DNA of 54,688 bases from assembly GCA_015067075.1 (NCBI GenBank), contig SVND01000010.1, positions 1 to 54,688 on the forward strand, in the 5' to 3' direction. The stretch comes from Oscillospiraceae bacterium (GTDB lineage Bacteria > Bacillota > Clostridia > Oscillospirales > SIG530). The position numbers and the translations under genes were made by a program. Positions within the stretch are counted from its first letter, which is position 1, and each line of letters starts with the position of its first letter. The notes below the pieces were generated by a model, which worked only from the letters and a program-made list of their open reading frames with translations, ran no database searches and had not been told where the DNA came from. Shown in pieces: positions 1-54,688 of the stretch.

Positions 1-946
1 TCCCATTTTCAAGGTGTGTCGTCAGCTCACGCATTGCTATATCGGGGTCTTGCCCTGCGTAAAACTGAGCATCCTCTGCGGAAATGCTCTCGTATCCTGC
101 ACGCGGCTCTATCACATACCTTGCATAATGCACCATGCCATCACCATTTACCCAAACATATGTATTCGGTGTATATCCGTTCATTTTGATATAACTTTTT
201 TGCGTTCCTTCGTTTGAATAAAGCCGCATGAGTGCCTGTGTCATTTCAGGCGTATCTGCCGCAAGAGCCATAAGACGTTCGCTGTCACGTATACCGTTTT
301 TGCCGGACGGCGACATGGCGTGCACAAGCTCCGTCAGCTTTTCACCGTCTCTTATGAAAAACACAGGTGTGCTTAAAGCTAAAATATCATAGATACCGTC
401 TTTTGTGTCAAGCTTTATTTCCATCATTCGCACATCGCGCGCCGTATCTGCACCGCCTCGCGATTGGAACATTGGCGCAAATCGCACGTACACACTCGTT
501 TCCTTGCCTTTTTCCGACAAAAAATCAGCCATTGTATAATCGCGCATACATTCACTTGCCGTAAATTTGCCGAACGCGCCAATTCCCTTTGCGCCCAGCG
601 CGCGCTCCGCTCTTTTCTCTTGCGCAAGTGCTCCCAGCTTTTCCATGAGCCAAAGCTCACTTTTCACTTCCTCTCGCTCCTGCACCATAGGCTTTTCTTC
701 CTCTTTCGGTGCTGTTTGCGGAATTACGGGTATGATCTGCTCCAGCGGATACATGGGCTCGTAATCTCCCTCATCGTTTTTTACGTCTTCCCTTTCATTT
801 TCCGCAACGTACGGCATTTCGATCTCTTCATTTTTATCTTTCTCTTTTGCTTCCATCTGCTCCGATGCAAAGGGAGAAATTCGGAATTTCCTCGTGCCGT
901 AATTTCTTTCGTATCCGCCTGCGCGGTTTCCAGCTCCACTTATCAT
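1..946 (-). CDS. Catalase-fold protein lacking the catalytic His and Asn (C-terminus beyond window)
   Basis: An open frame runs unbroken from the start codon to the left edge (about 315 residues visible). After an acidic, low-complexity stretch of roughly 95 residues it follows the catalase family closely: ERALGAKGIGAFGKF (res. 114-128) aligns with the catalase ERVVHAKGAGAYGTF block, then the VRF and GGADTARD blocks, then STPVFFIRD (192-200), and AEDAQFYAGQDPDIAMREL near the edge. The active-site His of catalases is Gly118 here, and the conserved Asn pair before TPxFF is Leu-Ser (191-192). Haem catalysis as in true catalases is therefore unlikely; the haem-ligand Tyr would lie outside the window. 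Two ATGs compete (952 and 946); 946 is preferred because AAAGGA lies about 8 bases upstream of it but only 2-3 from the other. It is divergent from corA. The family call is by eye; function unknown. Confidence 0.82.
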   Translation of the reverse strand, partial: MISGAGNRAGGYERNYGTRKFRISPFASEQMEAKEKDKNEEIEMPYVAENEREDVKNDEGDYEPMYPLEQIIPVIPQTAPKEEEKPMVQEREEVKSELWLMEKLGALAQEKRAERALGAKGIGAFGKFTASECMRDYTMADFLSEKGKETSVYVRFAPMFQSRGGADTARDVRMMEIKLDTKDGIYDILALSTPVFFIRDGEKLTELVHAMSPSGKNGIRDSERLMALAADTPEMTQALMRLYSNEGTQKSYIKMNGYTPNTYVWVNGDGMVHYARYVIEPRAGYESISAEDAQFYAGQDPDIAMRELTTHLENG

Positions 947-974
947 ATACATTTTCCTTTCTGAAAAAAAACTC

Positions 975-1003
975 TTGCAAATATACGACAAATAAGGTAT
1001 AAT
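975..1003 (+). promoter_or_regulatory. Promoter of the corA leader transcript
   Basis: TTGCAA at 975-980 and TATAAT at 998-1003 are separated by exactly 17 bases, so transcription should start near 1010 and leave an untranslated leader of about 190 bases before corA. The -35 lies in a 9-base inverted repeat (ACTCTTGCA at 972-980, TGCAAGAGT at 1036-1044) that also brackets the start region of the divergent catalase-like gene. Confidence 0.7.
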
Positions 1004-1082
1004 ATCAAAGTATACTTATTCGCTCTTATATTGTATGCAAGAGTGTTTAAAAGTATGAATTTTTGAAAGGAGTTGGATCTTT

Positions 1083-1157
1083 GTGAGTCCTGACCCTGCT
1101 GGGCCTCGATTATGGAGGAAATTTTGCCTTAACCGGCAAGAAATCAAAATTTTATAA
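1083..1157 (+). CDS. Candidate 24-codon leader peptide upstream of corA (MgtL-like start)
   Basis: A GTG codon at 1083 follows AAGGAG (1067-1072) by 10 bases and opens a 24-codon frame ending in TAA at 1155-1157, 43 bases before corA. The peptide begins M-S-P-D-P-A-G-P and continues R-L-W-R-K-F. Enterobacterial MgtL peptides likewise start with an acidic/proline run (M-E-P-D-P-T-P) followed by an Arg-rich stretch; there low Mg2+ destabilises ribosomes on that run and switches on mgtA. Here the downstream gene is a Mg2+ channel. The start codon is weak and the spacing slightly long, so translation is inferred rather than certain. No other sensible frame in the leader uses this ribosome binding site. 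Confidence 0.55.
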   Translation: MSPDPAGPRLWRKFCLNRQEIKIL

Positions 1158-1200
1158 CGCAGGACGGCTTACAGTGCAGGCGTCCTGCTGAAAGGAGCAG
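1087..1200 (+). promoter_or_regulatory. Competing RNA structures controlling the corA ribosome binding site
   Basis: Four segments can pair alternatively. Segment 1 is GTCCTG (1087-1092, inside leader codons 2-4), segment 2 GCAGGACG (1159-1166, just after the leader stop), segment 3 CGTCCTGC (1181-1188), segment 4 AGCAG (1196-1200, overlapping the corA AAAGGAG). 2:3 gives an 8-bp hairpin; 3:4 (CTGCT/AGCAG, loop GAAAGG) hides the ribosome binding site; 1:2 repeats the 2:3 pairing. A further stem (AAATTTTGCC with GGCAA) lies in the leader coding part. The pairings are read from the sequence; the switch mechanism is inferred. Confidence 0.55.
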
Positions 1201-2148
1201 ATGCCTGTGATCAGCTTTTTCAAAACAGTAAACGGTAGAATCGCACCTATCGATACTTATGAAAGCGGCTGTTGGATCAACGTGGTTTCACCTACCGAAA
1301 GCGAAATGTCACTGCTTACAGATGAGCTGAAGATCGACGGCGGTTTTATCAAATCAGGTCTTGACGAGGAAGAAGTTTCCCGTATCGAATCTGATGAAGG
1401 TCAAACGCTTATCATCTTCGACATTCCCATTGCACAAAGCAGTCAGACCGGTAACACGACCTACAGCACACTTCCTATGGGCGTTATCATTGCCCATGAT
1501 TTTTTCATCACCGTCGCCTCCCGTGAGCACGCGCTCATCAAAGAATTTTCCGACGGTATCGTAAAAAACGTCGAAACGTCGCGCCAGATGCACTTTTTGC
1601 TCATGTTGCTTTTAAAAGCTTCAGGTAAGTACCTGGCTTACCTTCGTCAGATCGACAAGCTTTCCACCTACGTTGAAAAGCAGCTTTATAAAGCAATGAA
1701 AAACAAGGAGCTTATTCAGCTTTTGGAAATGGTAAAATCCCTTGTTTACTTTTCCACTTCCCTTAAAGCCGTTGAAGTAACGCTCAACAAAATACAGCGC
1801 AGCCGTTACATTCCCTTGGACGAAGAGGATGCTGACCTGCTTGAGGACGTTATCGTCGAAATTAAGCAGGCTATTGAGATGGCGACTATCTATTCGGGAA
1901 TTCTTTCAGGTACGATGGATGCTTTTGCCTCCGTTATTTCAAATAACCTTAACATCGTCATGCGTGTTTTGGCTTCCATTACCATAATTATGGCTGTGCC
2001 CACTATCGTGTTCAGCTTTTACGGCATGAATACACCGCTTCCCCTGCAAGGCTCGCCTATCCTCGGTTTATGGTACGTGCCTTTAGGTATCGCCATTATA
2101 GCAACTGTAATATGTGCAATCGTTCTTAAAAAGAAAAATATGTTTTAA
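1201..2148 (+). CDS. corA: CorA-family magnesium transporter
   Basis: CorA proteins form pentameric inner-membrane channels for Mg2+ (also Co2+/Ni2+). The 315-residue length is typical. A long soluble alpha/beta plus helical N-terminal region is followed by two C-terminal membrane helices (about 250-270 and 290-310), with the diagnostic selectivity motif YGMN at 274-277 between them and a basic KKKNMF tail. Two starts are possible: ATG at 1201, only 3 bases after AGGAG, and GTG at 1207, 9 bases after it. The GTG start gives an N-terminus beginning MISFFKTV, like many Firmicute homologues, and is probably the real one. The gene is monocistronic, behind a long structured leader with a candidate leader peptide, and ends at a strong terminator. 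Confidence 0.93.
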   Translation: MPVISFFKTVNGRIAPIDTYESGCWINVVSPTESEMSLLTDELKIDGGFIKSGLDEEEVSRIESDEGQTLIIFDIPIAQSSQTGNTTYSTLPMGVIIAHDFFITVASREHALIKEFSDGIVKNVETSRQMHFLLMLLLKASGKYLAYLRQIDKLSTYVEKQLYKAMKNKELIQLLEMVKSLVYFSTSLKAVEVTLNKIQRSRYIPLDEEDADLLEDVIVEIKQAIEMATIYSGILSGTMDAFASVISNNLNIVMRVLASITIIMAVPTIVFSFYGMNTPLPLQGSPILGLWYVPLGIAIIATVICAIVLKKKNMF

Positions 2149-2159
2149 GAAAAATTTAT

Positions 2160-2200
2160 AATCCCCCTAAAGTTTAAGACTACTTTAGGGGGATTGTTTT
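2160..2200 (+). terminator. Terminator after corA
   Basis: ATCCCCCTAAAGT (2161-2173) pairs with ACTTTAGGGGGAT and is followed by TGTTTT. It lies between convergent genes and may serve both. Confidence 0.85.
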
Positions 2201-2236
2201 AATGATAATAATATCTCACAAGAACAAGGAATTTTT

Positions 2237-3013
2237 TTAGTTTACACCCACAAGAATAATTATTGCAAATCTTGAGCCGTCACCGTGCTCGTGCGTTGCA
2301 GCGGCAATACCTATTTTCGATCTATCGCTGTCAACGTATTTAGTGATATACTGTCCTTGGGACTTTGCCGCTTTGTTTGAAAGAGTCGTGAGCACCGTTT
2401 CAGAGTCAGCGTAATTGCTGTACCAAACGCTGTAAGTAAAGCCTGATGCCTTGCCCGTATAGCCTGTCGTCTTCATGAGAGAGGAAACTCTTTCGCCGTT
2501 TGGAAGCGTCATAAAATCGGTATTAGCTCTGAAATCAACGCCGCCTTCATAAAGCGCGTCAGCATATGCGGCGGCTATTTTATCAAGGCCTTCACTTCGT
2601 GATATCTCGCCTTTTCCGAGCTTTGCTCTTTCGCCGTTGATATTAAGCAAAATTGCATTTTCAGCTTCCGCATCATGTGTAAGGGCAGATTCAACGCTCG
2701 GCGTACCCGTAGGCTCGTCAGGAGCAGGTGTTTCCGTTACAGCAGGCGTTTCCGTCGGAGTTTCTGTCGGCACTTGTGTCGGCGTTGCAACCTCAACAGG
2801 TGTTGGCGTTGCAGGCACGTCTGTGGGTGTTGCAGGTACATCCGTCGGCGTTGCGGGCACGTCTGTAGGTGTTACAGCTTCCGTCGGAGTCGCGACAGGT
2901 GTAGGTGTCGGATTCGGTGTGCTCGTTCCTCTTTCAACAGCGACAAGTGCAAATATAAGTAAAACAAATATTAAAATTAAACCTGCTAAAATAAGATAAG
3001 GTCTTGCTTTCAT
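2237..3013 (-). CDS. Membrane-anchored CAP/SCP-like domain protein with Thr-Pro linker
   Basis: The 258-residue protein starts with one uncleaved-looking membrane helix (about 6-28). A long Thr/Pro-rich linker follows (about 30-100), containing three perfect copies of TDVPATP. The C-terminal domain (about 112-258) opens with AILLNINGERAKLGKGEI and contains DKIAAAYADAL, resembling the first helices of the bacterial CAP (SCP/PR1) fold, and ends with a hydrophobic FAIIILVGVN strand. CAP domains are extracellular with varied or unknown roles; the His/Glu cluster cannot be placed with confidence. The AAAGGAGC site lies just upstream of the ATG, with TTGAAA-17-TATAAT before it. It is divergent from spoIIGA. 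The anchor and linker are clear; the CAP call is moderate. Confidence 0.7.
   Translation of the reverse strand: MKARPYLILAGLILIFVLLIFALVAVERGTSTPNPTPTPVATPTEAVTPTDVPATPTDVPATPTDVPATPTPVEVATPTQVPTETPTETPAVTETPAPDEPTGTPSVESALTHDAEAENAILLNINGERAKLGKGEISRSEGLDKIAAAYADALYEGGVDFRANTDFMTLPNGERVSSLMKTTGYTGKASGFTYSVWYSNYADSETVLTTLSNKAAKSQGQYITKYVDSDRSKIGIAAATHEHGDGSRFAIIILVGVN
2808..2870 (-). repeat. Three tandem 21-bp repeats coding for TDVPATP
   Basis: Three in-frame 21-base units at 2808-2828, 2829-2849 and 2850-2870 differ only at a few mostly synonymous positions. They extend the proline-rich spacer of the CAP-like protein and could vary in number between strains. Confidence 0.85.
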
Positions 3014-3052
3014 GAAAAAAGCTCCTTTTGCTATATAATTTCATTTTAATAT

Positions 3053-3081
3053 ATTATACATGATTTAATCTTAAATTTCAA
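3053..3081 (-). promoter_or_regulatory. Promoter of the CAP-like gene
   Basis: On the minus strand TTGAAA (3076-3081) and TATAAT (3053-3058) are 17 bases apart, about 40 bases upstream of the start codon. Confidence 0.7.
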
Positions 3082-3116
3082 TAGATTTTTCCCATATTTT
3101 TTACAAAAAACAAAAA

Positions 3117-3173
3117 TTCGATGCTTTTTTTGCCTCAAAATCGACATATGCTTTACACATTATATGGTATACT
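3117..3173 (+). promoter_or_regulatory. spoIIG-type promoter with Spo0A-like boxes
   Basis: TCGACA (3141-3146) and TATACT (3168-3173) are 21 bases apart. This resembles the Bacillus spoIIG promoter, where an over-long spacer of 22 bases makes sigma-A recognition depend on Spo0A. ATCGACA (3140-3146) matches the Spo0A box (reverse of TGTCGAA) at 6 of 7 positions and overlaps the -35; a weaker TTCGATG (3117-3123) lies 23 bases upstream. The sites are visible; Spo0A control is inferred. Confidence 0.5.
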
Positions 3174-3207
3174 ATATTTCCACATTAACACAAGATAGGC
3201 GGTTATA

Positions 3208-4050
3208 ATGATGCAGACCATTTATGCAGACGTTCTTTTCATCGTAAACCTCATTATCAACTGTGTTATATTAGCTGTTTGCTCACATATAATTGGAGAA
3301 AGAAAAAAAATCAGAATTTTTTTAGGTTCGCTTTTCGGCGCCGTTTATTCAGTTATCACTTTTTTCCCTGAATTTGATTTTTTAAAGCTTACCTTTTTAA
3401 AGCTCATTTTTTCATTTTTAATTGTTATAATTTCGTTTAAACTACACAGCTTACGGTCATTTATTAAAAACATTTTAATTTTTTATGCCGTTTCTTTCGC
3501 TTTCGGCGGCGCTGTTTTTGCAGTTTATCTTTTCAGCGCAGGTGCAAATTTTATTAAAATACGAAACGGTGTTCCCTATTTTAATATTTCATTGCCGCTT
3601 TTGCTTTCCGTTTCCATAATTACATACATTTTATTACGCATATCTTACTTTGTAATTTCAAAAAGCAAAGGACGTGTACACAGCTTACACATTACCTTTA
3701 ACGGAAAAAGCTGTACTCTTTATGCTTTACACGACACAGGTAACAGTCTGACGCACAGCGTTTCTTCGCTTCCCGTTATTGTCGCGGAAAAGCAAGCTGT
3801 TTTCACTATTATCAGCGATAAATTCGTTGCTTTTATTTCGGGCAGCGGTGACACAAGCGATGAGTATATGCTACGCTTTTCAGCCATCCCTTATAAAACT
3901 GTCAGCGGCACATCGCTGATGTACTGTTTTCGCCCCGACCGCATTCTTCTTGACGGCCATGAAATTTTCGCTGAAATTGGTATTACAGAGCAAACACTGT
4001 CCTCGGACAAAAAATACAATGCCTTGATTGGCTTCGAAAGGAAAACTTGA
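3208..4050 (+). CDS. spoIIGA: Sigma-E processing peptidase SpoIIGA
   Basis: SpoIIGA is a septal-membrane aspartic protease that removes the pro-sequence of sigma-E in the mother cell. The 280-residue protein has about five hydrophobic segments in the first 150 residues ([19 protein letters not shown] opens the first). A soluble C-terminal domain carries the catalytic HDTGNSL motif (175-181, Asp176), followed by LPVIV as in the family. A second in-frame ATG (3211) is equally possible as the start; AGGCGG lies 8-11 bases upstream. It is followed almost without gap by sigE, the classical spoIIG pairing. Expression at the onset of sporulation is suggested by the upstream Spo0A-like promoter. Confidence 0.93.
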
Positions 4051-4051
4051 T

Positions 4052-4789
4052 ATGTTTTTAGACGCAACTATATTTAAAAGTCACATTCGTGTATATGCCG
4101 AACAAATACGAAAATTACTTGGATTTAAAGATAATGACGTTTTTTATATAAACGGTCCCGACGTCCTTCCTGCCCCCTTATCCGCAGAAGAAGAGGCACG
4201 TTGTCTTATCGAGCTACAAGAAAAAAATCCCGATGCACGGCGTGAAATAATTGAACACAACTTACGTTTAGTTGTTTATATTGCAAAAAAATTTGAAAGC
4301 AGTAATGTCAATATTGAAGATCTTATTTCCATTGGTACGATAGGACTCATTAAAGCAATTAATACATACGATATTGCAAAAAACATAAAGCTCGCCACAT
4401 ATGCTTCTCGCTGTATTGAAAACGAAATACTTATGTATCTTCGTAAAACAACGCAAATGAAAGGTGAGATTTCCATCGACGAGCCTTTAAACGTGGATTG
4501 GGACGGCAACGAGCTGTTGCTTTCAGATATTCTCGGTACAGACAGCGATATCGTGCACTCTCGAATTGAACGCGAAACTGAATACAAGCTTTTATTTGAT
4601 GCAATATCTCACCTTGATGAGCGCGAAAGCGAAATAATTAAAATGAGATTTGGGCTTTGCGGATATAAAGAACTTACACAAAAGCAGGTCGCCGACCTTA
4701 TGGGAATTTCCCAATCATACATATCAAGGCTTGAAAAAAAGATCATTTCACAATTAAAAAAAGAGCTTGACAAGATGTCTGCCGCATAA
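4052..4789 (+). CDS. sigE: RNA polymerase sporulation sigma factor SigE (pro-form)
   Basis: This is the early mother-cell sigma factor, made inactive and processed by SpoIIGA. The ATG at 4052 is chosen because GAAAGGA sits 9 bases upstream and the spoIIGA stop ends at 4050; a longer TTG frame from 4028 would overlap spoIIGA without a better site. The product is 245 residues. The family hallmark [18 protein letters not shown] is present, then region 2 ([28 protein letters not shown]) and a region 4 helix-turn-helix ([23 protein letters not shown]). The residues before the hallmark form the pro-sequence. sigG, often the next gene in spore formers, is not here. Confidence 0.95.
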
Positions 4790-4803
4790 TATATAATTTA
4801 TAC

Positions 4804-4832
4804 TTGATTTTTTATGATAAATCGTATATAAT
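4804..4832 (+). promoter_or_regulatory. Promoter of the gtrA-like gene
   Basis: TTGATT (4804-4809) and TATAAT (4827-4832) are 17 bases apart, followed by CGGAAGGAAA and the ATG at 4866. It separates this gene from the sporulation pair. Confidence 0.65.
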
Positions 4833-4865
4833 ACAATTATATTATAAACACGGAAGGAAATAAAA

Positions 4866-5360
4866 ATGATACGAAAGATAAAAGAGCTTTTTGAAAAACG
4901 TCCTATTTTGCGTGAAATTTTCCTTTACGGTCTTATTGGCGGTACAAGCGCAGGACTCGATTTTATCCTTACGATAGTTTTAACACACATTGGCGTTAAT
5001 GCGCTCATTGCAAACGTAATAGGCGTTGTTTCGGGAATTACTTTAAGCTTTTTCCTCAATACGTTTTATAATTTCCGCCAAACTGACAAGCTTTTACAGC
5101 GCGCGCTGAAGTTTTATGGTGTCGGTATTTTAGGAATGCTCCTTTCCAATGTTATTCTCGTTTTAGGCGGTATTTGGTTTGGATACAAGCAAGCTGTTGA
5201 ATTTTTCGGCATTACCCTTATCGAAGCGCCGGTTTCTGTACCTGAAGGGCTTGATATAAACTTTATCGCCGTAAAATTCGTTTCCGTTTTTATCGTTGCG
5301 GCTTTCCAATACGTTCTCAACAAATTTATAACCTACAGAAAAAAGAAAACTAACGACTAA
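4866..5360 (+). CDS. GtrA-family membrane protein
   Basis: The 164-residue protein has four hydrophobic segments and the GtrA-family opening FLYGLIGGTSAGLDFILT, a central FFLNTFYNF and a terminal FQYVLNKFITYRKK. GtrA-like proteins are thought to help move lipid-linked sugars across the membrane for surface glycan or teichoic acid decoration. No glycosyltransferase partner lies next to it, so its substrate cannot be told. It has its own promoter and a strong terminator. Confidence 0.85.
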   Translation: MIRKIKELFEKRPILREIFLYGLIGGTSAGLDFILTIVLTHIGVNALIANVIGVVSGITLSFFLNTFYNFRQTDKLLQRALKFYGVGILGMLLSNVILVLGGIWFGYKQAVEFFGITLIEAPVSVPEGLDINFIAVKFVSVFIVAAFQYVLNKFITYRKKKTND

Positions 5361-5366
5361 AACTAT

Positions 5367-5404
5367 TGCCGAGCACGGATTTTTTGCGTTCTCGGCATTT
5401 TTTA
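5367..5404 (+). terminator. Terminator after the gtrA-like gene
   Basis: TGCCGAG (5367-5373) pairs with CTCGGCA (5391-5397), followed by seven T residues. Confidence 0.85.
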
Positions 5405-5470
5405 TACAAATTACGGAACTTTTTTTACCTTTCAACGTCAAATATACAACAAATAAACGGAGGTTTTATT

Positions 5471-6418
5471 ATGAAAAAAAGCGTATTTAAATCTATTTTA
5501 GCCATTACCGTAATTATCCTTATCATTTCCCTCAGTGCTTGCGGTGCGTCAAGCAGACCTTCTTCATCCTTTGACGACATGAACGCAGGCTCTTCACCTG
5601 AATATGATAAAATGGAAGTTATGCCTGATTACGGCTACGACGACGGCTACAAAGAAATTACAAGCAACAGCACCGTTCTTGCACCCGACCGAAAGCTGAT
5701 AATTACCAACAATACGAGCATTGAAGCTTTGGATTTCGATGCTACAGTTGAGCTTGTCCGTCAAAGATGCGCTGAATTTAACGGCTATATTCAAACCTCA
5801 GAGCTTCGAGGAATTGAAACAGGCAATAAATACGGCACACGCTATGCGTATTTCTCCCTTCGTATTCCTTCCGACTCCTTTGAAGCCTTTATGGCAGGTG
5901 CGTCCGATTTCGGCAATATTTTGTCAAGCAACACCACAGGTGATGACATTACCGAAGATTATTACGATAAGGAAGCTCGCCTTGAAACGCTTAAAATACA
6001 GGAAGAGCGTTATCTTGCTCTGCTTGAAAAAGCCGAGGATATGGACTCCATCATCGTTTTGGAAAAGGCTCTTTCCGATGTAAGATACCAGATAGAATCC
6101 TTGACCGGCACGCTTAAAAAGTACGATTCACTTGTAAACTACGCTACAATAAATTTGAGAATAAACGAGGTATATCAGTATACTGATAAGACACAAGAGC
6201 CTGCTTTGACATTAGGCGATAAGCTCACTCAGCAGCTTTCAGACTCTTGGGAAGCATTAAAAAGCGTAGGTGAATTTTTACTGCTTGCTTTTGTCGCTAT
6301 GTTCCCCTTCCTTGTAACAATAGCGATAATAATCGTTGTCATTGTCGTTATAATCCGACTTTCTCTTAAAAAGTCAAAGAAATCGGCTAAAAAACAGAGT
6401 GAAAACGATGAAAAATAA
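5471..6418 (+). CDS. DUF4349-type membrane lipoprotein
   Basis: The 315-residue product starts at the ATG at 5471, 8 bases after CGGAGG; a longer frame upstream runs through the previous terminator and is rejected. A signal peptide ends in a lipobox (ISLSAC, Cys about 23), followed by a Ser/Asp/Tyr-rich spacer. The main domain (about 75-255) has the DUF4349 pattern: conserved strands such as YFSLRIPSDSFEAFM, the GDDITEDYYDKEARLETL block and a coiled coil with ALEKALSDVRYQIESLTG. One C-terminal membrane helix (about 275-300) and a Lys-rich tail complete it. The molecular role of the family is not established; the domain call is from memory of the pattern. Confidence 0.85.
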   Translation: MKKSVFKSILAITVIILIISLSACGASSRPSSSFDDMNAGSSPEYDKMEVMPDYGYDDGYKEITSNSTVLAPDRKLIITNNTSIEALDFDATVELVRQRCAEFNGYIQTSELRGIETGNKYGTRYAYFSLRIPSDSFEAFMAGASDFGNILSSNTTGDDITEDYYDKEARLETLKIQEERYLALLEKAEDMDSIIVLEKALSDVRYQIESLTGTLKKYDSLVNYATINLRINEVYQYTDKTQEPALTLGDKLTQQLSDSWEALKSVGEFLLLAFVAMFPFLVTIAIIIVVIVVIIRLSLKKSKKSAKKQSENDEK

Positions 6419-6818
6419 AGGTGTTTTTAAAATAGCGCGCTTTACGCTGACATCTGTTGCTTTAATTTTCGAAGCACTTCCTTTAGGCGCTGTACTCTAC
6501 TTTCTCCCCTCGCCCGAAAGCGAAAGAGTTAAATATGTGTATTCGTATTTCAGCTTGATCCCCTTTGGATACGCAAATTTCGGTCCGTTTTTAACAGCTT
6601 TGCTTTCTTGTTTACTTTTAGTTGTCATCCTTATTTCACTTTTTTCAAAAAAAACGTTTATAAGCTTTATAGCAATCGCACTAAATCTCCTTGCCATTGT
6701 TACATCGTTTATGCCGCTTATGTTCAGCATCGAATACTTCCCACCGTTTGCTTTGGCAATAAGTCTTTTGCTTATTGCCTCGGCTGCAACATTTCTGATT
6801 GAGCTTTCCCACAAATAA
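6408..6818 (+). CDS. Small four-helix membrane protein, unknown
   Basis: A 136-residue hydrophobic protein with about four membrane segments and no motif that I recognise. It starts at ATG 6408 inside the end of the DUF4349 gene (an alternative GTG lies at 6399), so it overlaps that gene by 11 bases and is probably translationally coupled; no good separate ribosome binding site is visible. A strong terminator follows. It likely works with or beside the DUF4349 lipoprotein, but this is only inferred from the overlap. Confidence 0.7.
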   Translation: MKNKGVFKIARFTLTSVALIFEALPLGAVLYFLPSPESERVKYVYSYFSLIPFGYANFGPFLTALLSCLLLVVILISLFSKKTFISFIAIALNLLAIVTSFMPLMFSIEYFPPFALAISLLLIASAATFLIELSHK

Positions 6819-6823
6819 AAACG

Positions 6824-6860
6824 CAGAGTAGGTTCATTACGAGCCTACTCTGTATTTTTT
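6824..6860 (+). terminator. Terminator between convergent genes
   Basis: CAGAGTAGG (6824-6832) pairs with CCTACTCTG (6844-6852), followed by TATTTTTT. Confidence 0.85.
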
Positions 6861-7062
6861 ACAATTTAAAGTCCTCACTGCTGAATTTTTGCAATTCAGC
6901 TTTCTTTTTGGGTTTGCGGCGAGTTGCATCGTATTTAAAAGAGCTACAGCAGTAATCAGCGCTTACAGGCCCTTTTTTCACACAGAGCTGATCGCTTTGC
7001 GTAGACATATTCGTCGCAAAAGCGCACACCTCACAGCATTTTACATTATCTTTGCTATACAT
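6859..7062 (-). CDS. Small Cys-rich protein, unknown
   Basis: A 67-residue basic protein with six cysteines arranged as CCxxC (9, 10, 13), a single Cys (27) and a CC pair (38-39), then SFKYDATRRKPKKK. The spacing suggests metal binding or a small redox fold. GAGGT lies 6-7 bases before the ATG. It follows the GH78 gene by 9 bases and ends the pheST-GH78 transcript. I believe similar short proteins occur in other Clostridia but know no function for them. Confidence 0.75.
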   Translation of the reverse strand: MYSKDNVKCCEVCAFATNMSTQSDQLCVKKGPVSADYCCSSFKYDATRRKPKKKAELQKFSSEDFKL

Positions 7063-7071
7063 AGCATTACC

Positions 7072-9312
7072 TCATTTGCATATAACCTTTACGTCCTTCG
7101 GTGCATCGACGTGGAGCTTAAGACCTGTTTCATCCTGCATCCACTGTACCGATATATCTCCGTAAGGTGTCGGTACTATACCTTCAGCAAAAACAAGACC
7201 GCAAGGATTAGGTGAAATTGTAACCTCAGTAAATCCCGGTTTCGTCGGTTTTACGCCGAGAACCTCTGCCAAAAGCTCGTGTGCAGGTGCACCGCCCCAA
7301 GCGTGACACATACTTCTGATAAAAAATTCGCTTTCAGGCCAAGCTGTAATATCAAGCTTGGACAAATTGAGCCACGGCTTCAAAAGCACGGAAAGGTCTT
7401 CATAAGCACCAGCCTTTGCTGCGCCACGAAGCACGTAAAAGCGTCCGTATATCGTTGCATGCTGGATAGTATCGTCTGTAAGCATACGTGATGCGATATC
7501 TTTTGCCTTCTCTCCGCTTACGCATCCTGCAAGTATCGCCCATGCGTTGACGCTGTCTGAAATTGCAGGAAGATCGGGAGAGTTTTTGTAATATCCACGC
7601 TCATCATCAAAACAATAAGCGTTGATAGCATTTACAATTTTAGCCGCTACTGCGTTATATTCGTTCACTTTTGCATTATCGCCAATGTAGGACAAAAGCT
7701 CGGCGGTCTTTTGAAGTGCCACTGCATATTGTGCCGAAATAAGAGCAGTAGTACCGCCGATTGCACCGTCCGGTGCACCGCCTACCCAACCGTCTACCCA
7801 GTCAACGACCTTCCAATAAGGAAGATTGCAAAGAAGATCACGGTTTCCTAAATACTTGTAAAACCATTCAAGACAACGCTTCAAGCCACTTGCAATGCCC
7901 GTTATCGTTTCCTTGTCTCCTGTATGCATATAGTAATCATATGCAGTAATTACCCAAAGAAGCGCCCAAGAGATTATCTTTTGCGGCACTCTCGTTGGAT
8001 AACGGCTTTGTGGGAAGCCCTCATTGTCTTGCGACCAATAAAACTGCCACAGCGACTGCTTTGTAAGCCTCCAATCACCCGTCATATAACCTGCAAGCAA
8101 GGATGTAACGTTCGTGTCGCCTGCATATTGAAGCTGCTCGTAATAGGGGCAATCCTCAAAGGTTTCATGGGAACAAAGCTGAAGCGTTCTGAATGAAATG
8201 TCAAAAAGTCTTTCAAGCTCCTTCTCGGAAGATGCAAACTTCGCTTTTTTATTATATGGATATGAAACAAATCTGAAACGCAAACCTGTCAAAGTAATCG
8301 GCTCGTCAGCAGTTTCAATAACAATTCTTACATATCTGAACGTGCGGAAGTTTTCAGGCTCAAAAACATGAACTCTACCATCGGCGATAATCTTGTCATA
8401 TCGTCCCGCAGGTCTGTCAGGAGTAAAATCATCCTCACGGTAAAATGCGGTTATAACTGCATTTTTGCCGTCCTTGAAGGATATTTGCGGATACGCTGTC
8501 TGTTCCCTTGCGCATTTAACAACAAAGGAAACTGTACGTTTTTCTCCGACGGTAACATTTCCGCCCTTTAAAAGAAGTGTATCTATTTCCGATTGAGAAA
8601 AATCCTCGGAACGCTCAAAGCTTGCATCGTTTTCGTAAACCTCGCGCATAAACGGAATCATTCTCGGAATAAGTCTGAACGGGACGCAAGAGTCCATAAT
8701 ACACTCGGGAGTATATCCAAAATCGATCTCTCTTGCATTTTCCCATCCAAGAGGAGTATCCTCTCCCGTCGTCCAACCCTTCGGATATTTTGACATATCA
8801 ATGGTAAGGCAGGGATCGGTTATAGTTGAAGGCTCTGAATACTGCGCATAGGATATGGCAGTATCTATCTTTGCCAGCCACGATGCATCGGTGAAAAAGC
8901 TGCGTTTTTCACCGTTTGCATCTGTAACGTCACACTCAGCTATAAATGCAGGGGTTGCCGTCATAATAGAAACAGGAACTGTAATTCCCGAATACGTCGG
9001 GAAAATGGATGAATAGTTGATTACGGAAACGGCTATTACGTTTTCACCCGTTTTAAGATATTGAGTAACGTCAATACTATCGTAAAACTGATGAGCAACG
9101 TCGCCCTTTGCAGGACCTGCAGTCACTCTTATTCCGTTAATGTACAGGGTGTATCTGCTGTCTGCGGAGATATGCACGGTCATTTTCGTTCCTTGGTACG
9201 CTTCAAACTTCTTTCTGAAACGGCAGGTCTGAACTCCACTGTGGAATTTTTCACCTGCATTAAAAGGATCATTTACTGCCCAAATCCATTTCGCTGTGTT
9301 ATTAAACGGCAT
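7072..9312 (-). CDS. GH78-family alpha-L-rhamnosidase-like glycosidase
   Basis: GH78 enzymes release terminal alpha-L-rhamnose from pectic side chains, flavonoid glycosides and similar substrates. The 746-residue protein has N-terminal beta-sandwich domains (KWIWAVNDPFNAGEKF opening; ISADSRYTLYINGIRV) and an (alpha/alpha)6 barrel that starts around SHETFEDCPYYEQLQYAGD, the family's signature region with acidic catalytic candidates. The barrel continues through SRYPTRVPQKIISWALLW and VVDWVDGW, and ends with the typical C-terminal sandwich (EVTISPNP). No signal peptide is seen, so it is probably cytoplasmic. The start at 9312 is chosen because GGAGGTG lies 8 bases upstream; the longer reading from 9327 overlaps the pheT stop. 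It is co-oriented and contiguous with pheT. Confidence 0.88.
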   Translation of the reverse strand: MPFNNTAKWIWAVNDPFNAGEKFHSGVQTCRFRKKFEAYQGTKMTVHISADSRYTLYINGIRVTAGPAKGDVAHQFYDSIDVTQYLKTGENVIAVSVINYSSIFPTYSGITVPVSIMTATPAFIAECDVTDANGEKRSFFTDASWLAKIDTAISYAQYSEPSTITDPCLTIDMSKYPKGWTTGEDTPLGWENAREIDFGYTPECIMDSCVPFRLIPRMIPFMREVYENDASFERSEDFSQSEIDTLLLKGGNVTVGEKRTVSFVVKCAREQTAYPQISFKDGKNAVITAFYREDDFTPDRPAGRYDKIIADGRVHVFEPENFRTFRYVRIVIETADEPITLTGLRFRFVSYPYNKKAKFASSEKELERLFDISFRTLQLCSHETFEDCPYYEQLQYAGDTNVTSLLAGYMTGDWRLTKQSLWQFYWSQDNEGFPQSRYPTRVPQKIISWALLWVITAYDYYMHTGDKETITGIASGLKRCLEWFYKYLGNRDLLCNLPYWKVVDWVDGWVGGAPDGAIGGTTALISAQYAVALQKTAELLSYIGDNAKVNEYNAVAAKIVNAINAYCFDDERGYYKNSPDLPAISDSVNAWAILAGCVSGEKAKDIASRMLTDDTIQHATIYGRFYVLRGAAKAGAYEDLSVLLKPWLNLSKLDITAWPESEFFIRSMCHAWGGAPAHELLAEVLGVKPTKPGFTEVTISPNPCGLVFAEGIVPTPYGDISVQWMQDETGLKLHVDAPKDVKVICK

Positions 9313-9326
9313 ACGGTACACCTCCA

Positions 9327-11729
9327 TTAAATTCCTCTCAATTTCGCTCCTGTGTCTTTTTCAAGGTTTTTCATTATTTTATTCATTATATTTTCGATCT
9401 CGCTATCTTCAAGCGTTCTGTCCGATGCACGAAGTGCAAAGGAATAAGCAACGCTCTTCTTGCCTTCGCCAACCTGTGCGCCTCGGTAAACGTCGAACAG
9501 CTGAAGGTTTTCAAGATACTGACCCGCACCCTTCTTGATTGCCTTTGCAAGCTCCGCTACAGGAACTTCATCGTCGCAGATAAGGGCAATATCACGTGTT
9601 ACAGCGGGATATTTCGGAAGAGGTACATACGTCTTTTCTTCCGCTTTGTTTGCAAAGATCAGCTCAAAGTCAAGCATTGCGGCAAAAACCTCAACGCCTT
9701 CAAGTCCGTAATTATTGCATACAAGCGGATGGACCTGACCAATGATACCAACCTCAACTCCGTCGCAAGTTACTTTCGCGCAACGGCCGGGATGGAATGA
9801 AGCGTCGTCAGTTACAGCGGAGAATTCAAGCTCTTTAACATTGAGCGCCGCTACAAGCTCTTCGATAACACCCTTTACTGCAAAGAAATCAGTATTGCCG
9901 TAGGATGCAACGGAAATTATTTTTCTTTCCTCAGGAAGCTTAGATGCATCTTCATCGGGGAGGTATATCTTACCTATCTCATAAAGCTTTGCCTGGGCGT
10001 TTCTGAAATTATAGTTTCTTGCCACACTTTCCATGATTGACGGAAGCATGGTCGTGCGCATAACGCTTGTATCTTCGCCAAGGGGGTTGAGGATAGTAAC
10101 GCTCTTGCGGCGTACATCGTCGCTCGCCAAGGCAATATTATCGTAATACTTGGGAGAGATAAATGAATATGTGAAAATTTCAGAATATCCGCAAGCAAGC
10201 ATTACGGAGTCGATCTTGCGTTTAAAACGCTGTCTGTCTGTAAGCTGACCATGAGAGCTTTCACCTCTGAAAACCGTCATAGCTATCTTATCGTAACCGT
10301 AAATACGGGCAACCTCTTCTGCAATATCGGCAAACGTTTCAACGTCCGCACGGAAGGTAGGCACTGTAATATCATCGCCGTCAAGCTCAAAATACAGTGA
10401 TGTAAGAGATTTACGCATATCAGCTTCGGGGATATCCGTTCCTAAAAATGCATTGATTCTTTCAGGCTCAAGCTTTATAACAGTCTTATTCTTGCAGGAA
10501 TTGTCAACGTCGATCATTCCGCCCACGACCTCGCCTGCACCAAGCATTTCAACAAGCTGGCAAGCACGCATAACAGCGTCATAAGTCTGTGCAGGATCAA
10601 GTCCCTTTTCAAATCTTGAGGATGCCTCTGTACGAAGACCGAGCTTTTTAGATGTAAGACGGACGGAAACACCTGAGAAATTGGCAGACTCGAAAACGAT
10701 AGTATCTGTCGTATCCAAAATCATGCTGTTTTGACCTCCCATAACGCCTGCAACGGCGACAGCTTTTTCGCCGTCAGCAATAACAAGCATTGAAGGATCA
10801 AGATTTCTTTCCTCATCATCAAGAGTGAACATCTTTTCACCCTCGCCTGCACGGCGAACATCGATCTTACCGCCGCTGATGTATGAATAGTCAAAAGCGT
10901 GCATAGGCTGACCGTATTCGAGCATAACGAAATTGGTTATATCAACGATATTATTTATGGGACGAACGCCTGCCGCGGAAAGACGGCGACGAAGCCACAG
11001 CGGTGACGGCGCGATCTTTACGTTCTTTATCATCTTTGCCGTATAACGCGGACAAAGATCGGGAGCAGAAACGGTGATCTTCAAATGTTCATTTATATCG
11101 CCTGTTTCCTTTTCAATCTGCGGTTCGGGAAGCTTTGCGGGCAAATCGAAGGTAGCCGCAGTTTCTCTTGCAAGGCCAACAACGGAAAGGCAGTCAGGTC
11201 TGTTGGGCGTAATTTCAAATTCAACAACGTTATCATCAAATCCGATAAACTGCTTAATGTCAGCACCCGGTACGAGCTGCTGGCAATCACATTCCTTTTG
11301 AAGAATGAAAATACCGTCCTCTATCGCATAGGGGAAATCGCCGAGTGTAAGGCCAAGCTCGCCAAGAGAGCAAAGCATACCGTTGGAAACAACGCCGCGA
11401 AGCTTGCCTTTTTTGATCTTGATTCCGCCCGGAAGCGTTGAATTATCAAGCGCCGCAGGAACCCAATCGCCTTTGTTTACGTTCTGTGCACCCGTTACTA
11501 TCTGTACGGGCTCTCCAACGCCGACGTCTACCTGACAAATGAACAAATGGTCACTGTCGGGATGTCTTTCAATTTCAACAACGTGACCGACTACAACACG
11601 GGATATTTCAGCGCCCAGATCCGTATAGCCTTCAACCTTTGAGCCAGACATCGTCATACGGTCGCAATATTCCTTTACAGGAACGTCTATATCAACATAA
11701 TCTTTAAGCCATCTCAATGATAAATCCAT
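9327..11729 (-). CDS. pheT: Phenylalanyl-tRNA synthetase beta subunit
   Basis: The beta chain of the alpha2-beta2 enzyme that charges tRNA-Phe. All expected parts are present in 800 residues: the N-terminal EMAP-type tRNA-binding domain (VVGHVVEIERHPDSDHLFIC), the B3/B4 editing domain (ITNFVMLEYGQPMHAFD), the B5 domain, the catalytic-like core and the C-terminal anticodon-binding domain (YPAVTRDIALICDD). The length matches the family. It is 21 bases downstream of pheS in the same T-box operon; its stop overlaps a possible upstream start of the GH78 gene. Confidence 0.97.
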   Translation of the reverse strand: MDLSLRWLKDYVDIDVPVKEYCDRMTMSGSKVEGYTDLGAEISRVVVGHVVEIERHPDSDHLFICQVDVGVGEPVQIVTGAQNVNKGDWVPAALDNSTLPGGIKIKKGKLRGVVSNGMLCSLGELGLTLGDFPYAIEDGIFILQKECDCQQLVPGADIKQFIGFDDNVVEFEITPNRPDCLSVVGLARETAATFDLPAKLPEPQIEKETGDINEHLKITVSAPDLCPRYTAKMIKNVKIAPSPLWLRRRLSAAGVRPINNIVDITNFVMLEYGQPMHAFDYSYISGGKIDVRRAGEGEKMFTLDDEERNLDPSMLVIADGEKAVAVAGVMGGQNSMILDTTDTIVFESANFSGVSVRLTSKKLGLRTEASSRFEKGLDPAQTYDAVMRACQLVEMLGAGEVVGGMIDVDNSCKNKTVIKLEPERINAFLGTDIPEADMRKSLTSLYFELDGDDITVPTFRADVETFADIAEEVARIYGYDKIAMTVFRGESSHGQLTDRQRFKRKIDSVMLACGYSEIFTYSFISPKYYDNIALASDDVRRKSVTILNPLGEDTSVMRTTMLPSIMESVARNYNFRNAQAKLYEIGKIYLPDEDASKLPEERKIISVASYGNTDFFAVKGVIEELVAALNVKELEFSAVTDDASFHPGRCAKVTCDGVEVGIIGQVHPLVCNNYGLEGVEVFAAMLDFELIFANKAEEKTYVPLPKYPAVTRDIALICDDEVPVAELAKAIKKGAGQYLENLQLFDVYRGAQVGEGKKSVAYSFALRASDRTLEDSEIENIMNKIMKNLEKDTGAKLRGI

Positions 11730-11750
11730 TTTTATCTCTCCCTTCCACGA

Positions 11751-12782
11751 TTAAAACTGGCTGAGAAAACGCATATCGTTTTCATAGAACAAGCGTATAT
11801 CTTTAATACCGAAGCGACGCATAACAACACGTTCAAGACCTACACCGAAAGCAAAACCGCTGTATTCCTTCGGGTCAACGCCGCAAGTTTCAAGCACCTT
11901 AGGATGTACCATGCCGCATCCGAGAATTTCGATCCAGCCCTCGCCCTTGCAAAGTCTGCATCCTGCTCCGTGACAGTTAAAGCACATAACGTCCATTTCA
12001 GCAGACGGCTCCGTAAACGGGAAATGATGGGGGCGGAAGCGTGTGACAGAGTCCTCGCCGTAAAGACGCTTTGCAAAAATATCAAGCGTACCCTTAAGGT
12101 CGGACATTGTAATCCCCTTATCTACGACAAGACCTTCTATCTGATGGAAAAGCGGAGAGTGAGTTGCATCGAGTGCATCACTTCTGTAAACACGGCCGGG
12201 AGCAATAACTCTTATGGGCGGTTTTTGCTTCTCCATAACACGGATCTGAACGGGAGAGGTCTGTGTACGCAAAACGATGTTATCATCAATATAGAACGTA
12301 TCCTGAACGTCGCGTGCAGGATGGTTTTTCGGCACGTTAAGAGCTTCAAAGTTATAATAATCAAGCTCTACTTCGGGGCCCTCCGCAATATTAAAGCCCA
12401 TTGTAAGGAAAATATCTTCGATTTCTTCCTGTACTATCGTAAGAGGATGCTTATAGCCAAGTGCATTTACTTTACCCGGCATTGTAACGTCAAGCTTTTC
12501 TTCCGCAAGCTTTTTCGTAAGCATTTCAGCCGCGATAGCCGTCTTTTTCGTTTCGATCAGCTTTTCAATACCTTCGCGTATTTCATTTGCAAGCTGTCCT
12601 ATAAGCGGACGCTCCTCTGCGGACAATGCGCCCATTCCGCGAAGCACAGCCGTCAGTTCACCTTTTTTGCCGAGATATTTAACGCGAACAGCCTCAATAT
12701 CCTCGTTAACCTTTGCCTGTTCAAGGGCAAGCTGTGCCTGCTGCCCAATCTGGTTGAGTTTCTCTCTCATTGAGTTTTTCAT
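11751..12782 (-). CDS. pheS: Phenylalanyl-tRNA synthetase alpha subunit
   Basis: The catalytic alpha chain (343 residues). An N-terminal coiled coil (about 1-85) precedes a class II aminoacyl-tRNA synthetase core: [14 protein letters not shown], motif 2 around [23 protein letters not shown], and motif 3 near [12 protein letters not shown]. Two starts are possible, ATG 12782 (directly after AAAGG, with GGAAG 6 bases away) and ATG 12770. Expression is controlled by the Phe-specific T-box immediately upstream. Confidence 0.97.
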
Positions 12783-12799
12783 CCTTTCTTCCGCCGTTT

Positions 12800-13080
12800 T
12801 TGCGGCTCATGTAAAATAAAAGGCTCGTTCATCCAATACATGGGACGAAAGAGCCTTGTCATTCCGCGGTACCACCCAGCTTTTGCGCTTTTTGCGCAAC
12901 ACCTTCGGCGAAGCTATAACGTGCTTCATTCGTCATATCCTGAGCCGTGCTTCGGATATGCAGCTCCAAAGTGAACTTCACAACGCTGTATGCGATGACT
13001 GCTTTCAGCCTCAGGCCGTCACTCTCTTTACGCATATATTCAGCAAAGCTACTCTCTTTTTCATTGCCTTTGTATTAAGT
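12800..13080 (-). promoter_or_regulatory. T-box riboswitch, tRNA-Phe specific, controlling pheST
   Basis: On the minus strand the conserved T-box sequence GGGTGGTACCGCG (within 12861-12880) is followed by a terminator (12811-12856: AGGCTC pairing with GAGCCT, then TTTTATTTT). Upstream, stem I contains GAAGTTCACTTTGG with TTC (complement of 12973-12975) as the specifier, a Phe codon followed by the usual A. Uncharged tRNA-Phe would pair with both sites and block termination. This fits the pheST genes downstream. Confidence 0.95.
12811..12856 (-). terminator. T-box regulated terminator
   Basis: Minus-strand AGGCTCTTTCGTCC pairs with GGATGAACGAGCCT (short internal mismatch) and is followed by TTTTATTTT. 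The T-box sequence lies just upstream and supplies the antiterminator. Confidence 0.85.
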
Positions 13081-13083
13081 CTT

Positions 13084-13112
13084 ATTATACCCTATTATTA
13101 TAAAAAAAGCAA
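13084..13112 (-). promoter_or_regulatory. Promoter of the T-box/pheST operon
   Basis: Minus strand TTGCTT (13107-13112) and TATAAT (13084-13089) are 17 bases apart, just upstream of T-box stem I and about 20 bases after the GH36-like stop codon. Confidence 0.75.
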
Positions 13113-13131
13113 GCGTTTTTTGTAATAATAT

Positions 13132-14727
13132 TTATATATTTTCGTCATTCCAAGAGAAAGAAACCTCACCTTGGCTTGTGTACCATTTTTCAGACAGCGC
13201 ACAGACTGTATCATATCCGAAGCTGTCTTTTATTTTTCGATAATGCGGTGTCATCCAGTCAAGGGGACGAAAGCTCTTATCATTTTCTATCACAGCTTTA
13301 AACGCTTTTTTAACGGCATTTTCAACCTTTTCATCAAAGGCGACGTCATCGCTAAGTGAAACAAAAAGTACGGTTCCGCTCTTCGCGACGAGTGACATCC
13401 ACTTTTCAGTCAAAGCCCATGGAATTTTTGATGTAATAGGAACGCAATCGGCATCAGCAGCGAAAAACGCTTCATCCTGAGCCAATCTGTACGTCAACGT
13501 GTTTGCACCCATGCGAACAGTTCTGTCCCACTCAAGCCCACTTACATCATCGCCGATTCGCTGAAGCTCAAAAATCCCTGCACAAAGATGATTAAGGGCG
13601 TTACAGCCAAGAATATAAACATCATCGCCCGCCGCTTCTCTTATGGCTCGGTGAAGGGCAAGAACAATTTCAGCAGTTGTTCTGCTCTTATCGCAAAAAT
13701 CAGCCGTTTGTGCAAAGCCGTCAGCCATTTCAAAGCCCCATTTGTGACATATATCAAAGGTAAGAAAATCTGTCTTAATAAGCTTAAATCCGCAATCCTT
13801 GAGATATTTCACTTCATTTTTAATATATTTGATCACTTCATCGACAGATGGATCGAGAAAGCTATCCTCTTCCCTTTCGGAAAAATGAAGATAACAGCTT
13901 TCGGGTAGAACACGGTACGCCTGCAACGGACGTATCCAAATGCCCGGCTTTACACCAAGCTCCTCCAGCTTTTCAGCAAAAAGCTTTATATCACCGAACT
14001 TCTTATTTCCGCGCCACGGTCCGCCTATAAAGCCAGGGTAGGCATTTTTGTTTATTTCCCAGCCTTCGTCAATTATCATATACGGCTTCGGGGCATTTTC
14101 GGGCACGCATTTAACGAGCTTTCTTGTCATTTTCAGCATTTTTTCACCGTTGTTATTGCCGTAATCGCAATACCAATCGTTGCCACCATAGATTACCTCT
14201 TTCGGCAAACGGGGGGACGGACACATGAGTGTACAAAAATCCTTCATTGCATCAAACGTATCACCCGTATACGTTTTAGCCAAAACTGTGCAAGCATCTA
14301 TTGTGCGGCCTGCAAGCATCAAAGGATTTTTACCGCTTCGAAGATCCACATAAAGCTCAACGTGCTCCTCGTGTAAACGCCACGAGCACATGGCATTGGG
14401 CTGGACCTCTACGCCGTATGCGTATGTTTTTTCACCATCGTTAGCTAAAAAATACCATGGCATATCACACATCTGCTCCGCGTTTTTCCAGCCCATTTCA
14501 GCGTACGAACGCTCCCATGCGTCGGAAAGCACTTTAACGTTTTTTGAAAAAATGCGTGGAAATTTAAGTGAAACTGCGCAAATAGGTGTAAAAATCGCCG
14601 TTAAAGAAAGCTTTAAATCTTCAAAAGTCAATCTTACGTCCTCGTATACAAGCTTTCTTTCTTTTAATATGAGTGCCAATTCTTCGCCGTTTGTAGTGTA
14701 TACTGTAACAAGTACGTCCCTAAGCAT
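13132..14727 (-). CDS. GH36/GH27-like alpha-galactosidase-type glycosidase
   Basis: The 531-residue protein has a short N-terminal sandwich and a clan GH-D TIM barrel: GGNDWYCDYGNNN, PYMIIDEGWE, KPGIWIRPL, then FKLIKTDFL with the likely nucleophile Asp in the K-x-D motif, and FELQRIGDDVSGLEW with the likely acid/base Asp. This matches the alpha-galactosidase/raffinose-synthase group in layout, but exact substrate specificity cannot be told. There is no signal peptide, so it is probably cytoplasmic. GGGGG lies just upstream of the ATG. It is the last gene of the operon with the kinase and three phosphoesterases, with no clear terminator before the T-box promoter. Confidence 0.8.
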   Translation of the reverse strand: MLRDVLVTVYTTNGEELALILKERKLVYEDVRLTFEDLKLSLTAIFTPICAVSLKFPRIFSKNVKVLSDAWERSYAEMGWKNAEQMCDMPWYFLANDGEKTYAYGVEVQPNAMCSWRLHEEHVELYVDLRSGKNPLMLAGRTIDACTVLAKTYTGDTFDAMKDFCTLMCPSPRLPKEVIYGGNDWYCDYGNNNGEKMLKMTRKLVKCVPENAPKPYMIIDEGWEINKNAYPGFIGGPWRGNKKFGDIKLFAEKLEELGVKPGIWIRPLQAYRVLPESCYLHFSEREEDSFLDPSVDEVIKYIKNEVKYLKDCGFKLIKTDFLTFDICHKWGFEMADGFAQTADFCDKSRTTAEIVLALHRAIREAAGDDVYILGCNALNHLCAGIFELQRIGDDVSGLEWDRTVRMGANTLTYRLAQDEAFFAADADCVPITSKIPWALTEKWMSLVAKSGTVLFVSLSDDVAFDEKVENAVKKAFKAVIENDKSFRPLDWMTPHYRKIKDSFGYDTVCALSEKWYTSQGEVSFSWNDENI

Positions 14728-14743
14728 GATTATGCCCCCTAAA

Positions 14744-16201
14744 TCAGCTGTTTTTAAGCATTTGATAGCCTTTCATCCAAATCTGTTCTTTTTCTTTATA
14801 TAACTTCACGAGCTCGCTGTCAGCTTCTACAGCAGTATGCTTGTTGAATTTTTCTCCCGCCGCTTCATAGCTTTCTAACATTCCGGATGAAACGCCTGCC
14901 ATTATAGCCGCACCCACGGAGCACGCGTCGGCATTTGCAACTATTTCAACAGGAACATCCATAATTGAAGCGGCTATCTGACGCCAGATAGGACTTTTTG
15001 CCGCGCCGCCCGACATGATAAGTGACTTTGGCGCAAATCCTGCACCAATATAAGAATTAAGTGCATTTTTGATGGTAAAGCACGCCCCCTCCATCGCCGC
15101 ACGCATTACGTCAAAGCGGTCATTGTGAAGCTCCAAACCCAACACCGTAGTTTTAACGTCGGGGCGCTGTACAGGGAACGGAATTCCGTTAAAAAACGGA
15201 TAGAAGCAAACCTTTTTAGCACTTTCTGCTCTCTTTTCCGCTTCCAAATCCGCTTCCTTGAAGGATACATCGGAAAGCATCGTGTCCTTATACCACTGAA
15301 CAGCCTTGCCTGCACCGCCAATAGATGCAATAGCACCGTATATTCCCTTTTCTACGTGAATGCCCGGTGCGATATATGCTGATGAAAAAAGCATTTTATC
15401 GCATATGGCGTTGATAACCCACGACGTGCCCGTAGCCAAAAGCATATCGCCGTTTTTCATCGCGCCGCATCCGACAGCCGCCGCATACTGATCGTGAGCA
15501 CCGCTGTAAAGCTCTGTTTCAGGCGTCAGCCCTGTATCTGCGCAAGCCTGTGCTGTCAAGTTTCCGAGCTTTACACCCGACGGTACAAGCTTCGGAAGCT
15601 TATCCTCCGATATTTCTAAAAATTCAAGAACCTTTTTGTCATATGAAAGCGTTTTTACATCGAATATCTGGCGCATTGCGGAGTTTGAATAATCGCAAGC
15701 CAACACTCCGCAAAGTCTGTATACAACGTAATCGTGTGTATTCAAAAACCATTTTGTTTTCGCAAACAATTCAGGCTCATTTCTTCTCATCCACAAAAGC
15801 TTTGCTGGGTCGAAGCAAGCGTTTTTGCGCCATCCGCTCATATTGTAAAGATAATCCTTGCCGAAGAACTCTTCCGCTTCCAACGCTTCGCTTTGCGCTC
15901 GACTGTCCATCCAAGTCATGACAGGGCGAACGGGGTCAAAATTCTCGTCAAGCATCGCCGTGCTTCCGCCTTGTGTTGACAACGATATCGCCTTCACCTT
16001 AGAACGGTCGATATCCTTCACAGCAACACAAATAGCTTTAACCGATGCATCGTACCAATCTCTGCAGTCCTGCTCAGCTTCGCCGTTTTTACCTGTAGCA
16101 AGGGAATACTCAACAGCGGCACTTCCCATAAGCTCGCCGTTTATATCACATACAGCCGCTTTTACCTGTGTTGTTCCTACATCTAAACCTAAAATATACA
16201 T
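14744..16201 (-). CDS. FGGY-family carbohydrate kinase (xylulokinase-like)
   Basis: These kinases phosphorylate sugars or polyols with ATP. The 485-residue length fits. The N-terminal phosphate-1 motif is LGLDVGTTQVKAAV (about 4-17), WMDSRAQ is the sugar-contact region, ATGTSWV and ASIGGAGKAVQWYK are in the C-terminal domain, and MSGGAAKSPIWRQI is the adenosine motif. The pattern is closest to xylulokinases, but the family also includes rhamnulo-, fuculo- and glycerol kinases, so the substrate is left open. AAAGGA precedes the ATG. It lies between a GH36-like gene and three phosphoesterases, suggesting one sugar-use operon. Confidence 0.85.
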   Translation of the reverse strand: MYILGLDVGTTQVKAAVCDINGELMGSAAVEYSLATGKNGEAEQDCRDWYDASVKAICVAVKDIDRSKVKAISLSTQGGSTAMLDENFDPVRPVMTWMDSRAQSEALEAEEFFGKDYLYNMSGWRKNACFDPAKLLWMRRNEPELFAKTKWFLNTHDYVVYRLCGVLACDYSNSAMRQIFDVKTLSYDKKVLEFLEISEDKLPKLVPSGVKLGNLTAQACADTGLTPETELYSGAHDQYAAAVGCGAMKNGDMLLATGTSWVINAICDKMLFSSAYIAPGIHVEKGIYGAIASIGGAGKAVQWYKDTMLSDVSFKEADLEAEKRAESAKKVCFYPFFNGIPFPVQRPDVKTTVLGLELHNDRFDVMRAAMEGACFTIKNALNSYIGAGFAPKSLIMSGGAAKSPIWRQIAASIMDVPVEIVANADACSVGAAIMAGVSSGMLESYEAAGEKFNKHTAVEADSELVKLYKEKEQIWMKGYQMLKNS

Positions 16202-16216
16202 TTAATTATCCTTTCA

Positions 16217-17065
16217 TTACATCGGTAAAAACGTTACCGCCGTTGCAAAATCACAAACACCGATATGAGAGACTATCTGCGTTTTGCCGTTTCCAAATTC
16301 TCCGCAGTCATTCAAATGTACGTGACCTGCAAAAACACCTATCACATTTTCGCTTTCTGCTAAAAGCCTGCAAAACTCCGCTGTCGGTGCATCTGCAATC
16401 GTATATATACAGTTATATTTCTTCGCAAGCTCTTCAGACACGTTCATTAAGTATGTTTTTCCCCACACTTTAACCGTTGGTTCAATTATTGTATCAACAG
16501 CCATTGGTACATGAAAAGCAGCGATAACAGGCTTGCCCGTTTCTATCTGCTTGCGCAAAAACTCTGTCTGCTCGGGCTTCATTTTATAAAGAGCATTGTC
16601 AAAGGTAGCGATTATAATACCACCGATCTCAATGGCATCCATACGCATATTTCTTCCAACAGCTTGTTCGATTTCGGGAAAATGTATCGCTTTCGTGTCT
16701 TCGCAGGCACGCTCGTCGGCATAGCACCAATCGTGGTTTCCAACAGCATATGCGAAGGGAATCTTTAAAGATCCGAGCTTTTCGGAAATAAACTTCAAAT
16801 TGTATTTTGACGGAAAATCAATAATATCACCCGTCATAACGATTCCGTCAAAATCATTTTCCTCAGCGTAGTTCAAAAACTGTTCAAAGCGTTTTTCCGC
16901 CTGCAAAGGCTCCTGATAAAACACGGGCTTGCGGCGCTCTGCTTCCGACCTTGCATGGTCATCGTCGCTTTCATCAGCTCCCGTTATATGTTGATCTGTA
17001 AGGTGTAAAAGCTTTACAGGCTTTTTTACAAGACTCGTCTTCAAAGTCAATTCTCTGATTTTCAA
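16217..17065 (-). CDS. Calcineurin-like metallophosphoesterase, copy 3 of 3
   Basis: A 282-residue member of the binuclear-metal phosphoesterase superfamily with all usual motifs: LTDQH (Asp, His), MTGDIIDF, VGNHDWCY, AFHVP and AGHVH. It starts with TTG at 17065, 8 bases after AAGGAG. It is one of three tandem paralogues that share SKYN, NHDWCYA and the PTAEFC-LLAES-NVIGV block; this copy alone keeps the canonical GHxH. The substrate is unknown; cyclic nucleotide, sugar phosphate or phospholipid phosphodiesters are all possible for the superfamily. No signal peptide. Confidence 0.85.
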   Translation of the reverse strand: MKIRELTLKTSLVKKPVKLLHLTDQHITGADESDDDHARSEAERRKPVFYQEPLQAEKRFEQFLNYAEENDFDGIVMTGDIIDFPSKYNLKFISEKLGSLKIPFAYAVGNHDWCYADERACEDTKAIHFPEIEQAVGRNMRMDAIEIGGIIIATFDNALYKMKPEQTEFLRKQIETGKPVIAAFHVPMAVDTIIEPTVKVWGKTYLMNVSEELAKKYNCIYTIADAPTAEFCRLLAESENVIGVFAGHVHLNDCGEFGNGKTQIVSHIGVCDFATAVTFLPM

Positions 17066-17077
17066 TTTATATTCTCC

Positions 17078-17932
17078 TTACGCTTTTTTTGGAATTAACG
17101 TCACAGCCGTTGCACATCCCCAAACACCGATATCCGATACGATCTGGAACTTGTTGTTGCCAAACGAGCATATATGACTGCAATGAATATCGCCTACAAA
17201 AACACCGATAACATTGTCGCTTTCCGCAAGCAGCTTACAAAATTCAGCTGTCGGTTCATCGGCAGTAGCATAAGGTATTTTGTATTCCTGCGCCTTTTCT
17301 TCGGGCACAGCCATCATTACAGGACGTCCCCAATGTTTAATTGTGCATTCCATAACGCTTTCAGTCGCTATGGGATGGTGAAAAGCCGCGATCAAAGGCT
17401 TCCCTTTTTCTATTTCCTTTTTTAAAAATTCCGTCTGATAGTCTTTGACACGGAAAAGCGAATTATCAAAGGTCGCAACCGTTATACCTGCAATTTCAAA
17501 GGTGTCCATTCTCAAATTTACACCTATCTCCTGCTCGATTTCAGGAAAATGCAAAACCTTTGTCGGCTCACGCGGCGGCTCGTCAGCATAGCACCAATCG
17601 TGATTTCCTATTGCAAATGCGTAGGGTATTTTTAGATCTTTCAGCTTTTTTGCAAGGTATTTCATATTGTATTTCGACGGAAAATCAATGATGTCACCTG
17701 TAAAAATTATTCCGTCAAATTCATTTTCCTCCGCAAAAGCAATAAGCTTTTCAAAATTACGCTCCGCTTGCAGAGGCTCCTGATAAAACACAGGCTCACG
17801 GCGTTCAGCCTCCGCTCTTGCGTGATCGTCGTCAGTTTCATCAGCACCCGTTATATGCTGATCTGTAATGTGTAAAAGCTTTACGGGCTTATCAATAAGA
17901 TGTGTCTCAAATGTATACTCTGTTATATTCAT
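17078..17932 (-). CDS. Calcineurin-like metallophosphoesterase, copy 2 of 3
   Basis: The 284-residue middle paralogue carries ITDQH, FTGDIIDF, IGNHDWCY and AFHHP, but its last motif is VGDIH: Asp replaces the first His of GHxH. In most family members that His belongs to the metal or active-site shell, so chemistry or metal preference may differ from copy 3. GGAGG lies 7 bases before the ATG. It begins 2 bases after copy 1 ends, consistent with one transcript. Confidence 0.85.
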   Translation of the reverse strand: MNITEYTFETHLIDKPVKLLHITDQHITGADETDDDHARAEAERREPVFYQEPLQAERNFEKLIAFAEENEFDGIIFTGDIIDFPSKYNMKYLAKKLKDLKIPYAFAIGNHDWCYADEPPREPTKVLHFPEIEQEIGVNLRMDTFEIAGITVATFDNSLFRVKDYQTEFLKKEIEKGKPLIAAFHHPIATESVMECTIKHWGRPVMMAVPEEKAQEYKIPYATADEPTAEFCKLLAESDNVIGVFVGDIHCSHICSFGNNKFQIVSDIGVWGCATAVTLIPKKA

Positions 17933-17934
17933 AA

Positions 17935-18789
17935 TTACGCCTCCTCAGGTACAAGCGTTACAGCCGATGCAAAATCCCATACACCGATAGCTGAAACAAC
18001 TTGAGTTTTACCGTTGCCAAACGTGCCGATATTATTAAAATGTACGTCCCCTGCCAAAATGCCGATAACATTCTCGCTTTCGCCCAAAAGACGGCAAAAC
18101 TCCGCCGTCGGTTCGTCAGCTACTGTATGGGGAATGTTGTATTTTTCAGCAATTTCACGGGGCAGATTCATAAGAGATGGGCGCTTCCATATCTTCGTTG
18201 TCGGCTCAATTATCGTATCCACAGCCATAGGACAATGAAACGCCGCAATAAGCGGTTTTCCCAATGCGATCTGCTCGCGCAAAAACTCCGTTTGCTCAGG
18301 CTTTACTCTATAAGCAGTGTTATCGAAGGTTGCGACGGTGACACCCGCTATATCAATTGCATGCATACGCACACTTCGCTCGATAGCGCTTTCGATTTCA
18401 GGAAAATGTATATCTCTCGTTGCATCGCATGACTTTTCGGTAGCATAACACCAATCATGATTTCCAATGGCGTAAGCAATGGGCTTTTTAAATTCCTTCA
18501 TCTTTTTCGCCAAGTAATCAATATTATATTTTGACGGAAAATCTATAATATCGCCTGTCAAAACAACTCCGTCAAAATCGCCTTTTTCGCCAATATCCAA
18601 AAGGCGCTCAAAGCAACGCTCTGCAAGCTGATGAATGTGAGCAAAAACAGCCTCACGGCGCACGGCTTCGCTTTTTACAAGCTCATCTTCCGTTTCGTAT
18701 GCACCCGTTATATGCTGGTCCGTTATATGTAAAAGCTTGACAGGCTTTTTGACAAGCTTTGTTTTTATTTTAATATTTCTGATGTCCAT
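17935..18789 (-). CDS. Calcineurin-like metallophosphoesterase, copy 1 of 3
   Basis: The 284-residue first paralogue carries ITDQH, LTGDIIDF, IGNHDWCY and AFHCP, and its last motif is AGDVH, again with Asp in place of the first His of GHxH. GAAGGAAAG precedes the ATG. It opens the five-gene operon (three phosphoesterases, FGGY kinase, GH36-like). Its start is only about 85 bases from the end of alaS, with a terminator-like hairpin between, so the promoter must lie in that gap or transcription reads through. Confidence 0.85.
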   Translation of the reverse strand: MDIRNIKIKTKLVKKPVKLLHITDQHITGAYETEDELVKSEAVRREAVFAHIHQLAERCFERLLDIGEKGDFDGVVLTGDIIDFPSKYNIDYLAKKMKEFKKPIAYAIGNHDWCYATEKSCDATRDIHFPEIESAIERSVRMHAIDIAGVTVATFDNTAYRVKPEQTEFLREQIALGKPLIAAFHCPMAVDTIIEPTTKIWKRPSLMNLPREIAEKYNIPHTVADEPTAEFCRLLGESENVIGILAGDVHFNNIGTFGNGKTQVVSAIGVWDFASAVTLVPEEA

Positions 18790-18815
18790 TTTGACTTTCC
18801 TTCATAAAACAGTTC

Positions 18816-18868
18816 AAAAAAAGCAAAGACATAAAACCCATCTCAAAAAGAAACGAGCTTTATGTCTT
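18816..18868 (-). terminator. Terminator after alaS
   Basis: On the minus strand AAGACATAAA (complement of 18859-18868) pairs with TTTATGTCTT (18826-18835), followed by TGCTTTTTTT. The loop is about 23 bases. Confidence 0.7.
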
Positions 18869-18873
18869 GAAAT

Positions 18874-21504
18874 TTATATTTTTTCTATTGCGGCAAAGAC
18901 AGCATCAATAGCCTGCGCTATCTTGCTTGCATCACGTCCGCCTGCGCTTGCGCTGTCAGGTCTGCCGCCGCCGCCACCGCCGGTGATCTTTGCAGCTTCA
19001 CGAATGATATTGCCTGCATGAGCTCCCTTCGCCACGGCAGCCTTGCCACAACAAGCAGCCCAAAGCACCTTGCCGTCAGCAGGACAAGCAAGAACTACGA
19101 CAGAATTTTCATTTTTATCTCTGATAAGCTCCGCTGTCATTCTGAGTGTATCGGCATCAACACCCGAAAGCTCGGTTGCAACAACTGTCAAACCGCCAAT
19201 TTCTTTTGCGTTTTTAACTATTTCATCGATACCGCTTTGTGCAAGCTTCTTGTTAAGCTCGTCAACAGTCTTAGCCGTCGCCTTAAGCTCAGCCATTACA
19301 GCGTTTGCGCGCGTTGCAATGTCATTTACGTTCTGTGCCTTAAGGGCAGATGCCGTCTGCTCCATGAGCTCGGCATTTTTATGGATATAATCAAGAACAT
19401 TAAGTCCCGTAATACCTTCTATTCTGCGAACACCGGAAGCAACGGAGCTTTCGGAAACGAGCTTGAAAAGACCAAGCTTTGCTGTATTATCTATATGCGT
19501 ACCTCCGCAAAGCTCCGCAGAGAAATCGCCCATCTTAACGACGCGGACGGTGTCTCCGTACTTTTCACCGAAAAGTGCGGTTGCGCCCATCGCCTTTGCG
19601 CTGGCAATGTCAGTTACAAGAGTTTCAACAGCCAAGCCTTTGAGTATTTCAGCGTTTACGATGCTTTCCGTTTCTGCAAGCTCCTGAGCTGTCATAGCTG
19701 AAAAATGAGTAAAGTCAAAACGGACTCTGTGCTCGTCAACGTAAGAGCCAGCCTGCTCGATATGATTGCCGAGAACCTTTCTGAGTGCAGACTGGAGAAG
19801 GTGTGCCGCACTGTGGTTACGTCTGATCGCGTCACGTCTTTCAGCATTTATAGCCGCATTTACCTTGTCTCCGACACGGATCATGCCGACGTCAACCGTA
19901 ACATGGTGAAGATAAACACCCGTTGCAGTCTTTTTCGTATCGGTTACGGTAAGAGAAGCGCTTTCCGACTTGATAGAACCGATATCACCTATCTGACCGC
20001 CGCCTTCACCGTAAAACGGAGTTTTATTCAAAACTACTACACAGCTCTGACCTTCTGCCGCCGCATCTGTAAGCTCGCCGTCAACAGCGATTGCCATAAT
20101 TTCAGCTTCGCTCTCATTTTCGGCATATCCCGTAAACTCGGTTGCCGCCGCATCCTTGAATGCGTCGCCCTTTACCTTCCATGCGCTGTCATCTGCGTTT
20201 CTTGCCGCTCTCGCGCGTGCACGCTGTTCCTGCATAAGCTCGTCAAAGCGCTTTTCATCAACGCTTATACCGCGTTCAGAGAGAATATCAACAGTAAGGT
20301 CAAGTGGGAATCCGTAAGTATCGTAAAGCTTGAATGCAAGCTCGCCGTCAAGAACCTTGTCGTCAGTTTTGGCTGTTTCTTCGATAAATCCGTTGAGCAT
20401 TGCAAGACCTGCGTCAATAGTATCGTTGAAGCGCTCCTCTTCGTTAAGGATGACCTTCTTGATAAACTCGCGCTTTTCAGCAAGCTCGGAATACTCGCTC
20501 AAGTTTTCATTTATAACCGTGTCACAGATCTCGCTGAGGAAAACGCCCTTTATACCAAGGAGTCTGCCATGACGAGCTGCACGGCGAAGAAGGCGGCGAA
20601 GAACGTATCCTCTGCCCTCGTTGGACGGAAGAATACCGTCACCGACCATGAAAGTCGTGCTTCTGATATGGTCTGTAATTACACGAAGGCTGATGTCAGT
20701 CTTCTTATCTGCGCCGTATTCCACGTTTGCGACACGGGAAATATGCTTCATTATATTCTGAACTGTATCGACCTCGAAAAGGTTGTCAACACCCTGCATA
20801 ATGCAAGCAAGACGCTCAAGTCCCATACCTGTATCGATATTGGACTTTTCAAGTCTCGTATAATTATTATTACCGTCGTTGTCGAACTGTGTGAAAACGA
20901 GATTCCAGAATTCAACGAATCTGTCGCAGTCACAGCCTACCTTGCAATCAGGCGAGCCGCATCCCTTTTCGGGTCCGCGGTCAAAATATATCTCGGAGCA
21001 AGGACCGCAGGGACCTGCGCCATGCTCCCAGAAGTTATCTTCCTTGCCAAGGCGAACCATATGGTCAGGAGCAACGCCGATTTCCTTCGTCCAAATGTCG
21101 TATGCTTCGTCATCTTCAAGATATACGGAAACGTAAAGCTTGTCAGCAGGAATTTCCAATGTCTTTGTGATAAACTCCCAAGCCCAAGCTGTAGCTTCGT
21201 GCTTGAAGTAATCGCCAAAGGAGAAGTTGCCAAGCATCTCGAAATACGTACCGTGACGAGCCGTTTTGCCTACGCGCTCAATATCAGGTGTACGGATGCA
21301 CTTTTGGCAGGTTGTTACACGGTGGCACGGCGGCTCGGCTTCACCCTTGAAATAAGGCTTGAGCGGCGCCATACCTGCGTTTATCAGAAGAAGGGATTTG
21401 TCGTTGAGGGGAACGAGCGGAAAGCTCTTCATTCTCAAATGTCCCTTCGATTCAAAAAAGGATAAATACTTTTCTCTCAGTTCGTTAAGTCCTGTCCATT
21501 TCAT
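18874..21504 (-). CDS. alaS: Alanyl-tRNA synthetase
   Basis: The enzyme charges tRNA-Ala and edits Ser/Gly mischarging. The 876-residue length is typical. The class II core is at the N-terminus (NAGMAPLKPYF, RHGTYFEMLGNFSFGDYFK, GMGLERL), the editing domain has the zinc-type NHSAAHLLQ and ELCGGTHIDNT motifs, and the C-Ala oligomerisation domain ends with the Gly-rich TGGGGGGRPDSASAGG segment. GAGGT lies upstream of the ATG. A good promoter is visible but no T-box, unlike pheS. Confidence 0.97.
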   Translation of the reverse strand: MKWTGLNELREKYLSFFESKGHLRMKSFPLVPLNDKSLLLINAGMAPLKPYFKGEAEPPCHRVTTCQKCIRTPDIERVGKTARHGTYFEMLGNFSFGDYFKHEATAWAWEFITKTLEIPADKLYVSVYLEDDEAYDIWTKEIGVAPDHMVRLGKEDNFWEHGAGPCGPCSEIYFDRGPEKGCGSPDCKVGCDCDRFVEFWNLVFTQFDNDGNNNYTRLEKSNIDTGMGLERLACIMQGVDNLFEVDTVQNIMKHISRVANVEYGADKKTDISLRVITDHIRSTTFMVGDGILPSNEGRGYVLRRLLRRAARHGRLLGIKGVFLSEICDTVINENLSEYSELAEKREFIKKVILNEEERFNDTIDAGLAMLNGFIEETAKTDDKVLDGELAFKLYDTYGFPLDLTVDILSERGISVDEKRFDELMQEQRARARAARNADDSAWKVKGDAFKDAAATEFTGYAENESEAEIMAIAVDGELTDAAAEGQSCVVVLNKTPFYGEGGGQIGDIGSIKSESASLTVTDTKKTATGVYLHHVTVDVGMIRVGDKVNAAINAERRDAIRRNHSAAHLLQSALRKVLGNHIEQAGSYVDEHRVRFDFTHFSAMTAQELAETESIVNAEILKGLAVETLVTDIASAKAMGATALFGEKYGDTVRVVKMGDFSAELCGGTHIDNTAKLGLFKLVSESSVASGVRRIEGITGLNVLDYIHKNAELMEQTASALKAQNVNDIATRANAVMAELKATAKTVDELNKKLAQSGIDEIVKNAKEIGGLTVVATELSGVDADTLRMTAELIRDKNENSVVVLACPADGKVLWAACCGKAAVAKGAHAGNIIREAAKITGGGGGGRPDSASAGGRDASKIAQAIDAVFAAIEKI

Positions 21505-21553
21505 AAACTACATTACCTCGAATATTATTATATATATTAAGCCATTGTCAAAT

Positions 21554-21582
21554 AATATACACCAATTTGACAAAATTGTCAA
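21554..21582 (-). promoter_or_regulatory. Promoter of alaS
   Basis: On the minus strand TTGACA (21577-21582) and TATATT (21554-21559) are separated by 17 bases, about 50 bases upstream of the alaS start. Confidence 0.75.
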
Positions 21583-21592
21583 GCCTTTTTAC

Positions 21593-21664
21593 ATAAAAAG
21601 CGTCTGATAACGCAATATATATGTTTTTTCATGTTTTTTTACCACATATCTGCTCAGACGCTTC
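21593..21664 (-). terminator. Likely terminator after the small lipoprotein gene
   Basis: AAGCGTCTGA (21598-21607) and TCAGACGCTT (21654-21663) form a perfect 10-bp stem; on the minus strand it is followed by TTTTATG. The loop of about 46 bases is unusually long and contains two T-rich runs. Confidence 0.55.
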
Positions 21665-21680
21665 GTTATTCACTTAAAAA

Positions 21681-22091
21681 TCAGTAGCCCCAAGTCTGTA
21701 AAACCCATATTCCGAGACTGTCTTTCGTCAGTATCCAATTCCAATTTTTGTATGTATAATCGGTATTCAAACTTCCGTCACCACCCGACGGTGTAACGTA
21801 AAAATCCGAATAAAGTATTATCGCTTCCTCGGAATTGTACTGTTGCGCCCATTCTTTTGACTCTTCTTTTGAAAGAGCTTCATCGTATCTGAGCGTTTTT
21901 AATTCACAACCTTCAAAAAACATTCTGAAATGCGTTTCAACTGTGCTCATAGCACTTATAATTTCAAGGCGCGAATATTCATCGCTTTCCCCTATCTCTC
22001 GTTTTACATTTCTTGTTATACCTCTGTTTGCACATCCGGCAAACGTTATCGCCAGCATTACTGCCAGCAACAGCGCCGCATATTTTTTCAT
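21681..22091 (-). CDS. Small lipoprotein (DUF4829-like, tentative)
   Basis: The 136-residue product starts at ATG 22091, directly after a good AAAGGAG site; a longer frame to 22109 would overlap the upstream gene. A lipoprotein signal ends with ITFAGC (Cys about 20). The mature part has a block with SKEESKEWAQQYNSEEAII and SDFYVTP, ending in a Trp-rich strand with TKDSLGIWVLQTWGY, a pattern I associate with DUF4829-type proteins. No biochemical role is known to me. It follows the larger glycosidase-like lipoprotein by 14 bases and is surely cotranscribed with it. Confidence 0.75.
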   Translation of the reverse strand: MKKYAALLLAVMLAITFAGCANRGITRNVKREIGESDEYSRLEIISAMSTVETHFRMFFEGCELKTLRYDEALSKEESKEWAQQYNSEEAIILYSDFYVTPSGGDGSLNTDYTYKNWNWILTKDSLGIWVLQTWGY

Positions 22092-22105
22092 TTTTACTCC
22101 TTTCG

Positions 22106-24463
22106 TCAATGAGCGCCCGCATCCTGTATTGGTTGCGGTGTGACAGCTCCGTCGCTATCCTGCGCAATATATTCGCCGACTCCGCCTGCAACGGCACGAA
22201 TATTGTTGCACATAATAAACGGACCCCAATAGTAATTTATGAGCGTGCCCTCAACGCCGCGGTCGATATTGTCTTCGCTTACAGTCATCATAAAGTCTAC
22301 CATATAGCGCTCCGCCTCGTTGCAAAGCTCAACAATCATTTCCTTATCGCCGTCCGAAAGCTTTTCAAGCTCGAGCCTTACTTTTTCTCTGTCAAAGCTC
22401 ACAAGTGCGTATTTCAGCGTGGACATAGCCGTCATATGTAATTTCGCGCCTGTGTTTGCATTGCTGATAAGCTTAAGCATTCTTGCATTTTGAGGATGGT
22501 CAGCTTCAGCGCTAGCCTTCAAAAGTGCATCAGCAATTTCACCGTAGCCCTCGGCGGCATTGCTCATACTCCAAGCATCCCACCACCAAAGAGCATCCAT
22601 CCTTCCGTCCTTTCCGACGTTCCACGTACTTTTAAGCGCAAAAGCAACATTGCCGGGCAAATTGCGTATATCGCTCATGGCATCAAGCTTCATCATCGCG
22701 TTTACAAACGGCTTTGTATCCTCAATTCCAATGCTTACCGCATAATCAGTTACAAAAGCCTCAGGCGTGAGCTTACCGTCAAAAGAGACCTCGGAAAGAT
22801 ATCTGAACGACATATAGTTTTCAGCCGTTCTCCAATGATTGCATACAAGGGCATAGACAGGCTCACCCGTTTTCTCCTTAACAAAATCAACCATGTTTTT
22901 TATACCGCTTGCGGAAAACTGATTCAAATACATAAATCCGTCAAATTCCACCCAGCTGTAAATAACAGTTTTCTTTAAAAGCTCCGTGCTTATCTCAGAG
23001 GCTTCGAGATTATCTGCCGCATACTGCGCAGAGTGGGCAGGCATTACGGTATACGTTACATTTTTCGGTATATTTTCCTTAGCAAGCTTGTTGCAAAACT
23101 CAAGAGTTTTTGCATTTACAACATACGAGCCGACAGAAAGCCCGATCTGCATCTTCTCTTGCCAACCGCTGTCAATAAGATGATTTACAAGCCTTATGGC
23201 ATATGCAAGATCGCGCACAGGACCTGAATACTTATCAGGTGCGTCGTAATAATACTTTTTATCAACGTCGCTTCCCTTTTCCGTATTAAGTATCTCATAA
23301 AATACAGCCGTTTGCGTATTTTCAAAATCGTCAGGCAGCTCATCACCCGTTTCACGAGTCATAAATTCAAGACCATCTATCATCGGATAGCTTTTCAATA
23401 TCCTGTCACAAAGGCGTTTATTCTCTTCTTCATCGCCAAGCTTAAGCTCCGTTGAAAGCTGAACGAACATACCGCAACGCGATGCCTCAGCCATAACGCT
23501 CGCAAGCCATTGCTCCGCGACCTCTCCTCGCTCTTTCCACGTGTAGTAATATTGCTCTATTTCAGGCATACAAAAATATTGCGTATTAAATCTTACCTGC
23601 TCTTTTATAAGCGGATAATCGGGCATCGCAAAATGCTCACCATAGAAAAACGCGCCGTTAAAAAGCTCAACGTCAAAGGGCGAAAATTTCTTTCTCGTCC
23701 AATCGTGCCAATATCCGCAGGCTGAAACGTTCTTGTACTGCTCCCAAGTCCAATGTCCCGGATAGCTGTGAAATGCCATAAAATTGTAACGCATTCTGGC
23801 AAGATTGCGGATATATTCCTTCGCTTCACCCAAGGGATAAGATGAAATATCCATTGTAAAATTGATATGCTGGCGCACACCTCTTCGCAAAATATCAGGC
23901 TTTATCTCCGCATACTCAGTTGGCACGCTGTCAAAATCAAGCTTTTCGGGAATTATTGCGCCCGTTACCTCAAACCTATAGCCCATATCCTCCAAAGCCG
24001 TATACATGGCGTGGAGCGTTTCCGTAGGTGTTCTACCCGTAAGCGTTATTTTAACGGAGCTTCCGCTTTTTTCAGCCACTCTTGCAAAAGCAAACTCATC
24101 CATAGCCTCTGAAAGCTCAAAAACGAAGGTTATACTTTCATCCGCCTTCAAAGGCTTTACAGCCTTGCAGAAAAGTTCCGCTTCCTCCCTAGCAAAATCG
24201 AACACTTCCGACTGGCACGGAAAAACAAATTCAACCTGTCTGTCGTAACTTGCAATGTTCTCGTTAAAAGGCTTGCCGTTTTCTTCGTTCATCATGTAAG
24301 GATTCTCCTTTTCATCTATAGGTGTGGGTGTCGGCGTTTGCGTAGCACTCGGTGCGTGTGTAACGCTCGGTGCGGGCGTAGACTGTGCTTCACCGTTTTC
24401 GGTGCATGAGCAAAGCATAAAAGCAATAATCAGCATTACCAAAACATAAATTATCCGTTTCAT
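22106..24463 (-). CDS. Large lipoprotein with glycosidase-like (GH20/GH67/DUF4838-type) architecture
   Basis: The 785-residue protein has a signal peptide with lipobox LCSC (Cys about 20) and a Thr/Pro linker (about 28-50). An N-terminal domain ending in ETLHAMYTALEDMGYRFEV resembles the small domain that precedes TIM barrels in GH20, GH67 and DUF4838 proteins. It continues with ILRRGVRQHINFTMDIS, a Trp/Tyr-rich barrel-like region (NFMAFHSYPGHWTWEQYK, GLEFMTRETGDELPDDFE) and a helical C-terminus. Surface-anchored polysaccharide hydrolysis is plausible, but no catalytic pair can be assigned with confidence. TTGAAT-17-TAAAAT lies upstream. It is followed by a small lipoprotein gene. Confidence 0.7.
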   Translation of the reverse strand: MKRIIYVLVMLIIAFMLCSCTENGEAQSTPAPSVTHAPSATQTPTPTPIDEKENPYMMNEENGKPFNENIASYDRQVEFVFPCQSEVFDFAREEAELFCKAVKPLKADESITFVFELSEAMDEFAFARVAEKSGSSVKITLTGRTPTETLHAMYTALEDMGYRFEVTGAIIPEKLDFDSVPTEYAEIKPDILRRGVRQHINFTMDISSYPLGEAKEYIRNLARMRYNFMAFHSYPGHWTWEQYKNVSACGYWHDWTRKKFSPFDVELFNGAFFYGEHFAMPDYPLIKEQVRFNTQYFCMPEIEQYYYTWKERGEVAEQWLASVMAEASRCGMFVQLSTELKLGDEEENKRLCDRILKSYPMIDGLEFMTRETGDELPDDFENTQTAVFYEILNTEKGSDVDKKYYYDAPDKYSGPVRDLAYAIRLVNHLIDSGWQEKMQIGLSVGSYVVNAKTLEFCNKLAKENIPKNVTYTVMPAHSAQYAADNLEASEISTELLKKTVIYSWVEFDGFMYLNQFSASGIKNMVDFVKEKTGEPVYALVCNHWRTAENYMSFRYLSEVSFDGKLTPEAFVTDYAVSIGIEDTKPFVNAMMKLDAMSDIRNLPGNVAFALKSTWNVGKDGRMDALWWWDAWSMSNAAEGYGEIADALLKASAEADHPQNARMLKLISNANTGAKLHMTAMSTLKYALVSFDREKVRLELEKLSDGDKEMIVELCNEAERYMVDFMMTVSEDNIDRGVEGTLINYYWGPFIMCNNIRAVAGGVGEYIAQDSDGAVTPQPIQDAGAH

Positions 24464-24489
24464 AACATCCCCCTTTCATCTATAGGTAA

Positions 24490-24518
24490 ATTTTACATGA
24501 TTTCAATCACAAATTCAA
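24490..24518 (-). promoter_or_regulatory. Promoter of the lipoprotein pair
   Basis: On the minus strand TTGAAT (24513-24518) and TAAAAT (24490-24495) are separated by 17 bases, 26 bases before the ATG at 24463, with GAAAGGGGG between. Confidence 0.65.
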
Positions 24519-24523
24519 GACAT

Positions 24524-26575
24524 TTACTCGTTTTTATCAGTCAAATTTTGCGTTTTTCCACGATATCTCGGCATAATTAGCTTCACCTTGAAAAGATCTC
24601 CGTCTATTTCCGTGATGACGTTGCCTTTCTGAAGATTAGCAAGGCTTTTCGCAATTGACAAGCCAAGACCGCTTCCCTCCGTATTTCTCGACCTGTCACC
24701 TCTTACAAACCGTTCCATAAGCTCTTCGCTGGATATATTGAGCTTTGCCGCAGAAGTGTTTTTAAGCACAGCCATTACGTTAAAGTCATCGAAAACAATA
24801 TCAATATATATCCGTGTGCCTGCCAAGGCGTACTTTTTAATATTCGAAAGCAGATTATCCATTATGCGCCAGCAAAGCCTGCTGTCAGCATTTATTAAAA
24901 TATCCTCTTTTGGCGGAGTGAAGACCACCTCAAGCTTGCTTTCCTCGAATCTGTCGCTGTATTCACCAACAGACTGCTCAATAAGCTCGCAAAAGCTTAC
25001 GGGCGCAAGCTCTGCCGCGATAATGCCAGACGAAAGCTTCGACGCTTCGACCACGTCAAACGCCAGCTTTTTCAGCCTTTGCGATTGCCTGTCGATAACC
25101 TCGATATACTCCATAGCCTTTTCATTTTCAAGCTTCTCCTGCTTCAAAAGCTCAACGTAGCTTACTATCGCCGTTATGGGGTTTTTTATATCGTGGGATA
25201 CATTCGTTATGAGCTCCGTTTTCAGCCGTTCACCTTTCATCTTCTCCTCTACAGCCGCAGAAATAGCATCGTTTATACCATTGAGCCGCTCGGCACGAAG
25301 ACGTATGGATGGGAGCATAAGATCGGTCTTTATTTTATAGCTTGTGTCACCTGCACTGATTTTGTCTATTCCCTTATGCAGCCTTTCATTTTGAAGCGCA
25401 AGCCACAGCCATACGGCAAGCAAGGCAATCGCTATCAGAAACAGCATCATAGCCAAGCCAAACGTGAACATCCGTGATATTTTTATCACTATAGCTGCGC
25501 CGAAAAAGCAGCATACGACCCACATAAGCACGATCTTTACAGCTACGGCAAGATTTCGCCACAAAGCAGAAAAAGCCCGCAACAAAAAACGTATTCCTCG
25601 CCAAATCAGTGCTAAAAGCTTATATATTAAAGTGTTTTTCCACCACTTACCCGCCTTAACTCTTACAGCAACCGTCATGCTTAGCAGTACAATCGATAAA
25701 ACACCCATCGGCACAATCGCAGAAAAAGCCAACAAAAGCACCTCAAAATAATCACTGAAAGAATAAAACAAAAAGTGCAATACAATCACGCACGTATATA
25801 CGGCTATCGCTGTAAAGATTACGTTTACCTCCAACGGAAGCTTGTCAGCAATGCGCAAATGTGCACCACTATCATTCGCCCGCCTTCCTGCGCCCGTCAA
25901 AATCAAGCAGTACAGCATTATTGCTATACCGATTGCCGATACCTCATAAAAGATAAGAGAGATGCTGTTGCTTTTAAGCAATTTGTAAGCTTCATAAAGG
26001 AAAAATATATCATCCTCTATTGGCATATCTTCTCTTAAATAAAACATTACCTTGTGTGCGTAAGCACTTGTTTGAACGTCCTCAGCCATATCCGCTGCTG
26101 TTTCATTTTCCGGTTCTTTCAAAAAAGCAATATCTGCACTTTTTGTTTCTTTTACAGCTTTATTTGCATCAAATTCACTCTCATATATATGGAACGTCAC
26201 AAATAATTCCACAGCTTCATTATCAGAAACCGTCGTTAAAAAGATCCTATCGTCTGCATTAAGAATGGTGATTGCGATATTAGAGCTTTTCCAAGAATAT
26301 TTCTCCTCTAAATCACGCATCTTTTCTTCTATATCCAAATCATTACCGTTTAAGAAAACATTTTTTATATCAACGTACTCTGAAAAAGCCTTTCTGTAGA
26401 CAGCCGTACTTAGCGGAAAATCTATAAAGCTCGTTTCTTCTTTTGAATAAAATCCGCTGTTACCTGCCAAAAAAATTCCGACGCCGCCAACAAGTATTAA
26501 AACCGACATTGCCAGCAAAAGCAATATTAGCACCACTTTTACAGCGGAGCGTCCCAATATTTTCTTCATTTCCAC
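24524..26575 (-). CDS. Sensor histidine kinase
   Basis: The 683-residue membrane kinase has an N-terminal helix (about 12-36), an extracellular domain to about residue 200, then roughly five to six further helices, a linker, the dimerisation/phosphoacceptor block ITNVSHDIKNPITAIVSY (phosphorylated His), and the ATPase domain with DNLLSNIKKYA (N box) and GSGLGLSIAKSLA (G2 box). The long multi-helix sensor differs from simple two-helix kinases. GGAGG lies 6 bases before the ATG. The start overlaps the end of the DUF1287 gene by 10 bases, so it belongs to the response-regulator operon. The signal is unknown. Confidence 0.92.
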   Translation of the reverse strand: MEMKKILGRSAVKVVLILLLLAMSVLILVGGVGIFLAGNSGFYSKEETSFIDFPLSTAVYRKAFSEYVDIKNVFLNGNDLDIEEKMRDLEEKYSWKSSNIAITILNADDRIFLTTVSDNEAVELFVTFHIYESEFDANKAVKETKSADIAFLKEPENETAADMAEDVQTSAYAHKVMFYLREDMPIEDDIFFLYEAYKLLKSNSISLIFYEVSAIGIAIMLYCLILTGAGRRANDSGAHLRIADKLPLEVNVIFTAIAVYTCVIVLHFLFYSFSDYFEVLLLAFSAIVPMGVLSIVLLSMTVAVRVKAGKWWKNTLIYKLLALIWRGIRFLLRAFSALWRNLAVAVKIVLMWVVCCFFGAAIVIKISRMFTFGLAMMLFLIAIALLAVWLWLALQNERLHKGIDKISAGDTSYKIKTDLMLPSIRLRAERLNGINDAISAAVEEKMKGERLKTELITNVSHDIKNPITAIVSYVELLKQEKLENEKAMEYIEVIDRQSQRLKKLAFDVVEASKLSSGIIAAELAPVSFCELIEQSVGEYSDRFEESKLEVVFTPPKEDILINADSRLCWRIMDNLLSNIKKYALAGTRIYIDIVFDDFNVMAVLKNTSAAKLNISSEELMERFVRGDRSRNTEGSGLGLSIAKSLANLQKGNVITEIDGDLFKVKLIMPRYRGKTQNLTDKNE

Positions 26576-27309
26576 ACCTCCACAGCTTTATTCCACTCAA
26601 CGAGAGCGTCCTCCGCAATCAGCGAAGCGTCAAATCTGTAATGACCGATAATTTTATGCGACTTAAGTCTGTCCTGCTCTCCGCAGGTAAAACGGCCGCC
26701 GTTATGGATAATATACGGCTCACCCTTGTAATTGCGTTTATCGGAAACCAAGGCGATATGCAAATTTTCATAAACGACGATATCTCCCGGTTGCCACTGT
26801 GCAATATCGTCTGTATCAAGCGTAAGCTCCTGGGCAAACCTGCTGAAATAGACGTTGAGATTGGATACACGGCGGAAATCAATATTCGGATCGGGTGCGC
26901 CGTTTACACGGGTATAAAGCTCCGTATTTCCGGCAATATCTTCATCTACCATATCTTTAAGGCAATATCCCGCTTCCATAAACGCAACCCAGATAACGTC
27001 TGTGCAAACTCCTTGTCCCGTCGGAGGATATCCTCCTGCTACGTAATCACCGTTATAAGTTGGACTTGTTTCAACGTATCTTCTCGCGCCATTCACCATA
27101 TCCGTATAATCATCAACGCCGTTTCCGTTGAAATCTACGGATGCTTTAATTGTTTCTATGCCAAACTGCTCCGCTGTATGTACTCCCGCTACATTGTCAA
27201 TAATTATATCGGCAATTAAATATGAGACTGCTCCGATAAAAGCTATTACGAGTACCGCCGCCAGCAGGACGATACTTTTCCTGATAAATACCCTTGTGCT
27301 TTTTTGCAT
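26566..27309 (-). CDS. DUF1287-family exported protein
   Basis: The 247-residue protein has one N-terminal membrane helix (about 13-34) and a large extracytoplasmic domain. That domain carries the DUF1287 features: GQGVCTDVIWVAF with the likely nucleophile Cys, DPNIDFRRVSNLNVYF, QWQPGDIVVYE and HIALVSDKR (likely active-site His), and HNGG with GHYRF at the end. This layout resembles NlpC/P60-like Cys/His hydrolases, which suggests cell-wall peptide cleavage, though the family's activity is not known to me. It sits between the response regulator (2 bases away) and the sensor kinase (10-base overlap). Confidence 0.85.
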   Translation of the reverse strand: MQKSTRVFIRKSIVLLAAVLVIAFIGAVSYLIADIIIDNVAGVHTAEQFGIETIKASVDFNGNGVDDYTDMVNGARRYVETSPTYNGDYVAGGYPPTGQGVCTDVIWVAFMEAGYCLKDMVDEDIAGNTELYTRVNGAPDPNIDFRRVSNLNVYFSRFAQELTLDTDDIAQWQPGDIVVYENLHIALVSDKRNYKGEPYIIHNGGRFTCGEQDRLKSHKIIGHYRFDASLIAEDALVEWNKAVEVWK

Positions 27310-27310
27310 A

Positions 27311-28003
27311 CTACCGCCTATCCTTGACTATCTTATATCCCTGCCCCCAAACCACCTTTATGAATTGCGGCTCGTTTGGATTTATTTCAAGCTTTTCTCG
27401 CAAATGACGAATATGAACGGCTATGGAATTTTCATTTCCGTATGACGAGCCTGACAGCATTTCATAAAGCTGAGGAGATGAAAATACCTTGTCGGGGTTT
27501 TTAATAAGAATTTTCAAAAGCTCATATTCCGTTGGCGTCAGCGCCACCTCTTCGCCGTCTCTGGTCACAGTTTTCGCCTCGTCATTCAGTTCAATATTTC
27601 CCGCTCTGAATGTGTTTTCATTTTCCACAGCCGCTCCGAGCCTTGTGTATCTGAGAAGCTGTGAACGCACACGGGCGATGACCTCCGCAGGGTTAAAGGG
27701 CTTTGTAATATAATCGTCAGCACCGAGGTCAAGTCCGAGCACCTTGTCCGTATCCTCGCTTTTCGCCGTAAGCAAAATCACAGGCACGTTGCTCATTTTG
27801 CGAATCTCCACCATGGCAGTAATGCCGTCGGTTTGCGGCATCATAATATCCATAAGCACAAGCTGTATATCGTTTTCACGAACAGCTCTTATCGCCTGCT
27901 CCCCGTCAAAGGCTTCCACAATTTTATGCCCTTCCGCGGAAAGATATATTTTAAGCGCATTGACTATATCTCTTTCATCGTCACATATAAGCACGCACGC
28001 CAT
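27311..28003 (-). CDS. OmpR/PhoB-family response regulator
   Basis: The 230-residue regulator has a receiver domain with the acidic pair DDE (8-10), phospho-acceptor Asp52 in LVLMDIMMP, Thr in ILLTAK and Lys in ITKPFNP. A C-terminal winged helix (about 130-228) contains LTPTEYELLKILIKN and IAVHIRHLREKLE. It is partner to the kinase encoded two genes downstream; targets may include the operon itself and the DUF1287 protein. GAGAGGAAAAG precedes the ATG. Confidence 0.95.
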   Translation of the reverse strand: MACVLICDDERDIVNALKIYLSAEGHKIVEAFDGEQAIRAVRENDIQLVLMDIMMPQTDGITAMVEIRKMSNVPVILLTAKSEDTDKVLGLDLGADDYITKPFNPAEVIARVRSQLLRYTRLGAAVENENTFRAGNIELNDEAKTVTRDGEEVALTPTEYELLKILIKNPDKVFSSPQLYEMLSGSSYGNENSIAVHIRHLREKLEINPNEPQFIKVVWGQGYKIVKDRR

Positions 28004-28035
28004 ATTACTTTTCCTCTCTTCATCTTTGTAGTATG

Positions 28036-28064
28036 ATTATACATCAATTATGATTAAAAAACAA
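28036..28064 (-). promoter_or_regulatory. Promoter of the two-component operon
   Basis: On the minus strand TTGTTT (28059-28064) and TATAAT (28036-28041) are 17 bases apart, 33 bases upstream of the regulator ATG. Confidence 0.65.
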
Positions 28065-28110
28065 TAGCGTAAACTTTTAAGATTTTCTTAATTCGTTTTT
28101 TTACAAATTA

Positions 28111-28169
28111 AAAAACAGCTTTATCGCGGGATTTTGGTAAGAAATCTACAAATTTTTAGCTGTTTTTTT
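28111..28169 (+). other. Unassigned terminator-like hairpin
   Basis: AAAAACAGCT (28111-28120) and AGCTGTTTTT (28158-28167) form a stem with a loop of about 37 bases and a T tract. No gene ends here on either strand; both flanking genes start away from it. It could end a short unannotated RNA. Confidence 0.35.
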
Positions 28170-28190
28170 GATAAAAATGACGAAAACCTA

Positions 28191-28220
28191 TTGCAATTTA
28201 CCCTATAAATATGTTAAAAT
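28191..28220 (+). promoter_or_regulatory. Promoter of the regulator-ftsEX operon
   Basis: TTGCAA (28191-28196) and TAAAAT (28215-28220) are 18 bases apart, about 55 bases before the start codon. Confidence 0.55.
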
Positions 28221-28274
28221 ATATACACTTGTTTAAAACAAAATGATATTAAAACGTATTGAGGAGTTGTTATC

Positions 28275-29390
28275 ATGTCCAATAAAGTTTTTCAGGACAT
28301 TATTGTTCAAATGAGCCAAGCCGCAGGCAGATCTATCGGCGTTCTTGACGAAGAAGGTACCGTCATTGCTTCAAGCACAGACGATATGCCCTTCAATGAT
28401 ATTTTCCCTGTTATATCCGATTTTTCCGATACAGCCGAGGTCATTGAAAAAGCAGGCTTCGCTTGCTACCCTATCTTTTCAGGCTCTGTTGTTGAGCTTG
28501 TCGTTTTTGTCGAGGGTACGGACGAGCTTGCTTCGCGCTTCGTTTCTATGGCAGCTGTTGCCGTTGCCAACGCAAAGCAATTCCACAATGAAAAATACGG
28601 CAAAGCTCTTTTCGTTAAAAACGTACTTTTAGACAATGTCTTACCCGGTGATATAAACATCCGCGCCCGTGAGATCCGTCTTTCTACGGATATTCTCCGC
28701 GCCGTACTTATCATCCGTCTCGTTGATAATTCCGAGGTTGCTATTTACGAAGTAATCCAAAGCCTTTTCCCCGAAAAACAGCGTGACTTCGTTATCAACA
28801 TAAACGAAACAGATATTGCTCTCGTTAAAGAAGTTCATTCCACGACTACGCAAAAGGATCTTCAAAAGCTCGCCCGCTCCATCGTTGACACACTCAACGG
28901 CGAATTTTTCACCAAGGCTTTCGTCGGTATCGGCTCAATCGTACCTACAGTTGCCGAGATCAACCGTTCCTTCAAGGAAGCACAGGTTGCTCTTGAGGTA
29001 GGCCGTATTTTTGAAAGCGAAAAGAGCATTACTTGCTACGATAACCTTGGTATCGGTCGTCTCATATATCAGCTTCCCACTACTCTTTGTGAGATTTTTC
29101 TCAATGAAATTTTCAAAAAGAGCTCCATTGATGCCATTGATTATGAAACGCTCTTTACCATACAGAAATTCTTTGAAAACAACCTCAATGTTTCCGAAAC
29201 GGCACGAAAGCTTTTCGTGCACCGCAACACTCTCGTTTACCGTATTGAAAAAGTGCGCCGTATGACGGGACTTGATCTTCGTGAATTTGAAGACGCCATC
29301 GTCTTCAAGGTAGCTCTTCTCGTTAAGAAATATCTCACAGCTTCAGGTTATGGCTATTCTACCAAAACTAAAGGCAGGAGCAAAAAATGA
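28275..29390 (+). CDS. PucR/CdaR-type helix-turn-helix regulator
   Basis: The 371-residue protein has an N-terminal sensory domain (about 1-110, SIGVLDEEGTVIASS and a hydrophobic VELVVFVEGTDEL strand), a central degenerate GGDEF-like region (about 150-270, VGIGSIVPTVAEINRSFKEA) and a C-terminal PucR-type helix-turn-helix with LNVSETARKLFVHRNTLVYRIEKV (split across about 310-335). This matches the CdaR/PucR group of transcription factors. GAGGAG lies upstream of the ATG. The stop overlaps the ftsE start (ATGA), tying it to the cell-division/cell-wall operon; it may regulate that operon, but no target is shown. Confidence 0.88.
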   Translation: MSNKVFQDIIVQMSQAAGRSIGVLDEEGTVIASSTDDMPFNDIFPVISDFSDTAEVIEKAGFACYPIFSGSVVELVVFVEGTDELASRFVSMAAVAVANAKQFHNEKYGKALFVKNVLLDNVLPGDINIRAREIRLSTDILRAVLIIRLVDNSEVAIYEVIQSLFPEKQRDFVININETDIALVKEVHSTTTQKDLQKLARSIVDTLNGEFFTKAFVGIGSIVPTVAEINRSFKEAQVALEVGRIFESEKSITCYDNLGIGRLIYQLPTTLCEIFLNEIFKKSSIDAIDYETLFTIQKFFENNLNVSETARKLFVHRNTLVYRIEKVRRMTGLDLREFEDAIVFKVALLVKKYLTASGYGYSTKTKGRSKK

Positions 29391-30067
29391 TTGAAATGCG
29401 AAAGGTCAGCAAATCCTTCACCGGCAAGGTCAAGGCTGTCCGAAACATAAACCTGACAATAAACGACGGTGAATTTGTTTTCATCATCGGTCATTCAGGT
29501 GCCGGAAAGTCAACGCTTATCAAAATGCTTATGCACGAGGAAGTGCCCACATCTGGCGAGCTTATCGTGAACGAGTTCAACGTCGGTCATATGCGCCACC
29601 GCGATATTCCTCACCTTCGTCGCACGCTCGGTGTCGTTTTCCAAGACTTTCGTCTTATTCCCAACAAAAACGTTTTTGAAAACGTAGCTTTTGCTATGCG
29701 CGTTATCGGAGCATCCGCCCATGATATTCGTGTCCGCGTTCCCAAGATACTCCATCTTGTCAACCTTTCAGACAAAGCCAAGCGATTTCCCGACGAGCTT
29801 TCAGGCGGAGAACAGCAGCGTGTTGCTTTGGCAAGAGCACTTGTAAATAACCCCTCCATTCTCATCGCAGACGAGCCGACGGGAAATCTCGACCCCGATA
29901 TGTCACTTGAGATAATGCAGCTTTTAATGGAGATAAACCGCCGCGGCACGACCGTCCTCGTTGTAACTCACGAGCAGCAGCTTGTTAACCTTTTTGACAA
30001 GCGCGTTGTCTGGATCGAAAAAGGACGTATCGTCAGCGATACTCACGGAGGTGCTTTCGATGTTTAA
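29387..30067 (+). CDS. ftsE: Cell division ATP-binding protein FtsE
   Basis: FtsE is the ATPase of the FtsEX complex, which transmits ATP hydrolysis across the membrane to activate peptidoglycan hydrolases. The 226-residue ABC protein carries Walker A GHSGAGKSTLIK (about 35-46), LSGGEQQRVALARAL signature and ILIADEPTGNLDP Walker B. The RHRDIPHLRRTLGVVFQDFRL segment is typical of FtsE. The start overlaps the preceding regulator by 4 bases and the stop overlaps ftsX. Confidence 0.95.
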   Translation: MIEMRKVSKSFTGKVKAVRNINLTINDGEFVFIIGHSGAGKSTLIKMLMHEEVPTSGELIVNEFNVGHMRHRDIPHLRRTLGVVFQDFRLIPNKNVFENVAFAMRVIGASAHDIRVRVPKILHLVNLSDKAKRFPDELSGGEQQRVALARALVNNPSILIADEPTGNLDPDMSLEIMQLLMEINRRGTTVLVVTHEQQLVNLFDKRVVWIEKGRIVSDTHGGAFDV

Positions 30068-30947
30068 TAATTTAGGATATTTTATCAAAGAAAGCTTTCG
30101 CAATATTTTTACAAACAGGCTCATGAGCTTCGCCTCCGTCGGTGTTCTCGTTTCATGCCTTATCATTATGGGTACGTGCACCCTTGCCCTTTTCAACGTG
30201 CAAAAGAATCTCGAACAGATACAGGATCTTAACGAGATAACCTTGTTCATCGACGATGCTTACGCTGACGATGAAAATATCGCCCGCATCACAAGCGAGC
30301 TTGAAGGTCTTAACAACGTAAAGGATTGCGAATATATCTCCCGTGAGGACGGATACCGTATTTTGCAGGAAATGTTCGCGGAAACTCCCGATGCGCTTTT
30401 AGGCTACGATTCTTCTTACGTTCGTATTTCCTATAAGCTTACCCTCGTTGACACGGCGAAGACGGACGAGACCATGTATCAGCTTAACAACATCGAAGGT
30501 ATCGACACCATTCGATATAACGACGAAGTTGCCGCAGGCTTTTTAAATCTTGAAAAGGTTCTTACCGTTGCAAGCTTTTGGTTCATCGGAATTTTGTTTA
30601 TAATCTCCATCTTCATCATCTCGAACACCATAAAGCTTGCAGTTTATTCAAGACGCCGCGAAATAAACATCATGAAATACGTCGGCGCAACAGACTGGTT
30701 CATCCGCTGGCCCTTCATCTTTGAAGGACTTATCATAGGTCTGTTTTCCGGCATCGTGGCATATTTTATACAGTGGTACATTTATGAATATATCATTGTC
30801 GGACTGTTCGCCACGCTCAAAAACCTTATAATTATAGTTGATTTCAGCACCATAAGCTCCAGTATCGGACTTATTTTCGCCGTTGCAGGTATTGTTATCG
30901 GTGTTTTCGGAAGCTCGCTTTCAATAAGAAAGCACTTAGACGTTTAA
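30060..30947 (+). CDS. ftsX: Cell division protein FtsX
   Basis: The 295-residue membrane partner of FtsE. ATG 30060 is chosen because GGAGGTG lies 5-6 bases upstream and the overlap with ftsE is only 8 bases; a longer frame inside ftsE is rejected. The protein has an N-terminal helix (FASVGVLVSCLIIMGTCT), an extracellular domain (about 45-160), then three C-terminal helices, with the FtsX signature SRRREINIMKYVGATDWFI. The M23 peptidase encoded next is the likely protein it activates. Confidence 0.95.
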   Translation: MFNNLGYFIKESFRNIFTNRLMSFASVGVLVSCLIIMGTCTLALFNVQKNLEQIQDLNEITLFIDDAYADDENIARITSELEGLNNVKDCEYISREDGYRILQEMFAETPDALLGYDSSYVRISYKLTLVDTAKTDETMYQLNNIEGIDTIRYNDEVAAGFLNLEKVLTVASFWFIGILFIISIFIISNTIKLAVYSRRREINIMKYVGATDWFIRWPFIFEGLIIGLFSGIVAYFIQWYIYEYIIVGLFATLKNLIIIVDFSTISSSIGLIFAVAGIVIGVFGSSLSIRKHLDV

Positions 30948-30962
30948 AGAAAGGACAAACTA

Positions 30963-32201
30963 ATGACGCGTTTTTTTAAAACCTTGAAATTTTCATTGGC
31001 TCTTTTCATCGCATTAGCTCTTTTTGTTACTGCGTACCATATTCCTTTCGACGCAGGTATCGTAACAGACGCGGCGTTGACTTCAAAACAGCTCAACGAG
31101 CTCAACGACAAGCTTTCCGATGTTGCAGACAAAATAGCCAAGCTTGAAAAGGAGATCAGATCTGCCAATTCCGAGAAAAAATCTGAGGTGCAAAAGAAAA
31201 ACCAGCTTGATGAAAAAATTGCCCTTTGCGAGGATGAGATCAAGCTTTTAGAGGAAAAGATCACGTGGCTCAATGACGAGATCGCTGTTTCTCAGGTCGA
31301 GATCGAAAAGCAGCAGGCTGAGATCGACGAGCGCACCGAAATATACAGACAGAGAATTCGCTTTTTCTATGAAATAGGCACTCAATCTTACCTCGAGATC
31401 CTTTTTGAAGCTGAAAGCTTTTCCGATTTTTTCATGCGGCTTGACATGGTAAGCGATATGCTTACCCATGATAACGACCTTATGACAGAGATGTCGGCAG
31501 ATCTTAAAGCCTGCAACGATGCAAAGCTTGAGCTTGAGGCAAACGTTGCTTCACAAAAAGCCGCTGTAGCTGAAGCAGAGGCTAAAAAGCTTTCTTTAGA
31601 AAAGGAAGCTGCCGCCGCTGACGCTATTATTCAGGAGATCGAAGCAGATCAAGCGAAGCTGAAAAAAGAGATTGCCGCCGTTGAAGCGGAAGAAACAAAG
31701 GTCAAAAAACAGATTGCCGATGAGGTTGCAAGACTTCAGAAAGAAGAAGAGGAATCCAAGAAAAATCAAAGCAGCGGCGATCCCACAAAGGATCTTAAAT
31801 GGCCCTTGCCCGGCTACAGCAAAGTAACTTCCGTTTACGGAAACCGCCTGCACCCCGTATTAAAGGTATGGAAATTACATACGGGTATCGACATCGGCGG
31901 TGCTCCCAAGGGTACGACTATCGTCGCTTCTTACAGCGGTACGGTAATCAAATCCGAATACAACTCCGCTTACGGTAACTACGTTTCCATAAACCATGGT
32001 AACGGCGTTGCCACGCTTTATGCGCACATGACTACACGCTCGGTCAAGGTCGGCGACAAGGTCAAAAAAGGACAGAAGATCGGCACCGTAGGAAGCACCG
32101 GATATTCCACAGGTCCTCACCTTCACTATGAGGTCTTGGTCGACGGCGAATATACAAATCCCCTGAAGTATTTTTCATCAAAAGTTTACATTATCGTTTA
32201 A
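30963..32201 (+). CDS. M23 peptidase with coiled coil (FtsEX-activated type)
   Basis: The 412-residue exported protein has an N-terminal signal/anchor helix (about 12-30), two long coiled-coil segments (about 38-125 and 175-265), a low-complexity bridge and a LytM/M23 endopeptidase domain (about 285-408). The domain has the zinc-ligand motifs HTGIDIGG and TGPHLHYEV and the catalytic NHGNGVATLYAHM. The plan equals that of EnvC in proteobacteria and PcsB-type hydrolases that couple to FtsX. Its position directly after ftsX supports that coupling. AAAGGA lies upstream of the ATG. It cleaves, or activates cleavage of, septal peptidoglycan. Confidence 0.93.
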   Translation: MTRFFKTLKFSLALFIALALFVTAYHIPFDAGIVTDAALTSKQLNELNDKLSDVADKIAKLEKEIRSANSEKKSEVQKKNQLDEKIALCEDEIKLLEEKITWLNDEIAVSQVEIEKQQAEIDERTEIYRQRIRFFYEIGTQSYLEILFEAESFSDFFMRLDMVSDMLTHDNDLMTEMSADLKACNDAKLELEANVASQKAAVAEAEAKKLSLEKEAAAADAIIQEIEADQAKLKKEIAAVEAEETKVKKQIADEVARLQKEEEESKKNQSSGDPTKDLKWPLPGYSKVTSVYGNRLHPVLKVWKLHTGIDIGGAPKGTTIVASYSGTVIKSEYNSAYGNYVSINHGNGVATLYAHMTTRSVKVGDKVKKGQKIGTVGSTGYSTGPHLHYEVLVDGEYTNPLKYFSSKVYIIV

Positions 32202-32226
32202 TCATTGAAAGGACTATGTTTTTATT

Positions 32227-33441
32227 ATGCAAAGAAAAGGTCTCGGATTCGGCGCTGTTCTTTTGATCATCGTACTGACAGCCGCATTCAGCATTACTTG
32301 TACCTCCGCTTATTTCATTTTTGACCAAAACGCAAAGCTTGCCGATTCATACGCGGATCAAAAGATATACAGCAAACTCAACGAGCTTCAAAATCTCGTT
32401 GACAAGCATTATATCGGCGAAGTCGACGAGCAAAAGCTTATCGACGGAATTATAATGGGTTATCTTTACGGCATCGGCGATAAATACGCCGCATACTTTA
32501 ACGAGGAAGAATACGCCGCTTTTAAGACAGAATCCATGGGGCAGAGCGTCGGTATCGGCATACTTGTAAGCGGTCTCGTTGATGAAAACGGTTTGCGGAT
32601 AATCCGCGTTTACGACGGCTCCCCTGCCGCGAACGCAGGTGTAAAATTCGGCGACGTTATTACTTCAATAAACGGCAAATCCGTTGTCGAAATGGGCTAC
32701 GAGCAGTCTCTCTCGGAAATGCGCGGTGAACTTGATACCTTTGCCGTTTTCGACGTTGTGCGTAAGACTGCAAGCGGCGAGAGCGAAACCGTATCTTTCA
32801 ATATTGAACGTGATTACTATGATATTCAGTATATTCGCTCCGACGTTGTTGACGGTATTGCATACGTTGAAATAAGCAGCTTTGACGGAACGAGCTCAAA
32901 CGAATTTATCTCCGTTATGGACGGTCTTTTAAGCCAAAATATCAAAGGGCTTGTTTTCGACCTTCGCAACAACAGCGGCGGCTCGCTGGTCAATATTTTA
33001 GCTATCCTCGATAAGCTCCTGCCCGAAGGACCTATTGTAAACATCGTTGAATCAAACGGTCAGACGCGCGTTTATAAATCAGGTGCAACCTGTGTCGATC
33101 TTCCCATGGCAGTCGTTGTCAACGGCGGAACGGCAAGTGCCGCGGAGCTTTTCACCTCCGCTTTGCGCGATTATGAAATGGCTACCATCATCGGTACCAC
33201 CACCTTCGGTAAAGGTACAGTAATCGATCTTTATGAATTCTCCGACAAGAAAACTGCCGTTTATATTTCAACGACGCTTTACAATCCCCCATTCAGCGAA
33301 AATTTCGAGGGTATCGGTATTACTCCCGACATCGAGATAGACCTTACTGAAGAACAGTATCTGAACTTCTATGATCTCGATTACAACACCGACCCTCAAC
33401 TTAAAGCCGCATTTGACAACGTAAAAGAAAAGATCAAGTAG
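32227..33441 (+). CDS. S41-family C-terminal processing protease
   Basis: The 404-residue protein has an N-terminal membrane anchor (about 9-30), a PDZ domain (about 105-185: GIGILVSG, GSPAANAGVKFGDVITSING) and the S41 catalytic domain with VVNGGTASAAELF (catalytic Ser) and TFGKGTV (catalytic Lys). The C-terminus ends with the GIGITPDIEI segment typical of CtpA/B. The fifth gene of the FtsEX operon, it may degrade or activate envelope proteins such as the M23 hydrolase; that link is inferred from position. Confidence 0.93.
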   Translation: MQRKGLGFGAVLLIIVLTAAFSITCTSAYFIFDQNAKLADSYADQKIYSKLNELQNLVDKHYIGEVDEQKLIDGIIMGYLYGIGDKYAAYFNEEEYAAFKTESMGQSVGIGILVSGLVDENGLRIIRVYDGSPAANAGVKFGDVITSINGKSVVEMGYEQSLSEMRGELDTFAVFDVVRKTASGESETVSFNIERDYYDIQYIRSDVVDGIAYVEISSFDGTSSNEFISVMDGLLSQNIKGLVFDLRNNSGGSLVNILAILDKLLPEGPIVNIVESNGQTRVYKSGATCVDLPMAVVVNGGTASAAELFTSALRDYEMATIIGTTTFGKGTVIDLYEFSDKKTAVYISTTLYNPPFSENFEGIGITPDIEIDLTEEQYLNFYDLDYNTDPQLKAAFDNVKEKIK

Positions 33442-33445
33442 TCAA

Positions 33446-33483
33446 AAAGAGAAGCAAGTTTAGTTTTCTTGCTTCTCTTTTTC
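33446..33483 (+). terminator. Terminator after the FtsEX operon
   Basis: AGAGAAGCAAG (about 33449-33459) pairs with CTTGCTTCTCT and is followed by a T run. It sits between convergent genes. Confidence 0.85.
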
Positions 33484-34610
33484 TATTTATTTCTTTGTAT
33501 TTTCATATCGGAAAGCTCATTAACGAGCGTTTCAAGCTCCTGCTCCGTATTGTCCGCGCAAAGACTTATGCGCACCGTTTCTCTCGATTTTCCCTCATCA
33601 AGTCCGAACGCCTCAAGCACATAGCTTCTTGCACCTTTTTTACAAGCAGAGCCTGCTGAAATGCAAATATCCTTTTGAGCAAGATAATGTACTACAGTTT
33701 CCGCATTGTATCCGTCCAGTGTCAAGCTCATTATACAATCAACTGCATTTGCAGGCTTGTTTATTTTTGCAAATGGCAGTTTTTCCGTTATCAGCTTTTC
33801 AAGATGCGCATATAGCTTCTGCCTTATTTGGGAATTTGTCTTCATATTCGGAAGCTGATGCTCAACTGCACAGGCAAAAGCCGCAATACTTGCCGCATTT
33901 TCCGTGCCTGAACGCATACCGCTCTCCTGGCCGCCGCCGTAAATAAGCGGGGGCAAATGAACGCCGTTTCTGATATACAGCGCACCGATGCCCTTAGGTG
34001 CATGCACCTTGTGGGCACTGACAGACAAAAGGTCTATGCCCATTATCTGCGGCATAATATCAAGCTTCATAAACGCTTGAACGGCATCACAATGTAAAAG
34101 CGCAGGGGCTTTTGCTCTTTTTATAGCCATCGCCGCTTCCCTTACGGGAAAAACTGCACCCGTTTCATTGTTGACGAGCATCATTGAAACAAGAATAGTC
34201 TTTGAATTTATCGCCTCAACAAGCTCCTTTGAGTCGATTTTTCCGCCTTTAGTTGAAAGCCTGATTATTTCAAAGCCACGTTGCTCTAAAACCTTTATGG
34301 GCTCCGCTACAGAGGGATGCTCGCAGTCGGTAGTAACAATTCGATTGCCACGTTTGCCTAAAAGCGAAGATGCACCGAAAATGGCAGTATTGTTCGATTC
34401 GCTTCCACCCGATGTGAAAACTATTTCGTCCGCTTTACAATGAAGCGCTTTAGCTATAGCTTGCCTTGCGAATGATATCTCTTTTGCGGCATCATCGCCT
34501 GCTCCGTGCAGAGATGAGGGGTTTCCAAACTGCACAGTCATCATATCAAAAGCTTTTTTCGCAGCTTCTTCGCACACTTTCGTTGTAGCGGAATTATCAA
34601 GGTATATCAT
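33483..34610 (-). CDS. Cysteine desulfurase (NifS/IscS type)
   Basis: This PLP enzyme takes sulfur from cysteine for tRNA thiolation or Fe-S assembly. The 375-residue sequence has MIYLDNSATT at the start, FTSGGSESNNTAI, HCDAVQAF, the PLP-lysine motif SVSAHKVHAPKGIGAL and the active-site cysteine in ISAGSACKKG. No iscU or thiI lies adjacent, so the sulfur acceptor is open. It follows the ADP-ribosylglycohydrolase gene by 22 bases. Confidence 0.93.
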   Translation of the reverse strand: MIYLDNSATTKVCEEAAKKAFDMMTVQFGNPSSLHGAGDDAAKEISFARQAIAKALHCKADEIVFTSGGSESNNTAIFGASSLLGKRGNRIVTTDCEHPSVAEPIKVLEQRGFEIIRLSTKGGKIDSKELVEAINSKTILVSMMLVNNETGAVFPVREAAMAIKRAKAPALLHCDAVQAFMKLDIMPQIMGIDLLSVSAHKVHAPKGIGALYIRNGVHLPPLIYGGGQESGMRSGTENAASIAAFACAVEHQLPNMKTNSQIRQKLYAHLEKLITEKLPFAKINKPANAVDCIMSLTLDGYNAETVVHYLAQKDICISAGSACKKGARSYVLEAFGLDEGKSRETVRISLCADNTEQELETLVNELSDMKIQRNK

Positions 34611-34632
34611 TTATTAAGCTAACCCTTTCCTT

Positions 34633-35988
34633 TTACCATTCAATATGCTTCATGGTAAGCTCTGCCATATCGTCGACATCGACAATTTCATATCCGAAAA
34701 TAGCAGTTGTAAATTTTTTATTAAACGGCTTGACCCAATATTCGTCAATAGCCTTTTCGCCGTACATCATGCCGAAAATAGACCCCGCTGTAGCGCCGTT
34801 GCAATCGGTATCAAAGCCCGGCATAACGCCCAAGGAAATCACCTTACCGAAGTCCTTGCCGCCGTATAAAAGCGCCGCCGTTACAAGCATTGCATTAGCA
34901 TTTGTAAAGCACCAATCGCGTTGCATCGATTCGTTATATTTGTTGTCAAACATCGCTAAAAACTCGTCGTAAGTCTTACCTGCTTTAAATGCATCAACTG
35001 TAATGCAGATATCCTCATACAAGCGTGATTTTTCGGGAATTTGAGCAATACCTGCGTCAATAACCGTTAAAATATCATCGGATACTGCTGCCGCGGCAAG
35101 CATCGCCGCAATATACATTTCGCCGTAAATTCCGTTTTTCACATGGGAAATATATGCGTCACGCCATGCCATCTCAGCCGCCATCTCGCAATTACCCGGA
35201 TTTATATAGCCAAAATAGTCTCCGCGAATCTGAGCACCGATATATTCTCTGTATGCGTTTTTGTATCGAGCCGTATTCGGTGAATACATTCCCATAAGGT
35301 GATTTTTATACGCTACACGCTCAGCCGTGCAGTAAGCATTTCTGCTCTGCCATACCGTCCACTCTGTAAGCACGTTGTCAGAAGTGAAGTTTCTGCCGTT
35401 TGAGCCTACGATCTTCAGCGCTGCAAGAGCCGTATAGTTCGTGTCGTCGTCCATGGGCATAACACCGTTTATGGTGTCTATCCACGACTTATTGTTCCAC
35501 TGCTTTTCCTGCTCAATATATTCAATATCCTCTTTGAGATATTTAGTTATCGGGAAATTATCCTGTCTTTTTGCAAGCTCATGTATCTGTGCACGTGTCC
35601 AGCATTCTACAGGCTTGCCTAAAAGGCATCCCGCAACTCTTCCGATCCAAGCGCCTTTTATTTTTTCAAGAGCAAGCTCCTTATCCTCAGGCTTTGCAAA
35701 AACAGGGATATCCTTTCTTCGAGCCGCTTTAATTTCATCAAGCTCAGACGGCTCGTTATACGGGAAATCCTCGCTTACAGGGATCTCCTCAAGCTTATAG
35801 AAAATATCATCGCAAAGTTTTTCTTTAAAAGCAGAGGGTTCAAGCGATGCTACAGCTTCAAAAAGAGGCTTAAGATGCTCGATCTTCTTTCCTTCAGCCA
35901 TGGATGTTCTGTATTCAAGCATTATATTTGCGGAATATGATTCATAATCATGCATTTTTGAAAAATCAATAAAATCGTACTGCTTCAT
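34633..35988 (-). CDS. ADP-ribosylglycohydrolase-family protein
   Basis: The family removes ADP-ribose from proteins or cleaves related N-glycosidic bonds with two Mg2+. The C-terminal about 340 of 451 residues match: IKGAWIGRVAGCLLGKPVE, MPMDDDTNYTALAAL (metal-binding Asp cluster) and GFDTDCNGATAGSIFGMMYG (second metal site). An N-terminal helical extension of about 100 residues precedes them. ATG 35988 is chosen since AGGAG lies 8 bases upstream; GTG 35997 is too close to it. In this genome region, rich in carbohydrate genes, its substrate may not be a protein. TTGACA-17-TATAAT drives the pair with the desulfurase. Confidence 0.87.
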   Translation of the reverse strand: MKQYDFIDFSKMHDYESYSANIMLEYRTSMAEGKKIEHLKPLFEAVASLEPSAFKEKLCDDIFYKLEEIPVSEDFPYNEPSELDEIKAARRKDIPVFAKPEDKELALEKIKGAWIGRVAGCLLGKPVECWTRAQIHELAKRQDNFPITKYLKEDIEYIEQEKQWNNKSWIDTINGVMPMDDDTNYTALAALKIVGSNGRNFTSDNVLTEWTVWQSRNAYCTAERVAYKNHLMGMYSPNTARYKNAYREYIGAQIRGDYFGYINPGNCEMAAEMAWRDAYISHVKNGIYGEMYIAAMLAAAAVSDDILTVIDAGIAQIPEKSRLYEDICITVDAFKAGKTYDEFLAMFDNKYNESMQRDWCFTNANAMLVTAALLYGGKDFGKVISLGVMPGFDTDCNGATAGSIFGMMYGEKAIDEYWVKPFNKKFTTAIFGYEIVDVDDMAELTMKHIEW

Positions 35989-36012
35989 CTTTTCCACTCC
36001 TTTTATTTTACC

Positions 36013-36041
36013 ATTATACTATACATTTTCAGCATTGTCAA
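36013..36041 (-). promoter_or_regulatory. Promoter of the ADP-ribosylglycohydrolase-desulfurase pair
   Basis: On the minus strand TTGACA (36036-36041) and TATAAT (36013-36018) are 17 bases apart, about 25 bases upstream of the start codon. Confidence 0.8.
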
Positions 36042-36084
36042 TAATACAAAAGGGTACAATTTTCCGCAACGGTAAAGTAACAGT

Positions 36085-36130
36085 ATGCAAAAACGGGATA
36101 AACGACATTATGCCGCTTATCCCGTTTTTT
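36085..36130 (-). terminator. Terminator after the carbohydrate-binding lipoprotein gene
   Basis: AAAACGGGATAA (36091-36102) pairs with TTATCCCGTTTT (36117-36128); T tracts are present on both strands. Confidence 0.85.
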
Positions 36131-38029
36131 TTATTCAGCAGTTATCGTGCCTATCTTTTCTCCATCCAGATGGAACGTGTACGCCATTCCGTGTTCAATC
36201 TGCGGCGTGCTGATAAGCACACAGCTGTAAGCCTTCGGCGGCGTTATTGTAACAATGTTCACGCCGTTTCCGTCCGTTACCTCTAGAAGTTTGCCACCGT
36301 CAACGGAAACTCCCACGAAAATTGAGTTTTGCTCCGACGACGCCGAAACGCCCTGTGCCATACCCGTACTTCCAAAGGCAAACAGCTCTCCTCCGCTTAT
36401 GAGAAACGACTTGTCATAGTCAAGTGCACCGTTTCCGTTATTCGTCGAGCCGTAAACCGTCACGCTCCCGCCTGTCATTGTAATACTGCCGTTTATATCT
36501 ATTCCGTCGCCTGACGCGTCGACAATTATTTTACCACCGCTTACTGTAAGCGTACCCGTGCTTGAACTGAACATACCTGCACCGGGTCTGTTCGTCGTTG
36601 ACGAAGAATCCTTGCCGCCTGCACCGTTAAGGCCGTCATCTGAGCTCGTAACATTCATCACGCCGCCTGATATTACAATGTCAGCGCCCTCTATACCCTC
36701 ATATGACTTTGTAACGGTAATATCACCGCCCGAAATTTTCGCCGCTGTATCAGCGTGAATGCCGTCATCTCCGGAAGTCAACATCATCGTGCCGTTTTTG
36801 ATTTCAATATTCACCCCGTGAATGCTGTCGTCGGAGGAGTCAATACTTATAACACCGCCTGCAATCGTTATATCTCCGTCAGCCTTGAGCCCCTTTGCGC
36901 TGTCGCTCGTCGTCTGCGCAGTCTGCGTAAAAGATGCCGCCTCAGAAAAACCTTCGTCAGCGTTCGGTGCGTTTCTTTCACCCCTACCACCGTGCATACC
37001 TCCGCCAAAGCCACCCGGAGGCATCATTCCGCCGCCCGGACCGCCGCCAAAGCCGCCACCCCAATTTCCCCAATCAGAGTTTTGATTTGAGCTGCTGTTA
37101 ACACTTCCGCCGCCGCTTTGAATCACAAGCTCACCGCCTGTTATCATAAGATCAGTTACAGCCTGTACAGCATCAAAAGCAGACGTTATTTCAATGTGAC
37201 CGCCGCTTATACTGATATAGCCTTTTCCGTCGTCTTCGGTATTGTTCGTTCTGATACCGTCCGCGCCGCTTTCGATAACGAGTGTTCCGCTTGTTATCTC
37301 GACAGAGTCCTTGCCTCTGAAGCCGTTGTCAACGGACAATATATAAACAGTTGCATTTTCAAGCTCAAGATCGTCTTTGCTGTGTACACCTTTACTGTAA
37401 TTACCTGCAATATAAAGCGTGCCGCTTCCGCTTATTTTAAGGTCGTCCTTTGAAAAAAGCGTAGCATCGGGCTCGTCACTGTTTTCCTCCAGAATATGCT
37501 CTGTGCCGTCTGTGAGAATATTTACCGATTTATCGCAAAGCTCAACAGTCGTTTTACTCGCCTCGGAATTTTTTACATATATCGCCGCACCCGTTTCACA
37601 ATGGATCCAAGCGCCATTTAACAAAAGCTCCGTTTTTTCACTGTCACTGCTGTCAACGATTATCTGACCGTCAGACATTTTGCCTGTGATAAGATATTTT
37701 CCGCTTTTTGCAATTGTAACGATACCGTTTGAATACGCGGCTCCGTTTCCGTTTATGGACGTGTTCTCATCATCCAATATAATTACGCAATCTGCTTTTT
37801 CAGCTACGCCGCTTTTCGCCTCATCGGGAAACTCTATCTTTTCCATCTCGGCAATTTCAGCTTTTGTTTTATCGGTTTTGCCTTCATCGGACAAATTAGG
37901 CGTTAATATAGGCGTAATACTGCTACTTTCAGCATCTCCGTCGTTTTTAATCTCAATAATCGGTCTGCACCCCACCGCAAGCATAGCTAAAACTATGATA
38001 AATATAGGTATTATTTTTCTGTAATTCAT
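36131..38029 (-). CDS. Carbohydrate-binding lipoprotein (Cthe_2159-like beta-helix)
   Basis: The 632-residue product starts at ATG 38029, with GAAGGAAG upstream; a longer reading to 38059 would begin inside the -10 TATAAT (38058-38063) and is rejected. A signal peptide ends with lipobox LAVGC. The body consists of many short repeats of the form ISGG-x-I/V-x-I-S-S/DGDGI (for example VISIDSSDDSIHGVNIEI and ITSGTLVIESGADGI), the right-handed parallel beta-helix of the Cthe_2159/DUF4353 family, which binds acidic polysaccharides and is related to pectate lyases. A Gly-rich loop (GGGFGGGPGGGMMPPGGFGG) interrupts it around 310-345. Probably surface-bound pectin-type binding. Confidence 0.85.
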   Translation of the reverse strand: MNYRKIIPIFIIVLAMLAVGCRPIIEIKNDGDAESSSITPILTPNLSDEGKTDKTKAEIAEMEKIEFPDEAKSGVAEKADCVIILDDENTSINGNGAAYSNGIVTIAKSGKYLITGKMSDGQIIVDSSDSEKTELLLNGAWIHCETGAAIYVKNSEASKTTVELCDKSVNILTDGTEHILEENSDEPDATLFSKDDLKISGSGTLYIAGNYSKGVHSKDDLELENATVYILSVDNGFRGKDSVEITSGTLVIESGADGIRTNNTEDDGKGYISISGGHIEITSAFDAVQAVTDLMITGGELVIQSGGGSVNSSSNQNSDWGNWGGGFGGGPGGGMMPPGGFGGGMHGGRGERNAPNADEGFSEAASFTQTAQTTSDSAKGLKADGDITIAGGVISIDSSDDSIHGVNIEIKNGTMMLTSGDDGIHADTAAKISGGDITVTKSYEGIEGADIVISGGVMNVTSSDDGLNGAGGKDSSSTTNRPGAGMFSSSTGTLTVSGGKIIVDASGDGIDINGSITMTGGSVTVYGSTNNGNGALDYDKSFLISGGELFAFGSTGMAQGVSASSEQNSIFVGVSVDGGKLLEVTDGNGVNIVTITPPKAYSCVLISTPQIEHGMAYTFHLDGEKIGTITAE

Positions 38030-38101
38030 AATTCGTCTTCCTTCTTTCGTTGTATTCATTATAGCAATTTATCCTTGAAAAAAGCTTAATAATATTCGTT
38101 C

Positions 38102-38130
38102 TTGACAAATGTATTTTTATATTATATAAT
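38102..38130 (+). promoter_or_regulatory. Promoter of the esterase gene
   Basis: TTGACA (38102-38107) and TATAAT (38125-38130) are 17 bases apart, followed by TAGGAG before the ATG. Confidence 0.8.
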
Positions 38131-38154
38131 AAAAAAAAATATTAGGAGATTATC

Positions 38155-39183
38155 ATGAAACACTTTATTTCTTTTCTGATCTTCGCTCTTATTCTGTTTA
38201 CTGTTTTTTGCTTTGCAAGCTGTTCCAAAGATAACGAGCAACCTCTGCCTACAGCTACACCATCACCCGTTGAAAGCACTCCCACAAACACGCAAACGCC
38301 AACACCCTCTCCTACCTCTATGCCTACGCATTCCCCCACTCCGGCTCCGACAGTAAAGCGCAACGTAACATATAAAACCATCGGTACAGAAAAGCTCCGT
38401 GCCGACATCTATCTTCCTGCGCAATATGAAGATTCCCCCAAGTTCGGCGCGCTCTTTTTCTTCCACGGCGGCGGCTGGATGGGCGGAGATAAATCCGATA
38501 TCACGGATTATTACGACATTATAAGGGCTTTAAATGCACAGAATATTGCCGTTATCGGCGTGCAATACAGGCTTTGCGACACGAGAACCGTCTTTTTACC
38601 TACTCCCATCTACGATTGCCTTGATGCCGTAAGATACATTGTTAAAAACGCAGAGGAATACAACATCGACACTGATAATCTCGGTGCTTTCGGCACATCC
38701 GCAGGCGGTCATCTTTCTTTGATGGCGGCGTTTGCGCAGGATCATTTCCATGAAGCTCCTGAGCTTTCCGATGTAACCTACAAGCTCAAATACGTTGTTG
38801 ATATTTGTGGGCCTACCGATCTTTGCGTGGATTACACCGACGACTCGTTGCGCCGTGCTTATGAAACGCTTTTAGCAGTTTTCGGTACCGACCGCGAAGG
38901 CAAGCTTGAGGAACATAAGGCGTCAAGTCCCATAAATTACATAGATAGCAACTCACCTAAAACACTTATTATCCACGGTAAAGCCGACTCTTACGTTCCG
39001 TACACGCAGTCTGAGCTTCTTTACAATGCACTTATTGAAAAAGGTGTAGACGCAACGTACATCGCCGTTGACGGCGCGGATCACGATTTTTCTCCTGCTG
39101 TCGGTCACGAAAGCACCTCCCATTCCGTAGAAGAGCTGCTTACAACGGCTACGCAGTTCATTTTAACAGCTTCTGCTCAATAA
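38155..39183 (+). CDS. Alpha/beta hydrolase (esterase) lipoprotein
   Basis: The 342-residue lipoprotein has a signal peptide ending in FASC (Cys about 23), a Thr/Pro linker (about 31-65) and an alpha/beta hydrolase domain. That domain has the oxyanion motif FFHGGGWMGGD, the nucleophile elbow FGTSAGGHL, the Asp region IHGKADSYVP and the His in GADHDF. This fits carbohydrate-esterase-like members (acetyl or feruloyl esterases) that act on plant polymers outside the cell; specificity is not shown. Confidence 0.88.
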   Translation: MKHFISFLIFALILFTVFCFASCSKDNEQPLPTATPSPVESTPTNTQTPTPSPTSMPTHSPTPAPTVKRNVTYKTIGTEKLRADIYLPAQYEDSPKFGALFFFHGGGWMGGDKSDITDYYDIIRALNAQNIAVIGVQYRLCDTRTVFLPTPIYDCLDAVRYIVKNAEEYNIDTDNLGAFGTSAGGHLSLMAAFAQDHFHEAPELSDVTYKLKYVVDICGPTDLCVDYTDDSLRRAYETLLAVFGTDREGKLEEHKASSPINYIDSNSPKTLIIHGKADSYVPYTQSELLYNALIEKGVDATYIAVDGADHDFSPAVGHESTSHSVEELLTTATQFILTASAQ

Positions 39184-39198
39184 ATTGGGCAAGCCCTA

Positions 39199-39227
39199 TT
39201 GACAACGAGAAAAAAATCGGTTATAAT
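39199..39227 (+). promoter_or_regulatory. Promoter of the FMN riboswitch/ribU transcript
   Basis: TTGACA (39199-39204) and TATAAT (39222-39227) are separated by 17 bases, ending about 20 bases before the riboswitch. Confidence 0.85.
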
Positions 39228-39245
39228 ATAGAAAAATTCAATACT

Positions 39246-39367
39246 TCGGGGCAGGGTGAAATTCCCGATCGGCGGTGCAGTCCGCGAGCGCTTTTGCGCA
39301 GAACCGAGCCAAGCTTTTGCTTGTAATACGGTACCGACAGTTAAAGTCTGGATGAAAGAAGAAACGT
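39246..39367 (+). promoter_or_regulatory. FMN riboswitch (RFN element)
   Basis: The conserved RFN blocks are present in order: GGGGCAGGGTGAAATTCCCG, GGCGGTGCAGTCCGCGAGCG, then CCGACAGTTAAAGTCTGGATG and AAAGAAGAAACG. The segment between holds a variable hairpin. It would sense FMN and turn off the following riboflavin transporter gene through the downstream terminator. Confidence 0.97.
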
Positions 39368-39413
39368 AAGCAGATTATCTGTTTATTTGCGTATTTGCGC
39401 TGATTTTGTATTT

Positions 39414-39444
39414 AAAACGCCCCTCTTTTGGGGCGTTATTTTTA
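39414..39444 (+). terminator. Riboswitch-controlled terminator
   Basis: AACGCCCC (39416-39423) pairs with GGGGCGTT (39430-39437), followed by ATTTTTAT, between the FMN aptamer and ribU. Confidence 0.85.
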
Positions 39445-39463
39445 TGTTAAGGAATGATTAAAA

Positions 39464-40060
39464 ATGAAAAAAAGCTTTACTATCCGTTACATCGTGCGCA
39501 TCGGTATTTTAAGTGCTCTTGCCGCAATAATTATGATGCTGAAATTCCCTTTACCTTTTTTACCTCCGTTTTATAAACTGGATTTCAGCGAAATAATCGT
39601 ACTTATCGGTGCAATGGCAATGGGACCTTTGGCGGGCGTTTTGATCGAGCTTATTAAAGGGCTTATTAACGTTCTTATCGACGGCTCTGTAACCATGGGT
39701 ATCGGTGAGATTTCAAACTTTCTCATGGGCTGTGCCTTCGTGCTCCCCGCTTCCCTTATCTATAAATATCACAAAACAAAAAAATGGGCTTTCGTTTCCA
39801 TTTGTATCGGCTTTGCTTCAATGCTTATAGTAAGCACCGCCGCAAATTATTGGCTCATAATCCCTGCATACGCCTCCGTCTTCGGCGGTATGGACAACGT
39901 CATTAAAGGTGCGGCAAAAAGTAACGAGTCCATAAACAACATTCTCTCGCTTATCACTTTAGGTACAATTCCTTTTAACTTCATCAAAGGCTTTATCACA
40001 TCCGCTCTCGTTCTTCTTTTATACAAACCCGTTTCACCACTTCTGAAAGAAAAACAGTAA
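39464..40060 (+). CDS. ribU: ECF transporter riboflavin-binding S component
   Basis: RibU binds riboflavin and imports it together with a shared ECF energising module, not encoded here. The 198-residue protein has about six membrane segments, an IGILSALAAIIMMLKFPLPF opening, DFSEIIVLIGAMAMGPLAGV and ELIKGLINVLIDGS, as in the family. The FMN riboswitch upstream strongly supports the substrate. No strong terminator is seen before the next gene. Confidence 0.95.
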   Translation: MKKSFTIRYIVRIGILSALAAIIMMLKFPLPFLPPFYKLDFSEIIVLIGAMAMGPLAGVLIELIKGLINVLIDGSVTMGIGEISNFLMGCAFVLPASLIYKYHKTKKWAFVSICIGFASMLIVSTAANYWLIIPAYASVFGGMDNVIKGAAKSNESINNILSLITLGTIPFNFIKGFITSALVLLLYKPVSPLLKEKQ

Positions 40061-40098
40061 AAACCAAAAAAAGTACAAATAAAACCCAAATTTAGCTA

Positions 40099-40127
40099 TT
40101 TACTTTTCGTTCAAAATTTTATATTAT
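40099..40127 (+). promoter_or_regulatory. Promoter of the solute-binding lipoprotein gene
   Basis: TTTACT (40099-40104) and TATTAT (40122-40127) are 17 bases apart, with AAAGGAC before the ATG. Confidence 0.55.
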
Positions 40128-40163
40128 ATAAGTACAAAATTTAAACGGAAAGGACTTACCACA

Positions 40164-41540
40164 ATGAAAAGATTATTAGCTTTACTTATTGCACTTTTAA
40201 TGATCGCTACTTTTTGTGCCTGTGGCGGCAACGGCGATGCAGATCCTACGCCTGTTCCCGATGATGCCACTCCCACAGAGGTAGCAGTCGATCTTACTGA
40301 AGGTGGCAAATTCATGAATGACGCAGGGGCAAACGGCAACGCCGCTTGGAAGCTTCCCGCCTATGAATTCCCCTCAAACACGATCGTTTTCCTCAATCAC
40401 TACGAGGTTGGACAGCCGGCGGTTGATCGTTTCAACGCTTTCCGCGACATTTACAATATGCAGTATGAAACTATCGTCGTCGCCAACGAAGCAAAGATAA
40501 GTAAATTTATCTCACTTAGCATGAGCAACGAGGCTCCCGATATTCTCATTTGGGGCTTTACTCCTTCTCTTGTTAACAAAGGCTATGCAGGCGCATGGGA
40601 CGAATATATTGATTTCTCCCTCGGCATTTGGGAAGACCTTCAAAACTCCTTGGCAAACGTCTCTATGAACGGACATCATTATTTCATTTCTCCCTCCGCA
40701 ACACGTCACGACAACCTTGTTTGGGTAAACCTTGATATTTTTGAGGAGCTTGGAGTTAAATCACCCCTTGAATATTACGATGAAGGCAATTGGGATTGGA
40801 ACACCTTCCGTGAATGTGCTCTTGCTACACACACCGATAGTGACGGCGACGGTATGCCCGAAATCTGGGGCTTTGCCACAGACCAACCCAACGCTTTCAT
40901 GCTTACAACAGGTCTTGACTTTGTAACCTTCAATTCCGACGGCACGGCTACAAATAACGTTAAGCGCGAAGAAGTCGCCCGCGGCGTTAACTTCTACGTT
41001 GATCTTTGCGTAAGCGACGGCGTCGTTTACGACGGCGGCGACGTAAAAGAAGCTTTTGCATCCGGCAATATCGCCATGATGATGGGTCCCCTCTGGTATC
41101 GTGGAGCTTGCCTCGATGCTATCCACAACGGCAAGGTCGATATCGTCCCCTGGCCGAAGGATCCCGAATCCGATAAATATTATCTTAGCGAAACATTCGG
41201 TCAGTATATCCTCGGTGCAGGCGCTGCAAACCCGCAGGGTGCTGCCGCTTACATGAACTCCCTCAGATACAACCTGCTCAATACAGATGCACATGTCGAA
41301 AGCGAAAATGACGAGCGTTACGAAAAAGGTGAAGAAACTCTCGAAATGTCAAAGAGAATAGAAGCTGTTATGTTCTCCGAAGATAAATATCCCGTTCTCG
41401 AAACATGGGGCTCATTCAACGTATCCAAGTTCTGGGGTGAGATCTGGTTCTATACACGTCTCGGCGAGCCTTGGGCGACTATGGCTGAAGAGCTTGCTCC
41501 CCAGATCGATGCTGAAATTGCCGCTGTACTTGAAAACTAA
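40164..41540 (+). CDS. ABC-type extracellular solute-binding lipoprotein (sugar type)
   Basis: The 458-residue protein has a lipoprotein signal (MKRLLALLIALL, lipobox FCAC, Cys about 20), a short Asp/Pro/Thr spacer and a family 1 solute-binding fold. Features are APDILIWGFTPSLVNKGYAG, YDEGNWDWNTFRECALAT, ASGNIAMMMGPLWYRG and, near the end, WGSFNVSKFWGEIWF. These are usual for carbohydrate-binding proteins of ABC importers. No permease or ATPase genes lie nearby; it has its own promoter and terminator. Glycosidases follow, which suggests an oligosaccharide ligand, but this is inferred. Confidence 0.88.
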   Translation: MKRLLALLIALLMIATFCACGGNGDADPTPVPDDATPTEVAVDLTEGGKFMNDAGANGNAAWKLPAYEFPSNTIVFLNHYEVGQPAVDRFNAFRDIYNMQYETIVVANEAKISKFISLSMSNEAPDILIWGFTPSLVNKGYAGAWDEYIDFSLGIWEDLQNSLANVSMNGHHYFISPSATRHDNLVWVNLDIFEELGVKSPLEYYDEGNWDWNTFRECALATHTDSDGDGMPEIWGFATDQPNAFMLTTGLDFVTFNSDGTATNNVKREEVARGVNFYVDLCVSDGVVYDGGDVKEAFASGNIAMMMGPLWYRGACLDAIHNGKVDIVPWPKDPESDKYYLSETFGQYILGAGAANPQGAAAYMNSLRYNLLNTDAHVESENDERYEKGEETLEMSKRIEAVMFSEDKYPVLETWGSFNVSKFWGEIWFYTRLGEPWATMAEELAPQIDAEIAAVLEN

Positions 41541-41548
41541 ACTCAACC

Positions 41549-41576
41549 AAAGGACACCTACGGGTGTCCTTTTTTA
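41549..41576 (+). terminator. Terminator after the solute-binding gene
   Basis: AAGGACACC (41550-41558) pairs with GGTGTCCTT, followed by a T run. Confidence 0.88.
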
Positions 41577-41620
41577 CGCAAAAAAGTCGTAAATTCTCAC
41601 TTAGGCGTTCCATTTTCTCA

Positions 41621-41649
41621 TTGACTTTAATAATTTAATATGTTATACT
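41621..41649 (+). promoter_or_regulatory. Promoter of the tandem glycosidase genes
   Basis: TTGACT (41621-41626) and TATACT (41644-41649) are 17 bases apart. Confidence 0.75.
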
Positions 41650-41701
41650 CTTTTCAAATAATGATCCTCGCTTATTAAATAAACAAAAGGAGATTTGCTT
41701 T

Positions 41702-43093
41702 ATGGAACGAGATAAGATCTATTACTGTTCAACGGAAGGCTATTGCGGTGATTTCATCCCCTTTTATTGGGACGGTGTTTATCATCTGTATCATATTTCA
41801 GGCGGCGGCTGGAAGCATATAACAACGACAGATTTCGTGCATTTTACAGACCTTGGCATGAGCATCAACGGCACCGACGATGAAACGGCGCAAGATAAGA
41901 ATGTTTTTACAGGCTGTGTAACCGAGCACGATGGCGTTTTCCATATGTTTTACTGCGGTCACAACGACAAGCTCGTTCCCGTTGAAGCAGCTATGCACGC
42001 GACAAGCACGGATCTTCACAATTGGACTAAAGACCCCGATTTTTGTATCAAACCCGACGGTCAGCTTTACAGCCTCGGCGCTTTCAGAGACTCCTTTGTT
42101 TTCTATAATGAAGACGTCGGCGAATATTGGATGCTCGTTACGGGCGCAACAACTGAAAACCGTTCAAAGCGCTGGGCAACTGCCGCACTCGTCGCTTCTA
42201 AGGATTTTAAAAATTGGGAGCTTCGCGATCCTATTTACAAGCCTTATATGTACGACTCCCACGAATGCCCCGATATGTTCAAAATGGGCAACAAGTGGTA
42301 TCTCGTATTTTCCGAATACACTCGCTGGTGGGAAACGAAATACAGAGTTTCCGACAGTCCCTACGGCCCGTGGGAGATTCCCGCAAACGACACATTTGAC
42401 GGACGCACAATGTACGCGGCAAAAACTGTTTCAAACGGCGAGCGCCGTTTCATCGTCGGCTGGCTTTGCCATAAAGTAGAAGGCAATGATAAGACAAAGT
42501 ATATGTGGGGCGGTCATCTCCTCGTTCACGAGATCGTTCAGGCACCTGACGGTACTCTCAACGTAAAGCCTATTTCCGAGGTACTCAATGCATTTACAAA
42601 GCCCGTTGCAATTGCAGCAGGCGACAGCTTCGGCGGCAATTGGAAATGCGAAAACGGCAAATATATTGGCGAAAGTGAAGGCTTTTCTACTCTTAAGCTG
42701 GGCACGGCAGGCGAAGACGTGCTTTACAAGGCAAAGATCAAGATAAAGCCCGGCACACTTTCCGCAGGTCTCGTTTTCCGTGCATCCTACCCTGTTTTCG
42801 ATAAATGGTGTATGCTCAAGATCGAGCAAAAGCGCGGACGCATTTATTTCGACAGCTTTTTTAAATTCTTCGACGATGTTTTCTTCGACGAGGTTCGTCC
42901 CATCACCGTCCCCGAAGACAATGTATACGACCTTAAGATAATCACGTCGGGAAGCATTTTCTCCGTTTACGTTAACGACGAGGTCGCGCTTTCCGGAAGA
43001 AGCTACTCCTTCAGAGACGGCGATTTCGGGCTGTTTACTGAAAACGGCTCCGCTGAATTTTATGATATTTCCGTTTTAGGCAGCGGAATTTAA
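41702..43093 (+). CDS. GH32/GH43-like beta-propeller glycosidase, copy 1
   Basis: The 463-residue protein begins with an N-terminal five-bladed propeller pattern: CGDFIPFYWDGVYHLYH (first acidic site), FRDSFVF (Arg-Asp), and HECPDMFKMGNKWYLVFSEY, the EC-P-D type motif of GH32 enzymes. A C-terminal beta-sandwich (about 300-463) carries FSTLKLGTAGED and ends SAEFYDISVLGSGI. GH32 and GH43 enzymes cleave fructans or arabinan/xylan side chains; the exact substrate is open. There is no signal peptide, so probably intracellular. AAAGGAG lies just upstream of the ATG. It is paired with a paralogue 19 bases downstream. Confidence 0.8.
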   Translation: MERDKIYYCSTEGYCGDFIPFYWDGVYHLYHISGGGWKHITTTDFVHFTDLGMSINGTDDETAQDKNVFTGCVTEHDGVFHMFYCGHNDKLVPVEAAMHATSTDLHNWTKDPDFCIKPDGQLYSLGAFRDSFVFYNEDVGEYWMLVTGATTENRSKRWATAALVASKDFKNWELRDPIYKPYMYDSHECPDMFKMGNKWYLVFSEYTRWWETKYRVSDSPYGPWEIPANDTFDGRTMYAAKTVSNGERRFIVGWLCHKVEGNDKTKYMWGGHLLVHEIVQAPDGTLNVKPISEVLNAFTKPVAIAAGDSFGGNWKCENGKYIGESEGFSTLKLGTAGEDVLYKAKIKIKPGTLSAGLVFRASYPVFDKWCMLKIEQKRGRIYFDSFFKFFDDVFFDEVRPITVPEDNVYDLKIITSGSIFSVYVNDEVALSGRSYSFRDGDFGLFTENGSAEFYDISVLGSGI

Positions 43094-43112
43094 TACACAA
43101 TGAGGTGTTTTT

Positions 43113-44501
43113 ATGGAAAGAAATAAGCTTTACTATCGCGCTCCCGAGGGAAATTGCGGCGACTTTATCCCCTTTTATTGGGACGGCGTATATCATCTTT
43201 ATCACATTTTCGGCACAAATTGGCGTCACATAACCACAACCGATTTCGTTAATTTCGAAGAACTCGGTGTAACCATCGAGGGTAGCGGCGCAGGCACTCG
43301 CGACGAAGCCGTTTTCACGGGATGCGTTCTTGAGCATGACGGACTTTTCCATATGTTCTATTGCGGTCATTGTAACGACCTCGTTCCACTTGAAGTCATT
43401 ATGCACGCAACAAGCACCGACCTTCACAACTGGACGAAAGATCCGGATTTTTGCTTGCAGGCTGATTTTGACCGTTATGCAACTTTTGCTTTCCGCGATG
43501 CGTTTGTATTTTTCAACAATGAAGCAGACGAGTTTTGGATGCTTATCACAGCCGCTATTAACGAAAACCGTGCAAAGCGTTGGGGCGCAACGGTTATCGC
43601 AACTTCAAAGGATCTGAAAAATTGGACTCTCGGCGATCCCATCTACGCTCCATATCAGTACGACACTCATGAATGTCCCGATATGTTCAAAATGGGCGAT
43701 AAGTGGTATCTCGTATTTTCCGAATATACTCGCTGGTGGGAAACGAAATACAGAGTTTCCGACAGTCCCTACGGCCCGTGGGAAATCCCCGCAAACGACA
43801 CCTTTGACGGTCGCACTATCTACGCGGCAAAAACCGTTTCCAACGGCGAGCGCCGTTTCCTTGTGGGCTGGGTTTGCCACAAAACAGACGAAAACGATAA
43901 AAACAAATATATGTGGGGCGGCAATCTTATCATTCACGAAATCATTCAGGCGTCCGACGGTACTCTCAACGTAAAACCCGTTTCCGAAGTGCTTGACATT
44001 TTCACAAAACCCGTTGCAATTGCCGCAAGCGACAGCTTCGGCGGCAATTGGAAATGCGAAAACGGCAAATATATTGGCGAAAGTGAAGGCTTTTCTACTC
44101 TTAAGCTCGGCACGGCAGGCGAAGACGCGCTTTACAAGGCGAAGATCAAAATAAAGCCCGGTTCTCTTTCCGCAGGTCTCGTTTTCCGTGCATCCTACCC
44201 TGTTTTCGATAAATGGTGCATGCTCAAGATCGAGCAAAAGCGCGGACAGATCTACTTCGACAGCTTCTTTAAGTTCTTCGACGACGTCTTCTTCGATGAG
44301 GTTCGTCCCATCACAATTCCCGAGGATAACGTATACGACCTTAAAATAATCACGTCGGGAAGTATTTTCTCCGTTTACGTTAACGATGAAGTTGCACTTT
44401 CCGGAAGAAGCTACTCCTTCAGAGACGGTGATTTTGGTCTCTTTACCGAAAACGGCTCCGCCGAATTTTACGACATCTCCGTTTTAGAAAGCAATATATA
44501 G
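43113..44501 (+). CDS. GH32/GH43-like beta-propeller glycosidase, copy 2
   Basis: The 462-residue paralogue of the preceding gene has CGDFIPFYWDGVYHLYH, FRDAFVF and HECPDMFKMGDKWYLVFSEY and the same C-terminal beta-sandwich. The first third differs clearly from copy 1 while the second half is almost identical, also at the DNA level, with long identical runs (for example the stretch beginning 44032). GAGGT lies upstream of the ATG. It ends at a strong terminator. Confidence 0.8.
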   Translation: MERNKLYYRAPEGNCGDFIPFYWDGVYHLYHIFGTNWRHITTTDFVNFEELGVTIEGSGAGTRDEAVFTGCVLEHDGLFHMFYCGHCNDLVPLEVIMHATSTDLHNWTKDPDFCLQADFDRYATFAFRDAFVFFNNEADEFWMLITAAINENRAKRWGATVIATSKDLKNWTLGDPIYAPYQYDTHECPDMFKMGDKWYLVFSEYTRWWETKYRVSDSPYGPWEIPANDTFDGRTIYAAKTVSNGERRFLVGWVCHKTDENDKNKYMWGGNLIIHEIIQASDGTLNVKPVSEVLDIFTKPVAIAASDSFGGNWKCENGKYIGESEGFSTLKLGTAGEDALYKAKIKIKPGSLSAGLVFRASYPVFDKWCMLKIEQKRGQIYFDSFFKFFDDVFFDEVRPITIPEDNVYDLKIITSGSIFSVYVNDEVALSGRSYSFRDGDFGLFTENGSAEFYDISVLESNI

Positions 44502-44507
44502 ACACTC

Positions 44508-44540
44508 AATGCCGACAGAATTACTGTCGGCATTTATATA
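44508..44540 (+). terminator. Terminator after the tandem glycosidases
   Basis: AATGCCGACAG (44508-44518) pairs with CTGTCGGCATT (44524-44534), followed by TATATA. Confidence 0.75.
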
Positions 44541-44552
44541 TCAACTTTTTCC

Positions 44553-44581
44553 TTGCAAATCATCTTATAATATGTTATAAT
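44553..44581 (+). promoter_or_regulatory. Promoter of the DUF5060/DUF4038 lipoprotein gene
   Basis: TTGCAA (44553-44558) and TATAAT (44576-44581) are 17 bases apart. Confidence 0.75.
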
Positions 44582-44612
44582 ATATTAAATTTATTATGAA
44601 AGGATAAACCAA

Positions 44613-46499
44613 ATGAAAAAGAAACTTTTCTGCTTGCTTTTAGCTTGCGCAATGCTTCTCGTTTGCGTCGCTTGCTCCGAGCAAGGCAACACCTCCGACG
44701 AAACTCCCACACCTACTATAACAGATGCAACTCCTACGGAAGACGCAACTCCCACAGCTGAGCCTACGGCTGTATCAACTCCTACTCCCACTCCCAAGCC
44801 ACAGATCACTGAACCTGTCGGAGACCCCGTTCACGTTGATGCACAGCAATGGCTTGCTTATGAAATAAGCTTTGAAAGTGACACAGAATACAAAAACCCC
44901 GTTTACACCGTTACCATGGACGTCACCTTCACTCATACTGAAACAGGCGAAACTTTAGTTCTTCCCGCTTTCTGGGACGGCGCAAAAACATGGAAGGTTC
45001 GTTTCTCCCTTCCCAAGCTCGGCGATTGGACATACGTTACAGCTTGCTCCGACGATACAAACGTTGGTCTTCATTATCACACAGGTACAGTTTCCTGCAC
45101 AGCTTACACAGGCGATCTTGATATCTACAAGCACGGCTTTGTAAAGACTGTCACAGGTACTCGCTATTTCATGTATGACGACGGCACACCATTTTTCTAT
45201 CTCGGTGACACACATTGGACACTCCCCGTTGAAGAGATCGACGGCATCGGCGGTATTTCTCAAGAAGTTGCCGATCAGTACGGTATTACATCTCAGTTCA
45301 AGCACATCATGGACTACCGCGCCGAGCAGGGCTACACCGTTATCCAGTCACAGCAGCTCGGTTGGTATACAGGCGCAACAGGCAACAGCTGGATGGGCGA
45401 CAGCACAGGTTCTATCTTCGTTTATGGCGTAAACAACGACATACTTAAAAAGTTCCAAGAGCTTGACAGATATTTCGCTTACATTGCCGAAAAAGGCTTA
45501 GTACATTCACACACACAGTTTGCATACCCCGAAGAGCTTATCGAATCTTTCCAGGTTAACGCTATCGATAAGGAAAAACTTGATATGCTTTGCCGCTATT
45601 GGGTTGCACGTTACAGCGCATATCCCGTTCTTTGGGCAACGACTCAGGAAGGCGACGATGACTATTACGCATGGCAGGGCTGCACACCGTTAGACAACCC
45701 CTGGCTCATCGTTATGAACAGCATCGCAAAATACGATCCCTACGATCATCCCTCCACTTGCCATCAGGAAAACGTTGGTAATACACGCGTAAACACATCC
45801 ATTTTCGGTCAGATGACTGTTCACAGCTGGTACGCCGCACAGTGGAGCGCAAACATCAAAAACCGCAGCGAAGTTGACTGGAATATGCTTATCGAATATT
45901 GGGCAAATCCCGATTCCAAGCCCGTTGTCAACTACGAAGGCCGCTACGATCACTTCTGGGGCGGTACATTTGTAGCTCGCTCGCAGGGTTGGCTCGCATT
46001 CCTTAACGGTCAGTTCGGCTACGGCTACGGTATTCAGCCTATTTGGAGCATCGTTTGGGCTGATTACGGCGAGCACACTCCTACATCAGACGAGGTTGAG
46101 GAATACGAACGCGATTTCGATTGGGTCGAAGGACTTTACTCCGAGGCAGGTCAGCAGCTTACATATATGAAAGATTTCCTCACTCAGTTCGAATGGTGGA
46201 AGCTTGTTCCCTGCTTTAACGCATCCGATTATTACCTCTCTTCCGGCACGAACTATTCCGTTGCTACAATTGAAAACAAGCTTTACCTCGGTTACTTCTA
46301 CGGCGCAAGCGTAAATACAGACGATCTCGGCTCGTTTACCGAAATGGAAAATGCACAGTATGAGATTCGCTGGATGAATTGCCGCACAGGTGAATGGACA
46401 GATGCTGAGATAGTAACTATCGAAAAAGGCATCTACAAGATTCCCGGCAAGCCCGACTCCGGCGACTGGGCTGTTTACGCAAAGCTTATTGAAGAATAA
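44613..46499 (+). CDS. DUF5060/DUF4038-type glycosidase lipoprotein (GH140-like)
   Basis: The 628-residue lipoprotein has a signal ending in lipobox VCVAC (Cys about 21), a Thr/Pro linker (about 28-65), a DUF5060-type beta-sandwich (about 75-170: YTVTMDVTFTHTETGETLVLP, PKLGDWTYVTACSD) and a TIM barrel that begins with YFMYDDGTPFFYLGDTHWTL, the DUF4038 opening. FAYPEELIE, YWVARYSAYPVLWATTQEGD and KPVVNYEGRYDHFW (with a likely catalytic Glu) follow. DUF4038 proteins include apiosidases and rhamnogalacturonan-related hydrolases, so surface attack on pectic side chains is plausible. Confidence 0.87.
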   Translation: MKKKLFCLLLACAMLLVCVACSEQGNTSDETPTPTITDATPTEDATPTAEPTAVSTPTPTPKPQITEPVGDPVHVDAQQWLAYEISFESDTEYKNPVYTVTMDVTFTHTETGETLVLPAFWDGAKTWKVRFSLPKLGDWTYVTACSDDTNVGLHYHTGTVSCTAYTGDLDIYKHGFVKTVTGTRYFMYDDGTPFFYLGDTHWTLPVEEIDGIGGISQEVADQYGITSQFKHIMDYRAEQGYTVIQSQQLGWYTGATGNSWMGDSTGSIFVYGVNNDILKKFQELDRYFAYIAEKGLVHSHTQFAYPEELIESFQVNAIDKEKLDMLCRYWVARYSAYPVLWATTQEGDDDYYAWQGCTPLDNPWLIVMNSIAKYDPYDHPSTCHQENVGNTRVNTSIFGQMTVHSWYAAQWSANIKNRSEVDWNMLIEYWANPDSKPVVNYEGRYDHFWGGTFVARSQGWLAFLNGQFGYGYGIQPIWSIVWADYGEHTPTSDEVEEYERDFDWVEGLYSEAGQQLTYMKDFLTQFEWWKLVPCFNASDYYLSSGTNYSVATIENKLYLGYFYGASVNTDDLGSFTEMENAQYEIRWMNCRTGEWTDAEIVTIEKGIYKIPGKPDSGDWAVYAKLIEE

Positions 46500-46504
46500 T
46501 CTAT

Positions 46505-46535
46505 TAAAGCCACTTCTTGCGAAGTGGCTTTTTTG
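46505..46535 (+). terminator. Terminator after the DUF5060/DUF4038 gene
   Basis: AAAGCCACTT (46506-46515) pairs with AAGTGGCTTT and ends in a T run. Confidence 0.88.
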
Positions 46536-46564
46536 TTGACATTCTTTTTTGTTTATGTTATAAT
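46536..46564 (+). promoter_or_regulatory. Promoter of the nucleoside hydrolase gene
   Basis: TTGACA (46536-46541) and TATAAT (46559-46564) are 17 bases apart. Confidence 0.8.
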
Positions 46565-46596
46565 TTTTTCAGCAAATTATATATGGAGTGAAGCAT

Positions 46597-47505
46597 ATGA
46601 AAAAGTTTTTAGATGAAATAAAAAACGGAAAATGCCGTAAAATTATTCTTGATACCGATACATACAACGAGGTTGACGATCAATTTGCATTGTCTTATAC
46701 ATTACTTTCCGATAAGGTAAAGCTTCTTTCCGTAAACGCCGCTCCCTATCTCAACGACCGTTCCACATCACCTCTTGATGGCATGGAAAAAAGCTATAAC
46801 GAGATACTTCGCTTGCTTGATTTCACAGGTAAAAGCGTTCCCGTATATAAAGGCTCTCCCCGTTTTATGACGGAAGCTGACCTTAAAGCTCTCGGCAGTG
46901 ACCTTGATACACCTGCCGCACGCAATATCATCAATACGGTCACCGATAGTTCAGACCCTGTCACAGTCGTTGCCATTGGCGCTATAACAAATGTCGCCGC
47001 CGCGATTTTGATAAAGCCTGAAATTTGCAATAATATGCGAGTCGTTTGGCTTGGCGGTCACGGCTTTGAATGGAAAAATACACAGGAATTCAATATGCAT
47101 CAAGATACCTTTGCCGCATCTGTTATTTTTGATTCGTTCGTGCCTTTTTTGCAGATTCCCTGCATGGGCGTTGCGTCATATCTCGCCACGACGGTTGCAG
47201 AGCTTAAGCAGCAAATAGGCGGCAAAAATGAGCTTTGCGATTATCTTGTTGACACCGTTGCATCCTATCAGCAAGGCAGAAGCGATGCTCGGGCATGGTC
47301 AAAGGTTATTTGGGACATTTCAGCTGTTACAGCCATAACAATTCCCTATGCCTTCGATATTGTTGCTGTTCCTCGCCCGTACATTTTACCACAGGGCTTT
47401 TACGCCCATGATGACGCTCGCGCTCCCATGCTCTACGCACGCTGGCTCAATCGCGACGCTATTTTCGGCGAGGTCTTCTCCGTAATTGAAAGCTTAAGTA
47501 AATAA
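46597..47505 (+). CDS. Nucleoside hydrolase-like protein
   Basis: The 302-residue protein matches the inosine/uridine-preferring nucleoside hydrolase fold. The Ca2+-binding Asp cluster is DTDTYNEVDDQFAL, VAIGAITNVAAAI is in the core, and a VVWLGGHGFEWKNTQEFNMHQD segment lies in place of the usual GNxxxxAEFN region. These enzymes split ribonucleosides into ribose and base. ATG 46597 is chosen with GGAG 8 bases upstream; a GTG at 46588 is too close to it. The gene is monocistronic, with its own promoter and terminator. Confidence 0.88.
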   Translation: MKKFLDEIKNGKCRKIILDTDTYNEVDDQFALSYTLLSDKVKLLSVNAAPYLNDRSTSPLDGMEKSYNEILRLLDFTGKSVPVYKGSPRFMTEADLKALGSDLDTPAARNIINTVTDSSDPVTVVAIGAITNVAAAILIKPEICNNMRVVWLGGHGFEWKNTQEFNMHQDTFAASVIFDSFVPFLQIPCMGVASYLATTVAELKQQIGGKNELCDYLVDTVASYQQGRSDARAWSKVIWDISAVTAITIPYAFDIVAVPRPYILPQGFYAHDDARAPMLYARWLNRDAIFGEVFSVIESLSK

Positions 47506-47525
47506 AATCCACACAATAGTCATAC

Positions 47526-47565
47526 AAAAACCGACCTGCATTTTACAGGTCGGTTTATCTTTTTT
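47526..47565 (+). terminator. Bidirectional terminator between convergent genes
   Basis: AAACCGACCTG (47528-47538) pairs with CAGGTCGGTTT and is followed by ATCTTTTTT; A-rich flanks also give a T tract on the minus strand. Confidence 0.85.
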
Positions 47566-48301
47566 ATGCAAAATATTTCATTACATTGTCGATGCAAACC
47601 TTGATATCTTCCGTCGGTTCATCTTCATTAAGCTCATATTCGATGGAGAAATATTCAATAGGTGCGCCCTCTATCGCCTGCTTAAGTGCAGGAAGATTGA
47701 GAAGTCCCGTTCCTAAAATAACTTCCTCACATTTATTCTCGCTATCAAAAACCATGTCCTTGAAATGAACACCGTAAAGTCTGTCATAGAACGTCTTTGC
47801 CATCTCTTCAGGTCTTTCACCTGCATCAAGAGCCCAGCACGCATCCAAGCAAAAACCTACGTTGGAAGAGCATTTTGCAAATAAAGCTGACAGCTTTTCC
47901 GTCGTACCATATATATCATCTCTGCCGTGATTATGTATAGCAACCTTAATTCCGTATTCATCGCAAAGCTTTTCAACCATAGCAATGTGGCTTTCAGGGA
48001 AAGAAGCACCCATGACCTTTATGCCAAGACGCTTTGCAAGCTCAAACAAGGCTCGCGCTTTATCTTCCTCACATCCAAGCCAATTTATACCGAAGGAGGT
48101 CGTCTTAACGCCTGCCTTTTCGGTTGCCGCAATGTACTTTGCAATACTTTCTTTGTTTTCAGCGTCAACGTGAACGCCGCAAACCTCAGTTGCACAAAGA
48201 CCAGCCGCCGCTATTTTTTCACAAAGCTTTTCAGCATCCGTAAATTTGCGGAAGCTGTAGCTCTGAACACCCAGCGGCTTATCAAAAATCATATATGCCA
48301 T
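47564..48301 (-). CDS. Sugar phosphate isomerase/epimerase-like TIM barrel protein
   Basis: The 245-residue protein has the xylose-isomerase-like barrel of the AP endonuclease 2 superfamily: GVQSYSFRKF, IKVAIHNHGRD (metal His), VGFCLDACWALDAG and YGVHFKDM, with a late acidic FSIEYEL strand (metal Glu). Such proteins isomerise or epimerise sugars or inositol derivatives; the substrate is not clear. GAGG lies 7 bases before the ATG. It is 18 bases downstream of glyA and is cotranscribed with it. Confidence 0.82.
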   Translation of the reverse strand: MAYMIFDKPLGVQSYSFRKFTDAEKLCEKIAAAGLCATEVCGVHVDAENKESIAKYIAATEKAGVKTTSFGINWLGCEEDKARALFELAKRLGIKVMGASFPESHIAMVEKLCDEYGIKVAIHNHGRDDIYGTTEKLSALFAKCSSNVGFCLDACWALDAGERPEEMAKTFYDRLYGVHFKDMVFDSENKCEEVILGTGLLNLPALKQAIEGAPIEYFSIEYELNEDEPTEDIKVCIDNVMKYFA

Positions 48302-48319
48302 AATACGACCTCTTTTCTA

Positions 48320-49567
48320 TTACATACCGGGATACATCGGATACTTATCGCATATGGTCTTTACAACCTTGCGAACAAATTCAGCCTTGCCTTCAAAATC
48401 AACAGTTGCAGCCTTAATAAGCTTAACAACCTTTACGCAATCCTCTTCAACAAGTCCACGAGATGTAACAGCGGGAGTACCGACACGGATACCGCTTGTG
48501 ATAAACGGGCTTTGAGGATCGTTGGGGATAGCATTCTTATTAACCGTGATATTAACCTCGTCAAGACGTTTTTCAAGCTCTTTACCCGTTATATCAAAAT
48601 TGCGAAGGTCAACGAGCATAAGGTGGTTATCTGTACCGCCGGAAACAAGGTCAAAGCCTTCTTCAACAAATGCCTTTGCCATAGCGTTGGCATTCTTAAC
48701 TACCTGCTGCTGATAAGCTTTGAACTCAGGCTTCAAAGCTTCGCCGAAGCAAACAGCTTTTGCTGCAATAATGTGCATAAGCGGACCTCCCTGCATACCT
48801 GGGAAAATAGCTTTGTTGATGCGCTTTGCCATTTCTTCGTCGTTGCAAAGGATCATGCCGCCGCGAGGACCGCGAAGCGTCTTATGAGTTGTTGTTGTAA
48901 CAACGTCAGCATACGGAAGCGGATTTTCATGCAAACCTGCCGCAACAAGGCCTGCAATGTGAGCCATATCAACCATGAGATATGCGCCGACTTCGTGAGC
49001 AATCTCAGAAAAACGCTTGAAATCAATCTTACGAGGATAAGCGGAAGCACCTGCAATGATCATCTTGGGCTTCGTTTCCTTCGCAAGCTTTTCAAGAGCG
49101 TCATAATCAATAAAACCATCATCGTTTATACCGTAAGGCACGATGTTGTAATACTTACCTGACATATTTACGGGAGAACCGTGAGTAAGATGTCCGCCGT
49201 GAGCAAGGTTCATACCTAAAACTGTATCGCCGGGATTGCAAAGAGCAAAGTACACAGCCATATTAGCCTGAGCGCCGCTGTGAGGCTGAACATTGGCATA
49301 GTTTGCACCGAAAAGCTCTTTCGCTCTTTCGATTGCTAAATTTTCAGCAACGTCAACGCATTTGCAACCGCCGTAATAACGCTTGCCTGAGTAACCTTCT
49401 GCATATTTATTAGTTAAAACAGTACCCATAGCCGCCAAAACAGCTTCAGAAACAACGTTTTCAGAAGCTATAAGCTCGATACCGTCGCGCTGTCTTTTCA
49501 GCTCGTCAGCGATTGCTGCGCCGATAGCAGGGTCTGCTTTCTTAAGGAAATCAATATTTGCACCCAT
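48320..49567 (-). CDS. glyA: Serine hydroxymethyltransferase
   Basis: This PLP enzyme interconverts serine and glycine and feeds one-carbon units into tetrahydrofolate. The 415-residue length and motifs are standard: [30 protein letters not shown], the PLP-Lys motif [15 protein letters not shown] and [17 protein letters not shown] near the C-terminus. AAAGGACGG lies upstream of the ATG. A TTGAAA-17-TATAAT promoter drives it. Confidence 0.97.
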
Positions 49568-49626
49568 TTTATATCCGTCCTTTCATCACAAAAAAATATT
49601 GCGACATTTTATATTATATGTGTTAT

Positions 49627-49655
49627 ATTATACACTATATTTCATTGTATTTCAA
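49627..49655 (-). promoter_or_regulatory. Promoter of glyA
   Basis: On the minus strand TTGAAA (49650-49655) and TATAAT (49627-49632) are 17 bases apart. The -10 lies in an 18-base sequence that recurs at the divergent tRNA-Trp promoter. Confidence 0.75.
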
Positions 49656-49718
49656 TCCTTTTTTCTATTTTTTATTTAAAAATTTTATAAAAAAGTATAT
49701 AAAAACGCAAAATAGCTA

Positions 49719-49747
49719 TTGACAAAAGAGAAAATGTAGTGTATAAT
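49719..49747 (+). promoter_or_regulatory. Promoter of the tRNA-Trp gene
   Basis: A consensus promoter: TTGACA (49719-49724), 17 bases, TATAAT (49742-49747), ending 18 bases before the tRNA. Confidence 0.88.
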
Positions 49748-49765
49748 ATAACACGTTGCAGAAAT

Positions 49766-49841
49766 AGGGGTATAGCTCAGCTGGTAGAGTACCGGTCTCC
49801 AAAACCGTGGGTCGTGAGTTCGAATCTTACTGCCCCTGCCA
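49766..49841 (+). tRNA. tRNA-Trp (anticodon CCA), CCA end encoded
   Basis: A 76-base cloverleaf: acceptor AGGGGTA/TGCCCCT, D arm with AGCTGGTA loop, anticodon loop CTCCAAA (CCA at 49799-49801), T arm GTGAG-TTCGAAT-CTTAC, discriminator G and an encoded CCA. The first anticodon-stem pair is a C-T mismatch (49792/49808), which is slightly unusual. Confidence 0.95.
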
Positions 49842-49879
49842 AAAATCGACAAGTTTCGACAGAAGCTTGTCGATTTTTA
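49842..49879 (+). terminator. Terminator after tRNA-Trp
   Basis: AATCGACAAG (49844-49853) pairs with CTTGTCGATT (49866-49875), followed by TTTAC. The same left arm can also pair with a second CTTGTCGATT at 49904-49913, so the terminator may compete with another hairpin. Confidence 0.75.
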
Positions 49880-49942
49880 CTTTTTCACTCTTCCCTTGCG
49901 AAACTTGTCGATTAGGTAATAAGCAAAGCGAAAGGAACAATT

Positions 49943-50833
49943 ATGAAGCTTTACGCGCCGAAGTATTACAAAAATTTCAAATGCATAGCAGATAAATGTG
50001 AGCACAGCTGTTGTATCGGATGGGAAATCGATATTGATGAACGCACAATAAAAAAATACAAAGCTCTTAAATGCGCTTACGGCTCTGTCATCCTGGACAG
50101 TATTTCTATGGAAAGCGCGCCCCATTTCACGCTCGCTCATCATGACAGATGTCCCCATCTTAACGAACATGGGCTTTGCAATATCATTATAAATGTTGGC
50201 GAAGATCATCTTTGTGACATCTGTCGTGAACACCCGCGATTTTACAATTATACAAAAGTTGCCGAGGTCGGTATCGGTATGTCCTGTGCTGAAGCTGCAA
50301 GGATAATTCTCTGCTCACATAATTTTGCGGATATAGATGAAATCGGCGATATTGATACTGACTTAGACGATATCAGCTTTGATGGTCGCATACTTCGTAG
50401 CGATATATATGAAATATTACTGGATACAGCGAACACTTACACCATTGCGCTCAACAAAATTCATCGCAAGTATTCCATTGATGTCGGTGATGACGAACGA
50501 TGGTTGCAATTACTTAATTCTTTAGAATATCTTGATATTGATCATAAAAAGCTATTTATGAATTATTCATCAGCTCTACGTCCCAACGGCACAGAAAAAA
50601 ACGAATATTTAAAAAGATTTTTTGCGTATCTTGTCTACCGCCACTGTACCGAAGCTATCGACGAGGGTGATTTTTGTCTACGTTTGGCTTTTTGTTTGTT
50701 TTGCGAAAGGCTCTTATCCTCTTTGATATGCTCAGAGAACGCAGAATCGCTGACAGATATTGCGACGCTCGCAAGCATTATTTCAGAAGAGATCGAATAT
50801 TCCGACGAAAACACATTCACATTAATGTATTAA
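49943..50833 (+). CDS. FliB-like (flagellin lysine-N-methylase family) Cys-rich protein
   Basis: The 296-residue protein has the FliB-family cysteine pattern: CIADKCEHSCCIGWEIDIDE at the N-terminus, then CPHLNEHGLCNIIINVGEDH, LCDICREHPRFYNYT and MSCAEAARIIL. These cysteines suggest a metal or Fe-S cluster. In Salmonella FliB methylates flagellin lysines; no flagellar gene is seen here, and many Clostridia carry such proteins without known targets. The tRNA-Trp terminator lies upstream and no clear promoter of its own is seen. A beta-helix gene starts 15 bases downstream. Confidence 0.85.
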   Translation: MKLYAPKYYKNFKCIADKCEHSCCIGWEIDIDERTIKKYKALKCAYGSVILDSISMESAPHFTLAHHDRCPHLNEHGLCNIIINVGEDHLCDICREHPRFYNYTKVAEVGIGMSCAEAARIILCSHNFADIDEIGDIDTDLDDISFDGRILRSDIYEILLDTANTYTIALNKIHRKYSIDVGDDERWLQLLNSLEYLDIDHKKLFMNYSSALRPNGTEKNEYLKRFFAYLVYRHCTEAIDEGDFCLRLAFCLFCERLLSSLICSENAESLTDIATLASIISEEIEYSDENTFTLMY

Positions 50834-50847
50834 AAAGGAGTACTACT

Positions 50848-52080
50848 ATGGCAACTTATTATATAGATCTTACTAACGGTCAAGATAAAAACGACGGACT
50901 TTCCCCTGAACAAGCAAGAAAAAGCTACACCGATCTCCAGCTTCTCCCCGGAGACCGTGTACTCTTCTGCCGAGGTAATTTTACAAGAAAAAAACTCGTT
51001 ACCACCGCACACGTCAGCTACGGCGCTTACGGCGAAGGCGAGCTTCCCACCTTTTGCGGCTCCGTCGATGTAAGCGATGCGCAATATTGGCAAGAAACTG
51101 AGCAAAAAAACATATGGAAGTGCACCGAAAAATTCCGCGGTGACGTAGGTAATATCATCTTCAATACAAATGAATGCACAGCATCTTTTCATTGGACAAA
51201 GCAGGAGCTTTGCTCTCAAGGGGATTTTTACAGCACTCCCGTAAATGCGGAGCAGTCCGCACAAAAGGATATTCCCGCTGAGCTGTACCTTTATTCCGTC
51301 GGCAATCCCGCCCATATTTATTCCCACATTGAGGTTGCTCCTTACGGCGATAGAATTATGGTTCCGCTGTCGGACGGTATGACGTTCGAGGACATCCGCA
51401 TAATCAACAGCGGCGTTCATGGAATGGCAGGTACGGGAAGCAATATCACCGTTCGCAGATGCGTTTTCGAAAACATCGGCGGCTGTCCTTGGAATAGCAA
51501 TTTAAAGATACGCTTTGGAAACGCATTTGAAATATGGCATCGCGGCAATGATATTCTCATCGAGGATTGCTATTTTAAAAACATTTACGATTCCTGCGTA
51601 ACGCACCAAGGTCCCGGTAAAGATACCTCGCCTACAGTAAATTTCATCTGCCGTAATTGCACTTTCGATACATACGGCATGGCGGCTTTCGAATACCGCG
51701 ACAAACTCCCCATTCGCTCCGAATTTGTTCACAATACTTGTCTTAATGCAGGCTGTGGCTTTGCCATGCTTGGGGAAATATTGCCGAGAAGCAGCGAAAT
51801 CTGGCCTCAACCTATGGGGCATCACATTTTCCTGTGGCGAATTGATGAACCTTCCGATGGTGGCTGTCTTACGATAAGCGATAACGTATTTGGCCCTGCC
51901 CCCGTTGGCGCGGCTATATATTCCATCATTTCCCCACAGGCTGAAGCGCAAATTACGCTCCGCAACAACAAATACACGAAAAATGACACTCTGCTTAACC
52001 GTTTTGGCGGCATAAATTTCACCGATCTTGCCGATTATCAAGCCCAAACCAACAACGATATCGGCAGTACGTATATGTAA
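50848..52080 (+). CDS. Right-handed beta-helix protein (pectate-lyase-like fold)
   Basis: The 410-residue protein starts at ATG 50848 with AAAAAGGAG upstream; a longer frame from 50674 overlaps the FliB-like gene and is rejected. It opens with MATYYIDLTNGQDKNDGLSP, a beginning common in secreted or cytoplasmic polysaccharide-active beta-helix proteins. Repeats such as ITVRRCVFENIGG, ILIEDCYFKNIYDSC and FICRNCTFDTYGMAAFEYRD show the coiled strands. There is no signal peptide, so it is probably intracellular unless exported otherwise. Whether it is a lyase, hydrolase or binding protein cannot be told. Confidence 0.8.
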   Translation: MATYYIDLTNGQDKNDGLSPEQARKSYTDLQLLPGDRVLFCRGNFTRKKLVTTAHVSYGAYGEGELPTFCGSVDVSDAQYWQETEQKNIWKCTEKFRGDVGNIIFNTNECTASFHWTKQELCSQGDFYSTPVNAEQSAQKDIPAELYLYSVGNPAHIYSHIEVAPYGDRIMVPLSDGMTFEDIRIINSGVHGMAGTGSNITVRRCVFENIGGCPWNSNLKIRFGNAFEIWHRGNDILIEDCYFKNIYDSCVTHQGPGKDTSPTVNFICRNCTFDTYGMAAFEYRDKLPIRSEFVHNTCLNAGCGFAMLGEILPRSSEIWPQPMGHHIFLWRIDEPSDGGCLTISDNVFGPAPVGAAIYSIISPQAEAQITLRNNKYTKNDTLLNRFGGINFTDLADYQAQTNNDIGSTYM

Positions 52081-52128
52081 GCTTTTGATGTTACCAATTT
52101 AAATTTACCTATAAAATACACCACTGTA

Positions 52129-52165
52129 AAGTATTCAAGTTAAATACTTGAGTACTTTTTTTAAT
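52129..52165 (+). terminator. Terminator after the beta-helix gene
   Basis: AAGTATTCAAGT (52129-52140) pairs with ACTTGAGTACTT (52146-52157; one G-T wobble), followed by a T run. Confidence 0.8.
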
Positions 52166-52181
52166 AAAAACAATTTTTCTC

Positions 52182-52241
52182 TTGACAAAATCAGACTATT
52201 ATGATAGTATGTACTATAGCAGTAGTTAATTATGTGCTATA
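52182..52241 (+). promoter_or_regulatory. Promoter with palindromic operator candidates
   Basis: TTGACA (52182-52187) and TAGTAT (52205-52210) are 17 bases apart. The -10 is embedded in the palindrome ATAGTA-TG-TACTAT (52204-52217). A second inverted repeat, TATAGCA (52215-52221) and TGCTATA (52235-52241), follows, suggesting a dedicated repressor site. No regulator gene is next to it in this window. Confidence 0.6.
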
Positions 52242-52265
52242 CTATATTTATATAAGGAGCTCAAA

Positions 52266-53234
52266 ATGAAAGATAAAGCCTTCACAAGATACTATTTATT
52301 CTCACTATTTGCCGTATTGCTTGCTTCATTTTATCCGATTTATATGGGGCTATCAGTTATAGTTGATATGTTGCGCTTTGGAACAGTGTTTGCTGAAAAT
52401 TATCCAAAATATATCATTCCGTATACTCCAATCGCATTATCCATTATTATCAGCATTGCCTTATTACCTTTTGCAATTCATTTCTTTAAAAAGTATGCGT
52501 TACTTTTCGCAACAGCTTTTTCAACAGCTGTCTTTTTCACATCAGAGCTTTTGCTTGAGCGAATGGTTACCGTTACGAAAACAACAACGGAAATTATTTC
52601 AACGTTGGAAGATTGGCAAATGTATATGTGCTATATACCGCCGAGTTCCTTCTTCGAAAGAACATGGACGGACGTAAATGTTCTGATGGGTGAATACAGT
52701 CCTGCTTTCAAGCTTCATTTTTATATCATTTCCATTGTTTTAATATTTACCATTCTAAACTGCTTTTACGGCTTTGCAAAAATGATAAAATCAGGCGATA
52801 AAAGTCGTTTAAAACCACTTATTTTACAATCCATATCCAGCGGCACATTCCTTTCAATGTGTATTTTGGCGTGTTTTACCGCATTTTATAGAGACGGCAA
52901 AATAACAGTTTCTCCGCTGTCAGCCGTACTGATGAGTATCTTTTTCATACTTTTTGGAGTAACAATGGGGGTATACGTTGCGTCATTCACTCTCAACAAG
53001 AAAAAATTACTCTCTGTTACGCTTCCCTGCTCAGTCGCTTCCTTAATCACTTTTATCATGTACATAGGTGAAATGATTCTGCTTAACGGACATCTCTATC
53101 GCTTTGGAAAAGGATTCTTTTTCAGCGAGATTTTCGATCTTGTGCTAGCACCGATTGATATCGTTATAATCATCACGGCAGGCAGTGTTACCGCAATCAT
53201 ATTATCACTCATACGCAATAAAAACGAATTGTAA
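52266..53234 (+). CDS. Polytopic membrane protein, unknown
   Basis: The 322-residue protein has about eight to nine hydrophobic segments spread over its length and short loops; one longer loop (about 112-150, with DWQMYMCYIPPSSFFERTW) may lie outside. No family motif is recognised. AAGGAGC lies just upstream of the ATG and the promoter has operator-like palindromes, so its expression is probably tightly controlled. A transporter, permease-like or sensor role are all possible; none is supported. Confidence 0.75.
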   Translation: MKDKAFTRYYLFSLFAVLLASFYPIYMGLSVIVDMLRFGTVFAENYPKYIIPYTPIALSIIISIALLPFAIHFFKKYALLFATAFSTAVFFTSELLLERMVTVTKTTTEIISTLEDWQMYMCYIPPSSFFERTWTDVNVLMGEYSPAFKLHFYIISIVLIFTILNCFYGFAKMIKSGDKSRLKPLILQSISSGTFLSMCILACFTAFYRDGKITVSPLSAVLMSIFFILFGVTMGVYVASFTLNKKKLLSVTLPCSVASLITFIMYIGEMILLNGHLYRFGKGFFFSEIFDLVLAPIDIVIIITAGSVTAIILSLIRNKNEL

Positions 53235-53249
53235 ACGTTTTCTACACAA

Positions 53250-53286
53250 TAAAAAGACGGTCAAACTTAACTCGACCGTCTTTTTA
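53250..53286 (+). terminator. Bidirectional terminator between convergent genes
   Basis: AAAAAGACGGTC (53251-53262) pairs with GACCGTCTTTTT (53274-53285), giving T tracts on both strands. Confidence 0.88.
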
Positions 53287-53292
53287 TGTTAT

Positions 53293-54688
53293 TTATTTTT
53301 CGTATACCGTCCAATCGGGAACTTCACGAAGTCCTGTCCAATATTCATAACCGCTTTGCTTGCGATCGTAGAAATGGCTGTTTGTCGCTTCCTGAACCAT
53401 CAGATAGTACCAAGTGTTTTTATCCATATTGTCGGGCCAAATAATCATACCGGGAAGAAGGTCATCCGCATTTTCGGGTATACGCTGAAGAACACGGTTT
53501 ACCATTGTCATAGCTTCAGCACGAGTGATGTACTGGTCAGGTCTGAACGTACCGTCAACATAGCCAAGTACCCAGCCGTTATTTGCCGCAATATTGATTT
53601 CCTTCATCGCCCAGTGGTCATATATGTCCACGAAGGATGCATTTGTAGAATTTCCGTGTGTATCGAATCTTGCCGCGATTGCCGCAAATTCAGCACGGGT
53701 AATGCTTGCGTTAGGATCAAACGTACCGTCGGGACGGCCGTTGATAATTCCCATAGCTGCCATTGTGGAAACAGCTGTATTGAACCAATCGCCTTCGTTT
53801 ACATCGGAGAATTCGTTTTCTTTAGTCATAAACTGGCTTCTTGTGCTTGCACCAAGCAAACGGAAGAAGATAGTTGCAACTTCAGCTCTCGTGATGTTTG
53901 CCTCGGGATGTACAAGTCCATCGGGGCGACCGATAATGTACGCAAAGTGGTCATCACCGAAAGCACCGGGAACAGCCGTCTTGCTGTTTTCAACAACAAT
54001 AGCCGTTGTCTTGCCTTCTTCTACAACGAAGAAACGCTTCGTATCGTCAAGAGTATAACCCTCAGCAGAGCGCTTCTCTACCCAATAATACTCGCCTGTA
54101 ACAAGGTTTGTAACAACGATAACGCCGTTCTTATCAGTTGTATGCGTGCCGTGGTAAGCTCCGCTGGAGTGGTAAAGATCAAATACAACGCCGTCAAGAA
54201 CTGTTGCATTGTCCTTCGCATCTACCTTAGTAAGCTTTGCCGTACCTGTGGGAAGCGGTGCCTTTTCATATGTCCAAACACCGGTTATAACGATGTTACC
54301 GTTGACGGTAATAATACCCGTCTGATCCCAGCCTGAGAATGTCCATGTACCGATAACTCTTCCCGTAGTACCGAGCTCGTCAACCTTTGCATTTGCGGGA
54401 TATGTAGTATCAACCGTATATTCTGCACCATATTCAAGGTTTTCCGTCTTACTCGGAAGTGTTTCCGTGGGCGGATATTCCGTGCCCCAATCGTATTCTA
54501 CGCTGTAGATTGCGGCCTTTGTGAATGTCCAGCTACCTGTGATTACGACGTTGCTCTTAACCTCTATCTTGCCTGTCTGATCCCAGCCCGAGAACTTCCA
54601 TGTGCCGACAAGGTTGCCTGCTGCATCGTATTCGTCAACTTCCTTACCTGCTGTGTATACGGTATCTACCGTATATTCTGTGCCGTAT
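53293..54688 (-). CDS. S-layer homology protein with SHIRT-like and Cna-B-like repeats (N-terminus beyond window)
   Basis: An open frame runs from the right edge to a stop at 53293 (about 464 residues, C-terminal part). From N to C: two repeats of an 85-residue beta-rich module (VIGTWTFSGWDQTG type, period 255 bases; 54688 to about 54265), a Cna-B/SpaA-like domain (TAKLTKVDAKDN to TTAIVVENSK; about 54240-53985), then three SLH motifs (ITRAEVATIFFRLLG, ITRAEFAAIAARF, ITRAEAMTMVNRVLQ). The SLH domains would bind cell-wall polymer and hold a long stalk outwards. No start or signal can be seen here. Confidence 0.88.
   Translation of the reverse strand, partial: YGTEYTVDTVYTAGKEVDEYDAAGNLVGTWKFSGWDQTGKIEVKSNVVITGSWTFTKAAIYSVEYDWGTEYPPTETLPSKTENLEYGAEYTVDTTYPANAKVDELGTTGRVIGTWTFSGWDQTGIITVNGNIVITGVWTYEKAPLPTGTAKLTKVDAKDNATVLDGVVFDLYHSSGAYHGTHTTDKNGVIVVTNLVTGEYYWVEKRSAEGYTLDDTKRFFVVEEGKTTAIVVENSKTAVPGAFGDDHFAYIIGRPDGLVHPEANITRAEVATIFFRLLGASTRSQFMTKENEFSDVNEGDWFNTAVSTMAAMGIINGRPDGTFDPNASITRAEFAAIAARFDTHGNSTNASFVDIYDHWAMKEINIAANNGWVLGYVDGTFRPDQYITRAEAMTMVNRVLQRIPENADDLLPGMIIWPDNMDKNTWYYLMVQEATNSHFYDRKQSGYEYWTGLREVPDWTVYEK

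Follow-up and report, generated by a model that had tools for sequence, protein, structure and literature searches.

A conserved x-D-P leader peptide upstream of corA in Clostridia, probably an MgtL/MgtQ-like magnesium attenuator

In E. coli and Salmonella, the short leader peptide MgtL precedes mgtA, which encodes a Mg2+ transporter of the P-type ATPase class, and control proceeds by Rho-dependent termination within a long leader that contains a three-way junction. Ribosomes drop off MgtL at the residues EPDP in a Mg2+-dependent manner, and an EttA toeprint was found at Pro3 (PMC11282234). The Salmonella mgtQ leader of mgtB forms the stems 1:2 and 3:4 or, alternatively, 2:3; a ribosome that stalls or aborts on its acidic short frame covers region 1, and 2:3 then replaces 1:2 and 3:4, freeing the ribosome binding site of the Mg2+ transporter gene (PMC8092293). 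Mg2+-responsive upstream short frames that control corA are also known, namely the enterobacterial CorL (PMC11552253) and the 'corA motif' (PMC6429828); they are found in Gammaproteobacteria only, are Rho-dependent and contain few acidic or Pro residues. Stalling at Asp-Pro was also described in B. subtilis (PMC11381351). The M-box (RF00380) is an aptamer without a peptide, through which Firmicutes control mgtE, corA or Nramp genes in response to Mg2+. An M-box accompanied by an unrelated upstream frame has been reported from mycobacteria. To our knowledge, and also in the literature that we found, Mg2+ sensing by ribosome instability is known from Enterobacteria only. An earlier note on the present DNA had stated that no MgtL-type leader is known to have been described in Clostridia. 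A literature search, covering mostly openly available journal papers, found neither a Gram-positive MgtL nor a clostridial corA leader; the novelty of the clostridial leader is provisional.

The stretch of DNA that was analysed (the window) comprises 54,688 bp of a contig of an Oscillospiraceae bacterium (GenBank accession no. SVND01000010.1). It contains a frame of 24 codons, GTG to TAA, at bp 1083–1157 of the forward strand (MSPDPAGPRLWRKFCLNRQEIKIL), encoding a peptide of 24 aa. The frame is preceded by its own Shine-Dalgarno (SD) sequence AAAGGAG (bp 1066–1072), 10 nt before the GTG. The codons CCT GAC CCT (bp 1089–1097) encode P3-D4-P5, the proposed ribosome-destabilising motif. The next gene in the same orientation, corA (bp 1207–2148), encodes a CorA-type Mg2+ channel (PF01544, E 9e-47), confirming that a 24-residue frame with its own ribosome site lies ahead of corA. 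The gene has a second AAAGGAG as its SD (bp 1191–1197), and the stop codon of the leader lies approximately 50 nt from it. The corA frame reaches back to an ATG at bp 1201; however, the GTG at bp 1207 is more likely to be the start, because the homologues begin there. A possible sigma-70 promoter (TTGCAA-17-TATAAT, bp 975–1003, forward strand) is a consensus match alone, and the number of such matches was not above chance. In the Rfam search the leader matched no family beyond chance, permissive thresholds included; elsewhere in the window a T-box leader (bp 12838–13073, reverse strand) and an FMN riboswitch (bp 39238–39367, forward strand) were present.

Conservation of the frame was investigated in the regions upstream of 100 related corA genes, whose proteins were as a rule 45–57% identical, by scoring short, closed frames with an SD and a start that begin with M-x-x-[D/E]-P. 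This pattern was present in 67 of the 100 regions, compared to none of the 100 when their reverse strand was read and 0.4 in shuffles, which bears out the view in the earlier note that the resemblance to MgtL is hard to ascribe to chance. In about a third of the corA set of the order, such a leader was looked for and not found. Examples of the peptides are MNPDPAGNHR, MSPDPGNPRS, MTADPCGKR, MKADPCGHS, MSADPGSRR, MSSDPWSRKR and MSPEPGSRQ. Carriers are numerous among gut Clostridia, and those in culture include Anaerotruncus colihominis (L071, MNPDPGSTGY) and Acetanaerobacterium elongatum (L035, MSPDPGNPRS).

The leaders were thinned to 51 non-redundant ones before codon statistics were calculated. 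Codon 4 encoded an acidic residue in all 51 (D in 48, E in 3) and codon 5 encoded P in 50. Codon 3 was more variable (P in 31, A in 12; A, S or G in approximately 35–40%), and because P3 is often replaced by A, D4-P5 is the core of the motif. All 799 one-base pairwise differences at codon 5 were synonymous and all differences at codon 4, including those from D to E, were at the third base; these counts ignore phylogeny and are descriptive. No stop was found in the first 12 codons of the 51 leaders in frame, against 48 and 37 of the 51 in the other two frames. The SD of the leader frame was retained at this place in the relatives. Two outcomes that would have spoken against a peptide, a frame that is broken while the RNA is kept and a frame that drifts freely, were looked for in the relatives and neither occurred; frame, SD and P-D-P were all retained, with drift at the third codon positions. 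This comparison shows selection at the protein level on the leader frame with its SD and on the x-D-P motif of codons 3–5. The basic residues after the motif, previously noted as a special feature, did not hold up: K and R made up 24% of codons 8–19 in frame, without clear enrichment over the two other frames of the 51 leaders (17% and 22%).

Two further regularities were seen in the leaders. Codon 7 is with few exceptions either GGG, which gives CCC-NNNN-GGG, or AGT (codons 5–7; in the window, for instance, bp 1094–1103). In addition, R-P-stop or A-P-stop is a frequent ending among leaders with a stop that overlaps the anti-SD arm (e.g. L038, L064, L067, L070 and L093); this could reflect an RNA constraint or a termination pause.

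A model based on sequence alone and spanning 42 nt about the start of the leader was run against 197 whole genomes of the order to which the window belongs, an order of the Clostridia near the Oscillospiraceae. It gave 27 hits in 27 genomes, one in each, and all 27 were located directly upstream of corA. Part of the loci scanned had also been used to train the model (six of the genomes directly, and others through identical contigs), so what is informative is that the rest of these genomes gave no hits. When the scan was widened to the class (391 genomes) and the phylum (299), 11 hits outside the order were obtained at E<=0.02, of which 7 were at corA, mgtE, Nramp or the start of a CNNM protein: three before corA, two before mgtE (L135 and L156), one before Nramp (L158) and one at the CNNM/CorC protein's own start (L159); four were unexplained. 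A survey of 30 Nramp loci revealed no leader besides the one in L158, so that Nramp is a single case.

In a survey of the CorA and MgtE genes of 148 genomes of the class, the strict pattern was found before 11 of 81 corA genes and 3 of 79 mgtE genes, and before none of either on the reverse strand. Leaders found in these genomes include MDADPGEKR, MDCDPGG, MDTDPYPN and MDIDPYPN before corA, and MDYDPLP, MDSDPLP and MDYPDPLP before mgtE. The acidic residue 2 is usually missing in the order of the window and is frequent, as D2, in other Clostridia. The identical motif is encoded by different nucleotides in the mgtE leaders and the other corA leaders. Comparison thus ties the leader to corA and, in other Clostridia, also to other Mg2+ transport genes.

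Seven leaders, before mgtE, Nramp or corA, were located directly 3' of a same-strand M-box riboswitch (L156, L158, L206, L209, L234, L260 and L262), six of them at 63–82 nt past the aptamer. In these Clostridia or related Bacillota the M-box is always the upstream element, and two-stage Mg2+ control is possible; such tandems would mean that the riboswitch acts as the first stage and translation as the second. Within the order of the window, 10 of the 197 genomes contained an M-box, and these did not overlap with the 27 that gave a leader hit. No match to RF00380 was present in the window leader or anywhere in its genome (2.26 Mb), in which no MgtE, Nramp of this kind or MgtA was found above the curated cut-off either. 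The like peptides before mgtE and Nramp and 3' of M-box riboswitches strengthen the proposed link to Mg2+.

The individual leader folds showed a single plan. Stem A:B pairs the SD, start and codons 2–5 of the leader frame with a segment approximately 40–65 nt downstream, stem C:D is predicted to hide the corA SD, and B is also complementary to C. In the window, region A (bp 1081–1092, forward strand, as are all following features) contains the start codon and codons 2–3 and forms the 5' arm of stem P1 (A:B). Region B (bp 1159–1174) is the partner of A or, via GCAGGACGGCT (bp 1159–1169), of region C, the anti-SD AGGCGTCCTGC (bp 1178–1188); these B:C arms are 91% complementary. Region C otherwise forms the 5' part of stem P2 (C:D, bp 1176–1209), in which bp 1176–1189 pair with bp 1196–1209 and which would hide the corA SD and the GTG at bp 1207. 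Because a structure alignment yielded no consensus for the most divergent leaders, the pairings were tested in each locus separately. In 58 loci A:B, B:C and C:D were each stronger than shuffles of their own sequence (p 5e-10, 3e-11 and 5e-10, respectively), and A:B and B:C were also stronger than pairings with partners drawn from different loci. In all 58 loci the B arm was common to these two pairings. In an alignable group of nine, A:B contained two pairs with changes on both sides, with 99% of cells paired, and B:C contained three such pairs, for which shuffle support was weaker. The mgtE, Nramp and other corA leaders showed the identical stem plan.

To follow the possible effect of translation, a ribosome footprint was stepped codon by codon over the 58 leaders in a simulation, with the accessibility of the corA SD and start as readout. 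A simple comparison of an early-bound with a stop-bound ribosome showed no difference in corA start accessibility. In the stepwise simulation, accessibility peaked with codon 3 in the P-site (mean gain 0.11, with increases in 33 loci and decreases in 8; codons 2–4 best), a position that we liken to the EttA toeprint on MgtL, also at Pro3 (PMC11282234). The gain was gone by codon 9, accessibility fell below that of the free state at codons 12–15, and it rose again at codons 20–23 as the footprint neared C. In the window, the equilibrium fold keeps P2 with the ribosome on A and B:C only increases from 0.00 to 0.11, so the computed switching is weak and a switch would need co-transcriptional folding.

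We consider it quite probable, from these comparisons and folds, that the frame is a regulatory leader peptide of an MgtL/MgtQ-like attenuator, the sensing of Mg2+ and the direction of the response being inferred. In such a translational attenuator the sensor would be the Mg2+ dependence of the ribosome itself. Stem A:B would hide the leader start and C:D the corA SD and start, with the competing B:C freeing the corA SD. At ample Mg2+, ribosomes would pass P-D-P and run through B as far as the stop, after which A:B and C:D would re-form and corA would stay low. At scarce Mg2+ they would pause or drop off at codons 3–5 while occupying A; B would be left free to pair with C, the corA ribosome site would open and the channel would be made. 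The leader is thus probably a magnesium gauge that is new to Gram-positive bacteria.

Other readings of the conserved frame have to be weighed against this attenuator. Some CorA proteins transport other divalent metals, and the leader might be a genuine regulator of corA that responds through its D-P pause to another signal, such as charged tRNA-Pro, EF-P or ABCF activity, or another metal carried by CorA. Asp-Pro indeed stalls ribosomes in B. subtilis without EF-P (PMC11381351) and Salmonella mgtP senses tRNA-Pro (PMC8092293); however, the variability of codon 3 beside the constant D4 and P5 fits acidic drop-off better than proline counting, and like leaders occur before mgtE and Nramp and 3' of Mg2+ riboswitches. 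We therefore regard this reading as unlikely. Translational coupling, with finishing ribosomes melting P2 and re-initiating on corA, would make the leader a constitutive or growth-rate-linked enhancer. The leader stop is at most 25 nt from the corA start in about one third of 71 loci and the second rise in accessibility, at codons 20–23, is what coupling would give, but the greater distance in the window, and up to approximately 146 nt in other loci, does not suit it and the fixed D-P at codons 4–5 is not accounted for by coupling alone; we give this reading little credence.

The leader RNA is highly structured (z -3.3 and -4.0) and codons 2–5 lie in stem A:B, as would be the case if what is conserved were an RNA element such as a metal riboswitch, with an incidental frame. 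This seems highly improbable in view of the codon-periodic conservation, the D to E changes at the third base, the open frame, the occurrence of the same motif in different nucleotides in mgtE and other corA leaders, and the lack of an Rfam match for the window leader. A riboswitch-only reading was rejected on codon periodicity.

The MgtL-like reading in the earlier note is supported by the conservation and by the Mg2+ genes, with two corrections: the core is D4-P5, and the architecture is nearer to that of mgtQ/mgtB than to that of the Rho-dependent mgtL/mgtA. As in MgtL-type systems, a short SD-bearing frame lies upstream of a Mg2+ transporter gene and an acidic/Pro motif within codons 2–5 is kept as amino acids. 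P3, D4 and P5 occupy positions matching those in the M-E-P-D-P of MgtL, and a drop-off or pause at them is proposed by analogy. In contrast to the three-way junction, Rho termination and mgtA gene of the enterobacterial MgtL family, a short A:B/C:D/B:C leader was found here before corA, mgtE or Nramp, the predicted output is exposure of the ribosome site, and most leaders in the order of the window lack E2. The exclusive stems 1:2/3:4 versus 2:3 of mgtQ, with the ribosome binding site in region 4, have their counterpart here, the ON form being weak at equilibrium in the window. MgtQ itself differs in having 8 aa, in lying between two operon genes, in its peptide and in not requiring Pro (PMC8092293), and no sequence relation of the leader to MgtQ was seen.

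The leader would work like MgtL and MgtQ, probably by analogy rather than by descent. Its likeness to the enterobacterial MgtL peptide is confined to codons 3–5 of a very short peptide, and an independent origin is more likely than common descent. We lean towards the view that leader peptides of the forms M-x-[P/A]-D-P and M-D-x-D-P, which would sense Mg2+ and destabilise the ribosome, arose independently in the Bacillota as a family of their own. This family would serve the unrelated CorA, MgtE and Nramp proteins, act by exposing the ribosome site, and have replaced the M-box in some lineages while standing in series with it in others. If such a leader did evolve again in Clostridia, with the same codons and unrelated transporters, P-D-P near the start of a frame would be a general gauge of Mg2+ that is made of the ribosome itself.

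Two proteins of the CNNM/CorC type carry a similar motif at their own start, MDPDPNG (L151, bp 194–1522, reverse strand) and MNADPGSQ (L159, bp 1516–2871, forward strand), and several others start with MDPDS, MDSDS or MSDDP. In a survey of 30 CNNM loci, most lacked the exact MDPDP or MNADP start of these two. An N-terminal ribosome-destabilising stretch was reported for E. coli CorC (PMC12421838), and by analogy exporters may use the destabilising motif in reverse.

Divergent from corA, bp 2–991 of the window (reverse strand) encode a protein with a catalase domain (PF00199), truncated by the window edge. Between this gene and corA lies a long, imperfect AT-rich palindrome (bp 967–979 and 1036–1048, spanning bp 967–1048), which overlies the likely promoters. 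Partial copies of the palindrome, approximately 78–82% identical over 37–41 nt with weak E-values, are present elsewhere in the genome.

Follow-up and report, generated by a model that had tools for sequence, protein, structure and literature searches.

A tandem triplet of metallophosphoesterase genes

The window, a stretch of 54,688 nucleotides that was analysed whole (contig SVND01000010.1 of Oscillospiraceae bacterium assembly GCA_015067075.1), contains three metallophosphoesterase genes, MPE1, MPE2 and MPE3, lying head to tail as full open reading frames on the minus strand from 18789 to 16217 (Table 1). On this strand MPE3 is last in transcription and lowest in coordinates. The genes are separated by only 2 bp (MPE1/MPE2) and 12 bp (MPE2/MPE3), and a Shine-Dalgarno-like stretch can be read from the sequence before each start. 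All three proteins score above the PF00149 gathering score of 21.5 bits (33.1, 41.6 and 34.7 bits for MPE1, MPE2 and MPE3). Their pairwise identities are 58, 62 and 63-64%, and copies that differ this much within a 54.7-kb contig rule out an assembly artefact.

Of eight metal-site positions checked, seven (D24, H26, D80, N110, H111, H185 and H250) are common to MPE1, MPE2 and MPE3, and the sole difference is the first histidine of the GHxH motif, H248, which MPE3 keeps (codon CAC) and which is aspartate in both MPE1 (GAC) and MPE2 (GAT). A preliminary description of this DNA had reported three head-to-tail paralogues of near-equal length with GDIH, GDVH and GHVH motifs and a His-to-Asp change in two of them; its coordinates and motifs were correct, and we confirm that the tandem triplet with an altered metal motif is real, rightly described and uncommon at the residue level. 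Elsewhere in the same genome, six further PF00149 matches carry GHxH (L132-L135, L137 and L139), with L138 and L141 outside this count.

Table 1. Coordinates of the genes and other features of the window that are discussed in the text.
Feature	Coordinates	Strand	Remarks
alaS (alanyl-tRNA synthetase, by eye)	18874..21504	-	upstream neighbour, outside cluster
Terminator-like stem	18826..18868	-	19 pairs and T run, between alaS and MPE1
MPE1, metallophosphoesterase copy 1	17935..18789	-	284 aa, ATG start, last motif AGDVH
MPE2, metallophosphoesterase copy 2	17078..17932	-	284 aa, ATG start, last motif VGDIH
MPE3, metallophosphoesterase copy 3	16217..17065	-	282 aa, TTG start, canonical AGHVH
FGGY-family sugar kinase	14744..16201	-	15 bp after MPE3; best NCBIfam match a xylulokinase model, below cut-off
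Alpha-galactosidase-like protein	13132..14727	-	531 aa, 16 bp after kinase, without Pfam match
T-box leader	12838-13073	-	upstream of pheS, starts next unit
pheS (by eye)	11751-12782		after T-box leader
Alpha-L-rhamnosidase-like gene	7072-9327	-	directly follows pheT, 1-base overlap
Open frame opposite alaS	19705-21465	+	586 aa
Open frame opposite pheS	11904-12773	+	289 aa
Lipoprotein-like protein	22106-24463	-	785 aa
FMN riboswitch	39238-39367	+	just 5' of small membrane protein
Small membrane protein	39464-40060		
GH32-like gene, first	41702-43093	+	
GH32-like gene, second	43113-44501	+	

We read the stretch 18789-13132 as a single putative unit of five genes (three MPEs, the kinase and the alpha-galactosidase-like gene), because a terminator-like stem precedes MPE1, the later gaps measure 15 and 16 bp, and a T-box leader starts the next unit, which sets the MPE cluster apart from pheST. 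The stem is the longest of the terminator-like sites in the region, of which 7 were found against 7.1 expected in shuffles. The kinase scored 313 bits against the xylulokinase model, whose cut-off is 380, and its closest solved relative is the gluconate kinase 3gbt. For the 531-aa protein the solved relatives are alpha-galactosidases alone, at weak E values of 0.006-0.007. The name of alaS was given by eye from its sequence, and pheS and pheT, which follow the T-box leader, were likewise named by eye.

Across the window, glycosidase genes are interspersed with translation genes. The long frames antisense to alaS and pheS are probably shadow frames of codon usage. The 785-aa lipoprotein-like protein had no Pfam or NCBIfam match at 0.01, and the small membrane protein next to the FMN riboswitch resembles by eye what we take to be a riboflavin transporter of the RibU type. 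The two tandem GH32-like genes are 81% identical over 463 aa, with differences mostly in the N-terminal half and C-terminal 160 residues that are near-identical, as if by gene conversion.

Fold and metal site

When the family profile was compared with solved structures, Rv0805 came first (4.4e-7) and GpdQ followed as a weak match (4.6e-5). AlphaFold predictions for MPE1 and MPE3, both based on 66 aligned family proteins, reached a mean pLDDT of 96.7 and 97.2, and the structures closest to the MPE1 model were Rv0805 (Z 21.8), Lmo2642 (Z 20.8) and GpdQ (Z 20.2); Foldseek with the same model again returned Rv0805 and GpdQ. Structure prediction, which the preliminary description had suggested as a check of the metal site, places MPE1 in the Rv0805/GpdQ fold. 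As both fold and profile point to these two enzymes, the site is that of a two-metal phosphoesterase. By homology with the solved structures, we take metal 1 to be held by D24, H26 and H250, metal 2 by N110, H185 and H248, and D80 to bridge them. The aspartate of MPE1 and MPE2 is then at the metal-2 ligand position H248, a ligand role assigned by homology.

The signature of class III phosphodiesterases, as worded in a passage of PMC4320098, is D(X)H-GD-GNHD-H-GH(X)H. MPE3 carries all seven signature motifs (TDQH, GDIID, GNHD, FH, GHVH), and MPE1 and MPE2 depart from the signature at GH(X)H with GDVH and GDIH. The fold of the class, that of Rv0805, is found in the MPE1 model, with 203 residues superposed at an rmsd of 2.5. 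Against the NCBIfam equivalogs CpdA (NF008359), SpdA (NF050112) and YaeI (NF008460), scores of 15.4-28 bits fell below cut-offs of 188-400. From the fold, phosphodiesters are the likely substrate class of the MPEs.

The aspartate is rare among relatives

To place the change we assembled a set of 71 family proteins, from which near-identical duplicates, proteins shorter than 200 aa after clipping and L131 (111 aa, at a contig end) were dropped. L130 (202 aa, N-terminus missing) is counted among the 71 and is absent from the trees; five weak partial matches (L163-L167, profile positions 149-279) lie outside the set, as do L175 and L176, both canonical, which were found after the count. MPE1 and MPE2 are the only two of the 71 proteins with aspartate at position 248, which is histidine in the other 69. 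D24 and H26 occur in all 70 rows that include the N-terminus, and D80, H111, H185 and H250 in all 71, while position 110 varies, with 55 Asn, 10 Ser, 5 Gly and 1 Thr. With histidine in 69 of 71 proteins, the aspartate of MPE1 and MPE2 is not a chance state of a variable position, and the idea that GDxH is canonical in this subfamily, which the preliminary description had set against its own reading, is ruled out.

The genomes searched comprised 98 relatives, 394 of the order, 391 of the class, 398 of the phylum and 31 of the order of G563, in overlapping sets, together with 5 of the genus and 20 of the family of G136, a genome described below; the family of the window's own genome (G000) is represented by that genome alone. 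Among all of these, G000 alone yielded the exact triplet. Alignment with MPE1 or MPE3 gave identities of 17-32% for other family members, and local matches reached at most 34%. The preliminary description had asked whether GD and GH forms are kept as a set in other genomes, and no relative with such a set was seen in the genomes searched. It had also held that a triplication unique to this strain would count against it; this is literally what we observe, and it weighs little in data without a near relative.

Tandem arrays in family f10 change the same metal site

All 16 proteins with an altered N110 belong to one family of the same order, f10, where they occur mainly in tandem arrays. The residues at position 110 are N,S,S in G136; S,S,S in G229; T,G,G,S in G191; G,S in G211; and S,G in G148, the G191 and G211 arrays being followed to the edges of their loci. 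Like the window, these arrays consist of head-to-tail paralogues in which a ligand of the same metal is changed and the rest are intact; unlike the window, they change the Asn of GNHE rather than the His of GHxH, and they form a separate clade. Tandem MPEs with GSHE, GGHE or GTHE are kept between species in two f10 genera (L124 5232-8712, L125 5573-7223 and L171 5581-7216).

With the window included, 15 of the 17 tandem copies and 3 of the 54 other proteins are altered at metal 2; metal 1 is altered in 0 of 71 where the residues are present. The three altered copies counted as non-tandem are L129, a true singleton, and L126 and L127, which come from a single genome and both sit at the end of a contig. 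No array holds more than one canonical copy: G136 and the window (D,D,H) have one each, and the others none.

We rejected the Fisher's p of 1e-10 for tandem versus altered as a clean test on two grounds: the copies share ancestry, and the sampling of f10 was steered by the G136 array, which had been seen before the genus and family of that genome were sampled. On the 66-row tree the states require 4 changes (one for Asp, three for N110), and on a tree built without the two trait columns altered and canonical states require 5; within the f10 clade taken by itself (29 rows), at least 3 changes are needed at N110. Paired comparisons yielded 6 independent pairs, with a mean of 2.7 in the same direction, none opposite and a median p of 0.25. 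With so few independent events, the link between duplication and the metal-2 change is suggestive, not proven. The full tree joined MPE1 and MPE2 (99/85), whereas the tree without columns 110 and 248 joined MPE1 and MPE3 (90/53) and recovered MPE1 with MPE2 in 10% of bootstraps. A single origin of the aspartate was dropped as unproven, since the grouping is lost without the trait columns, and the trees allow either one origin or two.

When the surroundings of the relatives' MPEs were screened for conserved genes, the commonest shared clusters were open frames antisense to the MPEs, and a recurring sugar kinase was not apparent among neighbours judged by eye and in part by Pfam scans. Some relatives are fused to S-layer homology domains (L065, 6796-8319) or to GH20 domain 2 (L062, 7553-8896). 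These domains make L065 and L062 candidate surface-bound or glycan-linked phosphoesterases, so relatives would act in different places.

The altered copies appear constrained

dN/dS was 0.157 for MPE1-MPE3 and 0.147 for MPE2-MPE3 at a dS of about 1.7, and dS was saturated between MPE1 and MPE2. For orthologous altered copies in G191 and G211 the ratios were 0.081 and 0.144, which indicates that the altered forms are kept, and two G229 copies gave 0.140. Judged by these ratios, altered copies are under purifying selection.

This constraint bears on whether MPE1 and MPE2 are simply redundant and losing function. Counts of unique changes, which are rough because the outgroups are remote, are somewhat higher for MPE1 than for MPE3 (means 17.1 and 11.0; MPE1 more in 56 of 63 comparisons with outgroups that are not independent), as ongoing decay would predict. 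MPE2, however, is barely faster than MPE3 (13.7 versus 12.3; more in 31 of 63), and both altered genes are open over their full length, have good ribosome sites, keep their other motifs intact and show low dN/dS, which makes decay highly improbable.

The low dN/dS, the near-identical lengths and the 58-64% identity would also suit a near-neutral history in which the aspartate is tolerated, the GD copies remain active as ordinary phosphodiesterases and the triplication only raises dose. Aspartate often serves as a metal ligand in proteins generally. Yet none of the other 69 family members has it at position 248, and a dS of about 1.7 marks the copies as long diverged rather than as recent additions to dose, so we consider a dosage effect unlikely.

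A model for the triplet

We favour, with a probability of roughly one half, a lineage-specific operonic triplication of an Rv0805/GpdQ-like phosphodiesterase in which MPE3 remained standard and the GD copies were weakened or re-specified at metal 2. MPE3, with all ligands kept, is most likely a standard two-metal phosphodiesterase, and MPE1 and MPE2 are most likely retained variants whose second metal is weakened or has a new specificity. The observed anatomy and fold, with one ligand changed and all else conserved, leave the metal-1 site (D24, H26, H250 and bridging D80) and the phosphate-side histidine H111 of MPE1 and MPE2 intact. For metal preference, activity and substrate we infer the following. 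Aspartate at 248 would present a charged, harder oxygen ligand instead of a neutral imidazole, and metal 2 might then be held more weakly or another metal be favoured (Mn/Mg over Zn/Fe). MPE1 and MPE2 could act beside MPE3 as metal-gated or differently specific phosphodiesterases. The substrate may be a phosphorylated glycoside or a glycerophospho-glycoside that the kinase and the alpha-galactosidase-like protein also process, a guess at a sugar-linked or glycerol-linked phosphodiester that we make because the neighbouring genes suggest such substrates.

Against this explanation stand the lack of a close relative in which GD copies are kept across species, an inter-copy dS near or at saturation, the dependence of the MPE1-MPE2 grouping on the trait columns, and the small number of independent events behind the link between tandem and altered copies. 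In addition, damage to the metal-2 site can simply kill the enzyme, since N97A, at the sister ligand, renders Rv0805 catalytically inactive and lowers its metal occupancy (passages of PMC3776917 and PMC13001264). MPE1 and MPE2 could then be pseudoenzymes, dead or nearly so, that serve as ligand-binding or regulatory partners of MPE3 in a hetero-oligomer. A scaffold of the same fold, VPS29, offers a precedent (PMC3101248), and the ligand pattern of the two copies is compatible with a VPS29-like pseudoenzyme and not decisive for it. Gaps as short as 2 and 12 bp would suit co-translation, and the finding of at most one canonical copy per array also speaks for such partners. But MPE1 and MPE2 retain every other ligand and the phosphate-side histidine; the metal-1 ligands, H111 and H185 are invariant where present across the 71 proteins, which is unexpected for dead sites drifting freely; and the G229, G191, G211 and G148 arrays have no canonical copy to regulate (G191 and G211 as far as their loci reach). 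A pseudoenzyme role is the strongest of the rival readings, and on balance somewhat unlikely. The f10 arrays naturally carry a change at the position used experimentally to kill Rv0805, yet their genes persist.

The preliminary description had proposed a division of labour among the copies. That proposal finds partial support: GD is non-canonical (2 of 71), the copies look constrained, and changes at this metal site recur in related tandem arrays, as division of labour would have it. The description did not include the wider pattern, with the Asn of GNHE changed in other arrays, or the clustering of the triplet with a sugar kinase and a glycosidase-like gene.

The arrays raise a broader and rather doubtful possibility, namely that tandem duplicates in at least two families of one order have been retuned recurrently and convergently. 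In each case metal 1 would be left untouched and a non-bridging metal-2 ligand swapped (His to Asp, or Asn to Ser, Gly or Thr). The products would function together as sets, either as phosphodiesterases that use one metal or are metal-gated, or as partners free of metal. Laboratory mutants have been the main means of studying whether two-metal phosphoesterases can do without their second metal, can exchange it or use it as a regulatory switch. The arrays provide a natural series of paralogues within one operon that differ at one metal-2 ligand, with a standard copy alongside in the window and in G136, and comparing them would directly test the role of metal 2 and the idea that enzymes turn into partners once duplicated. 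Should the copies be no more than tolerated variants, the locus reduces to an ordinary duplicated enzyme.

Comparison with known systems

The superfamily, the fold, the class III signature quoted above and natural loss of a metal ligand in MPPED2 are already known. Neither tandem MPE arrays with changed metal-2 ligands nor GDXH or GDVH motifs appeared among the matches listed in a search of open-licence literature, a scope that does not imply absence from print.

GpdQ, the glycerophosphodiesterase of Enterobacter aerogenes (PDB 2zo9, 3d03), aligns with the MPE1 model over 213 residues at 16% identity (Z 20.2); it has canonical metal ligands, and its second metal is weakly held. Rat MPPED2, a metallophosphodiesterase (PDB 3rl3, and 3rl4 for the G252H mutant), naturally has Gly where relatives have His, at what we take to be the first His position of GHxH. 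It differs from MPE1 and MPE2 in being an animal protein, in carrying Gly rather than Asp, and in its distance (Z 14.9). A histidine is what distinguishes MPPED1 from MPPED2, according to PMC10547211. VPS29 of the retromer resembles MPE1 and MPE2 in having a degenerate metal site on the same metallophosphatase fold, with vestigial metal binding and a metal-independent scaffold function (PMC3101248); unlike them it is eukaryotic, has an Asp ligand changed to Asn39 and is not a tandem paralogue.

The closest system is Rv0805, the class III cyclic-nucleotide phosphodiesterase of Mycobacterium tuberculosis (PDB 2hy1, 3ib7), which is both the best solved sequence match to the family and the closest fold, with 24% identity between 2hyp and the MPE1 model over the superposition given above. 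It shares all seven motifs of MPE3, and its GHxH contrasts with the GDxH of MPE1 and MPE2. Asn97 of Rv0805 is named as a metal ligand in a passage of PMC3776917, and the N97A laboratory mutant reads GAHD at the place that is naturally Ser, Gly or Thr in the f10 arrays.
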